Origin: Octadecabacter arcticus 238
GTDB lineage: Bacteria; Pseudomonadota; Alphaproteobacteria; Rhodobacterales; Rhodobacteraceae
Length of the DNA stretch: 64,000 bases
Assembly (NCBI RefSeq): GCF_000155735.2
Contig: NC_020908.1
Coordinates: forward strand, 811,001-875,000
Reading direction: 5' to 3'
The notes under the pieces: model-generated
Told to the model about the DNA's origin: nothing
What the model saw: the letters and a program-made list of their open reading frames with translations, nothing else
Database searches by the model: none
Shown here: one piece after another, positions 1-64,000 of the stretch
Numbering within the stretch: the stretch's first letter is position 1
How the letters are laid out: every line of letters begins with the position of its first letter
Program-made: the position numbers and the translations under genes

Positions 1-1242
1 CGGCTTTACCCGAACGGATCGGTTGCTGCACATATTCTTGGCGGCGCGACCTACGGGCGCGAAGGCGTCCATTCTGCCGAAGTTATCGGCGTCGCAGGGG
101 TTGAAAAATACTTCGACGATTTCTTGCGTGATCCCGCCAATGAAGGCGCGCCGCTGGAATTGTCGATCGATCTGACCGTGCAGGCCGCTAGCGAACGGGT
201 GTTGCAGGGCGGCATGATGTTGATGTCCGCCAAAGGCGCGTCATCGGTGTTGATGGATGTCCACACGGGCGAAATCATCTCGATGGTTTCGCTGCCGGAT
301 TTTGACCCCAACGACCGCCCCCGCATCCTGACTGAAGGCGACCAGTCCGACAGCGTGTTGTTCAACCGCGCGTTGCAGGGCGTCTACGAACTGGGCAGTG
401 TCTTCAAGATATTCGCGGTCAGCCAAGCCATTGAGCTTGGCTTGATCGAAGCTGGCACCATGATCGACACCAGCGGCCCACTGACATGGGGCCGCTTTCG
501 GATTCGTGATTTTCACGATTATGGCCCGGAGTTGAGCGCTGAGAACGTGATCGTCGAATCGTCCAACATTGGCACGGCGCGCATTGCGATGATGATCGGT
601 GCGGATCGCCAACGCGAATTCCTCGGCACGCTCGGCTTGCTTCTTGAGACCCCCGTTGAAATGGTTGAGGCCCCAACAGGCGATCCTTTGCTGCCGGCCA
701 ATTGGTCGGAAATATCAACGATGACAATATCTTACGGACATGGGTTGTCTTCTTCGCCCGTCCACCTTGCGACGGCCTATGCCAGCCTGCTGAATGGTGG
801 TTACCGTGTTGAGCCGACCATCGTGCGTCAAGACGGGCCGCGACGTGGCCCCCGCGTGGTCAGCGAACAGGTGTCGGCTGCAGCCCGCGATATGCTGCGC
901 GCTGTAGTTGTGCGCGGCACTGCATCATTTGGCGATGTTGTTGGCTACAACGTTGGCGGCAAGACTGGAACGGCAGATAAGCCGCGCCCCTCGGGCGGCT
1001 ATTATGATGATCGCACCATCGCGACGTTCGCGTCCGTGTTTCCCGCCAACGATCCCCGATATGTTTTGATCGTCACACTGGATGAACCATCTGTTGAGGC
1101 ACTGGGTGAACAGCGCCGCACTGCCGGTTGGACAGCGGTGCCTGTAGCCGCTGAAATGATCCGTCGCGTGGCACCGCTTTTGGGCATGCGTCCGGACGTT
1201 GAAACCCTGACGCCAACGGGTGTATCACTGTCCTCAAATTGA
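1..1242 (+). CDS. ftsI: Peptidoglycan transpeptidase FtsI (PBP3), 5' end outside window
   Basis: This is the C-terminal part of the septal transpeptidase that cross-links peptidoglycan at the division site in the inner membrane. The frame is open from the first base, so the N-terminal membrane anchor lies upstream. The three penicillin-binding motifs are visible in order: SVFK (SxxK, catalytic Ser) near base 400, SSN near 557, and KTGT near 961. The stop is followed 54 bp later by murE, as in the dcw cluster of alphaproteobacteria. There are no internal stops or frameshifts. Confidence is high from the motifs and from the neighbours murE, murF and mraY. Confidence 0.95.
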   Translation, partial: RLYPNGSVAAHILGGATYGREGVHSAEVIGVAGVEKYFDDFLRDPANEGAPLELSIDLTVQAASERVLQGGMMLMSAKGASSVLMDVHTGEIISMVSLPDFDPNDRPRILTEGDQSDSVLFNRALQGVYELGSVFKIFAVSQAIELGLIEAGTMIDTSGPLTWGRFRIRDFHDYGPELSAENVIVESSNIGTARIAMMIGADRQREFLGTLGLLLETPVEMVEAPTGDPLLPANWSEISTMTISYGHGLSSSPVHLATAYASLLNGGYRVEPTIVRQDGPRRGPRVVSEQVSAAARDMLRAVVVRGTASFGDVVGYNVGGKTGTADKPRPSGGYYDDRTIATFASVFPANDPRYVLIVTLDEPSVEALGEQRRTAGWTAVPVAAEMIRRVAPLLGMRPDVETLTPTGVSLSSN

Positions 1243-1296
1243 GGCCCCCAGTTTAAGGCGCTTTGATTGAAGCGCTTTAATTGATTGAGGTCGGAC

Positions 1297-2808
1297 ATGA
1301 ACCCCCAAGCCGAACACAAAACGTCATCCCTCGCGGCACTTGGTCTGCGGGCAAAGGGTGGGCGCGACGCAACCATTACCGGACTGTCCGTCGACAGCCG
1401 TGATGTCAAAGAAGGGACGCTTTTCTTCGCCCTTCCTGGCACGAAAGTTCACGGCGCGGACGTCATTCAATATGCCCTTCGGATGGGCGCAGCGGCGATC
1501 CTGACGGATGCGCAAGGCGCGCAAATTGCCGCCAAAGAATTGGCCGACAGCAGTGCCGCACTTATCATCGCCGAAGATCCGCGCGGCGCGCTGGCGCTGA
1601 CGGCCTCGCTCTGGTTCGGCGCACATCCAGAAACGATGATCGCGGTGACAGGAACGAACGGCAAAACATCCGTGTCGACGTTTGCGCGCCAAATCTGGAT
1701 TGAGATGGAGCTTGCGGCCGTCAACCTTGGTACCACCGGCGTTGAAGGCGCGTGGACCTATCCGCTGAAACACACAACACCCGAACCGATCACGTTGCAC
1801 CGCACCCTCGCGCAGGCAAAATCACACGGCATCACCCACGTTGCAATGGAGGCGTCATCGCATGGGCTCGATCAGCGGCGTCTTGACGGGGTCGTGCTGG
1901 CCGCAGCTGGCTTTACCAATTTCACCCAAGACCATCTTGATTATCACAAAACGTTTGAAGCCTATTTTGACGCCAAGATGGGGCTGTTCACACGATTGCT
2001 GCCCGAAGACGGCGTTGCAGTGATCAATATTGATGACTCAAAGGGGCCCGAGGTCGTGCAGATCGCGGAAAGCCGGGGTCTGGAAACCATAACCGTTGGC
2101 CGCCACCCCGATGCGCGGTTGAAATTGACTGGACAGCGATTTGATTCCACCGGCCAGGAAATTTTGTTTGACTGGCAGCGCGGCAGCCATTCAGCGCGGC
2201 TCAACCTGATTGGCGGATTTCAGGCGGACAACGTATTGCTCGCGGCAGCTTTGGTCATCGCGGCAGGGGGCGATCCCGAAGAAGCGTTCGACACGCTCCC
2301 CTATCTGACCACAGTGCGGGGTCGGATGCAGCACGCGGCGACGCGGCGCAATGGCGGGTCGGTGTTTGTTGATTACGCCCACACCCCCGACGCCGTCGCC
2401 ACAGCGCTTATGGCGATGCGCCCGCACGTGATGGGTAAACTCATCGCGATTGTCGGCGCGGGCGGTGATCGTGACACAGGCAAACGCCCGCTGATGGGGC
2501 AGGCGGCAGTACAAAACGCTGACATGGTCTTTGTGACCGACGATAATCCACGATCAGAAGACCCGCGCGTCATTCGCGCCGCTGTCATGGCGGGTGCGCT
2601 TGAAAACGCCGCAGGTAAAAGTGTGATCGAAGTTGGCGACCGCGCCGAAGCCATTTTGCGCGGAATTGATGCGCTAGGCCCCGGTGATGCCTTGCTGATC
2701 GCCGGGAAGGGCCACGAAAGCGGACAAATCATCGGCGATGATGTGCTGCCGTTTGATGATGTAGAGCAGGCAAGCGTCGCAGTCGGCGCGCTGGACGGAG
2801 ACCTTTAG
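1297..2808 (+). CDS. murE: UDP-MurNAc-L-Ala-D-Glu:meso-DAP ligase MurE
   Basis: This cytoplasmic Mur ligase adds meso-diaminopimelate to the UDP-MurNAc dipeptide using ATP. The sequence shows the Mur N-terminal domain, the ATP-binding loop GTNGKTS around residue 107, and the DNPR signature (in DDNPRSE, about residue 410) that selects meso-DAP rather than lysine. A KGHE motif lies near the C-terminus. A TTG codon at 1285 is in frame, but GAGG at 1287-1290 sits six bases before the ATG at 1297, so that ATG is chosen, giving 503 residues. The stop abuts the murF start directly, so the two are probably translationally coupled. Confidence 0.96.
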   Translation: MNPQAEHKTSSLAALGLRAKGGRDATITGLSVDSRDVKEGTLFFALPGTKVHGADVIQYALRMGAAAILTDAQGAQIAAKELADSSAALIIAEDPRGALALTASLWFGAHPETMIAVTGTNGKTSVSTFARQIWIEMELAAVNLGTTGVEGAWTYPLKHTTPEPITLHRTLAQAKSHGITHVAMEASSHGLDQRRLDGVVLAAAGFTNFTQDHLDYHKTFEAYFDAKMGLFTRLLPEDGVAVINIDDSKGPEVVQIAESRGLETITVGRHPDARLKLTGQRFDSTGQEILFDWQRGSHSARLNLIGGFQADNVLLAAALVIAAGGDPEEAFDTLPYLTTVRGRMQHAATRRNGGSVFVDYAHTPDAVATALMAMRPHVMGKLIAIVGAGGDRDTGKRPLMGQAAVQNADMVFVTDDNPRSEDPRVIRAAVMAGALENAAGKSVIEVGDRAEAILRGIDALGPGDALLIAGKGHESGQIIGDDVLPFDDVEQASVAVGALDGDL

Positions 2809-4293
2809 ATGGCCCAAGACACACCGCAAGACACGCCCCCAGAGACGGCCCAAACTGCGTCCCAATTTACGATCCTGTGGACGTCCCACGACGCGGACGC
2901 CGCGACAGGCGGAAAGTCCACTGCAAAATGGGACGCGACGGGCGTGTCTATTGACACCCGCACCATTCAGACGGGCGATTTGTTTGTCGCGCTCTCGGCT
3001 GAACGCGACGGGCATGATTTCGTCGCGATGGCGCTTGCCAAAGGCGCGGCTGCTGCCCTTGTGACCCACCGACCCGATGGTGTGGCTGACGACGCGCCGC
3101 TGCTGATCGTGCCCGATGTTCTGGCCGCACTCAGCGCATTGGGGCAGGCCGCACGGGCGCGAACCTCTGCCAAAGTCCTCGCGATCACCGGCTCTGTTGG
3201 CAAAACGTCTGCAAAAGAAATGGCCCGCGCAGTTCTGTCGCGCCAAGGTCGCGTCCACGCCGCCGAGGCCAGCTATAATAACCACTGGGGTGTGCCTTTG
3301 ACGCTGGCGCGTATGCCCCAAGATTGCGACTTTGCCGTCATCGAAATTGGCATGTCCAACCCCGGTGAAATCGCGCCGCTGTCGCGCTTGACTTGCCCAC
3401 ATGTGGCGATGATCACGACCGTCGGCCCGGCTCACCTCCAAGCATTTGATGACATTAACGGCATCGCCCGCGAAAAAGCCGCGATCATCGACGGGCTGGT
3501 ATCGGGCGGCGTTGCGGTGCTGAACGCAGACACGGAAACCAGTGAAATTTTGCAAAGATACGCCTCAAAACGCGAAGTCACGCAGGTATTGTTCGGGCAG
3601 ATGTCGCGCACTTGGGCATTAAAACACGTGGCATTGGCGCAAGGCAAAACTTTGGTGCAGGCCGACACGCCCAATGGCCCGCTGATGTTCAAACTGTTAA
3701 CGGCGGGACGTCATTTTGCGATGAACGGGCTGGGCATTTTGGCGGCCTGCGCCGCCCTTGGCGCGGACCCCGTTCAAGCAGCGATGGACCTTGGTCAATG
3801 GGCACCCCCCGCAGGGCGCGGCACCCATGAAGTTGTCACGCTTGATGCGGCAATTGAACACGAAACGCTGATCTTGCTGGATGATGCGTTCAACGCCAAC
3901 CCTATATCCCTAACCGCCGCCTTGGAGGTTCTTGCGTCCTACACGCCGCACGACAATGTTGGCCGCATCATAAAAGGACGACGCGTCGCGATCCTCGGCG
4001 ATATGCTGGAACTCGGCCCGCACGAGAACGCGATGCACGCCGAGACCGCCAACGATCCGTCCATCCCCGCGCTGCACCTGATCCACTGCGCTGGCCCTCG
4101 CATGCGCCACCTCTATGATGCGCTGCCGGACAACCTGCGCGGGCAATGGGCTGAATCGGCGGACGCCCTTGCGCGGCAGGCGGCCCAGCTGGTGGACGGC
4201 GGCGATGTCGTGCTGGTCAAAGGCTCAAAGGAATCAAAAATCAGCCTTGTCGTTGACGCCATACGAAAACTGGGGCATCCCGATGCGACCTAG
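2809..4293 (+). CDS. murF: UDP-MurNAc-tripeptide:D-Ala-D-Ala ligase MurF
   Basis: MurF adds the D-Ala-D-Ala dipeptide to complete the cytoplasmic pentapeptide precursor. The 494-residue product has the Mur ligase P-loop ITGSVGKTS near residue 125, an NNHWG motif soon after it, and the family motif DAFNANP near residue 360. Its length is typical, with a short Pro/Thr-rich N-terminal extension. It starts on the base after the murE stop, and mraY follows after 53 bp, so ftsI, murE, murF and mraY read as one operon. No defect is visible. Confidence 0.96.
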   Translation: MAQDTPQDTPPETAQTASQFTILWTSHDADAATGGKSTAKWDATGVSIDTRTIQTGDLFVALSAERDGHDFVAMALAKGAAAALVTHRPDGVADDAPLLIVPDVLAALSALGQAARARTSAKVLAITGSVGKTSAKEMARAVLSRQGRVHAAEASYNNHWGVPLTLARMPQDCDFAVIEIGMSNPGEIAPLSRLTCPHVAMITTVGPAHLQAFDDINGIAREKAAIIDGLVSGGVAVLNADTETSEILQRYASKREVTQVLFGQMSRTWALKHVALAQGKTLVQADTPNGPLMFKLLTAGRHFAMNGLGILAACAALGADPVQAAMDLGQWAPPAGRGTHEVVTLDAAIEHETLILLDDAFNANPISLTAALEVLASYTPHDNVGRIIKGRRVAILGDMLELGPHENAMHAETANDPSIPALHLIHCAGPRMRHLYDALPDNLRGQWAESADALARQAAQLVDGGDVVLVKGSKESKISLVVDAIRKLGHPDAT

Positions 4294-4346
4294 TGGTTCA
4301 GTGAAACCAAACACGATCTAGTTATTAAACGACGGGAATTTTGCAT

Positions 4347-5429
4347 ATGTTGTATTGGCTAACGGCTCTTTCGGACGGCGGCGACGTTTTCAACCTGTTT
4401 CGCTATATCACGTTTCGTGCGGGTGGCGCGTTTCTGACAGCGTTGATTTTCGGCTTTGTCTTTGGCCCATCCTTGATCCGTGTGTTGCGCGCGCGCCAAG
4501 GCAAAGGCCAGCCAATCCGCAATGACGGACCAGAAAGCCATTTTGCCAAGGCAGGCACCCCCACCATGGGGGGGCTGCTGATCGTCGGCGCATTGCTGAC
4601 CTCGACCCTGTTGTGGGCGCGCCTTGATAACCCGTTCATCTGGATGGTTTTATTCGTCACAATGTCGTTTGCATTGATCGGGTTTGCCGACGATTACGCC
4701 AAAGTCTCAAAACAATCGAGCGCTGGGGTCTCGGGCCGCTTGCGCCTTATCCTCGGCTTTGCAATCGCGGGCGTCGCAGCCTACTGGGCCGCACAATACC
4801 ACCCGGTTGAGCTGCAAAACCAACTGGCTCTGCCAATCTTCAAGGACACGCTGATCAATCTCGGCGTGCTGTTCATCCCGTTTTCAATGATCGTCATTGT
4901 CGGGGCTGCCAACGCCGTCAACATGACCGACGGCCTTGACGGTCTGGCCATTATGCCCGTGATGATCGCCGCTGGTGCCTTCGCCATTATCGCCTATTTC
5001 GTCGGTCGCACGGACTTTACCGCGGAACTGGGCCTGCATTACGTCCCCGGAACAGGTGAACTCGCAATCTTTGCCGCGGGGCTTATTGGCGGCGGTCTTG
5101 GCTTTTTGTGGTACAACGCGCCCCCCGCAGCCGTCTTTATGGGCGACACCGGATCACTGGCCTTGGGCGGCGCATTGGGCGCAATCGCGGTGGCCACCAA
5201 ACACGAAATCGTCCTCGCCATTGTCGGTGGTTTGTTCGTGGTTGAGGCGATGTCAGTGATCATTCAGGTCCTCTACTTCAAGCGCACCGGCAAACGCGTC
5301 TTCCTTATGGCCCCGATCCACCATCACTATGAGAAAAAGGGCTGGGCGGAGCCGCAGATCGTCATTCGCTTCTGGATCGTCTCGCTGATCTTGGCGGTCA
5401 TTGGTCTCGCCACACTAAAGGTGCGTTAG
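4347..5429 (+). CDS. mraY: Phospho-MurNAc-pentapeptide translocase MraY
   Basis: MraY is the polytopic inner-membrane enzyme that transfers phospho-MurNAc-pentapeptide to undecaprenyl phosphate to form lipid I. The 360-residue length is standard. The DDYAK motif (catalytic aspartates), [22 protein letters not shown] and the histidine motif [11 protein letters not shown] are all present between the membrane segments. A TTG at 4341 is in frame, but the ATG at 4347 gives the family length and is preferred. murD would normally follow on the same strand. Instead the next gene is convergent and an IS-rich region begins, so the dcw cluster is broken or ends here. Confidence 0.96.
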
Positions 5430-5507
5430 TCCGAAAACCTGATGTCGCGCAGGGCGGGCCGGAACTGGCGCAACCAATAATGGCGCAACCCAAAATATAG
5501 GCGCCCC

Positions 5508-5915
5508 CTAAACCGGCATATTATCCCCGATATCGGTATCTGCGCCGTCAACATGGGCCAACCACGCCTCAGCTGCCGCGCCATCCTCTAGATCAAAACA
5601 CCTGATCTCCAGCCCTCGGATCAAAGCGCCCTCAATTTTGGCCGCCGTTTTCAGCCACCCGATGTCGGTCAAGACAGCGCAACGGTTAAAGTGACCTATC
5701 ATGGAAAACAGATGCGGCAGGCGCATCATCTCTGCCACCAATGCGCCGCCCGTCGGCATTGTAAACGACGGTATTTTATACATCATGACGCCGTTCGTGA
5801 TATCCTTTGATTTCTCAAACAGATCATCAAGCCCCGCGGCCATCATATCGCTGTCTAGGATAGCGCTGAGTTCAACATCGATGCGGTTTGGTTTGGGTTT
5901 GGTTACGATCAGCAT
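5508..5915 (-). CDS. SpoIIAA-like (STAS/SEC14-type) small protein
   Basis: The 135-residue product resembles the SpoIIAA-like/DUF3478 group of small cytosolic alpha/beta proteins, judged from a start like MLIVTKPKPNR, the central GVMMYKIPSF strand, and a helix containing the IGWLKTAAKIE segment. The biochemical role of this family is not established. An upstream ATG at 5939 is in frame, but GGAGG lies seven bases before the ATG at 5915, so that start is used. The gene is convergent with mraY. Its GC content and coding style match the housekeeping side, so it may be the last core gene before the IS-rich region. Confidence 0.6.
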   Translation of the reverse strand: MLIVTKPKPNRIDVELSAILDSDMMAAGLDDLFEKSKDITNGVMMYKIPSFTMPTGGALVAEMMRLPHLFSMIGHFNRCAVLTDIGWLKTAAKIEGALIRGLEIRCFDLEDGAAAEAWLAHVDGADTDIGDNMPV

Positions 5916-5939
5916 CTGGGGTCCTCCGATTGGGTTCAA

Positions 5940-6405
5940 GGCAAAATTAACCCCGCCCGCGTGCCCCTTCCTTGATCTGGGTCAAACGACGACCAAACCA
6001 GACTCCGCCTCGGCCCAAAACGCTGCGCCCGTATCTATCTTCAAACACTGCGATTGGCCCTCAAAACCCAACCTTACCGCTATCCCGCCCGTGGCATCGA
6101 CGGGCAGCCCCCAAATTGCCCAGCCCACACAGCGCCCACCCCGAGACGGGCGCTGCCCTGAACGGGCGCTGTCCGGCAAAGCTGGACGGGGTTCCCGAAT
6201 CCAGCAGAATGTCTAAGCTAACAATGGGAAGCGGACGTTCGCGCACGATGCAGCGAAAGTCTTGTGTGGATGGGTTCCGCAAACCAAGTCCCTTACAGCT
6301 TAGCGGGCTATGTCGCCCGGGACCTTCGACGGGGTGCCCTGGTTTTGGCGGCAGACTTGGGCACCATCATCTCGCAGGTCTCGCTAACTCGTTGTTCGTT
6401 CTCCT
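5940..6405. other. Intergenic stretch without a supportable gene
   Basis: This GC-rich stretch of about 465 bases lies between the SpoIIAA-like gene and the IS110 remnant. Short open frames occur on both strands, but none has a convincing ribosome-binding site or a recognisable family. It is probably an old recombination scar or degenerate coding sequence marking the edge between the dcw region and the IS-rich region. Confidence 0.4.
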
Positions 6406-6870
6406 TTAGGCAGTGTGGGGTGTGTAGGGTTCGTTTCGGGTGAGGACCGCCCAGACGATCCGAGCGGTCTTGTTTGCCCTTCTCGGGCTGCGATGGCGAC
6501 GGTTGCGACGCGCGCTGGCTTGCGTTCCAGCAGTGACGTCAGCTACTTGCGTTCGAGCAGTGACGTCAGCTACTTGCGTTCGAGCAGTGACGTCAGCTAC
6601 TTGCGTTCGCGCTCTGGGTGCGACTTTGTCTGTCGGACGCGCGAGGTCATGCCGACGACCAACAATGCTCGTAAGTTTTGATCGCCCATTTTGGTGATGC
6701 GACCCAATTTCTCTTTGCCGCCGCTGGATTTGTTCGCAGGCGTCTGACCCAGCGTCACGCCAAAGGTGTGCTTTCAGCACGACGCGGCAAACTGGCGGCC
6801 ATTACTGAACTGATGACCATCCCCAATGCTGGCGTTGATTGCCGACGCGGTTACAGCACCAACGTCCCAC
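6406..6870 (-). pseudogene. IS110/IS1111-type transposase, C-terminal remnant
   Basis: On the minus strand the sequence encodes the end of an IS110-type transposase. It starts with VGAVTASAINA-like and IGDGHQF segments, continues through SSGGKEKLGRITKMGD and LLVVGMTSRVRQ, and ends with NKTARIVWAVLTRNEPY. It is broken by a stop near 6780, a frameshift near 6650-6690 and a 27-bp tandem repeat inside the coding region. The N-terminal DEDD domain is missing. It is a dead fragment, distinct in sequence from the IS110 element at 14.6 kb. Confidence 0.75.
6520..6609. repeat. 27-bp tandem repeat, 3.3 copies, inside transposase remnant
   Basis: Three consecutive 27-bp units start at 6520, 6547 and 6574, followed by nine bases of a fourth. 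Each contains CAGTGACGTCAGCTAC. The first unit differs from the others by one base. Because 27 is a multiple of three, the unit reads on the minus strand as a nine-residue repeat (ARTQVADVT) within the IS110-type remnant. It looks like a local replication-slippage expansion. Confidence 0.9.
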
Positions 6871-6894
6871 TGGCCGGCAGGGCGTGTTTACATG

Positions 6895-7351
6895 CTGGAG
6901 AGGGGGGTATGGTGTCTCAAGAAACAACCGCGACAGTTGCCGTGTCGAGAAATGCTTGCCGTGATAGCCCCTTCTCAGCGATGCAACCATCGCCTGTCAG
7001 GCAATGGCGAAAGAGGACCCGCTCGGGTGCAGGAACATCCTTGTCCTGACCGGTGGGCCGCTCCGTCCACCACGCGCGCAACAGGCCCAGGACGTCTGAC
7101 GGCAGCATAACGTTGAGGTCCTTGCGCCCCTTCGATTGCACGATGCGGATGTTCTCCTGATCGCTATCAATATTACCATCCTTGAGCCGCACGACCTCGC
7201 CCGCACGCATCCTGCAGCCATAGGCGAGCGACAACATCACCTTGGCTTTCAGGCTGGGTGCCATGGCGAGAATGCGTTTGATCTCTTTTTGGCTCAGCAC
7301 CTACGGCACCCGGTCTGGCTCTCGGAGGTGGAAGATCTCGGCCATGTTCAT
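6895..7351 (-). pseudogene. IS91-associated tyrosine recombinase remnant
   Basis: The minus-strand reading gives the N-terminal half of the tyrosine recombinase usually encoded beside IS91-family transposases: MNMAEIFHLREPDRVP, a stop, then VLSQKEIKRILAMAP, GCRMRAGEVVRLK, IRIVQSKGRKD and LLRAWWTERPTGQDK. A later segment, GKHFSTRQLSRLF, lies in a different frame. It is inactivated by a TAG in the early part, a palindromic insertion at 6968-7006 that shifts the frame, and loss of the C-terminal catalytic part. No IS91 transposase remains next to it. Confidence 0.75.
6968..7006. repeat. Dispersed palindromic element, copy A
   Basis: The core runs from CCCCTTCTC through a hairpin (GCGATG, loop, CATCGC) to CTGTCAGGCAATG. 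The same framework occurs at 10796-10835 and 56461-56502. Here it interrupts the IS91-type recombinase remnant between the segments ending VLF and beginning GKHFSTRQ, where the family has only a few residues. The interruption is not a multiple of three, so it shifts the frame. Confidence 0.65.
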
Positions 7352-7625
7352 GTTCAAAAATCATCCGAACCGCGCGTGCGCGCACCTCGGTCAAAAACGG
7401 TTTGCTCTGTTACTTTTTTCCATCGGCTCCATCCATACTTACTTTGGAGCCTCCGGCAAACTTGGGGCGGTTCAAAATGGCTTTGATCTGGGTTTGTCTC
7501 TGCAGTGCTGAAGGCAGTACCGAGCCCAAGTTGTCGATTGCTGCGGAAACAACCAATGGAATGGAACCGCAAGACGCTGACATTCAACGTTGAAACTGTT
7601 ACGCTGATATTTACGCAAAAAACCC
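7352..7625. other. Non-coding stretch between recombinase remnant and IS256 copy 1
   Basis: No gene, terminator or clear promoter is seen in these roughly 270 bases. The sequence continues upstream of the recombinase remnant and ends exactly at the terminal inverted repeat of the IS256-family copy. Confidence 0.4.
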
Positions 7626-9012
7626 GAGTTATTGTCAAATCTGGTGTTTGAGTATTGTTGGTCATGCGGTGATCTGGTCGGGGTTTGTGGTTTCGATTCC
7701 GTCTTTGAACGTGACGCCTGTGATGACTTTTGCGAGGTAGTCAAAGCCGCGTAGCTTCCTCCAATTTTGCTCAGCACATTGCCCCAGTTTGAACATCATG
7801 TGCAGCATGCCATCGCGTGACAGGCAGCCCTTTGAACGCTTGGTACGATGCCGGATCGTCGCGAAGGCCGATTCAATTGGATTGCTAGTGCGGATGCTTT
7901 GCCAATGCTGCGCCGGGAAGTCGAAGAATGCCATGAGTTCCTCACGATCTTTTTGCAGGCATAGTGTGGCCTTGGGGTATTTGGGTTCGTAGGTTTTGAT
8001 GAACAGATCGAACGCCTTTTCTGCATCGACTTTGGTCTCGGCCTGCCAGATGTCGTGCAGCGCGGCCTTGGCTTTTGGCTGAGACAGCTTGGGTAAACAA
8101 TTGAGCACGTTCATCGTTTTGTGTTGCCAACAGCGTTGATGGCGGGTCTCAGGATAGACTTCGTCCATGGCCGCCCAAAACCCCATGGCACCGTCCCCGA
8201 TGGCCAGTTTGGGCGCATTCATGCCTCGGCTTTTGAGGTTAAGCAGAACCTCGCGCCAGCTCTGCGTGGACTCGCGCACCCCATCCTCAATTGCCAGAAA
8301 TCGCTTCTTGCCACGGGCAGTTACCCCAATAATAACAAGGGCACAGAGCTTGTCATCCTCGCCCCGAAGGCCGCTGTGAACGCCGTCGGCCCAGATATAG
8401 ACGATGGGCTCGTCATCTAACTCAGCGCCTTTCCAAGCCTCGTATTCATTGGCCCAATCGCGTTTTAAACGCGAAACCGTATTAGCCGACAAGCCAACGG
8501 CATCTGGGCCCAGAAGAACCTTGAGGGCGGGAGCCATCTCGCCGCTGGAGATCCCTTTGAGGTAAAGCCATGGCAAGGCCGCTTCCAGCGTCTTCGTGCG
8601 GCGCACATAGGGCGGCACCAGGGCAGACCGGAATGTCACCGGTGTGCCGTCCTTGGACCGAACCTTTGGAATGCGCACGCTCACAGGGCCAATGCCCGTT
8701 TGAAACGGGCGGGCCGGATGATGTCCATTACGCACGACTGCCGCGTGACCGGCATCGGTGCGTAAGCCGGTAAATTGCGCCAAATAACTGACAAGCTCAG
8801 CCTCAACTGCTGTCGCGATCAATTGTTGTGCTCCCGTTTTCAGCAACTCCGTCAACGCGTCCGTCATCTCGTCTCGACGCGCAAAATCAACAATGTTAGT
8901 AGTTCCCATGGTGGTGTATCTCCTTTGGCTGGGCTGCTGTCTTCCAACAACAATTCAACCAGATACGCCGCCAACCTTCAAACCACTCAAACACCAGATT
9001 CAGTCATAGCTC
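7626..9012 (-). mobile_element. IS256-family insertion sequence, copy 1 (1,387 bp)
   Basis: The ends were defined by comparison with the other two copies, which have exact target duplications. The terminal inverted repeats are imperfect over 28 bases and share AATCTGGTGTTTGAGT internally. The element is 1,387 bp, the same as copies 2 and 3. The flanking nine bases (7617-7625 and 9013-9021) match only in their last six positions, so this copy lacks an intact target duplication and may have been reshuffled by recombination between copies. Its upstream edge lies 29 bp before the SDR gene start. Confidence 0.92.
7662..8909 (-). CDS. IS256-family transposase, copy 1
   Basis: This 415-residue mutator-type DDE transposase is full length and uninterrupted. 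Visible hallmarks are the WADGVHSG segment (first catalytic Asp), the ALVIIGVTARGKK strand, IGDGAMGFW with the second Asp, RCWQHKTMNVL, and the NPIESAFATIRHRT motif carrying the catalytic Glu. It differs from copy 2 by Ala instead of Thr in the KLAIGDG segment. A GGAGATACACC sequence precedes the ATG. The gene is expected to be functional. Confidence 0.95.
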   Translation of the reverse strand: MGTTNIVDFARRDEMTDALTELLKTGAQQLIATAVEAELVSYLAQFTGLRTDAGHAAVVRNGHHPARPFQTGIGPVSVRIPKVRSKDGTPVTFRSALVPPYVRRTKTLEAALPWLYLKGISSGEMAPALKVLLGPDAVGLSANTVSRLKRDWANEYEAWKGAELDDEPIVYIWADGVHSGLRGEDDKLCALVIIGVTARGKKRFLAIEDGVRESTQSWREVLLNLKSRGMNAPKLAIGDGAMGFWAAMDEVYPETRHQRCWQHKTMNVLNCLPKLSQPKAKAALHDIWQAETKVDAEKAFDLFIKTYEPKYPKATLCLQKDREELMAFFDFPAQHWQSIRTSNPIESAFATIRHRTKRSKGCLSRDGMLHMMFKLGQCAEQNWRKLRGFDYLAKVITGVTFKDGIETTNPDQITA

Positions 9013-9041
9013 CGCAAACCCCAATGTAGAAAGCTTCCCAA

Positions 9042-9944
9042 ATGATCGCAGAATTTCAGCATTGGATTGACCAAAATCTCTCAAGTCAAAAAGGCAAGAC
9101 AATCCTGATCACAGGGGGGAATTCTGGAATAGGTTACTATGCTGCCTTGGCTCTGGCGAAAGCCGGTGCGCATGTCGTTATTGCAGGTCGCAACCCAGAC
9201 AAGATCGACCAAGCAATCAAGAGCATCGTAGCTGAGGGGATAGATGGACACGTCGAGGCTGGAATTGTCGATCTGGCAAGTTTGGAGTCGGTGAGACAGT
9301 ACGCAGCCCAGTTTGTTATGGACCACTCAAAGCTTGATATCCTGATCAATAACGCAGGCGTCATGATGCCACCTGAGGGCAAAACCGAAGACGGTTTCGA
9401 GAGCCAGTTCGGGGTTAACTTTTTGGGTCACTTTGCGTTAACCGGACTGCTCTTTGACCGGTTGCAATCCACCACCGGTTCACGCGTGGTGACGCTGAGC
9501 AGTATTGCGCACAGAGGGGCGCAGATCGACTTTGACAACTTACGGCTGGAAAAGCCTTACGACCAGAAACGTGAGTACTACCAAAGCAAATTGGCAGACC
9601 TTCTGTTCACCTTGGAACTTGGTCGCCGCATTGATGCAAAAGGGGCGGCTGTTCTCTCTGTTGGCTGTCATCCTGGGTTCACGAAAACCGAATTGCAGCG
9701 GCACGTTGATACGAAAATATTGGCAAAAATGACATTCATGGATGCTTGGCAGGGGACCTTGTCGACGTTGTTGGCCGCGACGGGCCCTCATGTCGCTCAA
9801 GGGGATTACTATGGGCCCGATGGGCCAGGCGAATTGGGCGGTTTCCCAGCTATTGGTGAGATCGATGCCTCTGCATTGGATACCGCCGTCGCGAAACGGC
9901 TGTGGGATGTTGGGCAGGACGTGACGGGTATTGCCTTTCCGTGA
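9042..9944 (+). CDS. Short-chain dehydrogenase/reductase family oxidoreductase
   Basis: This cytosolic NAD(P)-dependent oxidoreductase of 300 residues resembles the retinol-dehydrogenase-like SDR group; its substrate is unknown. The Rossmann nucleotide loop TGGNSGIGYYAA lies at about residue 25, NNAGVM at about 104, the catalytic Ser in TLSSIAHRG at about 152, and the YxxxK catalytic pair in YYQSK near 184. IS256 copy 1 ends only 29 bp upstream, so the native promoter has been displaced and any transcription now has to start in or near the IS end. The downstream LRR-like gene is 40 bp away and may be co-transcribed. Confidence 0.88.
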   Translation: MIAEFQHWIDQNLSSQKGKTILITGGNSGIGYYAALALAKAGAHVVIAGRNPDKIDQAIKSIVAEGIDGHVEAGIVDLASLESVRQYAAQFVMDHSKLDILINNAGVMMPPEGKTEDGFESQFGVNFLGHFALTGLLFDRLQSTTGSRVVTLSSIAHRGAQIDFDNLRLEKPYDQKREYYQSKLADLLFTLELGRRIDAKGAAVLSVGCHPGFTKTELQRHVDTKILAKMTFMDAWQGTLSTLLAATGPHVAQGDYYGPDGPGELGGFPAIGEIDASALDTAVAKRLWDVGQDVTGIAFP

Positions 9945-9984
9945 TATTGCAATTTTTAAGCAGTTTTGTCGAAGGGGTCTAACA

Positions 9985-10590
9985 ATGCCAAGCACGCATT
10001 TTGAGCGGCAGCGAACGTCCCGACGCACAATGATGATATCTGCCTTGGCGGGGGTGAGTGGTCTGGTGGCCTCCGCGACGGGCTTTTCCAAGACTGCCCA
10101 AGCCGAAGGAAATGAAAGTGCTGAGATGCCCCCAACCGAACTGATCAGGGCCCTGAGATCGATTGGAAAGCCCGTCTGTCTGGATGCTGCTGATAAATTG
10201 GCGGCATCAACTGGTACACTGGCGGAATTTGATCTGCATCTTCGGCGTGCAGGATTGAACGTAGCCGATGCAAGGGTTTTGGCAAATGGTATGATGCATG
10301 CCGACGCTGGCAATGCGCTTTTCTTGAGTTCTTTTAGCGCAAGCTATAACCTCGATTTGGGAGACGGTGGTGCCACCGCACTGGCTGAAGCTTTTCCAGA
10401 AACCATGATGGAGTTGGGACTGGTCGGTTGCTCCATTGGTGATGCAGGGGCCCACGCGATCTTGGAATGGGCTCGGACCGCGCCCAACCTCAGAATGATT
10501 TGCGTGGAGGGAAATAAAATTTCGGCCGGTGTAAAGTCGCAGTTCCAAAATCTAGCATCAGGCGGCCGTAATATACTGGTAGTGGTCTAG
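9985..10590 (+). CDS. Tat-exported leucine-rich-repeat-like protein
   Basis: The 201-residue product begins with a twin-arginine signal: SRRTMMISALAG near residue 10, then a hydrophobic stretch and an AQAEG cleavage region. The mature part has ribonuclease-inhibitor-type repeats, such as NLDLGDGGATALAEAF and MELGLVGCSIGDAGAHAIL. An in-frame ATG at 9931 overlaps the SDR gene, but AAGGGG precedes the ATG at 9985, and only that start places the twin arginines near the N-terminus. No catalytic motif is seen. A periplasmic binding or scaffold role is possible but unproven. Confidence 0.6.
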   Translation: MPSTHFERQRTSRRTMMISALAGVSGLVASATGFSKTAQAEGNESAEMPPTELIRALRSIGKPVCLDAADKLAASTGTLAEFDLHLRRAGLNVADARVLANGMMHADAGNALFLSSFSASYNLDLGDGGATALAEAFPETMMELGLVGCSIGDAGAHAILEWARTAPNLRMICVEGNKISAGVKSQFQNLASGGRNILVVV

Positions 10591-10943
10591 TCTTTGAAAA
10601 ATAGACAGAAAATGCGTACATTGCCGTCGATGAATGCATAAAGCAGCCATTAACTCTCTTGTTGTGAAATAGCGCTTTGTCCGCTGGCCTCAACCGTTCG
10701 ACGCAACACTTTAATCTTTAGGAAGAGATGGAGTGTTTGTCATGAAGTGTCATCGCAGGATTTACTATTTGGTTGAGCAACGTGCGGATATCTGGGCCCC
10801 CTCTCGGCGATGCGAGCATCGCCTGTCGGACAGTGGTTGGCAGTGCGGCGAGTCGATGAGATAGATTGGGTGTGTTTTTGACTGCCAATCATCCTCGGTT
10901 TTTTCCGTAATCTCCCCGACTGGTGGGATACACCCGCCAGATC
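10591..10943. other. Intergenic region with a 40-codon ORF and palindromic copy B
   Basis: This region of about 350 bases separates the LRR-like gene from the RTX remnant. A 40-codon ORF (10742-10864, plus strand, start MKCHRRIYYLVEQRADIW) follows a purine-rich stretch, but it runs straight through the palindromic element and has no recognised family, so it is not called as a gene. The last 80 bases before 10943 continue the open frame beyond the RTX stop only as non-RTX sequence. Confidence 0.4.
10796..10835. repeat. Dispersed palindromic element, copy B
   Basis: This copy has the cleanest hairpin, GGCGATGC GA GCATCGCC, flanked by CCCCCTCTC on the left and CTGTCGGACAGTGG on the right. The framework matches copies A and C in both flanks and stem. 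No T-run follows, so it is not a typical intrinsic terminator. It lies between genes rather than inside a recognised one. Confidence 0.65.
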
Positions 10944-13243
10944 TCATTCGAACGTATCCGCCCCAGTTCCACCGCGCAGCAAATCGTCGCCCAACCCGCC
11001 ATTGATAAAATCATTGCCCGCGTTGCCGTTCAGTTCGTCATCACCGATCCCGCCAAACAACGTATCAAACCCGTCGGCCCCCGAAATAACATCGTCACCG
11101 TCGCCGCCGAACAGATCATCCGCGCCCTGACCGCCCTGGATAACGTCATTGCCGCCGTCACCATAGACGGTATCGTTCGCAGCGTTGCCGCTCAGATTGT
11201 CGTCGCCGGTCCCGCCATACAAAATGTCTGCGCCACCCAGCCCGATGATTGTGTCGTTGTCTCCGTCGCCGTGCATCACATCCGCGCCCTGACCACCGTT
11301 CAGGATATCTGCGCCGTCGCCGCCAAACAACGTGTCGTTGCCCGCATTGCCCTTCAGGTTGTCGTCACCGCTGCCGCCGTACAAGGTATCAAAGCCGTTG
11401 AGGCCGATCATCACGTCGTTGCCAGACCCGCCATACATGTCATCAAAGCCAAGGCCACCGTTCAATTGATCGTCGCCACCCAAGCCATACAGCGTGTCGT
11501 TGCCACCGCCGCCCGACAGATTGTCAGCCCCTTGGCCGCCATCAATGCTATCGCTGGACCTGACACCCGCTACAGTAATGCCCGGCACTTCTGTAACAAC
11601 GACATCCGACGCCGCAGAGGTGACGCTTTCTGGCGTGCCTTTGCCGTCGATGTAGGACGCGACAGCAGTGATACGTGTGCCGACATCCGACGCCTTAAGT
11701 GTATACGTCGCGGCGGTCGCACCCAAAATCTGGCTGCCATCCCGCTGCCATTGGTAGGACAGCGTCCCGATCCCGTCGATGTCCTCAACGCTGGAAGATG
11801 CTGTTAAAGTTTTTCCTTGAGCGGCAAACCCGTCGATCCAGACCCGAACGGTGGGCGCGTCGTTCTCACTGCCCACCGCTGCGGTCTGCGCGCTGATGGC
11901 GGATTCTGATGCACCGCCGTCGTCAGTGTAGCTTACCGTCACCGATATCCGCCCGCCGACATCTGTCGGCGTCACGCTGTAATTTGCGCTGGTTGCGCCG
12001 TCGATATCGTTGCCGTCACGTGACCATTGGTACGACAACTTGCCGATACCGTTTTCGTATGCGAGGATCGAAACAGCAGTCAGCACGCCTCCTTCGATCG
12101 GAGTGCCGGTGATCGCAACACCTCCTGAGAGTGGGACCGCAACGCTCTGGCTCAAGGCATTCGATGTATCACCAAATTGGTTTTTGAACGTTAGTTGAAC
12201 ATCTATTTGTGCGTCAACATCAGCGGGAGTGAGAATGTATTCATCGTCATTGGCACCGTCGATTGCGCTACCGTCGCGACGCCATTGCCAGCTTATAGTT
12301 GTCTCATCTATGCCATCCACGTCAATGACATTTGCCGTATCAACGATCAGTTTTTCACCAATAACAACCCAACCTTTGATCAGCGGATTACCGGTAGCTG
12401 GAGCGTGATTAATAATCAGGTCATTTTCTAAGTAGCCATCATCAAACTGAAGCCTTTCAACGTTAATTACCGTTGCGTTGTCATCGCCTCGACGGACCAC
12501 AATGGACTCGCCCGACGTATCAATCACAAATTCAGTACTGCGGCCGTCGAAAACAGCGATGTCAAAATCCAGGCCACCGTCAAGTTGGTCAAGACCCGTG
12601 CTTGCAATGAGGATATCTGCCCCGCTCCCCCCCCATAAGGATATCGTCGCCTTCTCCGCCATTCAGATTGTCATTGCCGGAACCACCCTCAAGCGTATCA
12701 TTGCCAAGACCACCCGATAAAGCATCCTGGCCTTGTCCCCCATACAACCGATCGGAACCGGCGTCTCCTTGAATGATGTCGTCCCCAGCGGCACCTGCAA
12801 TCGTATCGTCGCCACCTAGCCCTGTCAGCCAGTTAGAATTAACATCGCCAGAAATGTCGTCGCTATTCTCAGAACCAGTTATGTTTTCTATACCGCTGAT
12901 GACATCGCCCTTAGCAAAACCAAAGTTGCCTGTTCCCGCCTCCAGATCGATGACAACGCCTTCTTGACTGACGTCCGTAAGGACGCCGTCCCGACCAAGA
13001 TCGGTCTTCGCCCTGTATGAGAGCCGATCAATACCCGCGCCACCAATGAAAGTTTCTTGGGAATCGCCTGCAATAAACAGGTCATCGCCATTTCCGCCGT
13101 CCAGAAGGGTTCTAACGTCAGTATTAAAAAGAGATACCTCTTTTTTAAACGAGAAGTTTCTTACTTCTTCGTAACCATTGTAAGTCCCGAGTGTATCGTC
13201 GCCATCGCCACCATAAAGTTTACCCCCCCTTGGGCACTGAATA
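10944..13243 (-). pseudogene. RTX (hemolysin-type calcium-binding) repeat protein, truncated and frameshifted
   Basis: The minus strand encodes a secreted RTX-type protein. It has an N-terminal block of GGxGxDxL nonapeptides, three Ig-like repeats of about 70-90 residues (each with a YQWxRDG or WQWRRDG segment and a DVG or DVD turn), and a long C-terminal block of calcium-binding nonapeptides ending GGTGADTFE then stop. The 5' end is lost at the IS30 copy, and no RTX sequence resumes beyond it. A run of eight G in the coding strand (C8 at 12627-12634) shifts the frame between the two halves. Seven G would restore GGSGADIL. Type I secretion would be the expected export route if it were intact. 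Confidence 0.85.
12627..12634. other. G8/C8 homopolymer causing the RTX frameshift
   Basis: Eight C on the plus strand read as eight G in the RTX gene. With eight, the frame runs ILMGGERGRYP and stops after the sequence leaves the RTX pattern. With seven, it reads ILMGGSGADIL, matching the nonapeptide repeats on both sides. It is either a contingency tract or a fixed loss-of-function mutation. Confidence 0.85.
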
Positions 13244-14329
13244 CTTGGATTCAAACATCAAGTGCAACGGTTGATTTGAAGGCCGCGATTTCGTCGGCCA
13301 TGGCTTCAGCGGGTGTTCTCCAACCGAGAGTTTTTCTCGGACGGTTGTTCATCAGGTTTGCAACGTCGTTCAGCCATGTTTGGCTTGCACCGTTCAGGTC
13401 AGTTCCTTTGGGCATGTACTGACGCAGCAGTCCGTTGGTGTTCTCGTTGCTGCCACGCTGCCAAGGCGCATGCGGATCGCAGAACCAGATATCGATCTTC
13501 AACCGTCTGGCGAGTTCGGGGTGGCAGGCCATTTCGGAGCCGCGGTCGTAGGTCATGCTCTTGCGCAAAGCAGCGGGTAGTCGTCTCATCTGGCGGGTGA
13601 AGCTGTCGAGCGCGGCCTCGGCCCCATTGCCGTCCATTTTGCAAAGAATGACAAAGCGTGTCTTGCGCTCGACCAAGGTCCCCACTGACGAGCGATTGAA
13701 TGCGCCCTTGATGAGGTCGCCCTCCCAATGGCCTGGTACCAGTCGCGCTTCGATCTCTTCAGGGCGGTTGATAATGCGCAATGATTCCGGGACCATAGCA
13801 CTGCCCGCCGCTGTCCTGCGCTTGAGCCCACGCTTAGGCTTCGCTTGACGCAACGCCTCGATCATCGCCGCCTTCAGCCCACCACGTGGCTGCGCGTAAA
13901 TCGCGGCATAGATGGTCTCATGGCTCACATGGGCGGATGGATCATCAGGCTTCATGAGACGCAGTCTCTGCGCAATCTGCTCAGGCGACCAGTGCAGATG
14001 TACGAGCTTGCCATGAACGAAACGATTAAGATCGCTCCCCTCCACAAGCTTGCGCTTGCGGAGGCAGCGCGCACGCCGGGCATCATAGGCCTGCCGCGCC
14101 GCTTGCGGGCAATAGCTGCCGTCTTCCTGCCGACCTCGCGCCAGCTCACGGCAGATCGTGCTCGCCGGGCGATGCAAAAGCTGGCCGATCAACCGCTGAC
14201 TGCTGCCCCTATTATGCTCGGCTAATATCACGCCACGGTCCTCGCTGCTGAGGTGCTTGCTTCGTATGTCCATCACAACATCCTATGCCCAAAGGGCTCT
14301 GAGTGTTGCATTTGAAACTTGAGCCTAAG
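13244..14329 (-). mobile_element. IS30-family insertion sequence, copy 1 (1,086 bp)
   Basis: The boundaries come from alignment with copy 2, which has a 3-bp target duplication. The ends CTTAGGCTCAAG and CTTGGATTCAAA form an imperfect inverted repeat of about 24 bases. The flanks here show no target duplication and the RTX gene does not resume on the far side, so a deletion or recombination accompanied or followed the insertion. Confidence 0.9.
13251..14276 (-). CDS. IS30-family transposase, copy 1
   Basis: This 341-residue DDE transposase has an N-terminal HTH (QRLIGQLLHRPASTICREL), the SHETIYAAIYA segment, the first catalytic Asp in WEGDLIKGA, the second in TYDRGSEM, and the Glu in RGSNENTNGLLRQY. 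It is intact. It differs from copy 2 at one visible site (RCLRKRK here, RCRRKRK there). The ATG lies about 50 bases inside the left end. Confidence 0.95.
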   Translation of the reverse strand: MMDIRSKHLSSEDRGVILAEHNRGSSQRLIGQLLHRPASTICRELARGRQEDGSYCPQAARQAYDARRARCLRKRKLVEGSDLNRFVHGKLVHLHWSPEQIAQRLRLMKPDDPSAHVSHETIYAAIYAQPRGGLKAAMIEALRQAKPKRGLKRRTAAGSAMVPESLRIINRPEEIEARLVPGHWEGDLIKGAFNRSSVGTLVERKTRFVILCKMDGNGAEAALDSFTRQMRRLPAALRKSMTYDRGSEMACHPELARRLKIDIWFCDPHAPWQRGSNENTNGLLRQYMPKGTDLNGASQTWLNDVANLMNNRPRKTLGWRTPAEAMADEIAAFKSTVALDV

Positions 14330-14399
14330 TTGTCCTAATCCGCCCACCTGAAAATTAGAGAAAAATAGAGCAGCGGACAACATCCCTGACTGTGAGTAT

Positions 14400-14583
14400 A
14401 CTATTGTAACTTGATGGCCTGACCCATTCCCTGAATGACCACGTGTCTTCCCTGTGACGTGTCGACCATCAAGTTACCCTGGCAGCGGGCGAGATGTGAC
14501 CTCATAGGAGCCTGACGGTCTTGTACCATCACAGTCCTGTCCTCTTCGATCGGTGCTCGGGCCATTCCAGTGAAAGGGTATCC
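14400..14583 (+). ncRNA. Candidate IS110 bridge-RNA region 5' of the transposase
   Basis: The segment before the IS110 transposase start is non-coding and has a perfect 12-bp inverted repeat, GTAACTTGATGG at 14406-14417 with CCATCAAGTTAC at 14466-14477. This encloses a smaller stem, CACGT at 14440-14444 with ACGTG at 14457-14461. IS110-family elements are known to encode a structured guide (bridge) RNA in the non-coding end flanking the recombinase gene, so position and folding fit. Loop assignment and RNA ends were not determined. Exact element ends are unknown because IS110 elements lack terminal inverted repeats. Confidence 0.45.
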
Positions 14584-15627
14584 ATGGACCAAGTTATCAT
14601 CGGCGTTGATACGCATAAATCTAACCACATTGCAGTCGCGATGAATACTCAAGGTGCCCGTTTGGGTGGCCTGACAATCCCAACGACTTGCCAAGGATAT
14701 CTGGACTTGGAAGTATGGGGGAGCAAGTTCGGAAGCATAAAAGCCTTTGGCATTGAGGGTACTGGCTCTTATGGCGCTGCCCTGTCTCGCGATTTGTTAG
14801 CTAAGGGCCATACGGTGCTGGACGTCATGCGGCCTAATCGCCAGCTACGCTATCTTCATGGTAAATCCGACAGTCTCGATGCAGAAAGCGCGGCTAGGTC
14901 GGTGCTGAATGGCCAAGCCACGGCCCTAGCCAAGACGCAAATCGGCGCATGCGAAATGATCCGGCACATCAAGATGGCACGCGACAGTGCGGTGAAGTCC
15001 AGGTCGCAAGCGATGATCACCTTGAAAGCGCTCATTATCAATGCGCCTGCAGAGCTGCGCGGTATGCTTGATCAAATCAAGGGCCCGATTAGCCTGATCC
15101 GCCACATAGCAGCACTTAGGCCGGGAAAAATCACATCACCAACGGCTTCTGCCAAGGCAGCCATGCGTGCGATTGCACGCAGATGGCTGAACTTGCACGA
15201 GGAAATCCACGTTCACGGGCAAGAGCTTGAACGTTTGGTCAGAGAAAAGGCCCCAGGCCTGATGAATTCCCATGGCATCTCGACAATGACCGCGGCGGAA
15301 ATGCTGATCCTCGTCGGCGACAACCCTGAGCGGATCAAATCCGAGGCAGCTCTGGCTAAACTATGCGGAGTTTGTCCAATCCCGGCTTCGAGCGGAAAAA
15401 CTAACCGAATGCGCTTGAATCGCGGCGGGAACCGAAAAGCCAATGCCGCCCTCTACATCGTTGCTGTCACCCGAATGCGGGGTCACGAAGCAACCAAGGC
15501 ATATGTAATCAAACGCACAGCCCAAGGCAAAAGCAAAAGCGAGATCAAGCGGTGCTTGAAACGTTATATTATCCGCGAGATATATCGCCAACTTTGTGTG
15601 CCAAACGGCGCAAAATCTACGCATTGA
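14584..15627 (+). CDS. IS110-family transposase (DEDD/serine recombinase)
   Basis: The 347-residue product has the RuvC-like DEDD domain at the N-terminus (IIGVDTHK, then IEGTGSYG and HGKSDSLDAE) and the Tnp2-type C-terminal domain with ILVGDNPERI, LAKLCGVCP and SSGKTNRMRLNRGGNR, where the catalytic Ser lies. An earlier in-frame ATG at 14521 would run through the structured 5' region. The ATG at 14584 gives the family N-terminus. It is intact. Immediately downstream is a 3' fragment of an IS481 element. Confidence 0.93.
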   Translation: MDQVIIGVDTHKSNHIAVAMNTQGARLGGLTIPTTCQGYLDLEVWGSKFGSIKAFGIEGTGSYGAALSRDLLAKGHTVLDVMRPNRQLRYLHGKSDSLDAESAARSVLNGQATALAKTQIGACEMIRHIKMARDSAVKSRSQAMITLKALIINAPAELRGMLDQIKGPISLIRHIAALRPGKITSPTASAKAAMRAIARRWLNLHEEIHVHGQELERLVREKAPGLMNSHGISTMTAAEMLILVGDNPERIKSEAALAKLCGVCPIPASSGKTNRMRLNRGGNRKANAALYIVAVTRMRGHEATKAYVIKRTAQGKSKSEIKRCLKRYIIREIYRQLCVPNGAKSTH

Positions 15628-15657
15628 CAAACATAGGAGCATCAGAGGGGGGATCCA

Positions 15658-15812
15658 AAGGGATGCACCGTTATGTCTTGCTCTATAATCAACAACTCCC
15701 GCAGTCTGTTCTAAAGAGAAAAACGCCCTCGCAGGCCATGAAAGACTGGCACAAACTCAAACCAAAGCTGTTTAAGAAAAACCCTTACTACCTTATGGGA
15801 TGTGACAGTTAG
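15658..15812 (+). pseudogene. IS481-family transposase, C-terminal fragment
   Basis: The last 49 codons of an IS481-type transposase (MHRYVLLYNQQLPQS, then QAMKDWHKLKPKLFKKNPYY) are nearly identical to the end of the pseudogene at 56.8-57.8 kb. Everything upstream of the His-Arg-Tyr segment is missing, with the break next to the IS110 right side. The terminal GGGATGTGACA matches the IS481 end. Confidence 0.85.
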
Positions 15813-15924
15813 GTATTAAGAAGACTTGTATTGGCTTCCCCTCCAATGCAAATTGACCTCACCGGTGGGAATGAACACGTCAAACGATCGCCGTACTCCC
15901 AACAAGCTCACTTAAGGCCACGTC

Positions 15925-16830
15925 GTGTCTCAAATTCCAGTAGTTTATAACGATGCTTACGATTTTCACGTACCGCCAACACATCGTTTTAATGGGACAA
16001 AGTTCTCTAAGCTAGTGAATCATCTTCAACGTAGTGACTTCTCTAAGCAACTGGATTTCATACACTCCTCTCCGGTGCGTTATGAAGATATTAAACGTGC
16101 ACATGCGAATGACTACGTGCAACGCGTGGCAACAGGGGCGCTATTGCGAGAGGAAGTTCGACAAATCAATTTGCCTATAAATACTCAGTTGATTAAGCGT
16201 AGTTTCCTTGCCTTAAACGGAACTTACAAAACGGCCCTGAAGGCTTTACAAACAGGCGTTGCGTGCCATGCTGCTGGGGGCACACATCATGCACATTATT
16301 CCCATGGATCAGGGTTTTGTGTATTCAATGATTTGGCATTTACTGCTCTAAACCTGATCGAACATGGCATGGTTGAGACTGTTCTGATCTTAGACTTGGA
16401 CGTACACCAGGGCGATGGAACGATAGACATATGCCATGGAAAGCGGGGTATCTATACCTGCTCGTTGCACTGCGAGCAAAACTTTCCATTTCAAAAACGT
16501 CAAGGCACTCGTGACGTACCGCTCGATAGCCACTTGGAAGACAATGCATATCTTGATCAGCTGCACCGCACTCTCGCTGACATCTCCAGAGACTTTACAC
16601 CCCAGCTCGTCTTATACGATGCGGGCGTTGATGTGTTCTTGGGTGATCAATTAGGGAATTTAGATTTGACGCTAGAGGGTATCTTCAAACGCGATTGCAT
16701 TGTTTTAGAACACTTTAAGAATTGTAATATTCCGATCGCGACCGTCATAGGCGGCGGCTATAGCCCGTCTGACACTGACATTGCCCAGCGGCATTTATCT
16801 ATATTTCGTGCAGCGATTGATGTGTTTTAA
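15925..16830 (+). CDS. Histone deacetylase/acetoin-utilisation family hydrolase
   Basis: This 301-residue product belongs to the zinc-dependent arginase/deacetylase superfamily, whose bacterial members remove acetyl or acyl groups from amines; the substrate here is unknown. The active-site pattern is complete: GGTHHAH (paired His, near residue 118), GFCVFND, the metal-binding DLDVHQGDGT near 161, the later metal Asp in YDAGVD near 232, and GGGYS near 278. The start is GTG. The base composition is more AT-rich than the flanking core genes. IS fragments sit on both sides, suggesting acquired DNA. Confidence 0.88.
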   Translation: MSQIPVVYNDAYDFHVPPTHRFNGTKFSKLVNHLQRSDFSKQLDFIHSSPVRYEDIKRAHANDYVQRVATGALLREEVRQINLPINTQLIKRSFLALNGTYKTALKALQTGVACHAAGGTHHAHYSHGSGFCVFNDLAFTALNLIEHGMVETVLILDLDVHQGDGTIDICHGKRGIYTCSLHCEQNFPFQKRQGTRDVPLDSHLEDNAYLDQLHRTLADISRDFTPQLVLYDAGVDVFLGDQLGNLDLTLEGIFKRDCIVLEHFKNCNIPIATVIGGGYSPSDTDIAQRHLSIFRAAIDVF

Positions 16831-16888
16831 TTTATTCGCCGATTTGAATGGAAGCCCGAGACGGTGAATTACATCCTAGGCTCAGGAC

Positions 16889-16969
16889 TCATAACCAAAA
16901 TATAACGGTTGCGGCGAGCATGATGGCGGAGAGGAAGACCGTTGGGCTTCTGTCATAGCGTGTTGCGAC
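16889..16969 (-). pseudogene. IS5-family transposase, C-terminal remnant (cut by IS256 copy 2)
   Basis: The minus strand reads VATRYDRSPTVFLSAIMLAA and then VIFWL before a stop, the usual C-terminus of IS5/IS427-type transposases. IS256 copy 2 is inserted in it. Across the insertion the remnant continues for a few codons (RRVAT, 18357-18371) and then joins an IS3 orfA fragment. Confidence 0.75.
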
Positions 16970-18356
16970 GAGTTATTGTCAAATCTGGTGTTTGAGTATT
17001 GTTGGTCATGCGGTGATCTGGTCGGGGTTTGTGGTTTCGATTCCGTCTTTGAACGTGACGCCTGTGATGACTTTTGCGAGGTAGTCAAAGCCGCGTAGCT
17101 TCCTCCAATTTTGCTCAGCACATTGCCCCAGTTTGAACATCATGTGCAGCATGCCATCGCGTGACAGGCAGCCCTTTGAACGCTTGGTACGATGCCGGAT
17201 CGTCGCGAAGGCCGATTCAATTGGATTGCTAGTGCGGATGCTTTGCCAATGCTGCGCCGGGAAGTCGAAGAATGCCATGAGTTCCTCACGATCTTTTTGC
17301 AGGCATAGTGTGGCCTTGGGGTATTTGGGTTCGTAGGTTTTGATGAACAGATCGAACGCCTTTTCTGCATCGACTTTGGTCTCGGCCTGCCAGATGTCGT
17401 GCAGCGCGGCCTTGGCTTTTGGCTGAGACAGCTTGGGTAAACAATTGAGCACGTTCATCGTTTTGTGTTGCCAACAGCGTTGATGGCGGGTCTCAGGATA
17501 GACTTCGTCCATGGCCGCCCAAAACCCCATGGCACCGTCCCCGATGGTCAGTTTGGGCGCATTCATGCCTCGGCTTTTGAGGTTAAGCAGAACCTCGCGC
17601 CAGCTCTGCGTGGACTCGCGCACCCCATCCTCAATTGCCAGAAATCGCTTCTTGCCACGGGCAGTTACCCCAATAATAACAAGGGCACAGAGCTTGTCAT
17701 CCTCGCCCCGAAGGCCGCTGTGAACGCCGTCGGCCCAGATATAGACGATGGGCTCGTCATCTAACTCAGCGCCTTTCCAAGCCTCGTATTCATTGGCCCA
17801 ATCGCGTTTTAAACGCGAAACCGTATTAGCCGACAAGCCAACGGCATCTGGGCCCAGAAGAACCTTGAGGGCGGGAGCCATCTCGCCGCTGGAGATCCCT
17901 TTGAGGTAAAGCCATGGCAAGGCCGCTTCCAGCGTCTTCGTGCGGCGCACATAGGGCGGCACCAGGGCAGACCGGAATGTCACCGGTGTGCCGTCCTTGG
18001 ACCGAACCTTTGGAATGCGCACGCTCACAGGGCCAATGCCCGTTTGAAACGGGCGGGCCGGATGATGTCCGTTACGCACGACTGCCGCGTGACCGGCATC
18101 GGTGCGTAAGCCGGTAAATTGCGCCAAATAACTGACAAGCTCAGCCTCAACTGCTGTCGCGATCAATTGTTGTGCTCCCGTTTTCAGCAACTCCGTCAAC
18201 GCGTCCGTCATCTCGTCTCGACGCGCAAAATCAACAATGTTAGTAGTTCCCATGGTGGTGTATCTCCTTTGGTTGGGCTGCTGTCTTCCAACAACAATTC
18301 AACCAGATACGCCGCCAACCTTCAAACCACTCAAACACCAGATTCAGTCATAGCTC
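16970..18356 (-). mobile_element. IS256-family insertion sequence, copy 2 (1,387 bp)
   Basis: The element is flanked by an exact 9-bp target duplication, TGTTGCGAC, at 16961-16969 and 18357-18365, and has the same terminal inverted repeats as copies 1 and 3. Its target was already an IS5/IS3 remnant. The intact duplication and near identity to copy 3 indicate a recent transposition. Confidence 0.96.
17006..18253 (-). CDS. IS256-family transposase, copy 2
   Basis: This 415-residue mutator-type transposase is full length, identical to copies 1 and 3 except for Thr in place of Ala in the KLTIGDG segment just before the second catalytic Asp. The other motifs (WADGVHSG, RCWQHKT, NPIESAFATIRH) are unchanged, so it is probably still active. 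Confidence 0.95.
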   Translation of the reverse strand: MGTTNIVDFARRDEMTDALTELLKTGAQQLIATAVEAELVSYLAQFTGLRTDAGHAAVVRNGHHPARPFQTGIGPVSVRIPKVRSKDGTPVTFRSALVPPYVRRTKTLEAALPWLYLKGISSGEMAPALKVLLGPDAVGLSANTVSRLKRDWANEYEAWKGAELDDEPIVYIWADGVHSGLRGEDDKLCALVIIGVTARGKKRFLAIEDGVRESTQSWREVLLNLKSRGMNAPKLTIGDGAMGFWAAMDEVYPETRHQRCWQHKTMNVLNCLPKLSQPKAKAALHDIWQAETKVDAEKAFDLFIKTYEPKYPKATLCLQKDREELMAFFDFPAQHWQSIRTSNPIESAFATIRHRTKRSKGCLSRDGMLHMMFKLGQCAEQNWRKLRGFDYLAKVITGVTFKDGIETTNPDQITA

Positions 18357-18371
18357 TGTTGCGACGCGTCG

Positions 18372-18551
18372 TTCCTCGGTCACCCTGGCAAGTTCGCGCT
18401 TCAATCGTTTGATCTCTGCAGCCTGGTCCAAAACTTCAGCTCTTACATGCGGTGGCTTCGAAAACTGAGCCTTCCACGTGTACAGTGACTTCGTACTTAT
18501 CCCCAGCCGTTCAGCTATTTCGCTGACCGCGTAGCCTCCGTTCCTACGGCG
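18372..18551 (-). pseudogene. IS3-family OrfA fragment
   Basis: The minus strand shows an HTH-type OrfA segment (GYAVSEIAERLGISTKSLY, then TWKAQFSK) followed by a leucine-zipper-like helix (AAEIKRLKRELARVTEER). The N-terminus is replaced by an IS6 remnant and the C-terminus by the IS5 remnant, so neither the frameshift window nor OrfB is present. Confidence 0.75.
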
Positions 18552-18765
18552 TGATTTAGGCTGATGCGAAGTTTGCAAAAGTTCGTCGCCGTCCACGCTT
18601 CTGTTCACAACCATTTCAACCAAGAGCGCCACTTTTACAGCCGATCAAATTTCAAGCTGAACCGTGCCGCCGCTCTTACCGAGTGGCGCGGTCTTGGCGT
18701 AGCCTAACGAATTGAGGTTGCTGGAAAAATGAGACTGGTTCGCTTTTCTCTGATAGTACCCCACC
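18552..18765 (+). pseudogene. IS6-family element, 3' remnant
   Basis: The plus strand encodes the tail of an IS6-type transposase (KFVAVHASVHNHFNQER, then NFKLNRAAALTEWRGLGVA) and the right end with GAGACTGGTTCGC before an altered terminal repeat. It corresponds to 41362-41572 of the better preserved copy. Everything upstream is lost at the junction with the IS3 fragment. Confidence 0.75.
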
Positions 18766-18771
18766 CGTCCT

Positions 18772-19830
18772 TCAACGTTTCAAATGTTGCAGAGATTTGC
18801 GCAAGACAAGTTCTGCATCAATCCGTATCGTCTGAGCTGGGAGCTTCGGTGATCCTAGGTGTGCGAGCATCAGCTCGCCAGCAGCCTTGCCTATTTTGTC
18901 CAATCGCATTCGCACTGTCGTAAGCGGCGGATCAATCATATCGACCAAGGGAATGTCGTTATAGCCAGAAATTGAGATATCCCCAGGAATTTTCAACCCT
19001 TCCTCTCGGCATGCTCTGATTGCGCCTATTGCAACAAGGTCATTCACACAAATGATTGCGTCCGGTAATTGGTCATCCGCAGTCAGAAGTGCTTTTGTCG
19101 CTTCGAGGCCTTCGTCAGCTGACATACGCTCTACAAAGGCGATTCTGTGGTCTGGTAATACAATCCCGTGCTCAGTCAGGGTGTGTCGAATTCCCCACCA
19201 TCGTTCCCTAGCTGTCGACAGGTTTTGTGGCGCAAGGATGACCGCAATATCCCTATGGCCCGAAGTGAGCACCTGTCGGGTAAGGGTCTGCATCCCACCA
19301 AGACAGTCGTTGACGACTGCTGGTGTTTCCTCAGTCTGCGTCTGTCGAAGAACAGACACCAGTGGTATGCCTAAATCTTGGCATCTTGCAACGATCGGAT
19401 CTTCCAATCGCGTTGTTGCAACAAAAATACCATCAACAAGCCGCGACGCCATTTTGTTGATGATATTCATTTCGACTTCAATGTCATAGCCAGTGTTTCC
19501 TACCAGAACAACGAAGCCTTCAGGCGAAAGAACCGCTTCGATGGCATTCAGGATTGGTGGATAAACCGGGTCACTCATGTCGTGAACAATCAAGCCGATT
19601 GACCGCGTGGACTTCGTGCGCATGCTCGCCGCGATTGTGTTTGGCTGATACCCAAGCTCCTGCGCTACTGTCCGGACGTGTTCAGCCACCACATCAGATA
19701 TTCGGCCCTTTGATCCAGGCCGCAAGACGCGCGAAACCGTGGAATAATGGACACCTGATGCCGCCGCTACATCCGCCAGTTTAATCCTACCGGGCCTTGT
19801 CGCTGTCGCGTGTTTCTTGGCAGCACACAT
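18772..19830 (-). CDS. LacI-family transcriptional regulator
   Basis: The 352-residue cytoplasmic repressor has an N-terminal LacI HTH (KLADVAAASGVHYSTVSRVL, residues about 17-36), a hinge region, and a periplasmic-binding-protein-like effector domain with IGLIVHDMSDPVYPP and the SISGYNDIPL and TTVRM segments near the C-terminus. The HTH of LacI proteins binds palindromic operators, and the effector is usually a sugar or small carbon source. The nearest same-strand genes are the malonate genes 900 bp upstream, but IS remnants lie between, so its targets cannot be assigned. Confidence 0.9.
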   Translation of the reverse strand: MCAAKKHATATRPGRIKLADVAAASGVHYSTVSRVLRPGSKGRISDVVAEHVRTVAQELGYQPNTIAASMRTKSTRSIGLIVHDMSDPVYPPILNAIEAVLSPEGFVVLVGNTGYDIEVEMNIINKMASRLVDGIFVATTRLEDPIVARCQDLGIPLVSVLRQTQTEETPAVVNDCLGGMQTLTRQVLTSGHRDIAVILAPQNLSTARERWWGIRHTLTEHGIVLPDHRIAFVERMSADEGLEATKALLTADDQLPDAIICVNDLVAIGAIRACREEGLKIPGDISISGYNDIPLVDMIDPPLTTVRMRLDKIGKAAGELMLAHLGSPKLPAQTIRIDAELVLRKSLQHLKR

Positions 19831-19875
19831 TTTCGAACCACTTCATCGTCAATTATTCCAAGCGAGCACTATATA

Positions 19876-19904
19876 CAATCATCTAGATGACCAAAGTCAA
19901 GATG
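19876..19904. repeat. 29-bp duplicate of a segment of the histidine phosphatase gene
   Basis: Twenty-nine bases here are identical to 34555-34583 inside the histidine phosphatase gene, starting CAATCATCTAGATGACC. The matching codons read PHLDFGHLDDC on the minus strand. The adjacent sequence is an IS256-type remnant. Confidence 0.85.
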
Positions 19905-20372
19905 GGGGACTTCTGCGGCTGGAAGGATCGCAAGAACTTCGCCAAGGACCTGAAGTGGATTTATTAGGCCACCGATGACGTTGAGGCCGAAAAAGCCCTG
20001 GCGGACTTTGAGGCGGAATGGGGCCAGAAATACCCCTTCATCGGCCCGAGCTGGCGGCGCGCATGGCAAGAAGTGATCCCGTTCTTTGCTTTCTTACGAG
20101 CCGTGCGCAAAATCATCTACACAACGAATGCTATCGAAAGCCTGAACCGCGTGATCCGCAAAACCACCAAAACACGCGGCGGCTTTCCAACAGACGATGC
20201 CGCAACCAAGCTAATCTATCTCGCGATCCGCAGTTTCGAGAAGGCTGGCAGATGCGTCAGAGAATGGGTTGCTGCCCGCAATCAGTTCGCTATCCTATAC
20301 CCAGAACGGTTCAACAGATGACCCGTCAAACCTGCATGGGCTGAGCCTCATACACAGAGTTTCGGATACTCC
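19905..20372 (+). pseudogene. Second type of IS256-family transposase, C-terminal remnant
   Basis: The frame reads CGWKDRKNFAKDLKWIY, a TAG in place of the usual Gln, then EWGQKYPFIGPSWRRAW, IIYTTNAIESLNRVIRK and GGFPTDDAATKLIYLAIR. This is a different IS256 lineage from the three complete copies. The N-terminal two thirds, including both catalytic Asp, are missing. The terminal repeat region TCGGATACTCCC is preserved at the right edge. Confidence 0.8.
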
Positions 20373-20374
20373 CG

Positions 20375-20589
20375 CCATGCTTCGATTTAGGGGGATGCGA
20401 ACTTTACAGAAATTCGTCGCCGTCCACGCTTGTGTTCACAACCATTTCAACCAAGAGCGCCATCTCTACAACCGATCAAATTTCAAGTTGGACCGCGCCG
20501 CCGCTTTTGTTGAGTGGTGGCAACTGTGTGCAGCGTAAAGGGTACTTAATTACTCTTGTAGAGACTGGTTAGCATTCGTCTGACTGCAC
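20375..20589 (+). pseudogene. IS6-family element, 3' remnant
   Basis: This is the tail of an IS6-type transposase (MLRFRGMRTLQKFVAVHAC to AAFVEWWQLCAA) and the right end with GAGACTGGTTAGCATTCGTCTGACTGCACC. It is more diverged than the 41-kb copy and joins the IS256-type remnant directly. Confidence 0.75.
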
Positions 20590-20598
20590 CCCTCCACT

Positions 20599-20700
20599 AA
20601 TGTGGTCGGGCGTCTGTTTGGCAGTGTGAAGTCGCTGTCGATGGTGAGTGATCCGCCCTATGGCGAGGAGTATCACCCGTCCTGGCGCAACCAAACATAC
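20599..20700 (+). pseudogene. DNA methyltransferase fragment
   Basis: About 34 codons read VVGRLFGSVKSLSMVSDPPYG and continue EEYHPSWRNQT, the catalytic DPPY neighbourhood of a ParB-type or N6-adenine/N4-cytosine methylase. It lacks a start, the SAM-binding motif and any C-terminus. It belongs to a different subfamily from the complete methylase at 38.2 kb. Confidence 0.6.
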
Positions 20701-20748
20701 CACGCACGGTGGTCGTCTTTGGTGCAAAAAAACCGTGATAGCCAAGAC

Positions 20749-22257
20749 TTAAAAGTCCGTGCCATAAGTCTCTCGTAAAACGTTTTTTTGCACTTTTCCC
20801 ATAGTGTTACGTGGCAGCTGTGCAACCATTATTAATTTGCTGGGTTGTTTGAACTTGGCAAGAGATTGAGCAATATTGTCAGAGATCTGCTCGAGGTCTG
20901 GCATTCTACCCTTTTCGGCTACGATCAGGGCGATTATAGATTCACCTAGATCAGAATGTGGGATCCCAATTACGGCGCTTTCCAGGACATCTTGCTGATC
21001 ATTAATCAACATCTCGATCTCTTTGGGGTAAATATTGTAACCACCTGCGATGATGAGGTCCTTATCGCGACCAACGATTTTGAGATATCCATCTTCATCA
21101 ATCTGACCTAGATCACCAGTGATAAAGAAGCCGTTTTCGCGTAATTCTTCCGAAGTCTTTTCTGGCATTTTCCAATAGCCCTTGAACACATTTGGCCCAC
21201 TTACTTCGATTTGCCCAATGTCACCGTTGGGCAAGGTTTTTCCTGTCGCAGTGTCGGTAATTTTGAGTATAACTCCCGGTAAAGGAAAGCCCACTGTTCC
21301 TGCCCGCCGCTCACCTTCAAAAGGGTTTTACGTATTCATATTAGTTTCTGTCATACCATAGCGTTCCAGTATGCGGTGACCAGTGCGCTGTTCAAAAGCC
21401 ACATGGGTTTCGGTCAGTAATGGTGCACTGCCTGATATGAACAAGCGCATGTGTTGTGCGACCTGCATGGAGAAACGCGGATCATCCAACAGGCGGGTAT
21501 AAAATGTAGGTACGCCCATCATCGTCGTCGCACGGTACATATTTTTGATCAAAAAATCGGTGTCGAATTTAGGCATAAAGATTAATGATCCTCCTGCCAA
21601 AAGTGTAATGTTGAGTGCGACAAAAAGCCCATGAGTATGGAAGATTGGTAGCGCATGCAAAAGAACGTCGTCAGCAGTAAAATGCCAAAACTTCGACAGT
21701 GTTTGGGCGTTTGACAGCAAATTAGATTGTGTCAACATTGCCCCCTTAGAGCGTCCAGTCGTGCCCGACGTATAGAGTAACGCAGCAAGATCGTCACCGT
21801 TGCGAGGAACTGTGGTAAAGGAGTCGGATTGATCGTCAGCCAAAACAGCCAGGCTTCCACCACCTTCAGAATTCAACGTTTCCAGTCGAGCACCAGTCGA
21901 TCTAGAAACGACTTTCATTTCCCTATTTCGTATCTCTTGGCACACAAATAAAGCAGCACCGCTGTTTTCAACGAAATAGATAACTTCGTCCGACGTGTAG
22001 GCAGTATTAAGTGGTAAGAATATTAACCCAGCCTGTACACAGGCAGCGTAAAGCGAAACTGCATCAGGCGATTTGTCAATCTGGACTGCGACACGATCAC
22101 CCGGCTTTAGACCCATTGCGATAAACAAGTTTGCAAAACAAGAGCTGCGAGCGAGAAATTCAGCGTGACTAATTGTGTCACCATTAACCAAGTGCAAAAA
22201 AGGCGTCGACTTTTCAGAATGTCGCCCAAATAGCTTGTCGTAGAGGAGATTAGCCAT
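20749..22257 (-). pseudogene. matB: Malonyl-CoA synthetase MatB, single nonsense codon
   Basis: This ANL-superfamily ligase would activate malonate (or methylmalonate) to its CoA thioester with ATP. The AMP-binding loop LLYTSGTTGRSKGAM, the LFISGSAPL segment and YGMTETNMNT are intact, and the C-terminal half has GYWKMPEKT, FFITGDLG, KIVGRDKDLI and a terminal PRNTMGKVQK with the catalytic Lys. A TAA at 21328-21330 interrupts the frame after residue 309, where the family has Ser. Both parts lie in the same frame and total 502 codons plus stop. One base change (TCA to TAA) explains it, so the loss is recent or a sequencing error. Confidence 0.88.
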
Positions 22258-22268
22258 AACACGTTCCC

Positions 22269-23513
22269 TTAAGTATCAATTGTTTCAGTGGCTTGAGCCA
22301 GTGCTGTAATATCAGATGAGGCCGCTATTACAAACGACCCAGAAAAGTGTTCATGATTTTGGTCATTAGTTGGAAGATCATAAAGGTAGTTAGCCATAAC
22401 TCCTCGTGACTGAGTTTGACCTTTAATGGATCTGTCGGCATCGGCATGAACAGCGTGAACTAACGCTCCATTTCCAAGGTGAAATCGTGCGACAGGATCG
22501 AGTGGAGAGCCGTCCAGTCTCTTTGCTTTAATAAGGTAGGCTGCGGCAAGTGATGGCAGCCGTTCGTCCGTTGCAACGTCCTCTAAATTTTCGACCTTGA
22601 GCCATTGTGTGAAACCAGGAATTGGCGATAGCGTCACAAATGTCTTGAGTCTCAGTAATTGACCAGAAAGATCATCCACCACTTGTTTAATCAACAGATT
22701 ACCAAACGAGATACCAGCTAAACCAGCTTGACAATTAGAGATAGAGTAGAAAACAGCCGTATCAGCATTCTCTTCTTCAAGCACGTCGCGCTCCTTAGCG
22801 AGTATTTGTTGGATTGATCCAGGGATACCTTTGGTTAATGCTACTTCAACAAAGATCAGCGGCTCATCCGGCATTGTGGGATGGAAGAAAGCAAAACAGC
22901 GCCTGTCAGACGGTTGGATACGCCTACGCAATGCACTCCAGCTATCGATGGTATGTACTGCCTCATATTCGATAATTTTTTCAAGGATGTGCGCAGGGCT
23001 TTCCCAGTTAATTGGGCGCAAAACAAGGAATCCCCGGTTAAACCAAGATGAGAAGAGATGTCGAAAATCAAGATCAAGTGCGGACAAAGAGGCGTCCGTA
23101 CGCGCAAACTCTAATAAATCTTGACGCATTGCCACAAGGCTGCCTGTCGCCTCTGGCACCTGATTGAGCCGTCGAATCAATTCCTGCCTTGCAGGTTCTG
23201 CTACTTCCATAAAATTACAGTAATTAATCTTTGAAGGATCAGTTTCGTAAGCCTCAAGTGCCGCACGAACATCAACAGGGTTAATATCTAGATCCGCTGC
23301 GAGGTACGAAAAAAAATCTCGTTTCTTAACTTTACACATAGCATTGTAACGGTCAAGAATTTGATGTGCCAAAGTCATACCCCGTACTTCGCCACGATTA
23401 CCAATTAAGTCGGTAATAAGCTCTGCAATTGGTCGGTCGTCCAATTTAGTGTTAAACGTAGCCTTTGATGAACGGTCAAAAATTGTAGATAAAAGATCAG
23501 CCAGTAGACTCAT
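22269..23513 (-). CDS. matA: Malonyl-CoA decarboxylase
   Basis: The 414-residue enzyme converts malonyl-CoA to acetyl-CoA and CO2. It has the helical N-terminal domain and the acyltransferase-like C-terminal domain with the family signature FFHPTMPDEPLIFVEVALT near residue 215-235, followed by YSISNCQAGLAGISFGN and LSPIPGFTQWL. It lies 11 bp upstream of matB and 21 bp downstream of the TRAP permease on the same strand, so the block works as one uptake-and-activation unit for malonate. With matB interrupted, its CoA-ester supply may depend on another ligase. Confidence 0.93.
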   Translation of the reverse strand: MSLLADLLSTIFDRSSKATFNTKLDDRPIAELITDLIGNRGEVRGMTLAHQILDRYNAMCKVKKRDFFSYLAADLDINPVDVRAALEAYETDPSKINYCNFMEVAEPARQELIRRLNQVPEATGSLVAMRQDLLEFARTDASLSALDLDFRHLFSSWFNRGFLVLRPINWESPAHILEKIIEYEAVHTIDSWSALRRRIQPSDRRCFAFFHPTMPDEPLIFVEVALTKGIPGSIQQILAKERDVLEEENADTAVFYSISNCQAGLAGISFGNLLIKQVVDDLSGQLLRLKTFVTLSPIPGFTQWLKVENLEDVATDERLPSLAAAYLIKAKRLDGSPLDPVARFHLGNGALVHAVHADADRSIKGQTQSRGVMANYLYDLPTNDQNHEHFSGSFVIAASSDITALAQATETIDT

Positions 23514-23534
23514 ATTGTGCTTCTCAATACATAT

Positions 23535-25430
23535 TCAAGCAACAAAGTCGCGTTGATTAAATTTCCGGTGACGCCGATTATGGATGCAATAAATTCCAAT
23601 ACCGCCAGCAACACCAACTATGTCTGTTAAAATGGCTGGCTCAATCAAGAGGACACCACTCAAGACAAAGACAGCGCGCTCAATTCCGCTGAGTGGCCGC
23701 TTGATTGCCCCAGCGGTGCCCAAAGAAAATAAAATAACCCCCAACGCCGTTGGGACCGTTGCCACAAAAATTTCCATTGGTTCCCCAAGCAAAAGTAGTT
23801 CTGGGCGCAGAACGAAAGCATAAGCCAGAAAATAAGTTGGTAACGCCATCAGCATTGCAAGAAAACCTGTTTTGAAGGGATCAGATTTTGCTATGCCAGC
23901 AGCCCCAAAGGCGGTCAGCGCAACAGGAGGTGTAATTCCAGCAAAGTTGGAAAAATAAAATATAAACATATGCACAGCGATTAGAGGCAGGCCCAACTGG
24001 CTCAAAGGCGCAGCGACGACGGCTGCCGTAATAATATAAGCTGCCACGCCAGGAGTTCCCATCCCAAGCACAATCGTCACAACCATAGTTGCAAAGAGAG
24101 CAATTAAAGTAGACGCGCTGCCAAGCTGCAATATAACCCCAGCAATTGTGATGCCCCATCCAGTGATAAGTATTGTACCGACCAAGATACCCGAAACAGC
24201 ACAAGCAATTCCGATATCGATAGTCTGACGTGTTAGCCCGTTGGTGAGGTCCAATAGGTTTGGCACATTATAAGCGGAACGATTAGAGACAATACCACCG
24301 ATGCACAGAAGTGCACAAGCCTCCAAAACGCCACGCTCTAAAGGGTAAAGCGTTGTAATTCGCCAAACCAACCAGCCAAGTCCGACAAGCACCGGCCAGT
24401 ACTGCAACACAAGACTACCTATACTTTCCGTTTCCGGTGTTTCTGTCACCTCGATACCAAGACGGCGAGTGAGAGCAAAAAGATATGTACCAACAGTAAG
24501 ATAATAAAGAAGAGCGGGAATTATCGCTGCTGCGACAATTGTGAGGTAGGGTACACCTGTATATTCTGCCATGATCAATGCGCCCGCACCCATTATTGGC
24601 GGTGTCAGGGCGCCCGCTGTTGAGGCAACAGACTCAATTGCTCCAGCCTGACGACGCGAAAAGCCAGCCCGAATAATCCATGGTATAGTAAACTGCCCCG
24701 TCACCATGACGTTGGCCATGTTTGAGCCAGAAAGAGATCCAAACAATGCTGATGGGATTACTGCCATATAGGCAGGGCCACCGCGCAAGCCGCCTGCGGC
24801 CGCCATGGACACTCTCATGAAAAACTCACGACCACCCGCCAATAGAAGGCATTGTCCAAATAACAAAAAGACAAAAATCCATCGCATTGCGACCTGTATC
24901 GGCTGCGAAAATACGCCAAGCTCGGTCTGGAACATCGAACCAATAACACGGCGGAGCGACAATTGTGGTACGATGTGCCACTCCGGTGGAAGATAATTAG
25001 CAGATACGCAGATTAGAAGTGCTGTGAGAGCAATCCCAGGCAGGATAGGACCGATCACTCGTCGCCCTGCTTCAAGTAACAGCGTCAGAAACAAGATTCC
25101 GACAGTGATATCTTCTTGGGAAGGCACACTACCCCGTCGTAAGAATTGTACGAAGTCAACGTAAAAATATGCATACAAAAAGGGTATTATTGAAAGGCCT
25201 GCCAGCACCCAGTCTATTAGCACTACGCGATCACGTGCTCCAGTCCCTTTGGGATTTGAAAAGCCAAATCCGATGAACGCCATAGACATCACTACGCATG
25301 CAAACATTAATGAATGAAGATATGGGCTGATTGGCTCAATATAGAGAAAGTAGAGTTGCCCGGCGATGAAACCGCCGGACATAATCTGGAACACAAGCCC
25401 ATCAGCGCGCCCAAGGCGCCGAGCAATCAT
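23535..25430 (-). CDS. TRAP transporter fused permease (DctQM type, TAXI partner)
   Basis: The 631-residue inner-membrane protein contains the 4-TM small and 12-TM large TRAP permease domains in one chain. It is strongly hydrophobic, with the DctM-type segments GSNMANVMVTGQFTIPWII, GALTPPIMGAGALIMAEY and NFAGITPPVALTAFGAAGI. A TTG at 25469 is in frame, but the ATG at 25430 with an AGGTG five bases upstream gives a better N-terminus. It pairs with the TAXI binding protein immediately upstream, and the downstream malonate enzymes make malonate or a related dicarboxylate the likely cargo. Confidence 0.92.
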   Translation of the reverse strand: MIARRLGRADGLVFQIMSGGFIAGQLYFLYIEPISPYLHSLMFACVVMSMAFIGFGFSNPKGTGARDRVVLIDWVLAGLSIIPFLYAYFYVDFVQFLRRGSVPSQEDITVGILFLTLLLEAGRRVIGPILPGIALTALLICVSANYLPPEWHIVPQLSLRRVIGSMFQTELGVFSQPIQVAMRWIFVFLLFGQCLLLAGGREFFMRVSMAAAGGLRGGPAYMAVIPSALFGSLSGSNMANVMVTGQFTIPWIIRAGFSRRQAGAIESVASTAGALTPPIMGAGALIMAEYTGVPYLTIVAAAIIPALLYYLTVGTYLFALTRRLGIEVTETPETESIGSLVLQYWPVLVGLGWLVWRITTLYPLERGVLEACALLCIGGIVSNRSAYNVPNLLDLTNGLTRQTIDIGIACAVSGILVGTILITGWGITIAGVILQLGSASTLIALFATMVVTIVLGMGTPGVAAYIITAAVVAAPLSQLGLPLIAVHMFIFYFSNFAGITPPVALTAFGAAGIAKSDPFKTGFLAMLMALPTYFLAYAFVLRPELLLLGEPMEIFVATVPTALGVILFSLGTAGAIKRPLSGIERAVFVLSGVLLIEPAILTDIVGVAGGIGIYCIHNRRHRKFNQRDFVA

Positions 25431-25488
25431 TCTGCACCTACTTGGTGAAGTATTAAAGAGGGAGGGCAAGTGTTAGACATAATTTACC

Positions 25489-26475
25489 TCATAGAGCTTC
25501 AAGAATACCAATTTCGACGAAGTAACGTTGGGCGCCGGGATGGAAATCCATCAATACTGCTTGCATCCGTACAAGCTCCTCATTGAGAAACTCTTGGGAG
25601 ACGTGGCGGATAACCAGCTCTTCTTTGTTTTCCCAGACAGCCTTGACCATCGCGTACGCGAGATCATCAGGCAACGAGGTGGTTGCCCAAAAATGAGTTG
25701 CCCCACCGGTCCAGAGCGCATTGCCCTCTTGGCCCTCATAGAGATCATCTCGTAAAAAACCCGCATGAAAGTAGGGATAAGCTTGTGTGACCATTTCCAT
25801 GTCTGCTTCCGCAAAGGGTACGAAGCGTAGACCGCGAGTTGCCGCTTGCTCTGATATCCGGCCGGTTGGGTGCGCGGTGCCCCAGATGACTGCATCGGCC
25901 ATGCCAGAAGAGAGAGCGCCAAACATTTGATCAACAGCGCTACGCTGCACATTTTCAAAGTCGTCATCCGCTAAGCCCATTGCTGTGAGTGTCTGTGAGG
26001 CGGTTGCTTCGGCACCGGATCCAATTGGACCCATAGCGATCCGCTTGCCGACAAGATCACGAAATGTCTGTATGTCGCTATCAGCGGGGACCATCGTACC
26101 AATTTCCCAAGTATAACTAGGAAAAAGTGCAACAAGCTGTTCTTGTGGATCCTCGCCATCAGCCGCAAATTTGCCATAGCGCAGTGAATAGGCAGCAAGA
26201 GAATTGCCGTTGGCCAATTCAACTTCGCCAACAGACAGCAGCCGTGCATTCTCTAATCCGCCTTGTGTAGCGGTGAGCGCAATGGAGATACCGGGAACCT
26301 CTCGCTCAATTATTTCCTTGAATCCCACTGAGATTGGGTAGATTGCATGTACAGGCTGTGATGCTGCCATGCGCAACGAGACATTATCACCCGGCGTCCA
26401 GTCTTGTGCCGAAAGCGGTAATGCTACTGTAGTGAGTGCTATTACCGAAAGAAATTTTAGATGTTTCAAAATCAT
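25489..26475 (-). CDS. TAXI-family TRAP transporter solute-binding protein
   Basis: The 328-residue periplasmic receptor has a signal peptide (hydrophobic stretch then LSAQD) and the TAXI-type fold, with SLRMAASQPVHAIYPISVG at the start of the mature part and the RDLVGKRIAMGPIGSGAEAT and QTLTAMGL segments. It feeds the fused permease 20 bp downstream. The IS30 copy 2 left end lies only 58 bp upstream of its start, replacing the native upstream region. In the ancestor it followed the dehydratase small-subunit gene by 39 bp, so its original promoter was probably far upstream. Confidence 0.92.
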   Translation of the reverse strand: MILKHLKFLSVIALTTVALPLSAQDWTPGDNVSLRMAASQPVHAIYPISVGFKEIIEREVPGISIALTATQGGLENARLLSVGEVELANGNSLAAYSLRYGKFAADGEDPQEQLVALFPSYTWEIGTMVPADSDIQTFRDLVGKRIAMGPIGSGAEATASQTLTAMGLADDDFENVQRSAVDQMFGALSSGMADAVIWGTAHPTGRISEQAATRGLRFVPFAEADMEMVTQAYPYFHAGFLRDDLYEGQEGNALWTGGATHFWATTSLPDDLAYAMVKAVWENKEELVIRHVSQEFLNEELVRMQAVLMDFHPGAQRYFVEIGILEAL

Positions 26476-26533
26476 AGTATTAGTATCCTTTGGTTGATGT
26501 TTTCGTTTCGTTTCCTAAACTTTTTGTCCAGAG

Positions 26534-27619
26534 CTTAGGCTCAAGTTTCAAATGCAACACTCAGAGCCCTTTGGGCATAGGATGTTGTGATGGACATACG
26601 AAGCAAGCACCTCAGCAGCGAGGACCGTGGCGTGATATTAGCCGAGCATAATAGGGGCAGCAGTCAGCGGTTGATCGGCCAGCTTTTGCATCGCCCGGCG
26701 AGCACGATCTGCCGTGAGCTGGCGCGAGGTCGGCAGGAAGACGGCAGCTATTGCCCGCAAGCGGCGCGGCAGGCCTATGATGCCCGGCGTGCGCGCTGCC
26801 GCCGCAAGCGCAAGCTTGTGGAGGGGAGCGATCTTAATCGTTTCGTTCATGGCAAGCTCGTACATCTGCACTGGTCGCCTGAGCAGATTGCGCAGAGACT
26901 GCGTCTCATGAAGCCTGATGATCCATCCGCCCATGTGAGCCATGAGACCATCTATGCCGCGATTTACGCGCAGCCACGTGGTGGGCTGAAGGCGGCGATG
27001 ATCGAGGCGTTGCGTCAAGCGAAGCCTAAGCGTGGGCTCAAGCGCAGGACAGCGGCGGGCAGTGCTATGGTCCCGGAATCATTGCGCATTATCAACCGCC
27101 CTGAAGAGATCGAAGCGCGACTGGTACCAGGCCATTGGGAGGGCGACCTCATCAAGGGCGCATTCAATCGCTCGTCAGTGGGGACCTTGGTCGAGCGCAA
27201 GACACGCTTTGTCATTCTTTGCAAAATGGACGGCAATGGGGCCGAGGCCGCGCTCGACAGCTTCACCCGCCAGATGAGACGACTACCCGCTGCTTTGCGC
27301 AAGAGCATGACCTACGACCGCGGCTCCGAAATGGCCTGCCACCCCGAACTCGCCAGACGGTTGAAGATCGATATCTGGTTCTGCGATCCGCATGCGCCTT
27401 GGCAGCGTGGCAGCAACGAGAACACCAACGGACTGCTGCGTCAGTACATGCCCAAAGGAACTGACCTGAACGGTGCAAGCCAAACATGGCTGAACGACGT
27501 TGCAAACCTGATGAACAACCGTCCGAGAAAAACTCTCGGTTGGAGAACACCCGCTGAAGCCATGGCCGACGAAATCGCGGCCTTCAAATCAACCGTTGCA
27601 CTTGATGTTTGAATCCAAG
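26534..27619 (+). mobile_element. IS30-family insertion sequence, copy 2 (1,086 bp)
   Basis: The element is flanked by an exact 3-bp direct repeat, GAG (26531-26533 and 27620-27622), and has the same ends and length as copy 1. It is inserted into the last codons of the dehydratase small-subunit gene. It is oriented opposite to the surrounding operon, so it likely blocks transcription into the TAXI, TRAP, matA and matB genes unless a promoter in the IS or its flank drives them. Confidence 0.95.
26587..27612 (+). CDS. IS30-family transposase, copy 2
   Basis: This intact 341-residue DDE transposase carries the same HTH, WEGDLIKGA, TYDRGSEM and RGSNENTNG motifs as copy 1, from which it differs visibly only at RCRRKRK. 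The stop lies seven bases before the right end of the element. Confidence 0.95.
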   Translation: MMDIRSKHLSSEDRGVILAEHNRGSSQRLIGQLLHRPASTICRELARGRQEDGSYCPQAARQAYDARRARCRRKRKLVEGSDLNRFVHGKLVHLHWSPEQIAQRLRLMKPDDPSAHVSHETIYAAIYAQPRGGLKAAMIEALRQAKPKRGLKRRTAAGSAMVPESLRIINRPEEIEARLVPGHWEGDLIKGAFNRSSVGTLVERKTRFVILCKMDGNGAEAALDSFTRQMRRLPAALRKSMTYDRGSEMACHPELARRLKIDIWFCDPHAPWQRGSNENTNGLLRQYMPKGTDLNGASQTWLNDVANLMNNRPRKTLGWRTPAEAMADEIAAFKSTVALDV

Positions 27620-28164
27620 GAGTGATTGCGTTCACGAGACTGTTTTTGCTGCTTCAGCCTCGCCTTGAACATTGGTGGCCAACCTCCTGCCATAATTATG
27701 GCGCGAGCATGCACTGGTATTGGAGCGAAGTTTAACTCTTCGCCACTCGTCACATTTAGGACTGAGCCTGTCTCGAAATCTACTCGCAGAATATCACCCT
27801 GTGTGGTTTGCGCGCGCAACCCCGGACAACTCGGCAGCAAGGGAACCCCGGCGTTGATCGCCAGGCGATAGCTTGAACTAGGTATACTTTCAGTCAGGAG
27901 CCCAATTCTTGCACCTTGCAGCCCAATGAATCCTTGAATGTGTGGATTGCCTTGGGCGAACCGACGTCCAGTTACTATCAGGTCCCCAGGAGTTAATTGG
28001 TCGGCAAGCGCTTCATCCAGACCTTTGAAAATTTGATGGCGCAAGATCTCCGGATCACTCTCCCGCGACAAGGCGAACTCCAGCGCCATCAGATGCCCAT
28101 CGTTGGCAATGTCATTCCCAAGGATGAACGCGCGACCTTCCATCTGCATTGCTGTTTTGATCAA
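27589..28164 (-). CDS. Aconitase-type (LeuD-like) dehydratase small subunit, C-terminus altered by IS30
   Basis: The 191-residue product has the swivelling-domain fold of the isopropylmalate/2,3-dimethylmalate dehydratase small subunits, with RAFILGNDIANDGH near the start, LIVTGRRFAQGNP and SYRLAINAGVPLLPSC. It overlaps the large subunit by four bases and should form a heterodimer with it. The last nine residues (LDSNIKCNG) come from the IS30 right end. Removing the IS and one GAG restores GQKV and a stop, so only four native residues were replaced and activity may survive. The exact hydroxy-acid substrate is not evident. Confidence 0.85.
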   Translation of the reverse strand: MIKTAMQMEGRAFILGNDIANDGHLMALEFALSRESDPEILRHQIFKGLDEALADQLTPGDLIVTGRRFAQGNPHIQGFIGLQGARIGLLTESIPSSSYRLAINAGVPLLPSCPGLRAQTTQGDILRVDFETGSVLNVTSGEELNFAPIPVHARAIIMAGGWPPMFKARLKQQKQSRERNHSLDSNIKCNG

Positions 28165-29438
28165 CGTACCAACCCCGAGAGAAAACGTGCGTCTGTAATT
28201 TTACCTGTGATAGCGGAGGCTGCCACGGTTGCCGGACTTGCCAGATATAGAGTGGCATCATGTGCCCCAAGACGACCAGGATCATTTCGTGTACCAGTCC
28301 CAATCGAGACCTCCCCAGGTGCTACTGGACCTATGCGCCCACCAGCGCAAACCCCACACCCCGCCTGGGTGATAATGGCGCCAGCTTTGATGAAAACCTC
28401 CATCAGTCCCTCTTGAGCCGCAGCGCGTGCAACTTCCTGAGACACGGGGGTCACAAATAGACGAACGCGCGGGTTTACCTGCCTTCCTCGTAGCAATTCA
28501 GCGGCAACCCGAAGATCAGTCAGCATGCCAGATGCACAAGAGCCAATATATGCGTGATCAATCTCGCGTCCGGCTACCGTAGACACATCAGCTACGTTCT
28601 CTGGTCGTGGTGGAAGAGAGACTTGGGGTTCGCAGGTGCTTAGGTCCACTGTAACCACCGCACGGTAGCGTGCATCGGTATCCGCTTTCAGTAAATCCAC
28701 TGGCTCTGAGCAGCGTTCCGCAAGGTAGTCCGTTACAATTTTGTCAGGCTCTACAATGGATGATCTTGCTCCAATCTCAGTAGGTGTGTTGCAGAGCGTA
28801 TATCGAGCATCTATCCCAAGACCTGCCGTGCCTGCACCACCAAATTCGATGACCGCATCATCCACGAGTTCTGGATCTAAAGTGAAAAGGAGCCTTTGCG
28901 CCACATCGCGAATTGACACACCTTTCTGCATTCGGCCGGTTAGCTCAATGCGGACCGTCTCTGGAACAGTTTGCCAAACTGACCCCAGTGCCAAAAGCTC
29001 TGTCACTTCGGTCAGCACCGCGACTCCATAAGCCCCTACTGCACCAAAATTTGTCACATGAGTATCGTAGCCCGCAATAAACATTCCAGGCCTTACAAGG
29101 CCGGCCTCTACTGGAAACACATGTCCCAAACCGCTGCGGCCAACATCGTGAAAGTGTCCTACATTATATTTTTTAGCAAAATTACGGACCTGCTGCTGAC
29201 GGATTGCAGCACCAGGCGATACCGCCAAGGGCTCGTGGTCGGTCGAAATCAACACGCGACTAGGATCAAACATTCGCTCGACACCAAACGCCTCCAGGGC
29301 CGCACCGGCATTGGCGGCGTACCAATCATGCATTGTCACCAGTTCGGCCTCGGGAAATACTAGAGAACTTGCGTAAACATTCTGTTTGCACACGCGTGAA
29401 AGGATTTTTTCAACAATAGTAAAGCCTCTTTCACTCAT
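28161..29438 (-). CDS. Aconitase-type (LeuC-like) dehydratase large subunit
   Basis: This 425-residue iron-sulfur hydro-lyase interconverts a hydroxy-acid isomer pair through a [4Fe-4S] cluster. The three cluster cysteines are visible in TLCNTPTEIGA, YIGSCASG and GCGVCAGGRIGP, along with TDHEP and the SIGTGTRNDPGRLG segment. It is in the size range of stand-alone isopropylmalate or 2,3-dimethylmalate dehydratase large subunits. Overlaps with iclR upstream and the small subunit downstream show tight coupling. A lyase of the isocitrate-lyase superfamily is divergent from the same region, so a dehydratase-plus-lyase route for a branched C4-C6 hydroxy acid is plausible. Confidence 0.88.
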   Translation of the reverse strand: MSERGFTIVEKILSRVCKQNVYASSLVFPEAELVTMHDWYAANAGAALEAFGVERMFDPSRVLISTDHEPLAVSPGAAIRQQQVRNFAKKYNVGHFHDVGRSGLGHVFPVEAGLVRPGMFIAGYDTHVTNFGAVGAYGVAVLTEVTELLALGSVWQTVPETVRIELTGRMQKGVSIRDVAQRLLFTLDPELVDDAVIEFGGAGTAGLGIDARYTLCNTPTEIGARSSIVEPDKIVTDYLAERCSEPVDLLKADTDARYRAVVTVDLSTCEPQVSLPPRPENVADVSTVAGREIDHAYIGSCASGMLTDLRVAAELLRGRQVNPRVRLFVTPVSQEVARAAAQEGLMEVFIKAGAIITQAGCGVCAGGRIGPVAPGEVSIGTGTRNDPGRLGAHDATLYLASPATVAASAITGKITDARFLSGLVR

Positions 29439-30193
29439 ATCTCAGCTCCCATCTTAACCGACAAGGACTGTGCACATATTTTGAGAGCCACTTCTATTTT
29501 CATCAAAAGCTCTGGCGTATTGCGCTCTTGAGGCAGTGATACCGAGATGCCTGCGATAACCTCCTCAGAGCTTCCCCGGATCGCAACGCCTACAGCTATG
29601 ATATTTTCGAACATTTCACCACGGCTCCATCCAAAGCCTGTATCCATAGCTGTCTCGAGATCTTGCCTGAGCGCTTGAGCGTCTAACTTGCGCTCAGGGT
29701 CAGTTGGCATTGTATCGATCGAAGTAAGGTAAGCTGCAATTGCTGACTCGCCTTCCGTGGCAAGCATCGCTTTGCCGCTAGCCGACGCGTAAAGTGGGCC
29801 GGTGTGGCCAAGCTGCAGTGACAGCGATGGCCTGTAGGGATTGGGATCATCTATCTTGGCGACTACCAAAATCATATTCTTACGGCGTACCGTCAGAGCA
29901 CAAGCCTCTCCAATTTCCTCAGAGAGCTGAGCCAATAACGGCCTGGCGCACTGAACGAGATCAAGCCCTCCTAGATAAGATTGACCAAGCCGAAGCGCAG
30001 CAAATCCAACAAAGTAATGCCGAGTCGCTGGATCCCACTCCACGAAGTTACGTGCGACCAAAACGTCCAGTAAGCCCGTTAAACTACTGCGTGGAATTGC
30101 GAGCCGATCCGCGAGGCTGGCATGGGACAGTCCTTGAGAATCAGCTGCTAGTGATTCCAGAATGTCGATCGCTCGACTTGCTGATTTTACCAT
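29435..30193 (-). CDS. IclR-family transcriptional regulator
   Basis: The 252-residue protein has an N-terminal winged HTH (ASLADRLAIPRSSLTGLLDVL) and the IclR effector domain, including GHTGPLYASASGKAMLA and WSRGEMFENIIAVGVAIRG. IclR members usually sense a small organic acid and control the adjacent catabolic genes. This gene opens the minus-strand operon and faces the lyase gene across about 120 bp, the natural place for its operator. Confidence 0.92.
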   Translation of the reverse strand: MVKSASRAIDILESLAADSQGLSHASLADRLAIPRSSLTGLLDVLVARNFVEWDPATRHYFVGFAALRLGQSYLGGLDLVQCARPLLAQLSEEIGEACALTVRRKNMILVVAKIDDPNPYRPSLSLQLGHTGPLYASASGKAMLATEGESAIAAYLTSIDTMPTDPERKLDAQALRQDLETAMDTGFGWSRGEMFENIIAVGVAIRGSSEEVIAGISVSLPQERNTPELLMKIEVALKICAQSLSVKMGAEI

Positions 30194-30316
30194 TGTAGTA
30201 CGCCTAGCCCATTAATAGTTCACATATGTGAATATAGTTCATTATGTTGACATTTAGGGTATATGAAGATAGTTTTTGTCAAGAAATTTTTTCTTAGCTT
30301 TCGACAAGGGTTGGAT
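30194..30316. promoter_or_regulatory. Divergent promoter region between iclR and the lyase gene
   Basis: The AT-rich intergenic stretch separates divergent starts. It contains the near-palindrome AGTTCACATATGTGAATATAG at about 30219-30239 (core TTCACATATGTGAA), a good candidate for the IclR operator. An in-frame ATG at 30263 exists for the lyase, but the AAGGG-preceded ATG at 30317 is favoured, leaving the region free for control. Confidence 0.55.
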
Positions 30317-31147
30317 ATGTCAAATAATACAAAGCTATTTCGTCGTCTGATTTCTGGCGCTGTTTGCTTTCCGGCACCCGGTGTATTTGACGGTTTTTCA
30401 GCGCGTCTAGCTGAGCGCACTGGAGCGCAAATACTTCACGCCAGCGGAGGAGCAATTTCGCGAGCAATCGGTTATCCAGATCGGGGTCTGGTGACCATGA
30501 CCGAAATGCTGGGACGCATAGACGAGATCATCGCGGCTTGTGATGCGCCAGTTTTTGCGGATGCCGATACAGGCTTTGGCAATACGACGAACGCTGCACG
30601 GACTGCCCGATGCTACCATGCCGCAGGTGTCGCTGGGTTGCATGTTGAGGACCAGACTTTCCCTAAGCGTTGTGGACACATGAGCGGCGTGACAATAATC
30701 CCCGCGCAAGAAATGGCAGATAAAATCAACGCCATGAAAAATAAGGTTGGTGATGATATGCTGATTGCTGCGCGCACTGACGCAGTTTCCGTCGAGGGAC
30801 TAGGCGCGGCGCTGCACCGTATGAAACTTTACGTTAAAGCTGGTGCCGATATGGCCTTCGTCGAAGGTATCACTAACATTTCAGAGGTGGGAGCCGTCGC
30901 TGCCGCTTTGCCGAGCGTTCCGCTCGTTTTCAATCAGGCCAATGCATCGAGTGGTGGTGCTATCAAACTTGATGCGCTCGCGGAGAACGCCGTCCGTATT
31001 GCGCTTTATCCTGGCGACCTCCAACGCGGTGCAGGTTGGGCAATACAAGCGACGACGGAGGCCATTTTGAAAACAAACTCAACCATGTCTGTTGTCAATC
31101 AGATGTTCACAAATGCGGAACGCGACAGCTTGTTTGATCAAAACTAG
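30317..31147 (+). CDS. Isocitrate lyase/PEP-mutase superfamily lyase (2,3-dimethylmalate or methylisocitrate lyase-like)
   Basis: The 276-residue TIM-barrel enzyme has the superfamily motifs DADTGFGN (metal binding), GLHVEDQTFPKRCGH with the catalytic-loop Cys in KRCGH, and LIAARTDA. The presence of this Cys points to a true C-C lyase of the isocitrate, methylisocitrate or dimethylmalate type rather than a mutase. It is divergent from iclR and the dehydratase genes, which would make its hydroxy-acid substrate. The start at 30317 is preceded by AAGGG. The exact substrate is inferred only by context. Confidence 0.85.
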   Translation: MSNNTKLFRRLISGAVCFPAPGVFDGFSARLAERTGAQILHASGGAISRAIGYPDRGLVTMTEMLGRIDEIIAACDAPVFADADTGFGNTTNAARTARCYHAAGVAGLHVEDQTFPKRCGHMSGVTIIPAQEMADKINAMKNKVGDDMLIAARTDAVSVEGLGAALHRMKLYVKAGADMAFVEGITNISEVGAVAAALPSVPLVFNQANASSGGAIKLDALAENAVRIALYPGDLQRGAGWAIQATTEAILKTNSTMSVVNQMFTNAERDSLFDQN

Positions 31148-32050
31148 CTATGTGACGCGTTGATATCGCGACACAACAAAGGAAACGATATTTCTCATGT
31201 CTGTGATAGAGCTCGCCAAAGCCACACTGGAACGCATTGCAGTCGGTGAAAATCGGATAAGAGCGTTCGCGCATCTTGATCATGACACAGTGTATGCCGA
31301 GGCAAAACGTCTTCAGAATACAGGCGCCAAAGGTCCATTGTCAGGAGAGGTAATCGCGGTCAAGGATCTCTTCGACGTAGCAGGCATGCCGACACGATGC
31401 GGTTCAGCCATCTACGGAGAACACCAAGCACAGCGCGACTCGGCAGCGGTTGCGTCAATCCGAGCAGCTGGTGGTCTTATCATAGGCAAGTCGGTCACAA
31501 CGGAATTCGCCTACATGACGCCTAGCCTAACACGCAATCCTCACAATTTTGACCGAACGCCAGGTGGTTCGTCTAGCGGGTCGGCCGCATCGGTTGCGGC
31601 GCATTTCGTTACCATGGCGACTGGAACACAAACGGCTGGATCTATAATTCGCCCAGCCGCTTTTTGTGGCGTAGTGGGCTTTAAGCCAAGTTTCGCAACA
31701 ATAAGTCGCAGTGGTTTATCGATTTTTGGGGAAACATTAGATACGATTGGAGGATTTTCTAGTGATGTCGCGACTGTATCAAGGTTTGTGGGCGTCATGG
31801 CAGACCGGCCTGGACTTATTACGCCCGAGCGCATCAGAGCTCCAAAATTAGCGCTTTGGCGCACGCCCGATGCGGATCAGGCAGACGACGCCGCATTGGC
31901 AGAACTGGAGCGTGTAGCAAATGCAGCTGCACGTGCTGGTGCTGTCGTAACTGAATTTAAGGGCGGATCAGGGTGGAGCGCGTTACTGCAAGCCCATACA
32001 ACTATTATGGCCCACGAAGGAGCGCGTTCCTTGGGATATGAGTTTAACAC

Positions 32051-33437
32051 GAGCTATGACTGAATCTGGTGTTTGAGTGGTTTGAAGGTTGGCGGCGTAT
32101 CTGGTTGAATTGTTGTTGGAAGACAGCAGCCCAACCAAAGGAGATACACCACCATGGGAACTACTAACATTGTTGATTTTGCGCGTCGAGACGAGATGAC
32201 GGACGCGTTGACGGAGTTGCTGAAAACGGGAGCACAACAATTGATCGCGACAGCAGTTGAGGCTGAGCTTGTCAGTTATTTGGCGCAATTTACCGGCTTA
32301 CGCACCGATGCCGGTCACGCGGCAGTCGTGCGTAACGGACATCATCCGGCCCGCCCGTTTCAAACGGGCATTGGCCCTGTGAGCGTGCGCATTCCAAAGG
32401 TTCGGTCCAAGGACGGCACACCGGTGACATTCCGGTCTGCCCTGGTGCCGCCCTATGTGCGCCGCACGAAGACGCTGGAAGCGGCCTTGCCATGGCTTTA
32501 CCTCAAAGGGATCTCCAGCGGCGAGATGGCTCCCGCCCTCAAGGTTCTTCTGGGCCCAGATGCCGTTGGCTTGTCGGCTAATACGGTTTCGCGTTTAAAA
32601 CGCGATTGGGCCAATGAATACGAGGCTTGGAAAGGCGCTGAGTTAGATGACGAGCCCATCGTCTATATCTGGGCCGACGGCGTTCACAGCGGCCTTCGGG
32701 GCGAGGATGACAAGCTCTGTGCCCTTGTTATTATTGGGGTAACTGCCCGTGGCAAGAAGCGATTTCTGGCAATTGAGGATGGGGTGCGCGAGTCCACGCA
32801 GAGCTGGCGCGAGGTTCTGCTTAACCTCAAAAGCCGAGGCATGAATGCGCCCAAACTGGCCATCGGGGACGGTGCCATGGGGTTTTGGGCGGCCATGGAC
32901 GAAGTCTATCCTGAGACCCGCCATCAACGCTGTTGGCAACACAAAACGATGAACGTGCTCAATTGTTTACCCAAGCTGTCTCAGCCAAAAGCCAAGGCCG
33001 CGCTGCACGACATCTGGCAGGCCGAGACCAAAGTCGATGCAGAAAAGGCGTTCGATCTGTTCATCAAAACCTACGAACCCAAATACCCCAAGGCCACACT
33101 ATGCCTGCAAAAAGATCGTGAGGAACTCATGGCATTCTTCGACTTCCCGGCGCAGCATTGGCAAAGCATCCGCACTAGCAATCCAATTGAATCGGCCTTC
33201 GCGACGATCCGGCATCGTACCAAGCGTTCAAAGGGCTGCCTGTCACGCGATGGCATGCTGCACATGATGTTCAAACTGGGGCAATGTGCTGAGCAAAATT
33301 GGAGGAAGCTACGCGGCTTTGACTACCTCGCAAAAGTCATCACAGGCGTCACGTTCAAAGACGGAATCGAAACCACAAACCCCGACCAGATCACCGCATG
33401 ACCAACAATACTCAAACACCAGATTTGACAATAACTC
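32051..33437 (+). mobile_element. IS256-family insertion sequence, copy 3 (1,387 bp)
   Basis: The exact 9-bp target duplication GTTTAACAC occurs at 32042-32050 and 33438-33446. The ends GAGCTATGACTGAATCTGG and, inverted, GAGTTATTGTCAAATCTGG define the terminal repeats used to place the other copies. The insertion is clean, with no loss of amidase sequence. Confidence 0.97.
32154..33401 (+). CDS. IS256-family transposase, copy 3
   Basis: This intact 415-residue DDE transposase has a protein sequence identical to copy 1 (Ala in KLAIGDG), with AAAGGAGATACACC just before the ATG. It is expected to be active, since the host element has an intact target duplication. Confidence 0.95.
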   Translation: MGTTNIVDFARRDEMTDALTELLKTGAQQLIATAVEAELVSYLAQFTGLRTDAGHAAVVRNGHHPARPFQTGIGPVSVRIPKVRSKDGTPVTFRSALVPPYVRRTKTLEAALPWLYLKGISSGEMAPALKVLLGPDAVGLSANTVSRLKRDWANEYEAWKGAELDDEPIVYIWADGVHSGLRGEDDKLCALVIIGVTARGKKRFLAIEDGVRESTQSWREVLLNLKSRGMNAPKLAIGDGAMGFWAAMDEVYPETRHQRCWQHKTMNVLNCLPKLSQPKAKAALHDIWQAETKVDAEKAFDLFIKTYEPKYPKATLCLQKDREELMAFFDFPAQHWQSIRTSNPIESAFATIRHRTKRSKGCLSRDGMLHMMFKLGQCAEQNWRKLRGFDYLAKVITGVTFKDGIETTNPDQITA

Positions 33438-33818
33438 GTTTAACACACATCCCAACCTGTTGAGCATCTCTCTTCATGACTTCTTGTCTAAGGGCGCAAA
33501 AATTGATGGTAAAAGTTATCTTAAAGCTCGACATGTCTCAATCCAAGAGAGCGTAAAACTACTCTTGGAAATGTCAAGTTTTGATGCAATTTTGACCTTG
33601 AGCGCAGTAGGTGAAGCGCCATGCTATACAAATAGCACTGGTAACCCGCACTTTAACAAGGTTTGGACTCTAGTGGGTGGACCAGCTTTCCATCTACCTA
33701 CGGGCACAGGGCAGACGGGCATGCCTCTCGGAGTCCAAATTTGCTGTGCCCCGCAGGAAGATGAGCGTGCCGCTGCTGTAGCCTTGTGGTTGGAAGCCGC
33801 GATAGAATATTGTTAAGT

Positions 33819-34292
33819 GGCTCTGTCAGAAGAAACCTGTTTAAGCTGGACGGTGGGCTTTTTCAGAACGAATCTGCTTGAGGCGGGCAGGCCGGTTTCA
33901 TAGCCTTCGCTCATGACGAAAGCAGTTCCCCTTAAAGTACTATAACAGCAGCCCCTAGATCATCCGTCTGGCTGTGATGATTTATGTCCGTTTCCCGTTA
34001 TCGCTTCGGAACGTTAGGGATCCGTTTTACGAACGCAGCATCGACATCAGCCATGAGACGGTTCGATTTTGGTGGAACAGATTTGGCCCGCTGTTTGCCG
34101 CAGAGATCCGCGAGAAAAGGGTCAGCCAGATGCGCGTATATTCAAATTGGCAGTGGCACCTGGACGAGGCGTTCGTGAACATCTGCGGCGAACCGCTCCG
34201 CCGCTCTTACAGAGTGGCGCGGTCTTGGCGTAGCCTAACGGATTGAGGTTGCTGAAGAACTGAGACTGGTTCGCATTTGTCTGACAGCACCC
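33819..34292 (+). pseudogene. IS6-family element with internal deletion
   Basis: The left end GGCTCTGTCAGAAG begins two bases after the amidase stop and the right end CTGACAGCACC is at 34292. Between them, transposase segments such as NIRDPFYERSIDISHETVRFWWNRFGP can be read in part (the frame is FYERSIDISHETVRFWWN) and jump from the central domain straight to the C-terminal codons. About 340 bp are missing relative to the 818-bp copy at 40.8 kb. Confidence 0.75.
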
Positions 34293-34349
34293 TTGAGGCC
34301 TTTGATCACAGGACAGAAACGATTGGCCAAGCAGCGGCTTACCCACCCC

Positions 34350-34895
34350 CTAGCGAGGGTTGAATTCTATCACTTCACAGTTTTTGGGTTGAATTCCGGT
34401 CAGCGCTCGAATGAAGTTACCATGAGAGACAATTGCCGTGGAGTGGATACTTTCGCGCTTGAGAAAGTCGGCGAACCTGTTTGCCCTTTCAAGCAAAACC
34501 TCTTCGGGCTCAACTGAGATCCCACGGTGGTCCTTTTCTCCGTCATGCCACCAGCAATCATCTAGATGACCAAAGTCAAGATGAGGGTAATCTTTAGCAA
34601 GTTTGTGAGGCGGACTTCCTACATCGCAGCTGTTGCAGAGTTGCTCTCGCACTTCAGAATTAATCTGAAACGGCAACCTGTTTCCAAAAATCAATTGGGC
34701 CGTTTGCAATGTTCTAGTGAACGGCGAAACAATGACATTTATAAGATCAAGTTGTTTGACTTCGCTCTGAGCCTGCTGAGCCTGAGCTTTTCCGAGCGCT
34801 GTGATTGGCGCATCGAGTATCATGGGGTCCGGTTTGTTTGGATCGTAAACCGCATTGAAGGCTGATTGAGCGTGTCGAATAAGGTAAATTGTCAC
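34350..34895 (-). CDS. Histidine phosphatase (phosphoglycerate-mutase-like) family protein
   Basis: The 181-residue cytosolic protein has the LIRHAQS catalytic motif at residue 5, an SPFTRTLQTAQ segment near residue 58, and SHGNFIRAL with the second catalytic His near 160. The family comprises phosphatases of very varied substrates; none can be assigned here. A 29-bp segment of this gene is duplicated at 19.9 kb beside a transposon fragment. Its AT-rich composition and IS neighbours suggest accessory DNA. Confidence 0.85.
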   Translation of the reverse strand: MTIYLIRHAQSAFNAVYDPNKPDPMILDAPITALGKAQAQQAQSEVKQLDLINVIVSPFTRTLQTAQLIFGNRLPFQINSEVREQLCNSCDVGSPPHKLAKDYPHLDFGHLDDCWWHDGEKDHRGISVEPEEVLLERANRFADFLKRESIHSTAIVSHGNFIRALTGIQPKNCEVIEFNPR

Positions 34896-35214
34896 TTTGA
34901 ATATTTCCGAATGCTGATAAAAGTTGAGTTTCCGTTATAGTATTTGGCTGATCTTTGCCATTCACAGTACTGACTCCATGATGAACTATTCGGCATGCTA
35001 AATAGTAGTGCAGCTTGTTGTGTCGTCAATCAAATCAGAACACGCATCAGATTGCGGACTGCGGCAGGAAACTACTGGACTTGCCCGTTGAACAGAGCAG
35101 TACTGTCTGTACCGACGCACCTTCTAACGGTGTTTCATATTCTCCGCCCGGCGCTCCGGGCTCTTGTCAGTACCGGGGCTGAGTTGGTCCAGGCTGATGA
35201 CAATGGAGAACATC
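34896..35214. other. Upstream flank of the serine-recombinase module
   Basis: No gene is supported in these roughly 320 bases. The base composition changes from AT-rich to GC-rich near 35100. The region holds the promoter of the DUF3489 gene and may contain the left junction of the integrative module. No tRNA or direct-repeat attachment site was recognised. Confidence 0.4.
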
Positions 35215-35508
35215 ATGACCAACGAGATAAAGCGCGCAAGCTCTTCCAAACCTGAGACCCTGCAAGCGCCCAAACAGTGCATCGCCCCCGCAAAGACAAA
35301 GAAGGCGAAGATGATCGCAATGCTGAGCCGCAAGAGCGGGGCGGACGTGCCCAGCCTTAGTACAACCTTGGGATGGCTGCACCACACGATGCGGGCGGCT
35401 CTGTCTGGCCTACGTAAGGCAGGTTACGAGATCACCTCGATCAAGGCCGGAAACGGGAAGCCCATGCGGTACCAGATCATCGGGTTGCCAAAGGCGGATG
35501 TGGCCTGA
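35215..35508 (+). CDS. DUF3489 domain protein
   Basis: The 97-residue basic protein has a Lys/Ser/Pro-rich N-terminus and a compact C-terminal region (KIAMLSRKSGADVPSL-like, then GWLHHTMRAALSGLRKAGYEI) typical of DUF3489, which looks like a winged-helix DNA-binding fold. Upstream in-frame ATGs exist, but GGAG six bases before 35215 supports this start. Its stop overlaps the start of the DUF2924 gene. The pairing DUF3489-DUF2924-serine recombinase recurs in alphaproteobacterial integrative elements, so a role in recombination control is inferred. Confidence 0.75.
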   Translation: MTNEIKRASSSKPETLQAPKQCIAPAKTKKAKMIAMLSRKSGADVPSLSTTLGWLHHTMRAALSGLRKAGYEITSIKAGNGKPMRYQIIGLPKADVA

Positions 35509-35945
35509 TGGCCAGTGATGCCGCCATATTGTCGCGATGGGAGGAGCTCGCAGAACTGGACCGCTCCGCCCTCCGCGTCGCTTGGACGAAAGCCTTTGGG
35601 GAGGCACCGCCGCATTTCCTGTCGATGATCTTCATGCGCAAGGCGGTGATCTGGGATGAACAGTGTCGCAGGTCTGGGGGGATCTCCCCGGACTTGAAGC
35701 GTGCCCTAAAGGCCTCGGCAAGTGGCAGGTCCGTCAGAAACCCTGCGCCTGCGATCCGCACTGGAACGCAACTCGTTCGAGAATGGAACGGTCGTCGATA
35801 TCAGGTGGACACAACCGAGGACGGATATGTGCTGAACGGCGCGCGGTTCAAATCGCTTTCGGCAATCGCGCTGCACATCACTGGAACAAGCTGGTCAGGG
35901 CCACGCTTCTTCGGTCTCGTAAACGGAAAAGGCAGCGGCGTATGA
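35508..35945 (+). CDS. DUF2924 domain protein
   Basis: The 145-residue protein matches the DUF2924 pattern: WEELAELDRSALRVAWTKAF at the start, then ISPDLKRALKA, TQLVREWNGRRYQV and FKSLSAIALHITGTSWSGPRFF at the end. The C-terminal part resembles a small DNA-binding fold found beside phage-type recombinases. It overlaps DUF3489 by one base and the recombinase by four, so the three genes are translationally coupled. The molecular function is unknown; a recombination directionality or accessory role is a reasonable guess. Confidence 0.78.
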   Translation: MASDAAILSRWEELAELDRSALRVAWTKAFGEAPPHFLSMIFMRKAVIWDEQCRRSGGISPDLKRALKASASGRSVRNPAPAIRTGTQLVREWNGRRYQVDTTEDGYVLNGARFKSLSAIALHITGTSWSGPRFFGLVNGKGSGV

Positions 35946-37618
35946 ACAAGATCCGCTGCGCTATCTATACCCGCAAGAGCTCCGAAGAGGGCCTTGAGCA
36001 GGAGTTCAACTCGCTGGATGCGCAGCGTGAGGCTTGCGCGTCCTACGTGGCCAGCCAGAAGCACGAAGGCTGGGTGCTGCTGCCAGCGGCCTACGAAGAT
36101 GGCGGCTTGTCGGGGGGATCGCTTGAACGCCCCGCACTGCAACGTCTGATGCAGGACATGCGGGACGGCCATGTGGATCAGATCATCGTCTACAAGATCG
36201 ATCGGCTGACACGGTCGTTGGCAGACTTCTCGAAGATCGTCGACGTGCTGGATGCCGCAGGCGCGTCCTTCGTGTCCGTGACCCAATCGTTCAACACGGC
36301 AACGAGCATGGGGCGGCTCACATTGAACATGCTGCTGAGCTTTGCACAGTTTGAACGTGAGGTGACGGCTGAGCGGATCCGGGACAAGATCGCTGCCTCC
36401 AAACGCAAGGGGTTGTGGATGGGCGGTAATGTCCCCTTGGGATATGACCCCGATGGGAGAACACTTAAGATCAACGAGGTGGATGCCCGGATTATCCGCA
36501 CCATTTACGATCTCTACAAAGAACATCGCAACATCCGGATTGTCAAAACCGAAGCCGACAAGCGGGGCCTGAAGACAGCACTCCGCACATTGTCATCAGG
36601 TCGGATGAAAGGCGGGACAGCGTTTAGCTTCGGACATATCTATCATATCCTGAGCAATCCGATCTACGCAGGCCGTATCAGACACAAGACAAAGGTCTGG
36701 CCTGGCCAACACCCGGCACTCATTGATCCTGCAGATTGGGATGCAGTACAGGAGCAGTTAAAAGCAGGTGCTGTCAGGTCACGCGCAGGAAAGGGGCGCA
36801 ACGATGACGGTCAGAAGAAGCAAGTGTCGCTGCTGACCGGAAAGGTGTTTGACGAAACCGGTGATCGGCTGACGCCCAGCCATACCAAGACAGGGAAGGG
36901 TCGTAGGCTGCGTTACTATGTATCCCATCGTCTGATCCGCAGCTCTGGCCCGAAAGATCCAAGTGGCTGGCGATTGCCAGCGCCTGAACTTGAAACCCTG
37001 GTTACCAGTCTGATCAGAACGCATTTGGGTACTGCGAGTGTGCGAGCTAACCTCATCAGTCTCGCAACAACCGATGAGATCGTACTGATTGCCAACAAGA
37101 TGACGGAGTTGAGCAACAAGGAGAACGGCGCGGATGGTGAGACGAACAGGATCATGCTCGGCCTGATTGAACGTGTTCTAATCGTGCCGGGAAAGATTCA
37201 AATTACAATCTCGGCAAGTGCCATTGCCGAGATCCTGACGATCGACGCAAAGCGGATCTCGGACGAACACCTGAGCCTGCAGTCCGACTTCCGCACTCGT
37301 AAGCGCGGCGTCGAAACCAAACTCATTCTCGCAGATGCAACGGGCACGTGTGACGAGACACTGTTCAAGAACATCGCGTTGGCGCATCGCTACTTCGATC
37401 TGATCCGATCCGGCAAAACCTACGCGGAAATTGCAGAAGCCGAAGGCGCTTCAAAGCGGCGCGTTCAGCAACTTATCGAGTTGGCGTTTCTAGCGCCGGA
37501 CATCGTCCGCGATGTTTGGGAAGGCGGACAGCCAGTTGGCCTCACATCGCATTGGTTGAAATCCCACGCATTTTCACCAGTGTGGACTGCGCAGCGGGAC
37601 CTATTCAGGGCGCTCTGA
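35942..37618 (+). CDS. Large serine recombinase
   Basis: The 558-residue recombinase has the resolvase catalytic domain at the N-terminus (RCAIYTRKSSEEGLEQEF with the catalytic Ser in RKS, then YKIDRLTRSLADF and FAQFEREVTAERIRDK), followed by a Recombinase domain (FGHIYHILSNPIYAGRI). A C-terminal region carries an HTH-like stretch (TYAEIAEAEGASKRRVQQL). The ATG at 35942 overlaps the DUF2924 stop. An earlier open frame upstream lacks recombinase sequence. Such enzymes integrate and excise mobile DNA at att sites; no att pair was identified here. Confidence 0.93.
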   Translation: MNKIRCAIYTRKSSEEGLEQEFNSLDAQREACASYVASQKHEGWVLLPAAYEDGGLSGGSLERPALQRLMQDMRDGHVDQIIVYKIDRLTRSLADFSKIVDVLDAAGASFVSVTQSFNTATSMGRLTLNMLLSFAQFEREVTAERIRDKIAASKRKGLWMGGNVPLGYDPDGRTLKINEVDARIIRTIYDLYKEHRNIRIVKTEADKRGLKTALRTLSSGRMKGGTAFSFGHIYHILSNPIYAGRIRHKTKVWPGQHPALIDPADWDAVQEQLKAGAVRSRAGKGRNDDGQKKQVSLLTGKVFDETGDRLTPSHTKTGKGRRLRYYVSHRLIRSSGPKDPSGWRLPAPELETLVTSLIRTHLGTASVRANLISLATTDEIVLIANKMTELSNKENGADGETNRIMLGLIERVLIVPGKIQITISASAIAEILTIDAKRISDEHLSLQSDFRTRKRGVETKLILADATGTCDETLFKNIALAHRYFDLIRSGKTYAEIAEAEGASKRRVQQLIELAFLAPDIVRDVWEGGQPVGLTSHWLKSHAFSPVWTAQRDLFRAL

Positions 37619-37876
37619 GAAGTGGCGATGATGCCTCTAAGTCATTGCGAACAATTAAATAACCTTGCCATCAGCGGACCTCAAACTGCTACCGTCGAAA
37701 GGCGGTTTCCAGACTTTCAATAGAATCTGGCGATATGTGCGTTAGGTTACGGTCTGGGGTATTATAGCACCGTGAAATACGCCCAAAAACACGACGCTAA
37801 TATGGTTATTATCCATTGTTAACAATATTTTAGGAGTGATGGCTGTGCTGCCAGTGCAGAGCTATCCAGTCTGGCC

Positions 37877-38090
37877 GTTTACAGGGAGTTAACAGGGAAA
37901 TTACTGTAAAAATGCATTATTAACAGGTTTTTTGTGACCTTTTCTAACACAGGCGCTGGGTTTCTTCCGCAAAAGCAGGAGGTTACAGCCGAATTTTAGG
38001 GTCTCCTGTTAATGTGAATAACAGGGGGTAAAATAACATAACAGGGGCTGTTGTTTGACCGAACTGGTGGACTGAACGTTATTAACAGGG
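37877..38090. repeat. Iteron-like array of TTAACAGGG-type motifs
   Basis: In a 600-bp gap between recombinase and methylase, the motif (G)TTAACAGGG or close variants occurs at 37877, 37888, 37920, 38018, 38038 and 38082 in direct orientation and at 38005 inverted (CCTGTTAA). The spacing is irregular. The rest of the gap (37619-38225) is AT-rich and holds no supported ORF. The cluster looks like multiple binding sites for one protein, or an origin-like or regulatory region of the mobile module. Confidence 0.65.
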
Positions 38091-38225
38091 CAGCATGAGT
38101 TGTGTAAGTTTGCGATAGGGCACCCTTGCAGGCGGCTATTTTGTGGCGCGTCGAATACACATTAACTGCTGCTCCGCCTCCATTGAACTCCCGCAGAATA
38201 GCGGCTCTAAGATTGGATTGAGATT

Positions 38226-39503
38226 ATGACACGTCAACATGATGGCCCGCCGCTCACAATCGAATATCGTAAGATCAATGCGATTAGCCCCGACCCTAGA
38301 AACGCGCGAACGCATCCCAAACGCCAGATTGAGCAGATCAAGGCCTCCATTAGCGAGTTCGGCTTCGCGAACCCGATATTGATTGATGCCGATGGTCTGA
38401 TCATCGCAGGTCACGGGCGTCTCCGTGCGGCTAAGGACATGGGGCTTGATGAGGTGCCAACGATCGTGCTCGCTGGATTGAGCGAAGCTCAGACGCGGGC
38501 GCTGCGATTGGCCGATAACAAGATCGCGTTGGGGGCCGGCTGGGATCTTGAGCTGTTGAAAGATGAGCTGATCGACCTTTCGTCAGCGGACTTGGACATT
38601 GATGTCTCGCTTACCGGCTTTTCTGTGGGAGAAGTCGATGTGATTTTGGCGGATGAGGTCGATCCTGACGAAGAGATCATCCCGGCAGTGCCGGTCGAGC
38701 CACGGACGCGGGTGGGTGACATCTGGGAGTTGGGGGACCATCGGATCGGATGTGGGGACGGGCGTGACTTGGATTTTCTTAAAGAGGTCGTGGGGCAGGG
38801 CGCTTTGGTCGACGCCGCGTTTCTTGATCCGCCCTACAATGTGAAGATCAGTGGCCACGCAAATGCAAAGGGGCGTCACCGCGAGTTCGCAATGGCCTCC
38901 GGAGAAATGACACAACAGGCGTTCGTGCAGTTCCTTGAAGAAACGCTAGGCCCGTGTGCAGCTGTCTCGCGCAGCGGCGCAGTTCACTTTGTCTGTATGG
39001 ACTGGCGACATATTGACGAACTCTCACAGGCTGGTTCAACCGTCTATGACAGCCGTCTCAACATCTGCGTTTGGAACAAATCCAATGCGGGCATGGGGTC
39101 ACTCTATCGCTCCAAGCACGAGTTGATTTTCGTGTACCGCGTTGGTGCGGAGCAGCATTTGAACAACGTCGAGTTGGGCAAGCATGGGCGCAACCGTACC
39201 AATGTCTGGAACTATGCGTCGGTGAACTCGTTGGCGGGAAGTCGCAGCGAAGACTTGGCGTTGCATCCGACTGTGAAACCAACAGCGATGGTCGCCGACG
39301 CCATTCAAGACGTTACAAAGCGGGGAGATATCGTCCTTGATATATTCTTGGGTTCCGGAACGACATTGATTGCTTCTGAACGCGTTGGACGAAAGTTCCG
39401 AGGCATAGAGCTGGACCCTGGTTATGTGGACGTTGCCATCGAGCGGTGGCGCGCAATGACCAATAAAGAGCCAAAGCTCCTGACAAGGTCTGAAGGGTTA
39501 TGA
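38226..39503 (+). CDS. ParB-domain DNA methyltransferase
   Basis: The 425-residue protein has an N-terminal ParB/Srx-like domain (NARTHPKRQIEQIKASI, then DGLIIAGHGRLRAAKDMG and RLADNKIA) and a C-terminal DNA N4/N6 methyltransferase domain with the catalytic DPPYN motif at about residue 202 and the SAM-binding FLGSGTTLIASE near residue 377. This arrangement is common in phage and integrative elements and gives orphan DNA methylation. No partner restriction enzyme is adjacent. It is followed after seven bases by the first DUF5681 gene, forming one operon downstream of the repeat array. Confidence 0.92.
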   Translation: MTRQHDGPPLTIEYRKINAISPDPRNARTHPKRQIEQIKASISEFGFANPILIDADGLIIAGHGRLRAAKDMGLDEVPTIVLAGLSEAQTRALRLADNKIALGAGWDLELLKDELIDLSSADLDIDVSLTGFSVGEVDVILADEVDPDEEIIPAVPVEPRTRVGDIWELGDHRIGCGDGRDLDFLKEVVGQGALVDAAFLDPPYNVKISGHANAKGRHREFAMASGEMTQQAFVQFLEETLGPCAAVSRSGAVHFVCMDWRHIDELSQAGSTVYDSRLNICVWNKSNAGMGSLYRSKHELIFVYRVGAEQHLNNVELGKHGRNRTNVWNYASVNSLAGSRSEDLALHPTVKPTAMVADAIQDVTKRGDIVLDIFLGSGTTLIASERVGRKFRGIELDPGYVDVAIERWRAMTNKEPKLLTRSEGL

Positions 39504-39510
39504 CAGGGCC

Positions 39511-40074
39511 GTGCCGGTGAAAAAGCCCAACCTGACGGGACGCTTCAAAAAGGGCCAAAGTGGCAATCCCAAGGGTCGCCCGAAAGGTAGTGCCACCGCG
39601 CAGTCGGGTTCGGCCCTGGATATCATTGTCAATCGCACCCTGACCATTCGTAAGGCAGGCGAGCCGCAGGAAGTCAGTGTCCAAGAAGCGCTACAGCACC
39701 AAACTTATCGCAAAGCGATTGATGGGGACAAACCCTCGCGTCGCGAGGTCCTCAAGATGATCCGAATACGGGAAGCTTATTTACACAAGCAAGGTCAGCC
39801 AACGAAACTGCAGGCCTCGACCCGTCGGATGGAACCGACAGATCCCGACAACGCGAACGAAGCTATGTTGATCCTTGGTATCGCGTCGATCGATGAGGTG
39901 GCATTGGAGATGGACGATCACAAACCTCCATTGAAATTGGAACCTTGGGCAGTTCAGGCCGCGCTTGGCCGCCGTCGGGGAGGGTCCAAGCTAACAGAAA
40001 AGGAAATCAGGGAAATCAAGCGCTGCACGCGAGACCAAGACATAATTAGATGGCCTCGAGGGACGGATCAATGA
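39511..40074 (+). CDS. DUF5681 domain protein 1
   Basis: The 187-residue protein starts with the DUF5681 signature NLTGRFKKGQSGNPKGRPKG, a Gly/Lys-rich segment with no known activity, followed by a helical part (VQEALQHQTYRKAIDGDKPSRREVLKMIRI). The start is GTG at 39511 (another GTG at 39517 is possible). DUF5681 genes usually lie beside ParB-methylases and phage terminase-like genes, which fits here, but no terminase is present. Its stop overlaps the start of a second DUF5681 gene. Confidence 0.75.
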   Translation: MPVKKPNLTGRFKKGQSGNPKGRPKGSATAQSGSALDIIVNRTLTIRKAGEPQEVSVQEALQHQTYRKAIDGDKPSRREVLKMIRIREAYLHKQGQPTKLQASTRRMEPTDPDNANEAMLILGIASIDEVALEMDDHKPPLKLEPWAVQAALGRRRGGSKLTEKEIREIKRCTRDQDIIRWPRGTDQ

Positions 40075-40628
40075 CCAGTGATAGTGATAAGGCCGGATAC
40101 GGACATCCTCCAAAATCCGCACGCTTCACCAAAGGCCAAAGTGGCAATCCCAAGGGACGTCCGCGCGGACGTCACAAGCAGGCACCGTTTGACGCCGTGC
40201 TCGGTCAACAAGTCACAATACGTGACGCAGGGGTGGAACGATCGGTTTCCGCCGCCGAGGCGTTTTTGCTTAAACTCAGCAACGATGGGCTCAAAGGAGA
40301 CGGGCAGGCGATGCGCCTTGCATTGGAGGCGATCTACGATGCCAGATTGAAACAACACGTTGCTAATGTGGGCACCATCTCGAGTATCACACGTGTAGTG
40401 GTCGCACCGGGCAGTGTTGTGAGCGCGATTCAGCCGCTTCGGATGGCGACGAAGATGGATAGATACCGGCAGACTGCTCGGGTCCTCCTAGAGCCTTGGA
40501 TTGTTGAGAAGGCGCTGGCGCGACTTGGTGCCCGGCGTCTCAATATTCATGATCAGCAAACAGTGCTCCAGGCGACAAGAACCCCAAAGAAAGTGAATTG
40601 GCCAGACTGGTGGAAGGCGTTGCCTTGA
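40071..40628 (+). CDS. DUF5681 domain protein 2
   Basis: The 185-residue protein carries the same N-terminal signature (ARFTKGQSGNPKGRPRGR) as its upstream neighbour and a different C-terminal region. The two are therefore tandem paralogues. An ATG at 40050 is in frame, but the ATG at 40071 overlaps the previous stop as ATGA and is preferred. Function is unknown. The gene ends the methylase operon; an IS6 copy lies 127 bp downstream and may mark the right edge of the integrative module. Confidence 0.72.
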   Translation: MTSDSDKAGYGHPPKSARFTKGQSGNPKGRPRGRHKQAPFDAVLGQQVTIRDAGVERSVSAAEAFLLKLSNDGLKGDGQAMRLALEAIYDARLKQHVANVGTISSITRVVVAPGSVVSAIQPLRMATKMDRYRQTARVLLEPWIVEKALARLGARRLNIHDQQTVLQATRTPKKVNWPDWWKALP

Positions 40629-40754
40629 TCGCGACGCTACATAAATTTATGCATTTATGCAGCTGCGAATGCGTTGCTTATGCGAACGATGGCACTGTCA
40701 GATTAAATCTTGGGGTATGCGATTGATGCGCACCAAAGGACGTCGCCGCGCCGT

Positions 40755-41572
40755 GGCACTGTCAGAGCAAAATCGGTTGAGGCGGGCAGGGTGAGAAATT
40801 AGCATTACGGGATGACAAAACGCAGCCCTTTTCGCTACTTCAAGACGAGCCCCGAGATTATCCGTCTGGCCGTCATGATGTATGTTTGGTTTCTGCTTTC
40901 GCTTCGCAATGTTGAGGATCTTTTGCACGAACGTGGCATCGACATTAGCTATGACACGGTTCGATTTTGGTGGAACAGATTTGGCCCACTGTTTGCCGCT
41001 GAAATCCGCAAGAAAAGGGTCAGCCAGATGCGCGCATATTCAAATTGGCAGTGGCACTTGGACGAGGTGTTTGTGAAGATTAACGACGAGACGCACTATC
41101 TTTGGTGGGCTGTGGATCAAGAAGGGGAAGTCTTGGAAAGCTTTGTCACAAAGCGCTGTGATCGCAAGGCAGCCTTTAAGTTCCTGAGGAAAACCATGAA
41201 ACGCCATGGTCGCGCACATATCTTCGTCACCGACAAGCTACGTTCCTGCGGTGCGGGGATGAAGGTGATCGGCAATGTGGACAAACAGGAAACCGGCCGC
41301 TTGCTCAACAATTGAGCCGAGAATTCACACCAGCCCTTTAGACGAAGAGAGCGGGCCATGCTTCGATTTAGGCGGATGCGAACTTTACAGAAATTCGTCG
41401 CCGTCCATGCTTCTGTTCACAACCATTTCAACCAAGAGCGCCATCTCTACAACCGATCAAGTTCCAAACTCAACCGCGCCGCCGCTATTACCGAGTGGCG
41501 CGGTCTTGGTGTAGCCTAACGGATTGAGGTTGCTGAAAAACAGAGACTGGTTAGCTTTTGTCTGACAGCACC
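40755..41572 (+). mobile_element. IS6-family insertion sequence (818 bp), nonsense-mutated
   Basis: The ends GGCACTGTCAGAG and, inverted, GGTGCTGTCAGAC bracket an 818-bp element of normal IS6 size. The flanking eight bases differ (CGCGCCGT and TATAAGCG), so no target duplication remains. A second copy of the left-end motif, GGCACTGTCAGA, sits 64 bp upstream at 40691. This is the best preserved of six IS6-type sequences in the window. Confidence 0.88.
40812..41519 (+). pseudogene. IS6-family transposase with one in-frame stop
   Basis: The frame is 235 codons long with one internal stop. It contains the HTH-type start (RSPFRYFKTSPEIIRLAVMM), DISYDTVRFWWNRFGP, the first catalytic Asp in WHLDEVFVKI, the WAVDQEGEVLE second Asp, and KRCDRKAAFKFL. 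TGA at 41313-41315 replaces the family Arg codon (CGA) after LLNN. The frame then continues to the normal end EWRGLGVA. A single C-to-T change explains it, so loss is recent. Confidence 0.9.
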
Positions 41573-41833
41573 TATAAGCGCGCATATGTAAAATCGTTGG
41601 GTTGGAAGTCCCGGTCGCTTTCGAGCGAGAGGTAGTCTAACCGAGCACTAGTGGTGGCATGAAAGCGCAACAGGTCCATTGCACTTTGCCGGACCAGTGG
41701 ATTATGTTATATTGCTTGTGCGAAGGGTCAGATTTATGTTAAAAAACTTTATAAGTGTGATAATCGGCCGTTGGTCGCGAGAGTCTAGAGTTGCACCTCG
41801 ACAAAACACCCTATCGCGGGGCGTCAAGCAATC

Positions 41834-42532
41834 ATGACCAAAAACATCGATTCCAACAAACCACAGACTAGACCCCGACGCCCAGGGCGTCCGGCGGGCG
41901 ACAAAGACCTGCGCGTCGATATTCTCGATAGTGCCGAACAGGTTTTTTCCGAACACGGGTATAATGGCAGCCGCATGCGTGACATTGCGAGCAGGTGTAA
42001 TGTCAATCAAGCTTTGATCAACTATTACTTTCAATCCAAACAGCACTTGTTCGATCAAGTGTTTTTGCGTCGGGGGAAACACATCGGGAGGCGTCGCGAG
42101 GAACTCCTTGACGCCTTGATCGCGGACCCGACCGCCCCTTCAGTCGAGGCACTTGTGCGTGCATATCTCACACCGCAATGGGATATGAAATACAGCGGTG
42201 AAGCCGGTGCTGCCTTCGTCAAATTGCAAGCCAGACTTCATGCTGAGCCTGAAGACCACGCGTTGCGGCTGCGCCGGGAAGTCTATGACAGGTCTGCCAA
42301 ACGATATATTGTTGCACTTTGTGAGGCGTTGCCTCATGTTTCCCAACGCACGGTCGGATTGCGGATGGCATTTTTGATCGGCGCCTATCTGTTCATGCTG
42401 AACGACGTGGACCGTCTGAACGACCTGACTGACAATCAACTTGGCAAGGTCAACAAGCTCGAAATGCTGAACAATCTAGTGATATTTCTAAGCTCGGGAA
42501 TGACCGCGCCAGACCACACACCAATCCCATGA
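41834..42532 (+). CDS. TetR-family transcriptional regulator
   Basis: The 232-residue protein has an N-terminal TetR HTH (AEQVFSEHGYNGSRMRDIA then NVNQALINYYFQSKQHLFDQV) and an alpha-helical ligand domain. Its gene is followed after 94 bp by the maleate isomerase gene on the same strand, so it probably controls the lower pyridine pathway. An inverted repeat lies in that gap. It is one of two candidate regulators of the catabolic cluster; the other is the MarR gene at 54.9 kb. Confidence 0.9.
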   Translation: MTKNIDSNKPQTRPRRPGRPAGDKDLRVDILDSAEQVFSEHGYNGSRMRDIASRCNVNQALINYYFQSKQHLFDQVFLRRGKHIGRRREELLDALIADPTAPSVEALVRAYLTPQWDMKYSGEAGAAFVKLQARLHAEPEDHALRLRREVYDRSAKRYIVALCEALPHVSQRTVGLRMAFLIGAYLFMLNDVDRLNDLTDNQLGKVNKLEMLNNLVIFLSSGMTAPDHTPIP

Positions 42533-42582
42533 ACTCTTATGATATTGCGCGGCGATACTAAATGTCGGCTTGTTATTAATCC

Positions 42583-42605
42583 AAGTTTGAATTATGTATA
42601 AACTT
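42583..42605. promoter_or_regulatory. Inverted repeat upstream of maleate isomerase, candidate TetR operator
   Basis: AAGTTT at 42583-42588 and AAACTT at 42600-42605 form a perfect 6-bp inverted repeat with an 11-base AT-rich spacer. It lies 21 bp before the maleate isomerase start and just downstream of the TetR gene, a usual place for an operator. It does not match the GGAAGTATACTTCC motif found elsewhere in the cluster. Confidence 0.4.
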
Positions 42606-42626
42606 AGTTCCAAATGGAGAATCGTT

Positions 42627-43376
42627 ATGAAAAGCTTTCGCGTTGGTCAGATCGTCCCTAGTTCCAATGTGACGATGGAGACCGAAATTCCCGCACTTTT
42701 AAGCGCCCGTGGACAAGTTCACCCCGAAACGTTTACGTTTCATTCCAGCCGGATGCGAATGAAAAAGGTGACCGCCGAAGAACTCAAGGCGATGGACGGC
42801 GACAGCGACCGCTGCGCGATGGAGCTGAGCGATGCACGCGTCGACGTGTTGGGCTATGCTTGTTTGGTTGCGATCATGTCGATGGGCCACGGATACCACC
42901 GTGAATCTGCGAAACGTTTAGGTCAGGTGACCAAAGACAATGATGCCGAGGCGCCGGTTATTACGTCTGCGGGCGCACTTGTGGACGGCTTGCATGCAAT
43001 GGGGGCCAAGAAGGTGGTGGTTGTTGCTCCTTACATGAAGCCATTGGCCGAAATGGTCGTTGAGTACATCCGCGCCGAAGGCATAGAGGTTACAACGTGG
43101 AGGGCGCTCGAAATCAGTGACAACCTTGCTGTTGCTGCGCATGACCCTATGAACCTGCCCGGAATTGTCGCTGAAATGGATACGTCGGATGTCGATGCTG
43201 TCGTGTTGTCGGCGTGTGTGCAGATGCCGTCGCTGCGTGCGGTTCCGATGGCCGAGGCGGTCACTGGTAAACCCGTCGTGACGGCGGCGATCGCGACCAC
43301 ATGGGCGATGCTGAAAGCGCTGGATCTTGATACTTTGGTGCCCGGTGGCGGCGCACTTCTGTCAGGCAAATATTGA
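42627..43376 (+). CDS. nicE: Maleate cis-trans isomerase
   Basis: This 249-residue Asp/Glu-racemase-superfamily enzyme isomerises maleate to fumarate, the last step of the 2,5-dihydroxypyridine route. The two catalytic cysteines are visible in VLGYACLVAIMSMG and VVLSACVQMPSLRAV, and the start has the family QIVPSSNVTMETEIP. GGAGA seven bases before 42627 selects this start over an in-frame ATG at 42594. It heads an operon with the deformylase 11 bp later. In picolinate clusters the equivalent is picG. Confidence 0.92.
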   Translation: MKSFRVGQIVPSSNVTMETEIPALLSARGQVHPETFTFHSSRMRMKKVTAEELKAMDGDSDRCAMELSDARVDVLGYACLVAIMSMGHGYHRESAKRLGQVTKDNDAEAPVITSAGALVDGLHAMGAKKVVVVAPYMKPLAEMVVEYIRAEGIEVTTWRALEISDNLAVAAHDPMNLPGIVAEMDTSDVDAVVLSACVQMPSLRAVPMAEAVTGKPVVTAAIATTWAMLKALDLDTLVPGGGALLSGKY

Positions 43377-43387
43377 AGGATCGACAG

Positions 43388-44176
43388 ATGGCACGCGGTT
43401 ACAATCTTCATGCAAACGGCATCCGCCAGCACCTGCTGCACTACGCAGGTGACGGTCCGCAGATGCTGCTTATTCCCGGCATTACATCGCCTGCGATCAC
43501 ATGGGGGTTTATCGCTGAACGGCTGGCAGAAAAATTCGACGTTCACGTGCTTGACGTGCGGGGCCGCGGCCTAAGCGAGGCTGGCGACCTTGACTATTCG
43601 CTCGATGCGATGGCCAAAGACGCGCTTGCGGTCATTGATGGCGCAGGTCTGGATAAGCCGATCATCCTCGGTCACTCGATGGGGGCACGCAACGCCATCC
43701 GAGCCGCACGCATGAACGGCGATGCAATGTCGGGTCTTATTCTGGTGGACCCACCAGTCAGCGGGCCGGGGCGTCGCGAATATCCATCCCAATGGGCGTG
43801 GTACGAGGAGTCGATCATTGCAGCGACCAAAGGGTGCTCGGGTGACGATATGCGGGCGTTCTGCCCGACATGGACCGACGATCAGGTCGCGCTGCGGGCG
43901 GAATGGCTGCACACCTGCCAGCTTGGCGCTATCCGCACGACCTATGACGGGTTTCACACAGACGATATTCATGCCGACCTGCCGCACATCAAACTGCCGA
44001 TGCGCCTGCTAAAGGCGGGTGATGCGCCCGTGATCGGCGAAGACGACATCACCGAGATCAAAACACTGGCGCCGGATATCGATGTAAAAATCGTGCAGGG
44101 TGCGGGGCATATGATCCCTTGGGACAACCTTGACGGGTTTTTGGACGCCGTCATGGATTTCAACGCAAGCGCGTAA
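43388..44176 (+). CDS. nicD: N-formylmaleamate deformylase (alpha/beta hydrolase)
   Basis: The 262-residue alpha/beta hydrolase removes formate from N-formylmaleamate to give maleamate. It has the nucleophile elbow GHSMGA near residue 97, an oxyanion region LLIPGITSPA near 25, and the catalytic His in GAGHMIPWD near residue 245. Similarity to NicD, and its place between the maleate isomerase and the 2,5-dihydroxypyridine dioxygenase, support the assignment. The ATG at 43388 follows AAGGA; the earlier TTG at 43373 is less likely. Confidence 0.92.
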   Translation: MARGYNLHANGIRQHLLHYAGDGPQMLLIPGITSPAITWGFIAERLAEKFDVHVLDVRGRGLSEAGDLDYSLDAMAKDALAVIDGAGLDKPIILGHSMGARNAIRAARMNGDAMSGLILVDPPVSGPGRREYPSQWAWYEESIIAATKGCSGDDMRAFCPTWTDDQVALRAEWLHTCQLGAIRTTYDGFHTDDIHADLPHIKLPMRLLKAGDAPVIGEDDITEIKTLAPDIDVKIVQGAGHMIPWDNLDGFLDAVMDFNASA

Positions 44177-44194
44177 AAGAAAGGAACGTACGAC

Positions 44195-45226
44195 ATGGAC
44201 CAAGAGAGTTTCACACAGATTTGTTTGCATCAATTGAAGATGTCCGGCGTACACGAAGGTGAAAAGCTAATCGTGCTGACCCAGGGCAACGAACGTCTGG
44301 ATTACGCGGACGCGTTCATGGCGGCGGGTGCGCGACTGGGGGCATCAATGTACCACATGCGTCTGCCCGCGCCGTCTGCGATGGGCGGCTGGAATGTCGG
44401 CGTGACCGGGCTTGCGGCGATGCCGGACGCGGTCGACGCGCTCAAGGCGTGCAATATGCTGATCGACTGCGTGTTCCTGTTGTTTTCACCGGAACAATTC
44501 GCCATTCAGGATGCCGGAACCCGTATCCTGACGGCCGTAGAACCCCCGGAGCTGCTGGCGCGCATGCTGCCGTCCAAGGAGCTGCGCGAAAAGGTCGAAA
44601 TCGGCGCGGAGTATCTGGCGAAAGCCAAGGTCATGCGTATCACGTCTCCCCATGGAACTGACGTGACCTATAAACTGAACACCTATCCGACGGTCGCGGA
44701 ATACGCCTGCACGGACGAACCGGGCCGCTGGGACCATTGGCCGTCCGGTTTTGTGTTTACGGGCGGGGACGACGAAGGCGTCGACGGGCAGATTGTCGTC
44801 GCGCCGGGTGATGTGCTGTTGCCGCAAAACATGTATGTTCGCGATCCGATTACCTATACGATCGAAAAGGGTTTTATCAGCGATATGCGAGGTGGGCTCG
44901 ATTGTGCGTTGGTCAAATCCTATATGGACGGGTTCAACGACGAACGTGGCAAAGGCATGAGCCACGTGGGCTGGGGCATGAACCCAGATGCCAAATGGCA
45001 TCGCATGACGCCGGGCGAATTTCCTGGTGGCATGGGTATGGAACCCCGCAGTTTTTATGGCAACGTGATGTTTTCGACCGGTCCGAATAACGAGCTGGGC
45101 GGTGCCAACGACACGGCCTGTCATCTTGATATTCCGATGCGCAATTGTTCGTTGTTCCTTGATGACGAACCGATCGTCATCGACGGCGATCTGGTCGTGA
45201 AGGAAATGCAGATGGAACGACGCTAG
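44195..45226 (+). CDS. nicX: 2,5-dihydroxypyridine 5,6-dioxygenase
   Basis: The 343-residue enzyme opens the 2,5-dihydroxypyridine ring to N-formylmaleamate using an Fe(II) site. It is the NicX type, with an M29-peptidase-like fold rather than a classical extradiol one. Visible family segments are HGTDVTYKLN, PGRWDHWPSG, a HVGWGMNPDAKWH stretch (metal-ligand region) and GGANDTACHLDIPM near the C-terminus. AAAGGA precedes the start. Together with the deformylase, amidase and isomerase it forms the complete lower pathway. Confidence 0.95.
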   Translation: MDQESFTQICLHQLKMSGVHEGEKLIVLTQGNERLDYADAFMAAGARLGASMYHMRLPAPSAMGGWNVGVTGLAAMPDAVDALKACNMLIDCVFLLFSPEQFAIQDAGTRILTAVEPPELLARMLPSKELREKVEIGAEYLAKAKVMRITSPHGTDVTYKLNTYPTVAEYACTDEPGRWDHWPSGFVFTGGDDEGVDGQIVVAPGDVLLPQNMYVRDPITYTIEKGFISDMRGGLDCALVKSYMDGFNDERGKGMSHVGWGMNPDAKWHRMTPGEFPGGMGMEPRSFYGNVMFSTGPNNELGGANDTACHLDIPMRNCSLFLDDEPIVIDGDLVVKEMQMERR

Positions 45227-45252
45227 GCCATAACAACAAGGGATCCGTCGGC

Positions 45253-45873
45253 ATGAGTCAGGAAAAAGTCTATGAAAACGCAGGCTTTGGGGTGCGCGTT
45301 CTACGCGGCCCCAAGCCTGCATTGATCGTGATCGATTTCAGTTACGGGTTTACCGACACCCGCTATCCCACCGCGTCTGATGCGGGAAAACAGATCGACG
45401 TCACTAATCGCCTGATTGCCGCGGCGCGCGCGCAGTTAGTTCCCGTGATCTTTACTGTGATCGCCTTCAACGACGCCGAAATCGGCACCCTTGTCTGGCT
45501 GCGCAAAGCGACTGGCATGAAAGCGCTGGTCGAGGGATCGCGCCTTGTGGAAATCGACGACAGACTGGATCGTCTGCCCGGTGACGCTGTCATTTTCAAA
45601 AAAGGCGCGTCTGCGTTTTTTGGCACCAATCTTGCTGCGCATTTGTCGGGCGGCGGAATTGATACCGCGATCCTGACCGGTGCGACGACATCGGGGTGTG
45701 TCCGGGCGTCGGCGGTGGATGCGGTTCAAAGCGGGTTCAACGTTCTTGTTGTCGCGGACGCCTGCGCCGACCGCGCGGCACCGCCCCACGACGCGGCCTT
45801 GTATGACATCGACCAGAAATATGGCGACGTCATCACCACGGCGGACACTTTGTCCTATCTTGACGATTTGTAA
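45253..45873 (+). CDS. nicF: Maleamate amidohydrolase (isochorismatase family)
   Basis: The 206-residue cysteine hydrolase converts maleamate to maleate and ammonia. The catalytic triad of the family is present: Asp in VIDFSYG, Lys in VIFKKGASAFFGTNL, and Cys in GATTSGCVRASAVDA. AAGGG lies nine bases before the start. It closes the lower-pathway operon; the next gene begins after an operator-like palindrome. Confidence 0.94.
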   Translation: MSQEKVYENAGFGVRVLRGPKPALIVIDFSYGFTDTRYPTASDAGKQIDVTNRLIAAARAQLVPVIFTVIAFNDAEIGTLVWLRKATGMKALVEGSRLVEIDDRLDRLPGDAVIFKKGASAFFGTNLAAHLSGGGIDTAILTGATTSGCVRASAVDAVQSGFNVLVVADACADRAAPPHDAALYDIDQKYGDVITTADTLSYLDDL

Positions 45874-45957
45874 CCCAAAGCGCGGCTGATTTCCGGCAAT
45901 CATTTGCAACGCAAAGCGGTTGATCAAAACACGTGGCAGTTGCCTCACACCAAAAAG

Positions 45958-45971
45958 GGAAGTATACTTCC
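45958..45971. promoter_or_regulatory. Perfect palindrome GGAAGTATACTTCC, candidate MarR operator 1
   Basis: A perfect 14-bp palindrome lies 24 bp before the decarboxylase start, between it and its GGGAG ribosome-binding site. Near copies occur before the molybdenum hydroxylase operon and the ABC transporter. The position overlaps the expected promoter or transcript start, consistent with repression by the cluster's MarR protein. Confidence 0.65.
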
Positions 45972-45995
45972 TAAATTATAGGACGGGAGATTCCA

Positions 45996-46976
45996 ATGAC
46001 ACCCAAGATCACATTCGAAGAGCATTTCATGGCTCCGGGGTTCGAAAAGCATTCTGAAGCTTTTCTGAAACTGATCCCGCGTGATCAGGCTGAAATCCTG
46101 ACACGACGACTTGGTGATTTTGACGGAGAACGCATCGAGACGATGGATCGAGGGGGCATCACCCGGTCGATCATTTCTCTAACCGGGCCGGGTACACAGG
46201 GCGAGGCTGTGGAAAAGGCAGTCAGTGCGGCACAAGGCGCTAATGATTTTCTGGCAGAGAAAATTTCTAAAAAACCTGATCGCCTTGGCGGTCTTGCGAC
46301 ATTGCCGATGCATGATCCCGATGCCGCCGCGCGCGAATTGAACCGCGCGGTGAATGATCTAGGCCTGCAAGGCTGTCTGGTTAACACGCACACCCACGGC
46401 GCGTATTACGAAGGTACTGATTACGACCCGTTCTGGGCCGAGGTCGAAAAGCTGGGCGTGCCATTCTACCTGCACCCGTCAAACGCCTATGTCACGCCGC
46501 ATGTTCTTGGCGGGATGCCGGTGTTGCAGGGCGCAACATGGGGGTGGGGTGTCGAAACCGGTTCGCACGCCTTGCGTATCTTGTTCGGTGGCGTTTTTGA
46601 CCGTTTTCCCGACGTCAAACTTGTCCTTGGCCACATGGGGGAAGCGCTGCCGTTTTTGCGCTGGCGTTACGACAGCCGCTTCGGGGCCTATCCGATGGGC
46701 GTGTCGCTGGATCGCGCCCCTTCGGCCTATTTCGGGTCCAACATTCTGATCACGACATCCGGTGTGTGTTCGCATCCGTCCCTGATCGGGGCGATCGGTG
46801 AAATGGGTGCGGACGCGGTGATGTTTTCCGTCGACTACCCCTATGAAGACACCGATCTTGCGGTGGAATTTATTGAAACTGCGCCGCTGGAAGATGCGAC
46901 GCGGGTGAAAATCTGCCACGATAACGCAGCCCGCCTTTTCGGGATGCCGACGTTGGCCGCGAAAGAAGGGGCGTAA
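45996..46976 (+). CDS. Amidohydrolase-family decarboxylase (PicC-like, 3,6-dihydroxypicolinate)
   Basis: The 326-residue TIM-barrel enzyme belongs to the ACMSD/gamma-resorcylate group of non-oxidative decarboxylases. The metal-site residues appear in EEHF at the N-terminus, FYLHPSNAY near residue 158, VLGHMGEALPF near 210, and SVDYPYEDTD near 280. Its place between the lower-pathway genes and a Rieske oxygenase indicates that it removes CO2 from a dihydroxypicolinate to yield 2,5-dihydroxypyridine, as reported for PicC of picolinate degraders. Substrate specificity is inferred, not seen. Confidence 0.82.
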   Translation: MTPKITFEEHFMAPGFEKHSEAFLKLIPRDQAEILTRRLGDFDGERIETMDRGGITRSIISLTGPGTQGEAVEKAVSAAQGANDFLAEKISKKPDRLGGLATLPMHDPDAAARELNRAVNDLGLQGCLVNTHTHGAYYEGTDYDPFWAEVEKLGVPFYLHPSNAYVTPHVLGGMPVLQGATWGWGVETGSHALRILFGGVFDRFPDVKLVLGHMGEALPFLRWRYDSRFGAYPMGVSLDRAPSAYFGSNILITTSGVCSHPSLIGAIGEMGADAVMFSVDYPYEDTDLAVEFIETAPLEDATRVKICHDNAARLFGMPTLAAKEGA

Positions 46977-46977
46977 C

Positions 46978-49782
46978 ATGGACTGGTTTAAAACACTTGA
47001 AACTGCGAGTGTTCTGGAACAGGGCGCGGTCGCCACAGAAGTTGACGGATTGCGAATTGCGCTGTGGGCGATTGAAGGCGACATTTTTGCAACCGGCAAC
47101 ATCTGCACCCATGCGTTTGCCTATCTGACAGACGGTCACGTTGAAAACGGCTGTATCGAATGCCCGCTGCATCAGGGATTGTTCGATATCCGGTCCGGCA
47201 AAGCGCTGAGCGCTCCTGTCACCAAAGACATCGCCACCTATGCCGTGAAACAGGAAGACGGATTCGTCTGGGTCGATGTCAACACCGCTAGGCAGCGGCC
47301 GGATGACGCGGTGAAGCCGACCAGTGTGATCGGAACAGATGTTCGCACCTTGGTGGTGATTGGGGCAGGGCAGGCTGGTGCCGAAACGGCGATTTCCGTG
47401 CGCAAGCATGGTTTTGGCGGGCGCATCGTGATTATCGGTGCCGAAACGCACATGCCCTACGAACGCCCGCCGCTGTCCAAGGATTTGTTGACTGGTGCCA
47501 CGGGGATCGAAGATGCCTACGTCTTTGCGCCCGGTCAGGCAGAGGATTTACAGGTCGAACTGATGCTTGGTGTCAGCGTCTCTGCGATCCGGACGAATGA
47601 TACGACAGTTGACCTGTCTGATGGACAAAGTGTGTCTTACGATATTCTAGTCCTTGCGACCGGCGCGCGCGCGCGTGAATTGACAGTCAGCGGGTCCGAC
47701 ACCACAAAGATACATTATCTGCGTTGTCTGGCCGACGCCGAACACCTTGGAGCGGCGTTAAAAACTGCCAAAAGTGTTGCGATTATTGGTGGCGGTTTCA
47801 TCGGGCTTGAACTCGCATCTGCTGCACGAAAGCTGGGAGCAAACGTCACTGTGATTGAATCACAACCGCGCCTGATGACACGCCTGTTGCCTGCAGAACC
47901 CGCCGATTATTTGGCCGGGATCGCCCGCGAACATGGTGTGTCCATCGAACTGGACGCGCGCATCACCCATGTCAGCGACAAAGGTGTCGGGCTCGGCGAT
48001 GGCTGCGTGATCGACGCCGACGTGATCATTGCAGGAATTGGCGCAATTCCGAATGATGACATCGCATCTGCAGTTGGCATTCGAACCGATGACCAAGGCG
48101 GAATTCTGGTCGATCAGGTGAACCGCACAAACTTGCCCGGCATCTATGCCGTGGGCGATGTCGCAGTGCGTAAGGAGCGGCCAAATGGCCCGTCCCAACG
48201 GATGGAAAGCTGGCAGAACGCGCGGTTAAGCGCGGAACGTGCGGCCCGCCATATCACCAAACACGGACCCGCCGTAGAGGATGGCCCCTGGTTCTGGTCC
48301 GATCTGTTCGGGGCCACGATCCAGATTTTCGGTAAGACCGACGCCGACATGCCGGTGGTCCGCCGCGACGGTGAAACCGCACCGGTCTTTTTGGGGCAGG
48401 ACGCCATTGGTCGTGTCAAATGCGTCATAGATTTTGGCGATGCATCTGCACTGCGTGCGGCAAAGGCACTAATGGCCAATGGACAGGCTCTGGCGACCGA
48501 TGGGTCGGATCTGGGCGACAACGAGGAGGATGACATGAAACAACAACCATTCGAAAGCCGGTTCATCTGGCCAGCCGAGGGTCTGATCCGCGTGCCCGAC
48601 TGGGTCTATACCAATCAAGAAGTCTATGAACGCGAAGTCGAACGCATTTTTCATGGATCGACGTGGAATTACGTCGCACTTGACTGCGAAGTGCCCAACA
48701 CGGGCGATTTTGTGCGCTCCTACGTTGGTCCCACACCCGTCGTGGTGTCGCGCGACGAAGACGGCGAAGTCCACGTTTTTGAGAACCGCTGTTCACACCG
48801 CGCGGCTGAATTTTGTCGCGAATTGCGCGGTAACAACACGGAATTTGTCTGCCCCTACCACGAATGGAGTTATGATCTGAAAGGCAATCTTGCCGGTGTT
48901 CCGTTTCGCCGTGGTGCCAACGGCGAAGGCGGCATGCCCGCGGATTTCGACGCTGCAGATCACGGGTTGCGCAAGTTGAATGTCGCACAGCGCGGAGGTG
49001 TTATTTTCGCATCCTACGCCGACGATATGGAGAGCTTTGAGGACTACATGGGCGAAGCCATGCTGGAAGACTACGACGCAGTGTTTTCGGGTCGCAAGCT
49101 GAAGCTGTTCGGTCATTACCGCCACACCATCATGGGCAACTGGAAACTGTACCCCGAAAACCTGAAAGATCCGTATCACGCAACATTGCTGCATACGTTT
49201 TTGGTGACTTTCGGATTGTTGGTGGCGGGCAACAAATCAGCGATGATTTGCGACCCCAAGGGGCGTCATTCGACAATGGCGTCCGCCAAAAGCGATAACG
49301 CGGTGTCCGATGAAAACAAAAAGGAAATGCGTGGCTACCGCGACGGGATGACGTTGGCGGATCCCCGTCTGATGGATTATGTGGCCGAATTCGACAGCCC
49401 ATGGTCGGTGACGATGCAGGTCGTCTGGCCCAACCTAATCGTGCAGCGCGAAATGAACACCCTTGGCGTGCGCCAATTGGTGCCCAGTGGCCCGAACGAA
49501 TTCACGATGATCTGGACGATGTTCGGCTACGAAGACGACGACGAAGAAATGACGCGCCACCGGTTGCGTCAGGGCAATCTGATGGGGCCTGCCGGATTCC
49601 TAGGGCTGGAAGACAACGAAGCGATCAAATTCGTGCAGGACGGAATGTTAAATTCATCCAAACCGGCAAATCACATGGTGCAGCTTGATCCCGACGTACC
49701 GGCCGGCACATCCGAAACCCTGATATCAGAGGCCGCGATCCGCGCGTTGTATCAGCACTGGCGTGAGGAGATGGGCGTATGA
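46978..49782 (+). CDS. Fused Rieske ferredoxin / FAD reductase / Rieske oxygenase alpha subunit
   Basis: One open frame of 934 residues encodes three modules of a ring-hydroxylating oxygenase. Residues about 1-105 are a Rieske ferredoxin (CTHAFAY and CPLHQG). Residues about 120-510 are an FAD/NADH reductase (VVIGAGQAGAETA, IIGGGFIGLELA, GIYAVGDVA). From residue 520 there is a complete oxygenase alpha subunit with a second Rieske centre (CSHRAAEFC and CPYHEWSYD) and the mononuclear iron site NLKDPYHATLLH. AGGAGG just before residue 520 (ATG at 48535) would also allow a separate 415-residue alpha subunit. It probably hydroxylates 6-hydroxypicolinate. The components are usually separate genes, so the fusion is unusual. 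Confidence 0.88.
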   Translation: MDWFKTLETASVLEQGAVATEVDGLRIALWAIEGDIFATGNICTHAFAYLTDGHVENGCIECPLHQGLFDIRSGKALSAPVTKDIATYAVKQEDGFVWVDVNTARQRPDDAVKPTSVIGTDVRTLVVIGAGQAGAETAISVRKHGFGGRIVIIGAETHMPYERPPLSKDLLTGATGIEDAYVFAPGQAEDLQVELMLGVSVSAIRTNDTTVDLSDGQSVSYDILVLATGARARELTVSGSDTTKIHYLRCLADAEHLGAALKTAKSVAIIGGGFIGLELASAARKLGANVTVIESQPRLMTRLLPAEPADYLAGIAREHGVSIELDARITHVSDKGVGLGDGCVIDADVIIAGIGAIPNDDIASAVGIRTDDQGGILVDQVNRTNLPGIYAVGDVAVRKERPNGPSQRMESWQNARLSAERAARHITKHGPAVEDGPWFWSDLFGATIQIFGKTDADMPVVRRDGETAPVFLGQDAIGRVKCVIDFGDASALRAAKALMANGQALATDGSDLGDNEEDDMKQQPFESRFIWPAEGLIRVPDWVYTNQEVYEREVERIFHGSTWNYVALDCEVPNTGDFVRSYVGPTPVVVSRDEDGEVHVFENRCSHRAAEFCRELRGNNTEFVCPYHEWSYDLKGNLAGVPFRRGANGEGGMPADFDAADHGLRKLNVAQRGGVIFASYADDMESFEDYMGEAMLEDYDAVFSGRKLKLFGHYRHTIMGNWKLYPENLKDPYHATLLHTFLVTFGLLVAGNKSAMICDPKGRHSTMASAKSDNAVSDENKKEMRGYRDGMTLADPRLMDYVAEFDSPWSVTMQVVWPNLIVQREMNTLGVRQLVPSGPNEFTMIWTMFGYEDDDEEMTRHRLRQGNLMGPAGFLGLEDNEAIKFVQDGMLNSSKPANHMVQLDPDVPAGTSETLISEAAIRALYQHWREEMGV
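48523..48537 (+). promoter_or_regulatory. Internal ribosome-binding site and ATG within the oxygenase fusion
   Basis: GAGGAGGA (48523-48530) is followed by TGAC and the in-frame ATG at 48535, exactly where the reductase module ends and the oxygenase alpha subunit begins. It is one of the strongest Shine-Dalgarno sequences in the window. It suggests the modules were two genes, and that free alpha subunit may still be made. Confidence 0.75.
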
Positions 49783-50336
49783 GCCGCGAAACGAAACCGT
49801 CCCTCGATGTCGGATTGAAAGATGTCACAGGCGCGTTGGCGCGGGCGACAAACCCCGCGTCGCACGATGCCAAATACGCTGTCGAAGCGTTTAACACGAT
49901 CTATTGTGCGGTGCTGGATGACGGTGATCTGGAAGACTGGCCCGAATTTTTTACGGAAGACGGTTTTTACAACATAGTCAGCCGTGAAAACTATGATCAC
50001 GGGCTTCCGGTCGGACTTGTCTATTGCGAAGGCAAGAACATGATGAAGGACCGTGCGATGGCCATCGCCAAGACGTCGATGTTCGGCCCGCGCTATTTGC
50101 GCCATTTTATGACCAACACGCGGATCGTCGACATCGACGATGCGGGCACCATCAAGGCCGAAACCAATTTCATTCTGGTCGAAGTGCTTGCCGAATGGCC
50201 GGAAGGCCGTCTGCATATGGCGGGCCGGATGCAGGATATCTTTGAAAAACAGGTCAATAACAGCCTGTTGTTAAAGTCACGCATCGCGATTTATGACACG
50301 TTGCTGGTACATAATGCGCTGGTGCTGCCGGTCTGA
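49779..50336 (+). CDS. Ring-hydroxylating oxygenase beta subunit
   Basis: The 185-residue small subunit has the SnoaL/NTF2-like fold of oxygenase beta subunits, with FNTIYCAVLDDGDLEDWPEFF near residue 40, YNIVSRENYDHG, RYLRHFMTNTRIVD and MAGRMQDIFEKQ near the C-terminus. It overlaps the alpha-subunit stop by four bases and would form the alpha-beta terminal oxygenase. Small subunits of the salicylate 5-hydroxylase type are closest by eye. A bidirectional terminator follows. Confidence 0.9.
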   Translation: MSRETKPSLDVGLKDVTGALARATNPASHDAKYAVEAFNTIYCAVLDDGDLEDWPEFFTEDGFYNIVSRENYDHGLPVGLVYCEGKNMMKDRAMAIAKTSMFGPRYLRHFMTNTRIVDIDDAGTIKAETNFILVEVLAEWPEGRLHMAGRMQDIFEKQVNNSLLLKSRIAIYDTLLVHNALVLPV

Positions 50337-50355
50337 TCTAACAAAATCAACGACG

Positions 50356-50392
50356 AAAAAGGGCGCGACCGAATGATCGGTCGCGCCCTTTT
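50356..50392. terminator. Bidirectional intrinsic terminator between convergent operons
   Basis: A perfect 12-bp stem GGGCGCGACCGA / TCGGTCGCGCCC with an ATGA loop is flanked by AAAAA on the left and TTTT on the right. It lies between the oxygenase beta gene and the convergent molybdenum hydroxylase operon, so it can end both transcripts. Confidence 0.92.
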
Positions 50393-50416
50393 ATGTTTGG
50401 TAACGGCGGTGGCGTG

Positions 50417-51592
50417 TCAGGTCCGGCGGAACAAGGCCCGCAGTTTTCCACCAATAACCGCGCGGATCATCGCAAACGCGCTTATCCCTTTGCTTTCGCG
50501 GACTTCGCCACCAGACAAGACGGCGTCGCAGTTGGCGACGAATTCGGCGAGAATATAATCGACGAAACCGTTGACAAGTTCCGGCCGGTTGAACTGGCCG
50601 AGCATCCCCTGGATTCTGAACCGGAACCCCACATCGACAAGCGACGCATCGGGGTCGCCCTGCGCCAGGCGGACTGTATAGCTCAACTCACCCTCGACCG
50701 CGGACTGCCCGCCCCGGTCTTTGCCACGCCCCGCCACGGTCCCGACACGGCTGCTGTCGTCGGTTCTATAGGTGCCTTCGCCCTCAAATTTGGCGGTGAT
50801 CGGACCGAACGCGACACCGATGTGGCCGGTGAACGTACTTGCGTCGTGATCGGTCAGTTTCGCGCCGGGCAAACATTCGGCCACTGCATCCAGATCAGAA
50901 AAATGCGCCCAGACCGCGTCTGCCGAATGGTTCAGCGCCACTTCGCGTTTGACGACGGACCAGCCGTCTTCGACGGTCATGGTGCCGGATGATACGGCGG
51001 GGGCCGGCGGTCGCTCGGCGATGTCGGCGTCAAAGGGTGCAAACCCAGTGGTCGCTTCGCGTGCGACGCGCGGCGCGCCGGTCGATGGCAGGCCAAGACC
51101 GCGGCGTTCGTCGATCACCTGCGCGATGGATTCGACAATTCCGACGTAGCCGGTACAGCGGCACAGGTTTCCCGACAATTCGTTACGGATACGGACTTCG
51201 TCTGCTGTGTCCAGCCGTTCGACCAGATCGCGTGCGGTCGCCAGCACCCCGGGTGTGCAAAATCCGCATTGCAGGGCGTGATTGCGGTGAAACGCGGCCT
51301 TGAGTCGGTCCATCAAATCGTCGTCTTTGAAACCTTCCAGGGTTTCGACGGTCGCGCCCTCACAAGATGCGGCAAACGTCAGGCAGGCGCGCGTAGGGCG
51401 TCCGTCGACCATGACGGTACATGCGCCGCAGACACCCTGTTCACATCCCAGATGGGTTGCCGTCAGATCAAGATGATCGCGCAGGATTTCGGCCAGTGTC
51501 GTGCGCGGTGGCACAGTGACCGTTTCGGGCCTGTCGTTTATTGTCAGGGATATCGATTGGTTGGCAGCGGCGGGCGTTACGATGACCTTCAT
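50417..51592 (-). CDS. Molybdenum hydroxylase [2Fe-2S] subunit fused to a CoxG-like domain
   Basis: Residues about 1-165 are the small subunit of a xanthine-dehydrogenase-type hydroxylase with two [2Fe-2S] clusters: CEQGVCGACTV with a later C (RACLTF), and CGFCTPG with LCRCTGY. After a Pro/Ala-rich linker, residues about 215-390 form a CoxG/SRPBCC-type domain (ADAVWAHFSDLDAVAECLPGA). CoxG is usually a separate protein linked to membrane anchoring or maturation of such enzymes, so this fusion is less common. It is the last gene of the minus-strand operon and overlaps the FAD subunit by four bases. The proposed step is oxidation of picolinate to 6-hydroxypicolinate. Confidence 0.88.
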   Translation of the reverse strand: MKVIVTPAAANQSISLTINDRPETVTVPPRTTLAEILRDHLDLTATHLGCEQGVCGACTVMVDGRPTRACLTFAASCEGATVETLEGFKDDDLMDRLKAAFHRNHALQCGFCTPGVLATARDLVERLDTADEVRIRNELSGNLCRCTGYVGIVESIAQVIDERRGLGLPSTGAPRVAREATTGFAPFDADIAERPPAPAVSSGTMTVEDGWSVVKREVALNHSADAVWAHFSDLDAVAECLPGAKLTDHDASTFTGHIGVAFGPITAKFEGEGTYRTDDSSRVGTVAGRGKDRGGQSAVEGELSYTVRLAQGDPDASLVDVGFRFRIQGMLGQFNRPELVNGFVDYILAEFVANCDAVLSGGEVRESKGISAFAMIRAVIGGKLRALFRRT

Positions 51593-52413
51593 GACGGGAT
51601 TACCTTTGCAATGGCGCGCGACAGGGCAGTTTTCAAAAGTTGTCGTTTCACCCGTGATGCACCCGGCAGGTGTGCCGCCAGTGCCCCGTCGATTTCATCC
51701 AGCGACGGGGCGGTGGCCGTGCGCGCCATTTCGCGCGCCATGTCATCCAGCAGCAAGGGCGCGTCTTCGGTGGCACCGACGACGATGCGGGCATATTTCA
51801 GGTCCGGTTGGATGACGACAGCGCCGATGGCGTCGGCGAATTCACCAACCTTGCGGCAGATTTTTTCGTAGCCCCACAAGGCCTTTCCCATGGCGGTGGG
51901 CAGTTCCACGGCCACGATAATGTCGCCCTGTTGCAACGCGGTGCGATATGCCCCGCGCATGAATCCCGCCATCGGTTCGCGCCGCGATTTGCCGTGCGCG
52001 TTGCGGATCACCAGTTGCGCGCCAAGCGCCGTCATGGCGCTGACCCAGTCGGCTGCCGGATCGGCGTGTGCAAGCGACCCCCCGATGGTGCCTTTGTTGC
52101 GCACGGCGCGATAGGCGATGCTTCTGGCGACATGGCGCAGCATCGTTGGCAAATCGACATCGTCGATCCCGTCTTCGATCTGCGCATGGGTGACAGCCGC
52201 ACCGATCGATAAAACGTCGCCTTTGATGTGGACGGTCTGCAATTCGTCCAGCTGGTCGATGCTGACGATTGTCGTCGGCCGCACCAGCCGCAGATTCAAC
52301 ATCGGGCCGATCGACTGGCCCCCTGCCATGACCTTGCTGTTGTCACCGGTCAGTGCCTTGTCCGCCAGTTGCAGGGATTTCGGGATTTCGTGGGTGAATG
52401 GCACCGGTTTCAT
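51589..52413 (-). CDS. Molybdenum hydroxylase FAD-binding subunit
   Basis: The 274-residue medium subunit of the heterotrimeric hydroxylase has the FAD-binding VMAGGQSIGPMLNLRLVRP motif (residues about 30-48) and the TIGGSLAHADPAADW motif near residue 113, which hold the flavin. It passes electrons from the iron-sulfur clusters onward. It overlaps both neighbours by four bases. The length is normal and no defects are seen. Confidence 0.93.
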   Translation of the reverse strand: MKPVPFTHEIPKSLQLADKALTGDNSKVMAGGQSIGPMLNLRLVRPTTIVSIDQLDELQTVHIKGDVLSIGAAVTHAQIEDGIDDVDLPTMLRHVARSIAYRAVRNKGTIGGSLAHADPAADWVSAMTALGAQLVIRNAHGKSRREPMAGFMRGAYRTALQQGDIIVAVELPTAMGKALWGYEKICRKVGEFADAIGAVVIQPDLKYARIVVGATEDAPLLLDDMAREMARTATAPSLDEIDGALAAHLPGASRVKRQLLKTALSRAIAKVIPS

Positions 52414-54767
52414 TGTGCGGTCTCCGTGACGCTGGAATTGGCATCACGCGCGTCAAAGATCGCGGTCAGGATCCGGTGCGGCGTGGCGGGAATACTGTTG
52501 ATCTCAGCACCAAGCGGGGCCAACACGTCGTTGATCGCGTTTACCAATGCGCCGCTGGGGGCGATTGCGGCCCCTTCGCCGACGCCTTTGATGCCGTGCC
52601 GCGTATAGGGCGACGGCGATTCCGAATGACCAAGTCGAAATCGCGGCAGTTCAGCCGGACCCGGCAGAATATAATCGGCCAACGTCGATGTCAGCGGCTG
52701 TCCGGCACTGTCATAGATCACTTCTTCGAACAGTGCCGTTCCGATACCTTGTGCAGCCCCGCCGTAGGACTGGCCGTCAAGGATCAGCGGGTTCACCCGG
52801 GTTCCGCAGTCTTCAAAGATCACATAATCTAGGATGTCGACCTTGCCGGTTTCAATGTCGACTTCGACGACGGCGGCATGGGTGGCATAGGTGAAAACGC
52901 CGGTGTCGATTGTCGGCTTGTAGCCTTCGGTGACTTCCATGCCAGTGGTTTCGATGTCGTCAGGCAACAGGTCGGGGCGCAGATACCACGCTTGCGCGAT
53001 CTGTTTTAGACTGACGGACGCCGCACCTTTGAAGACGGCACCATCTTTCAGTTCGGTTTCGTCGGGTTTGCATTGCAACAGATGGGCACCCAGAATACGA
53101 ATGCGGCGCGCCAGTTCCTCGGATGCTTTGGACACGGCCCCCCCCGCCATCACCATACCGCGCGAAGCGTATGCGCCGGTTGAATAGGGGGTCATGCCGG
53201 TGTCGCCCATCGTGACCTTGATGCGCGAAAGATCCAGTGACAGCCAATCGCTCGCGACTTGGGCGATTGTCGTTTCAAGACCTTGACCGGTGGTCTGGTT
53301 GCCTGATTTGACCTCTACGGATCCGGTTGGTGCCAGTTTGACCATCGCCTGTTCGTACCCCGGCACCAGTGCAAGGCCCCAGGACGCGAACACCTTGGTT
53401 CCATGCGCGGATTGTTCGGTAAACGACGAAAACCCGATCCCCAGATGCCGCCCTTCCTTGGCGGCGGCGGCCTTGCGTTTCGCAAACGATTTCGCGTCGA
53501 TCATTTCCGCGGCCTGCCGCGCGGCTTCGGGATAATCGCCGGTATCGTAGAATTTTCCGGTCACGTTGGTGTAGGGCATTTTGGCCCCCTGCACGAGGTT
53601 CAGGCGGCGCACGTCAAGCGGGTCGCGACCAACGGCGCGTGCAATCGCATCAATCGTCAGTTCCATCGCAAAACAGACCCCTGGACGCGCGACACCGCGG
53701 TACGGGGTAAAGCCCGGTTTGTTGGTCGCGACCGAATAGGTGCGGCACGCATAGGCCCCCAGATCATATGGGCCCGGCAGATTGCCGCCCGCCTGCGCGG
53801 CTTCAAGGCAGGCGGTGAACGGCCAAACGGAATAGGCGCCGACATCGACCCAGATATCGGCATCAAGCCCAAGAAGGCGGCCGGTATCGTCGGCGTATGC
53901 GGTAATTTTGTATTTGTGTTCGCGGGTGTTGGCACCGGCGGTCAGATGTTCGCGCCGGTCTTCGGTCCAGCGGATCGGACGGCCAAGATGTGTCGCGGCC
54001 CATCCCACAGTCAGTTCTTCGGGTTGCAGGACGCATTTGTAACCGAACCCCCCGCCGACGTCGGGCGCAATGACCCGCACTTCACCCTGATCAAGACCAA
54101 GGCATTCGGCGACGCCGGTGCGGATCAGATGCGGCACCTGTGTCGACGTATACATCACAAGCTGTTCTGCCTTGCCGTCCCAATAGGCCAGCGCGCCCTT
54201 TCCCTCCATCGGGGTCATGCACTGGCGTGCTGTCGAATACTCGCGCTCTATGATGACGGTGGCATTTTTCCGGGCTTCGGTCAGATCATTGTCGAATTGC
54301 GTGGTCAGAAACAGGTTGTTGTCCCATCCGGCGTGCAGTTTTTCAGCGCCTGGGGCAAGAGCGGTTTCAACTCTGACATGTACATCCAGCGGGTCTAGAT
54401 CGACGATGACAGCTTCGGCGATGTCTTCTGCTTCGGCGCGGGTGGGGGCAACGCACATGGCAATACATTCACCGACGAAACGGACTTTGTCCTTGGCCAA
54501 CGGCCAATGATCGGACTGGTTGTAAGTCGCAAGAGTCGACTGCGCGACGATGGGTCCAAGCCCGACCATGTCGTCTATGGTGAAAATCTGGTCCTCGAAC
54601 CCGTTCGGCTTGGTTATCGATTTAATTTTTGCGTGGGCCAGCGGGCTGCGGACATATGCGGCCTCCCACAGGTGCGGCATCTTAATGTCGCCCACAAACT
54701 GCGCCGTTCCGTTGAGGTGGCGGGCGTCTTCCTTGCGGGGGATTCGTGCGCCGATACCTGTCGTCAT
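52410..54767 (-). CDS. Molybdenum hydroxylase catalytic (molybdopterin) subunit
   Basis: The 785-residue large subunit binds the molybdenum cofactor and hydroxylates an aromatic ring carbon next to nitrogen using water. Visible motifs are DVGGGFGYKCVLQPEE, YRGVARPGVCFAMELTID and the C-terminal KGVGEGAAIAPSGALVNA with the catalytic Glu. The CO-dehydrogenase active-loop signature AYRCSFR is absent, so it is not a CO dehydrogenase. In this cluster the likely substrate is picolinate (PicA-type). An operator-like palindrome lies 37-50 bp before the start, and the MarR gene is divergent. No dedicated cofactor-insertion protein is encoded nearby. Confidence 0.9.
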   Translation of the reverse strand: MTTGIGARIPRKEDARHLNGTAQFVGDIKMPHLWEAAYVRSPLAHAKIKSITKPNGFEDQIFTIDDMVGLGPIVAQSTLATYNQSDHWPLAKDKVRFVGECIAMCVAPTRAEAEDIAEAVIVDLDPLDVHVRVETALAPGAEKLHAGWDNNLFLTTQFDNDLTEARKNATVIIEREYSTARQCMTPMEGKGALAYWDGKAEQLVMYTSTQVPHLIRTGVAECLGLDQGEVRVIAPDVGGGFGYKCVLQPEELTVGWAATHLGRPIRWTEDRREHLTAGANTREHKYKITAYADDTGRLLGLDADIWVDVGAYSVWPFTACLEAAQAGGNLPGPYDLGAYACRTYSVATNKPGFTPYRGVARPGVCFAMELTIDAIARAVGRDPLDVRRLNLVQGAKMPYTNVTGKFYDTGDYPEAARQAAEMIDAKSFAKRKAAAAKEGRHLGIGFSSFTEQSAHGTKVFASWGLALVPGYEQAMVKLAPTGSVEVKSGNQTTGQGLETTIAQVASDWLSLDLSRIKVTMGDTGMTPYSTGAYASRGMVMAGGAVSKASEELARRIRILGAHLLQCKPDETELKDGAVFKGAASVSLKQIAQAWYLRPDLLPDDIETTGMEVTEGYKPTIDTGVFTYATHAAVVEVDIETGKVDILDYVIFEDCGTRVNPLILDGQSYGGAAQGIGTALFEEVIYDSAGQPLTSTLADYILPGPAELPRFRLGHSESPSPYTRHGIKGVGEGAAIAPSGALVNAINDVLAPLGAEINSIPATPHRILTAIFDARDANSSVTETAQ

Positions 54768-54803
54768 GCCGCTGTTCTCCTCGGGGGGGGCAAAATACTT
54801 TTA

Positions 54804-54817
54804 AGAAGCATACTTCC
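54804..54817. promoter_or_regulatory. Near-palindrome AGAAGCATACTTCC, candidate MarR operator 2
   Basis: Twelve of fourteen bases match the perfect palindrome at 45958, and the TAA flanks on both sides are also shared (TTAAGAAGCATACTTCCTAA). It lies in the 118-bp gap between the divergent molybdenum hydroxylase operon and the marR gene, so it could control both and give autoregulation. Confidence 0.65.
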
Positions 54818-54885
54818 TAAAAAGTTTGTTAGCAACTTGTAACTGGGTTATTGACAACGAGCTGCACTAAAGGAAAAAGCTGCCA

Positions 54886-55404
54886 ATGGACCCAAATAAG
54901 CAATCTAATACCGATCGCGTCTTTGTCAGTGATCGCCTGAACGGGCCGGTGGGACGGTATACACAACTGTGGAATAGACCCGGTTATCTGATCCGCCGCC
55001 TGCATCAGATACACGTCGGTTTATTTGCAGAAGCCTGCGGAGCAGATGGCGTAACGGCTGTTCAGTTTGCGATCTTGTCTGTTTTGCTTAAAAGTGACGG
55101 GATTGATCAGCTGACACTGTCCAAGGCTGTCGGTATCGACCGGACCAGTGGCGCGGACGTTATAAAACGTCTGGTGCGCAATGAGCTGGTGACACGGGAA
55201 CCCTCAAAAAACGATGCCCGCGCAAAAGCTGTCCGGATCACGACAGCAGGACGCAGGCTCATCGGTGAAATGCAGCCCGCCATGGAAGCAGCACAAGACA
55301 AGCTGATGGATCCACTGAACGCTGAAGATCAGGCGGAGTTCATGCAATTGCTGAGTCGTCTGATCAATGCTAATAACGAATCCAGCCGCGCTCCGATGGC
55401 GTAA
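54886..55404 (+). CDS. MarR-family transcriptional regulator
   Basis: The 172-residue protein has the MarR winged-helix core: VTAVQFAILSVLLKSDGIDQ, LSKAVGIDRTSGADVIKRL (recognition helix) and the wing VTREPSKNDARAKAVRIT. MarR repressors typically sense aromatic acids, and a MarR protein (PicR) is reported to repress picolinate genes in Alcaligenes. AAGGA precedes the start. Divergence from the hydroxylase operon with a shared palindrome supports local control of the catabolic cluster. Confidence 0.92.
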   Translation: MDPNKQSNTDRVFVSDRLNGPVGRYTQLWNRPGYLIRRLHQIHVGLFAEACGADGVTAVQFAILSVLLKSDGIDQLTLSKAVGIDRTSGADVIKRLVRNELVTREPSKNDARAKAVRITTAGRRLIGEMQPAMEAAQDKLMDPLNAEDQAEFMQLLSRLINANNESSRAPMA

Positions 55405-55593
55405 AACACCGGTGTCTGTGTCGGCGTTTTGACCGATATTTTTTGGCCGATGCCGTGCGGTGTGCGGGGGGCCGTTTTGATGAAATAGCGTTGGAAAACA
55501 GCCGTGTTAAAGTATTATTATTATACACAGAGTCCTCGATCACCCGAATTTTGGCGGGTTGACGTCTGGACGTAGACCGATTCAGCTATCTGC

Positions 55594-56694
55594 ATGATCC
55601 GTCCCGGTTTTCTTTCTCCCACGGAGCGCCTTGAGCTTGAGGTCTGTGTTCGCAGTCAACGCGAAGATCATGGGATTGCACGGCGTGCAAATGCGCTTCT
55701 TTTGCTGGATGATGGGAAGTCCTGTCAGGTAATCGCGGAATTTCTATATTTGGACGACGACACCGTTCGCGGCTGGCACAAAACCTATCGTGAAAACGGC
55801 TGGGATGCGCTTGCAGTTGATGGCTGGAAAGGCGGTCACTCTCGTATGGCCGCTGACCAAGAGGCGGCATTATGCGACTGGCTGGACGGCCGCTTCTGCC
55901 ACTCGTCGGTTGAGATAAGAGCCCACGTTTCAACAAAATTTGGCCTGCGCTACTCGCACTCTGGCTGCATCAAGCTTCTTGCCCGGTTGGGGTTTGAATA
56001 TCGCAAGCCCAAGGCCCTGCCGCGCGTTGTCTCTGCTGAAAAGCAGGCCGCATTTATCGCATTGTACGAACGTCTGATGGGCGATCTGGGCGCAGATGAA
56101 GCCGTCTATTTCGCTGATGCTGTACATCCTGAATATCAGACAAAACCCAGCCATGGCTGGGTAAAGGCAGGATCAAACCCGGCGATCAAAACTACAGCAG
56201 GGCGTGGCCGCGTAAACATCCATGGCGCGCTGAACCTCGAAACCTTCGACACGCCCTTTGTCGAGCCAACCACCGTGGACGGCGTTAGTGCCGCGCAACT
56301 TCTGGCCAAGATTGAGGCTCGCAATCCCGACAAGCGAATGATCCACGTTATCTGGGACAATGCCGCCTATCACAAAGGGCCAGATGTCAGGGCCTTTCTC
56401 GCAAGGCCAGACTGCCGCATACATCTTATCCAGTTGCCGCCATATTGCCCGCATCTCACCCCCCTTCTCGGCAGATTGCTGCGCAATCGCCTGTCAGCAA
56501 TGATCGAGCGATTATGGGCGGTCATGCATCAACATGTGACGCACAATCAATATCACCCGACACAAAAACAGTTCGCGAATGCGATCCTGAAATTCTTTCG
56601 CGAAACCATCCAAAATGAGTGGAAAACCTTCCGAAGCCAAGTCTCAGACAATTTCCGCGTCATAACTCATGAAAAATTTCGGGTTTTGCCGTAG
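55594..56694 (+). CDS. IS630-family transposase carrying an in-frame palindromic insertion
   Basis: The 366-codon frame has the HTH part (ARRANALLLLDDGKSCQVIA), the first catalytic Asp in YFADAVHPEY, the second in HVIWDNAAYHKG, and the Glu in IERLWAVMHQHV. Where the family reads CPHLNPIERLW, this copy reads CPHL, then about 15 foreign residues (TPLLGRLLRNRLSAM), then IERLW. The extra 39 bases match the dispersed palindromic element (copy C). The frame survives, but the Asp-to-Glu spacing is lengthened by 13 residues, so the enzyme is probably inactive. Confidence 0.88.
   Translation: MIRPGFLSPTERLELEVCVRSQREDHGIARRANALLLLDDGKSCQVIAEFLYLDDDTVRGWHKTYRENGWDALAVDGWKGGHSRMAADQEAALCDWLDGRFCHSSVEIRAHVSTKFGLRYSHSGCIKLLARLGFEYRKPKALPRVVSAEKQAAFIALYERLMGDLGADEAVYFADAVHPEYQTKPSHGWVKAGSNPAIKTTAGRGRVNIHGALNLETFDTPFVEPTTVDGVSAAQLLAKIEARNPDKRMIHVIWDNAAYHKGPDVRAFLARPDCRIHLIQLPPYCPHLTPLLGRLLRNRLSAMIERLWAVMHQHVTHNQYHPTQKQFANAILKFFRETIQNEWKTFRSQVSDNFRVITHEKFRVLP
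56461..56502. repeat. Dispersed palindromic element, copy C (in frame in IS630)
   Basis: CCCCTTCTCGGC, a hairpin (GATTGC TGC GCAATC) and GCCTGTCAGCAATG share the framework of copies A and B. The net length added to the IS630 gene is 39 bp, a multiple of three, with no stop codon. Insertion into a protein gene without breaking the frame recalls palindromic elements described in Rickettsia. Confidence 0.7.
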
Positions 56695-56814
56695 ATGCGG
56701 CATAGCTATTATAAATCTCTAGTTGTTCCATTCCGGATGATCACATTGACCCTCGGCGTTCAGCCTTTTTCATGGCAAGGTCGGTTTTAGAGGACATTCG
56801 GAAGGAGAAACGTG

Positions 56815-57824
56815 ATGCTCGTTCGACTGCATAGCCAAGCGACGACAACACCAAAGATTATAGCAGCCATTCAAGCCTGCGAAGATTCGGCCTGGATGGT
56901 GATTGAACGCTATGGCATTTCTGAGTCGACTGTTTTGAAGTGGCGTCACCGTGACAGTGTCGAAGACCGCAGCCATACGCCACATCGCTTACAAACGACG
57001 CTGAGCCCAGCCCAGGAGAGTGTTGCGGTGGCGTTGCGTAAGACGCTTTTGGTGTCACTTGTTGACTTACTTGCAGTGGTGCGGGAGTTCTTGAATTCGA
57101 ACGTTTCACGCTCGGGCTTGGATCGATGCCTGCGTCGTCATGGGGTGGGTAATCTGCGCGACCTGAAGGTCAAAGAGGCAAAGCCAAAGCACAGCGCCTT
57201 CAAGGCCTACGAGCCGGGCTACCTGCATATCGACGTTAAATATCTGCCGCAAATGGCGAATGAGACGTCACGCCGTTACCTGTTTGTCGCCATCGACCGC
57301 GCCACGCGGTGGGTCTTCATTGGTATCTATAACAACAAGACGGCCGCCAATGCCCGACGCTTCCTACGTGACCTTGAGCGCGCGTGTCCGCTGCGCATTC
57401 GCACCATTCTTACGAAGTTGCCAATAATTGCGCCAATGGTTCGAGCAACATTGGCGACGGTAAGGAGTTTACTGACCGTCTCTTTGGCCTGCGCAAGCGT
57501 GCAGCGACTGGCAAACATGAGTTCGATACGCTGTGCAGCGAACTCGGCATCGACCATCGTTTGACCCCACCACAATCGCCTCAAACAAACGGCATGGTTG
57601 AGAGATTCAACGGGCGTATAGAGGATGTCCTTCAAAGTCATCACTTCCGATCAGGGCAAGACCTTAATGCGACGATGCACCGTTATGTATTGCTCTATAA
57701 TCAACAACTCCCGCAATCTGTTCTTCAGAGCAGAACCCCCTTGCAGGCCATGAAAGACTGGCACAAACTTAAGCCAGAGCTGTTTAAGAAAAACCCCTAC
57801 TACCTCACGGGATGTGACACCTAG
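56815..57824 (+). pseudogene. IS481-family transposase, frameshifted by an insertion
   Basis: The first frame carries the HTH region (WMVIERYGISESTVLKWRHR) and the catalytic start YLHIDVKYLPQM and YLFVAIDRATRWVF. The second frame carries KEFTDRLFGLRKRA, DHRLTPPQSPQTNGMVERFNG with the Glu, and the end FKKNPYYLTGCDT. Where the family has ILTDNGKEF, about 41 foreign bases (57414-57454) replace part of the second-Asp motif and shift the frame. AAGGAG precedes the ATG at 56815. A fragment at 63.2 kb carries the same foreign bases. Confidence 0.88.
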
Positions 57825-57872
57825 TGCTGCCAATTAATCACTTGAATAAATACTTTGCGGATTTCGATTAAC

Positions 57873-57884
57873 GGAGTATGCTCC
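57873..57884. promoter_or_regulatory. Palindrome GGAGTATGCTCC, candidate MarR operator 3
   Basis: This palindrome, in the context CGGAGTATGCTCCTTAAAA, lies 28 bp before a small ORF and 114 bp before the ABC transporter. It is related in layout and AGTAT core to the palindromes at 45958 and 54804, but matches the first at only 9 of 14 positions when aligned on the centre. Confidence 0.45.
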
Positions 57885-57911
57885 TTAAAATACCACGAGG
57901 GAAAGGTCAAA

Positions 57912-58001
57912 ATGATTTACATCACGCCAAACTTAAAGCTGCCGTGCCGGCCGGATGCGGTTGGTCGTAAGGCCGGTCAGATCGAAAAGGTGCAGCCATG
58001 A
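57912..58001 (+). CDS. 29-codon ORF coupled to the ABC transporter
   Basis: A short frame (start MIYITPNLKLPCRPDAV) follows AAAGG and ends in a TGA that overlaps the permease ATG as ATGA. The coupling and the operator-like palindrome upstream suggest it is translated, either as a leader peptide or as the relic of a deleted gene. No family is recognised and no signal or membrane segment is visible. Confidence 0.45.
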   Translation: MIYITPNLKLPCRPDAVGRKAGQIEKVQP

Positions 58002-58861
58002 CGCTTTTTTTGCAGTTTGTTCTGACGGGCGTCGTGACAGGGTCTTTTCTGATCCTTGCCACGATCGGTTTTTCGTTCACCCGCCGTGTCGAGGGGTTCC
58101 TGAACATCGCGCACCCTGAATTATTGGGTGTGTCAGCCTTTACCACGTGGGGTTTGAACGTGATGCTTGGGTGGCACATCGTCCCATCTGCTGTGGTTGG
58201 GATTATTTTTACGGCGTTTGTCGGATTGATTATCGGGCGCGTCGTCTACGACCCGATCCGCACGCTTGGCCCGGCCATCTTGCTGATCACGTCCGTTGGT
58301 GTGCATTACGTCCTCGGCGGGTCTGTAGATGCCCTCGTCGGCACCGGTATTCGCAGCTTGGACATTCCGCTTGCCGAAAGTTACCGGTTCTGGGGGCTGC
58401 GGATCACCAATTACCAATTGCTTGTCATTGTCTTTGCGGCCCTCGCGACGACGGGCCTTGCCTTGTTTCTTAACAAAACTCCGATGGGTCTTGCTATCCG
58501 TGCGATGTCCGCGAATCCCGAACTTGCGGCATCACGCGGGATCGATGTCAAATCCACCTCGCGCATCACATGGCTTATTTCGTCGGGACTTGCAGGTCTT
58601 GCCGGTGTCATGCTTGCGGTCATTGCGACGCTGTCCACGGATATCGCGTTCCATCAGATCCTACAGATACTAGCGGTCGCAATTCTTGCGGGGCTCGGCT
58701 CACTTTATGCAGTTGTGGCCGCCGGGTTGATCATTGGCATAGCAATGGATGTATCCGTCTTCTGGATACCCGCAGGCTATCGCCCTCTTGTCGCGTTCAG
58801 CGTCGTCATTCTGGTGCTGATGTTCCGCCCAGAGGGTCTTGCAGGGAAGAAGTCACGATGA
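57998..58861 (+). CDS. Branched-chain-type ABC transporter permease (LivH family)
   Basis: The 287-residue inner-membrane permease has about eight hydrophobic segments and the LivH pattern, with FTRRVEGFLNIAHPELLGVSA at the first helices and AMSANPELAASRGID and GLAGLAGVMLAVIAT further on. It pairs with LivM, LivG, LivF and a periplasmic receptor directly downstream with overlaps. Placed beside the pyridine-carboxylate genes and behind a shared operator-like palindrome, the system most likely imports picolinate rather than amino acids. Confidence 0.9.
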   Translation: MTLFLQFVLTGVVTGSFLILATIGFSFTRRVEGFLNIAHPELLGVSAFTTWGLNVMLGWHIVPSAVVGIIFTAFVGLIIGRVVYDPIRTLGPAILLITSVGVHYVLGGSVDALVGTGIRSLDIPLAESYRFWGLRITNYQLLVIVFAALATTGLALFLNKTPMGLAIRAMSANPELAASRGIDVKSTSRITWLISSGLAGLAGVMLAVIATLSTDIAFHQILQILAVAILAGLGSLYAVVAAGLIIGIAMDVSVFWIPAGYRPLVAFSVVILVLMFRPEGLAGKKSR

Positions 58862-59781
58862 CCATTTATCCACTCGTCCTCGCGACGCTGACCTTTGGTG
58901 CCGTTTTTTCGGTTCTGACGCTGTCGCTTAATCTCCAGTATGCCCGTGGTGGTATGATCAACTTCGGGACCGTGGCCTACTTTGCGGCCGGTGCCTACGC
59001 CTACGCGATTTTTACGCAGGAACCGCCGAGCGGTCTTGACCAGTACTGGTTCGGCTTCGATTTGCCGTGGTATATCGGGCTTCTGGCAGCCGGTGTTGCG
59101 TCGCTGCTGTTTGCGCTGATCACCGGTTGGCCGACGTTGCGGTTGCGCGGTGAATACCTTGCATTGACGACGTTTGCCTTTGCTGAGGTTTTTCATTCGG
59201 TTCTGTTGAACGAACGTCGGATCGGCAACGGCAGCGTTGGCCTTGCTAACGTTGAACGCCCCGACCCGACGACACTGGGTCTGAACGATACCGTCGGATA
59301 CGCACTTGCGGCCGTGATATTGATGCTGGTGACGGCGTATGTGTTCAACCGCCTGTTGAAATCGCCGTTTGGTCGCGCCATTGATGCTGTGCATGACGAT
59401 GAAATCGCGGCGCAGGCGGTGGGCAAAGATGATGCCCGCATTCGTCTTCAGGTGTTCATCATCTCTGCCGTTCCGATCGGTTTTGCCGGCGCACTTTACG
59501 CGATGATTACAACGTTGGTGGCACCGGCATTGTTTACGGCCGAAGTGACATTTTTCGTCTGGATCGCGCTCGCACTCGGTGGCGAAAAGACGATCATCGG
59601 CGCGATTCTAGGGGCAATGGCACTGGTACTGTTTCAGGAAATCGTCGGGGCGATCCCGTTCGAAACTGTCCGAGCCGCCCAGATCGCGTCATCCGTCGAA
59701 GAAATTGTAACCGGTATTCTCTTCATCATCGTCTTGCGGCTGCGGCCCTGGGAAAAACTAGCAAAAAGGGCGGCGGCATGA
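58858..59781 (+). CDS. Branched-chain-type ABC transporter permease (LivM family)
   Basis: The 307-residue membrane protein has the LivM signature LTLSLNLQYARGGMINFGTVAYF near the N-terminus and GKDDARIRLQVFIISAVPIGFAGALYA in the second half. The ATG at 58858 overlaps the LivH stop by four bases. A longer in-frame extension upstream is not LivM-like and is rejected. It forms the heterodimeric channel with LivH. Confidence 0.92.
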   Translation: MTIYPLVLATLTFGAVFSVLTLSLNLQYARGGMINFGTVAYFAAGAYAYAIFTQEPPSGLDQYWFGFDLPWYIGLLAAGVASLLFALITGWPTLRLRGEYLALTTFAFAEVFHSVLLNERRIGNGSVGLANVERPDPTTLGLNDTVGYALAAVILMLVTAYVFNRLLKSPFGRAIDAVHDDEIAAQAVGKDDARIRLQVFIISAVPIGFAGALYAMITTLVAPALFTAEVTFFVWIALALGGEKTIIGAILGAMALVLFQEIVGAIPFETVRAAQIASSVEEIVTGILFIIVLRLRPWEKLAKRAAA

Positions 59782-60551
59782 ACGATATCATCCTGAGCGT
59801 CGAAAACGCAGTCATGGACTTTGGGGGTTTTCGGGCCGTCGGCGGCGATCACGGCCTAAGCTTTAAGGTCAATCGTGGTGGACTTCTTGGCCTCATCGGC
59901 CCCAACGGTGCCGGTAAATCCACGACATTCAATCTCATCTCCGGCGTGTTGAAACCGACGAAAGGTCGTGTGGAAATGGACGGCATCGAATTGTCAACTC
60001 TCAAGGCGGCGGACATTGCGGCTAAGGGGCTTGGCCGCACGTTCCAGACGCCGCGTGCCTTTCCCTCCCTTAGCGTCATCGACAATGTTCTCGTCGGCGC
60101 CGATCATCCCGAAGAAGGGCCGATCGCCGCACTTTTGGGTCGCTGGCGCGGTCCGGACAAGGCGCTGCGCCAACAGGCGGAACATGCCCTTGAACGTGTC
60201 GGGCTGGCCGACCGGTTGCACGATTCCGTTGCAAATCTGTCAGGTGGCGAACTTCGGATGCTCGAAGTGGCAAGACAGCTGAACCGTAACCCTCGCATCT
60301 TGTTGCTGGACGAACCCACCGCGGGCGTCGATCCCAACCTGCAGGTGAAACTGGCGGAAATTTTGACGCAGCTGCATGCAGAGGGCACGACCCTGATCGT
60401 CGTAGAACACAATCTGGCATTTCTGCTTAACCTTGCGGACAGAATCGTCGTTCTTCAGAACGGTGCGTTGCTGGCCGAGGGCGACCCGGATTCCATCCGC
60501 CGCGACCCGGCGGTCATTTCAGCCTACCTTGGAGCCGAACATGAAACTTGA
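59778..60551 (+). CDS. ABC transporter ATP-binding protein (LivG family)
   Basis: The 257-residue ATPase has Walker A GPNGAGKST near residue 40, the family-specific GRTFQTPRAFPSLSVIDNV, the signature LSGGELRMLEVAR, Walker B ILLLDEPTAGVDPN and the switch His in VVEHNLAFL. It overlaps LivM by four bases. The LivG-type C-terminus (LAEGDPDSIRRDPAVISAYLG) is complete. Confidence 0.93.
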   Translation: MNDIILSVENAVMDFGGFRAVGGDHGLSFKVNRGGLLGLIGPNGAGKSTTFNLISGVLKPTKGRVEMDGIELSTLKAADIAAKGLGRTFQTPRAFPSLSVIDNVLVGADHPEEGPIAALLGRWRGPDKALRQQAEHALERVGLADRLHDSVANLSGGELRMLEVARQLNRNPRILLLDEPTAGVDPNLQVKLAEILTQLHAEGTTLIVVEHNLAFLLNLADRIVVLQNGALLAEGDPDSIRRDPAVISAYLGAEHET

Positions 60552-61245
60552 CGTCAGTGGACTGCACAGCGGCTACGGCAAAGTCACAATTCTGCACGGA
60601 TTGAATTTTGTCGCTGAAGCAGGCGAGATCACATGTGTTCTGGGCCCCAACGGCGCCGGTAAAAGCACATTGATGAAAACCATTGCGGGTCATTTGCCGG
60701 TGGACCGCGGCGATATTGCACTCGACGGGGTGTCGATTGCGAAACTGAATGCGTTGCAAACCACACGGACCGGCATTGCTTATGTTCCACAAGAACAAAA
60801 CACGTTCGTGGAAATGACGGTGCGCGATAACCTGTTGGCCTCGGCGCTCAGCTTTTCTGACACCGGCGCGCGGATCGACAACACCTACGAACGGTTTCCG
60901 ATCCTGAAAGAACGGTCGAACCAGCTGGCGTCAACATTGTCAGGCGGCGAACGTCAGACGCTGGCAGTCGCGAATGCGCTGATCGGTGCGCCCAAACTGC
61001 TGATCCTCGACGAACCCACAGCCGGGCTTGCCCCGATCTTTGTCGACCGGATTGTTGACTGGATTTGTGAACTGGCCGAGTCCGGTATCACCGTGATCTG
61101 GGTCGTCGAGCAGAACCCTGAAAAAATTCTAAAAATATCGCGGACCACCTGGATGATCGATGCCGGGCGTAACCGCGAAACCCTGCCAAGCGCGGACTTG
61201 CTGCAACCTGGCAGGCTCGAAGAGATGCTTTTGCAATCTCACTAA
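60541..61245 (+). CDS. ABC transporter ATP-binding protein (LivF family)
   Basis: The 234-residue ATPase has Walker A GPNGAGKST, AYVPQEQNTFVEMTVRDNL, the signature LSGGERQTLAVANAL and Walker B LLILDEPTAGLAP followed by VVEQN. It overlaps LivG by 11 bases, and this ATG gives the family N-terminus KLDVSGLHSGYGKV. It works as a heterodimer with LivG to power the transporter. Confidence 0.93.
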   Translation: MKLDVSGLHSGYGKVTILHGLNFVAEAGEITCVLGPNGAGKSTLMKTIAGHLPVDRGDIALDGVSIAKLNALQTTRTGIAYVPQEQNTFVEMTVRDNLLASALSFSDTGARIDNTYERFPILKERSNQLASTLSGGERQTLAVANALIGAPKLLILDEPTAGLAPIFVDRIVDWICELAESGITVIWVVEQNPEKILKISRTTWMIDAGRNRETLPSADLLQPGRLEEMLLQSH

Positions 61246-61291
61246 CTGGAATCCGGCATCACCGGCACAAACCCCAACAAGGAGAATTAAA

Positions 61292-62503
61292 ATGAAGAGC
61301 CTTTCAAAGAATTTACGGAATATGACCGCCATCGTCGCGGTCGCTGCCATCGCGGCACCATCGTTTGCTGCAGCCGACGTCACCGTTGGCGTGCTTGTGC
61401 CACTGACAGGTGAACTTGGCGAATTCGGCGCTATCGTTGCCGGGGCCGTCGAAGTCGGCGTCAACGAAATCAATGCAGCCGGCGGCACGTCCTGTGGTAT
61501 GATGCGCACCGTGGTCGCCGATACCGGCGGCAGCGCAGAAAAAGGTATCCGCGAGGCCAACAACATGATCGATACCGAAGGCGCAGTCGCGATCCTTGGA
61601 CCAACATCCGGCGTTATGGTCGCACTTGTCGATCTGGCGCAGCGCCGTCAGACGCCGATCATTTCACCATATGCGGGCACGATCACGCTGAACGATCTGG
61701 GTGGTGATTATGTGTATCGGACCGTCGGGTCCGATCTTGGCGACGGCGCTGCGGCTGGCCTTTGGTTGGCCGAAAAAGGCTATCAGTCTGTCGCGATGCT
61801 GGTACAGAACGAAGAATCCACAATTTCGCCTGCGCAGGTCGCGCGCGCCGCTCTCGAAGAGGCCGGAATCGAAGTCACTGACTATGTGATCTACAATCCG
61901 GGTCAGCCATCCTATCAGGCTGAATTGATTTCGGTTCTCGCAAACAATCCCGACGCCATTTATTTGGCTGGTGGTCAGGAATCCGGTGTCACCGTTCTAA
62001 AAGAAGCCGCCGTCGGTGGTTTTGAGGGTGAGTGGCTTTTGACAGCCGACCTTGCCGTGCCACAGGTTTTTGAAACCGTCGATACGCGTATCCTTAATGG
62101 CCGCGCGTATGTCGAACTTGCGGAACCTGACAATTCGTTGCCAGCCTATCAGGCCTTTGCCGAAAAAATGATGGCTGAAACCGGCAAAGAACCGGGTCCG
62201 TTCGCTGCCAACTCTTATGATATGGCAATGCTGGTCGCGCTGGCGATCGAAGGATCTGCCGATTGTTCCGGCGAAGCGATCAATTCGGCCATCCGTGGCG
62301 TGACCGAGGGTGGTGAATTGGTGTCAGACTTCGCGACTGCGCGTGATATGATTGCAGCGGGCACCGACATCGACTTTGAAGGTGCGTCCGGCCCGCTGAC
62401 GATGGACGAAAGTGGTACACCTGCCGGTTCGTTCCTGATCATGCGCGCTGAAGACGGTGCTTGGGTGTCTGAAAAGTTCTACCCTGCTTCATCATTTGAG
62501 TAA
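61292..62503 (+). CDS. ABC transporter substrate-binding protein (LivJ-type)
   Basis: The 403-residue periplasmic receptor has a signal peptide (positive start, hydrophobic stretch, SFAAAD cleavage region) and the type I binding fold, beginning VTVGVLVPLTGELGEFG, with VAILGPTSGVMVALVD and PIISPYAGTITLND typical of branched-chain or aromatic-acid binders. AAGGAG lies before the ATG at 61292. It closes the transporter operon and is followed by a hairpin. The ligand is inferred to be picolinate or a related acid from the neighbourhood. Confidence 0.92.
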   Translation: MKSLSKNLRNMTAIVAVAAIAAPSFAAADVTVGVLVPLTGELGEFGAIVAGAVEVGVNEINAAGGTSCGMMRTVVADTGGSAEKGIREANNMIDTEGAVAILGPTSGVMVALVDLAQRRQTPIISPYAGTITLNDLGGDYVYRTVGSDLGDGAAAGLWLAEKGYQSVAMLVQNEESTISPAQVARAALEEAGIEVTDYVIYNPGQPSYQAELISVLANNPDAIYLAGGQESGVTVLKEAAVGGFEGEWLLTADLAVPQVFETVDTRILNGRAYVELAEPDNSLPAYQAFAEKMMAETGKEPGPFAANSYDMAMLVALAIEGSADCSGEAINSAIRGVTEGGELVSDFATARDMIAAGTDIDFEGASGPLTMDESGTPAGSFLIMRAEDGAWVSEKFYPASSFE

Positions 62504-62513
62504 AATTTACTTT

Positions 62514-62541
62514 CGAGGCCTGTCTTTTGGGGCGGGCCTCG
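62514..62541 (+). terminator. Hairpin after the transporter operon
   Basis: A 7-bp stem CGAGGCC / GGCCTCG with a 14-base loop begins 11 bases after the binding-protein stop. No clear T-run follows, so it may act with Rho or mainly protect the mRNA 3' end. Confidence 0.5.
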
Positions 62542-62593
62542 CCAGTTGGTAGTCGTGTTGTAATGATAGGGTGCACTCCTATGCTCGTCGAGG

Positions 62594-63173
62594 GGCACTG
62601 TCAGAGCTGACTTGTTTAGGCGGACAGGGCGAGAATTTAGCTTCGGGAATGACAAACCGTTCACCCTTTTCGCTATTTCAAGAGGTGCCCGGAGATCATC
62701 CGCTTAGCAGTGATGATGTATGTCCGTTTCCCGTTATTGCTTCGGAATGTGGAGGATCTGTTGCACGAACGCGGGATCGACATCAGCCACAAAACTGAGC
62801 GGCGTTGGTGGAACAGATTTGGCCCGCTGATTGCCGCTGAGATCCGCAAGTAAAGGGTCAGCCAGATGCGCGCATATTCAAATTGGCAGTGGCACTTGGA
62901 TGAGGTGTTCGTGAAGATTAACGGCGAGACGCACTACCTTTGGCGGGCTGTGGATCACGAAGGGGAAGTCCTGGAAAGCTTTGTCACAAAGCGCCGTGAT
63001 CGCAAGGCAGCCTACGAATTCCTAAAGAAAACCGTGAAACGCCATAGTCGCGCACATATCTTCGTCACCGATAACCTCCGTTCCTATGGTGCGGTGATGA
63101 AGGTGATCGGCAGTGCTGATCGGCAAGAAACCGGGCGCTAGCTTAATAACAGGGCGGAGAATTCACACCAGCC
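62594..63173 (+). pseudogene. IS6-family element, truncated and nonsense-mutated
   Basis: The left end GGCACTGTCAGAG begins at 62594. Transposase codons are read in more than one frame up to about 62850, then QMRAYSNWQWHLDEVFVKING through WRAVDHEGEVLE and KKTVKRHSRAHIFVTD to ADRQETGR, where a TAG stops it. Similarity ends near 63173, and the C-terminal codons and right end are gone. A stop also precedes the central part at 62852. Confidence 0.8.
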
Positions 63174-63578
63174 ATTGAGCCCCATTAAAAATGGGGTATT
63201 ATCGAACCACTGGCGCAATCATTGGCAACTCCGTAAAAATGGTGCGAATGCGCAGCGGACACGCGCGCTCAAGGTCATGTAGGAACAGTCTTCGAACACT
63301 GATGGCGGCAAGAAGGTTCAGACCTGCCATGCGGTAGTGTTGTCCTTCCGTAGTTTAATTTCGTATTTCCCCCTGCTGCCCAATGCGCAGGGCGTTCTTC
63401 AGCGCATGATGGGCCTCGCCTTTATTCAAGCCTATTAACCACTTGGGGCGTAAAACAGAGCGCTGGTCGAGCGCTGTGAGTAGGCGGATTAATTCCGATC
63501 AATTCAGTCAGGATTGCTTGACGGACTGGCAAGGTGTCGGTATCTGAGTAAAAAAGTCGGATATAAAGGATCGACAAA
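63174..63578. other. Mosaic of IS481 and Tn3-type fragments and hairpin
   Basis: A perfect hairpin CCCCATT AAA AATGGGG lies at 63180-63196. On the minus strand, 63202-63285 matches the IS481 pseudogene around 57365-57448, including its foreign bases (GAGTTGCCAATGATTGCGCC). Also on the minus strand, about 63286-63425 encodes a Tn3-type transposase C-terminus (LNKGEAHHALKNALRIG, then QQGEIRN, stop, TTEGQHYRMAGLNLLAAI). The remaining 150 bases lead into the iron-binding-protein gene and probably hold its promoter. Confidence 0.65.
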
Positions 63579-64000
63579 ATGACCACTAGAACCATCACTC
63601 TCGCAACACTTCTACTATGCACCGCCGCGCCAGCCTTCGCCGATGGGGAGCTGAACCTATACTCATCGCGCCATTACGATACCGACGAACGCCTGTATTC
63701 CAATTTTGAGGACGCAACTGGCATCAAAATCAATCGCATCGAAGGCAACGCAGATGAATTGATTGCACGGATGGAGGCAGAAGGTGTGAATTCACCTGCT
63801 GACGTGCTTTTGACTGTCGATACATCGCGGCTTGAACGGGCGAAGAATGCGGCTGTGTTGCAATCCATCGATAGTGAGATCCTCGAGGACCGTATTCCAG
63901 CGAACCTGCAGGACAGCGACAATCAATGGTACGGATTTTCGCAACGCGCACGGATCATTTTCTATAATAAGACCAATGTTGAAAATCCGCCAATGACATA
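63579..64000 (+). CDS. Fe(3+) ABC transporter substrate-binding protein (FutA/FbpA type), 3' end outside window
   Basis: The first 140 codons of a periplasmic ferric-iron receptor are present. A signal peptide (MTTRTITLATLLLCTAAPAFA) is followed by the family start LNLYSSRHYDTDE, in which the Tyr and His are typical iron-contact positions, then a TGIKINRIEG strand and ADVLLTVDTSRLERAK. AAGGA precedes the ATG. The frame remains open to the window end. It probably begins an iron-uptake operon. No Fur box was confidently recognised upstream. Confidence 0.88.
   Translation, partial: MTTRTITLATLLLCTAAPAFADGELNLYSSRHYDTDERLYSNFEDATGIKINRIEGNADELIARMEAEGVNSPADVLLTVDTSRLERAKNAAVLQSIDSEILEDRIPANLQDSDNQWYGFSQRARIIFYNKTNVENPPMT

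Follow-up and report, generated by a model that had tools for sequence, protein, structure and literature searches.

A three-module Rieske oxygenase fusion with a conserved internal start signal, most likely PicB of the picolinate pathway

The fused gene and its pic neighbourhood

Within the 64,000-nucleotide window of the Octadecabacter arcticus 238 genome that we analysed, an unbroken ATG-to-stop frame on the plus strand (46978..49782) encodes a 934-residue protein comprising a Rieske ferredoxin, an FAD reductase and a Rieske oxygenase alpha subunit. Pfam places Rieske_2 at residues 3–99, Pyr_redox_2 at 125–416, Reductase_C at 438–507, Rieske at 562–644 and Ring_hydroxyl_A at 711–932. The Rieske-type ferredoxin module (46984..47274) matches NCBIfam AndAb below cut-off, and its ligands, C43-H45 and C62-H65, are invariant in all 121 alignment rows. 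The GR-type FAD/NAD(P)H ferredoxin reductase module spans residues 125–507 (47350..48498) and finds its closest solved structures among BphA4-type reductases, such as 1D7Y. A variable linker lies at roughly residues 508–530 (48499..48567); the structure prediction for the fused protein is of modest confidence (pTM 0.48), with pLDDT below 50 across residues 507–521.

From an in-frame ATG in the linker runs a predicted free alpha subunit of 415 residues (48535..49782), which carries the second Rieske domain and the catalytic domain and is closest to the solved salicylate 5-hydroxylase 7C8Z. Residues C605, H607, C625, H628, D731, H734 and H739 are invariant in 121 of 121 rows, and D888 in a 60-sequence alignment. 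We take these residues to form the Rieske CxH/CxxH cluster site and the 2-His-1-carboxylate iron site, with H734, H739 and probably D888 as iron ligands. The oxygenase beta subunit (49779..50336, plus strand; Pfam Ring_hydroxyl_B, NCBIfam AndAd below cut-off) follows through an ATGA overlap. Frame, domains and relatives all bear out the three-module fusion proposed in a preliminary description of this DNA, which named neither the enzyme-completing beta subunit nor the pic pathway.

Five genes precede the fusion on the same strand. They encode a PicG-like maleate isomerase (42594..43376; Pfam Amdase, with a Paracoccus homologue annotated as maleate isomerase, and a better Shine-Dalgarno at ATG 42627); a PicE-like alpha/beta hydrolase, or N-formylmaleamate deformylase (43373..44176; Pfam, with a better Shine-Dalgarno at ATG 43388); a PicD-like 2,5-dihydroxypyridine 5,6-dioxygenase (44195..45226), matching the solved structure of that enzyme, 7CN3, at E = 2e-90; a PicF-like maleamate amidohydrolase of the isochorismatase family (45253..45873; Pfam and synteny); and a PicC-like decarboxylase of the amidohydrolase_2 family (45996..46976; Pfam), whose closest solved structure is the gamma-resorcylate decarboxylase 2DVT. 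The PicC-like protein matches at 60–61% its homologues in three genomes, where split picB-like genes adjoin. Downstream, the minus strand encodes a PicA-like three-subunit molybdenum hydroxylase (50417..54767; Pfam and synteny), with a [2Fe-2S] subunit bearing a CoxG tail, an FAD subunit and a molybdopterin subunit, followed on the plus strand by a MarR-family regulator (54886..55404; Pfam MarR) that is PicR-like by position and family. Members of the PicA, C, D, E, F and G families thus all lie within 42594-54767, beside the fused gene.

Because these neighbours match the pic cluster, the fused gene is most likely PicB of the picolinate pathway, encoded in other lineages by separate genes in the same order. 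Its substrate would be 6-hydroxypicolinate, hydroxylated at position 3. At split pic loci, ferredoxin, reductase, alpha and beta genes follow in this order, with alpha 61–67% identical, and similar pic gene sets accompany fused and split forms at many related loci. Our first idea, a nicotinate or 3-hydroxypyridine pathway, does not account for the decarboxylase of PicC type and the Rieske oxygenase that sit among PicA and PicD–G homologues, and we dropped it for pic. Achromobacter and Bordetella also carry loci in the order beta, alpha, ferredoxin, reductase (L012-L033), with alpha mostly about 45% identical; the locus scan did not find the pic set at these loci, and some of them served as outgroup.

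Alternatively, the true substrate might be a different compound, such as an acid resembling anthranilate or salicylate, and the position of the gene in the cluster incidental. Of the named NCBIfam families, AndA is among the top matches for each part, and the best solved relative of alpha is a salicylate hydroxylase. However, all four AndA models fall below their cut-offs (bits against cut-off: AndAc 412.7/750, AndAa 278.5/650, AndAb 107.1/150, AndAd 116.7/230), and homologues of PicA and of PicC to PicG go with both fused and split forms. We judge a different substrate improbable. The name anthranilate 1,2-dioxygenase (AndA) is ruled out by the four scores.

Age and origin of the fusion

The fusion is genuine, and a family of proteins shares it. 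A search for homologues of the same architecture, as the preliminary description had advised, found the same domain make-up in 119 of 119 relatives among the matches listed, at 52–87% identity, and fused frames are seen at the DNA level in 49 distinct ORFs. Carriers include named strains of Loktanella, Paracoccus, Mangrovicoccus and Pacificispira. In the alpha tree, a single clade with an SH-aLRT of 97 holds 47 rows, of which 41 are fused, 4 are ferredoxin-alpha and 2 are alpha-only; in the reductase tree, the fused reductases all fall to one side of a branch with support 96. Most likely, the fusion arose once, in an ancestor common to other, mostly alphaproteobacterial, carriers.

Split versions in the same gene order could point to a far younger join, whether by recent stop-codon loss, the fallback of the preliminary description, or as a sequencing error, an assembly artefact or a strain-specific event. 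Recent stop loss is refuted because fused homologues reach down to 52% identity and the trees favour one old fusion; given the listed relatives and the 49 fused ORFs, the chance that any of these explanations holds is negligible. In a related branch the reductase has been dropped and a ferredoxin-alpha fusion kept.

The internal start signal is conserved at the nucleotide level

The linker contains an internal Shine-Dalgarno, GAGGAGGA (48523-48530, plus strand), four bases upstream of an in-frame ATG (Met520, 48535..48537). Its score of -11.1 is the strongest among the pic gene starts scored, ahead of the PicA large subunit (-8.7) and beta (-8.6), a ranking valid for the scoring scheme used in this analysis. 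A sigma-70 consensus scan of 46800-50400 on the plus strand returned no internal promoter for alpha-beta, which is weak evidence.

Across the family, the start was taken as the ATG or GTG with the best Shine-Dalgarno, in a stretch reaching 12 codons upstream of the linker. All 41 non-redundant fused genes carry such a codon before alpha with a Shine-Dalgarno of -5.5 or lower, and 29 of 41 reach -8 or lower; the codon is ATG in 35 and GTG, encoding Val, in 6. Among other in-frame ATGs (n=884), the same thresholds were reached by 18.2% and 1.7%, and in the equally long ferredoxin-reductase linker by 13/41 and 4/41. Equally strong signals occurred in 8% of other windows of the same ORF on average, and in 9% of codon-shuffled linkers. 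The element GAGG at -12 to -9 is common among fused relatives. The internal start was rightly described as preserved in the earlier reading of this DNA.

Codon choice and RNA folding were also recorded. Glu at -4 from the start is encoded by GAG in 27 cases and by GAA in none, with GAG at 59% gene-wide. When the first linker ATG was picked irrespective of Shine-Dalgarno, the counts were 21 and 0; this version removes the best-Shine-Dalgarno selection bias for ATG only, and a linker ATG is present in 37 of 41 genes. Over positions -5 to -3, 48 of 49 Glu codons are GAG, and at the linker positions on either side GAA mostly prevails or the two codons are balanced (41 genes). Ancestry is controlled in these counts by identity thinning at 90% and 80% alone. 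Around the start, the mRNA folds less stably than over most of its ORF, where a median of 3.3% of positions are equally weak, and it is more open than in synonymous recodings (41 genes, p = 3e-6; 26 genes, p = 1.5e-3). Recodings had an equally strong Shine-Dalgarno in a mean fraction of 0.33 (41 genes) or 0.30 (26 genes), and equally weak folding in 0.32 or 0.36. With about a third of recodings matching each feature, the linker residues account for part of the signal; beyond the encoded residues, the Shine-Dalgarno is just modestly stronger than in synonymous recodings.

That third of recodings would also suit a linker kept for protein reasons, as an acidic docking segment or hinge ending in Met whose likeness to a ribosome-binding site is an accident of Glu codons. 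Glu occupies -4 in 18 of 26 genes, and D/E is common nearby. Yet the residues vary (EEDDM, EVGDM, EISAM, KGDIM, RRGTM, QEETM) while GAGG mostly stays in place, and the GAG bias confined to -5 to -3, the six Val-encoding starts and the openness of the mRNA relative to recodings also tell against this account, which we hold to be very unlikely.

Annotated proteins point both ways on the same site. In its favour, twelve stand-alone alpha proteins start at the equivalent position, and on a Paracoccus seriniphilus plasmid the annotated alpha begins at exactly the ATG equivalent to Met520. Against it, twelve of 117 fused proteins have no Met within 30 residues of a WP motif, and among the ferredoxin-alpha fusions, which lost the reductase at a later stage, 4 of the 5 loci with DNA have a weak linker start or none. 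A rule that reductase loss always brings loss of the internal start nevertheless fails: 41 of 101 ferredoxin-alpha proteins lack a Met in the interval 8-30 residues before WP, but 60 of 101 retain one.

A functional fusion could also be made solely as the 934-residue product, the Shine-Dalgarno and ATG acting as a signal for pausing or folding, or surviving as a relic of a separate alpha gene. Internal Shine-Dalgarno-like stretches could slow ribosomes between domains. In split relatives, the separate alpha gene does begin slightly before this WP motif, which makes an ancestral origin of the start probable. A relic, however, would be expected to decay at a mean pairwise linker identity of 0.30 (26 genes) and over a reductase tree of 41 that spans 19 substitutions per site; the ferredoxin-reductase junction, presumably also once start-bearing, shows little signal, with the 4/41 noted above. 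A pause has no need of a start codon at the correct spacing, yet ATG or GTG is there in every one of the 41 genes. We consider a sole full-length product unlikely. The preliminary description had suggested dual products; nucleotide-level conservation supports this idea, and the proteins themselves remain predicted.

A proposed self-contained enzyme and its known relatives

In the mechanism we propose, the fused enzyme would 3-hydroxylate 6-hydroxypicolinate, with NADH electrons passing through FAD, the tethered ferredoxin and the alpha Rieske cluster to iron inside one alpha-beta hexamer. The linker's conserved ribosome-binding site and start codon would let ribosomes initiate at Met520 as well, such that one mRNA yields free alpha too. 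Long and short chains would then join beta in mixed hexamers whose active sites outnumber their redox arms, bringing back the situation of ordinary multi-component systems, in which redox partners are sub-stoichiometric. Both protein products, the mixed hexamers, their stoichiometry, activity and purpose are predictions from sequence. Taken together, a fused type IV PicB of single origin, working as a self-contained enzyme alongside free alpha in mixed hexamers with beta, is the probable reading. We also lean towards a broader one: these proteins would be a naturally occurring family of self-contained Rieske oxygenases whose programmed internal start fixes how many arms there are per active site, keeping arms below catalytic subunits in each hexamer, with a related branch that is reductase-less.

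Rieske oxygenases are wanted as catalysts and rely on separate, leaky electron suppliers. The family would offer ready one-chain enzymes, with natural linkers that could be copied and split relatives that could serve as controls. If the internal start is used, full fusion may be excessive, with free alpha diluting the redox arms. A 2025 review states that a self-sufficient Rieske oxygenase has not been identified so far and urges making or finding one (PMC12445004). We found no report of the fused picB family in the literature searched, although the original description of the pic cluster (Qiu 2019, J Bacteriol e00077-19) may mention a fused picB.

PicB of the pic cluster in Alcaligenes faecalis JQ135 and Bordetella bronchiseptica RB50 is a 6-hydroxypicolinate monooxygenase. 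A later paper gives its genes as picB1B2B3B4. The type of gene neighbourhood and the inferred step are alike; here three parts share one chain with an internal start, whereas there the genes are separate.

In the Kweon scheme, type IV Rieske oxygenases such as AndA comprise an oxygenase, a [2Fe-2S] ferredoxin and a GR-type reductase. All of these component classes are present here, namely an alpha subunit with Rieske and iron sites, a Rieske-type [2Fe-2S] ferredoxin and a GR-type FAD reductase; the redox classes agree, and the oxygenase is likewise built of alpha and beta. Components that are separate in AndA are covalently joined in the O. arcticus protein; the single 934-residue frame, in place of separate polypeptides, makes an ordinary type IV system less likely and leaves untouched the view that the enzyme works like one.

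Phage endolysins and Cas11b use in-frame internal initiation, giving a long and a C-terminal short product from one frame; the products are demonstrated there, and predicted here in a catabolic oxygenase. In self-sufficient cytochromes P450 (CYP116B, P450BM3), a single chain holds the oxygenase together with its redox partners. The fused PicB would work in this one-chain manner too, with an oxygenase unrelated to theirs.

Fused oxygenase and its pic neighbourhood

The preliminary description had read three oxygenase modules as one frame, and we found the frame at 46978–49782 (+) open over 934 residues. Pfam places the modules in the order Rieske ferredoxin (residues 3–99), FAD/NAD(P)H reductase (125–416, with its C-terminal domain at 438–507) and oxygenase alpha subunit (Rieske domain 562–644, catalytic domain 711–932). 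The next gene, a ring-hydroxylating beta subunit at 49779–50336, follows with an ATGA overlap. Hence, a type IV Rieske oxygenase is complete, with three parts on one chain. Because beta remains a separate chain, we call the fusion self-sufficient only in the sense that all redox modules and the catalytic subunit share one chain. All 121 alignment rows, which count the window's own protein twice, keep the cluster ligands of ferredoxin and alpha and both iron-binding histidines unchanged. The genome (5.48 Mb, 3 contigs) holds one full-length copy. In the predicted structure (mean pLDDT 79, pTM 0.48, 60-row alignment), pLDDT falls below 50 at both linkers, 107–117 and 507–521, but also at 45–50 and in several alpha regions, so the model is compatible with flexible linkers and little else.

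The fused gene is surrounded by homologues of the entire picolinate (pic) pathway. Pfam identified nearby maleate isomerase, deformylase and maleamate amidase homologues, a three-subunit molybdenum hydroxylase on the opposite strand, and a MarR regulator at the end of the cluster opposite a TetR-type regulator. A 2,5-dihydroxypyridine dioxygenase homologue matched 7CN3 (E = 2e-90), and the closest solved structure to an amidohydrolase_2 decarboxylase is gamma-resorcylate decarboxylase. According to a Bordetella PicC paper, PicA and PicB work via 6-hydroxypicolinate and 3,6-dihydroxypicolinate, PicC decarboxylates to 2,5-dihydroxypyridine, and PicD to PicG then lead to fumarate (PMC10142695). 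The fused gene occupies the expected picB place, and synteny marks it as a putative PicB.

The TetR-type regulator (41834–42532) lies ahead of picG, likewise in the homologous loci L001 and L063. A CoxG domain at the C-terminus of the PicA-like iron-sulfur subunit (50417–51592) constitutes a further fusion within the cluster. Transposase matches on both flanks, a DDE_Tnp_IS240 fragment at 40812–41315 (partial profile match) and a DDE_3 transposase at 55594–56694, suggest that the cluster is a mobile island. Two adjacent, overlapping frames (39511–40074 and 40050–40628) each encode a DUF5681 protein.

Distribution and ancestry of the fusion

Homologues of the same architecture, which the preliminary description had proposed to seek, exist. 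A whole-chain search scored 7999 candidates and returned 992 proteins at E ≤ 0.001; the best 120 of these are the protein encoded here plus 119 relatives with the same domains (933–972 aa, 52–87% identity). Across overlapping genome sets, with the own genome counted where drawn and thresholds of 1e-100 to 1e-170, full-length matches occurred in 5/295 genomes of the family, 6/385 of the class, 3/398 of the phylum, 5/14 and 4/4 of two further families, and 16/391 of another family (18/265 in one of its genera); none was found in three other sets of 3, 39 and 4 genomes. The component parts are known families, and the fused proteins are already in the databases, labelled for example 'FAD-dependent oxidoreductase'. 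A literature search, judged mostly from listings, found no comparable fusion among natural Rieske oxygenases, and a word search of a 2008 classification returned neither 'fused' nor 'fusion' (PMC2358900).

Polaromonas, two Achromobacter, two Caballeronia and a Variovorax encode ferredoxin, reductase, alpha and beta separately, with the order unchanged, beside pic genes; an alphaproteobacterial genome, G380, has these four genes with just PicA and MarR homologues nearby. Across the seven split loci, alpha identity is 61–67%. Other loci, among them L084, L086–L089 and L128, hold alpha and beta (alpha identity 60–65%) with no ferredoxin or reductase match within the stretch read. An alpha search (6025 matches in total) revealed a side branch without reductase: 101 of 120 listed proteins (P0122–P0241), sourced mostly from jgi, ena or lgn, have ferredoxin-alpha length and motif. 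Loci L173–L176 and L179 join ferredoxin directly to alpha, with no reductase match in the stretches read, a second natural architecture nested within the fused clade; the reductase appears to have been lost on this branch. In L006 (Mangrovicoccus ximenensis), the ferredoxin–reductase part is broken or misassembled, with 125 codons open before alpha, and alpha and the Met-start region are retained.

In quick tree searches with SH-aLRT support only, outgroups that are not clean and one long-branched fused row (L133), all 41 fused, 4 ferredoxin-alpha and 2 alpha-only forms among 72 alpha subunits formed a single clade (support 97) that excludes the 7 split picB-like forms, and all 41 fused reductases among 55 lay on one side of a branch (support 96). 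The alpha tree requires 3 changes for the label 'fused', which we read as probably one gain followed by losses.

Predicted internal start ahead of alpha

Met520 (ATG at 48535, Shine-Dalgarno (SD) at 48523–48530) lies in the reductase-alpha linker. We read 49 distinct fused ORFs as DNA, excluding loci without a same-frame ferredoxin or reductase match, such as L006, and thinned them at 90% and 80% identity to 41 and 26 genes, this thinning alone accounting for shared descent in the statistics. Of three regions measured, the linker varies most: over 26 genes its mean pairwise identity is 0.30, and those of reductase and alpha are 0.49 and 0.78. Scored from 12 codons ahead of the linker through the conserved WP motif of alpha, all 41 genes have an SD ≤ −5.5 with ATG (35) or GTG (6), 8–33 codons before WP, and 29/41 reach ≤ −8. 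Other in-frame ATGs of the same ORFs (n = 884) reach these thresholds in 18.2% and 1.7% of cases. Equal-length windows elsewhere in the ORF were as strong in 8% of cases on average (≤5% in 25/41 genes), and codon-shuffled linkers in 9% (≤5% in 26/41).

A signal that was no more than a relic of once separate genes should persist at both joints. The ferredoxin–reductase linker of the same genes at the same length, the best control, reaches ≤ −5.5 in only 13/41 and ≤ −8 in 4/41 (Fisher p = 2e-8 against the reductase-alpha linker at −8; 16 versus 2 of 26, p = 8e-5).

This start signal is conserved as nucleotides more than as residues. Positions −12 to −9 are G, A, G and G in 18, 23, 25 and 18 of 26 genes, while the encoded residues vary. 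Glutamate codon −4 is GAG in 18/18 (26 genes) and 27/27 (41 genes), against 55% and 59% gene-wide; codons −5 and −3 pooled give 12/12 and 21/22, and in the flanking codons (−13 to −6, −2 and −1) GAA mostly prevails or the two are even. When the first linker ATG, present in 23/26 and 37/41 genes, was picked blind to SD, codon −4 was still GAG in 14/14 and 21/21. Between −25 and +20, the mRNA folds less stably than its synonymous recodings do (41 genes, Wilcoxon p = 3e-6; 26 genes, 1.5e-3), with 32% and 36% of recodings folding as weakly on average; across each ORF, the median share of positions that fold this weakly is just 3.3%. SD energy alone beats recodings only modestly (on average a fraction of 0.33 and 0.30 of recodings is as strong; below one half in 30/41 and 21/26 genes).

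At the protein level, the Met520 column holds M in 93, V in 15 and L in 5 of the 121 rows, and in 105/117 fused proteins a Met occurs no more than 30 residues ahead of WP. Of the 19 proteins that the alpha search listed outside the ferredoxin-alpha class, 12 start at the matching place, 12–23 residues before WP, some perhaps by gene-caller choice or contig-end cuts. A Paracoccus seriniphilus plasmid annotation (via PLSDB) puts the start of a free-standing alpha CDS on precisely this ATG (399970), with the upstream frame open. Both agree with an internal start.

Proposed electron route and arm number

Electrons would pass from NADH through FAD and the tethered ferredoxin to the alpha Rieske cluster and on to iron. 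Rieske ferredoxins are proposed to dock at the alpha-beta boundary, on the hexamer's stem (PMC9361823); an arm on the alpha N-terminus with a flexible linker could therefore reach its own site or a neighbour's. Three arms per hexamer, ~56 kDa each by length, may exceed need or fit poorly, and beginning some of the chains at Met520 would yield hexamers with one or two arms. Internal initiation of the kind proposed for fused PicB has precedents in two papers: a phage endolysin makes two products this way, in a complex of 1:5 subunits (PMC9430671), and Cas11b is likewise a product of internal initiation (PMC11899642).
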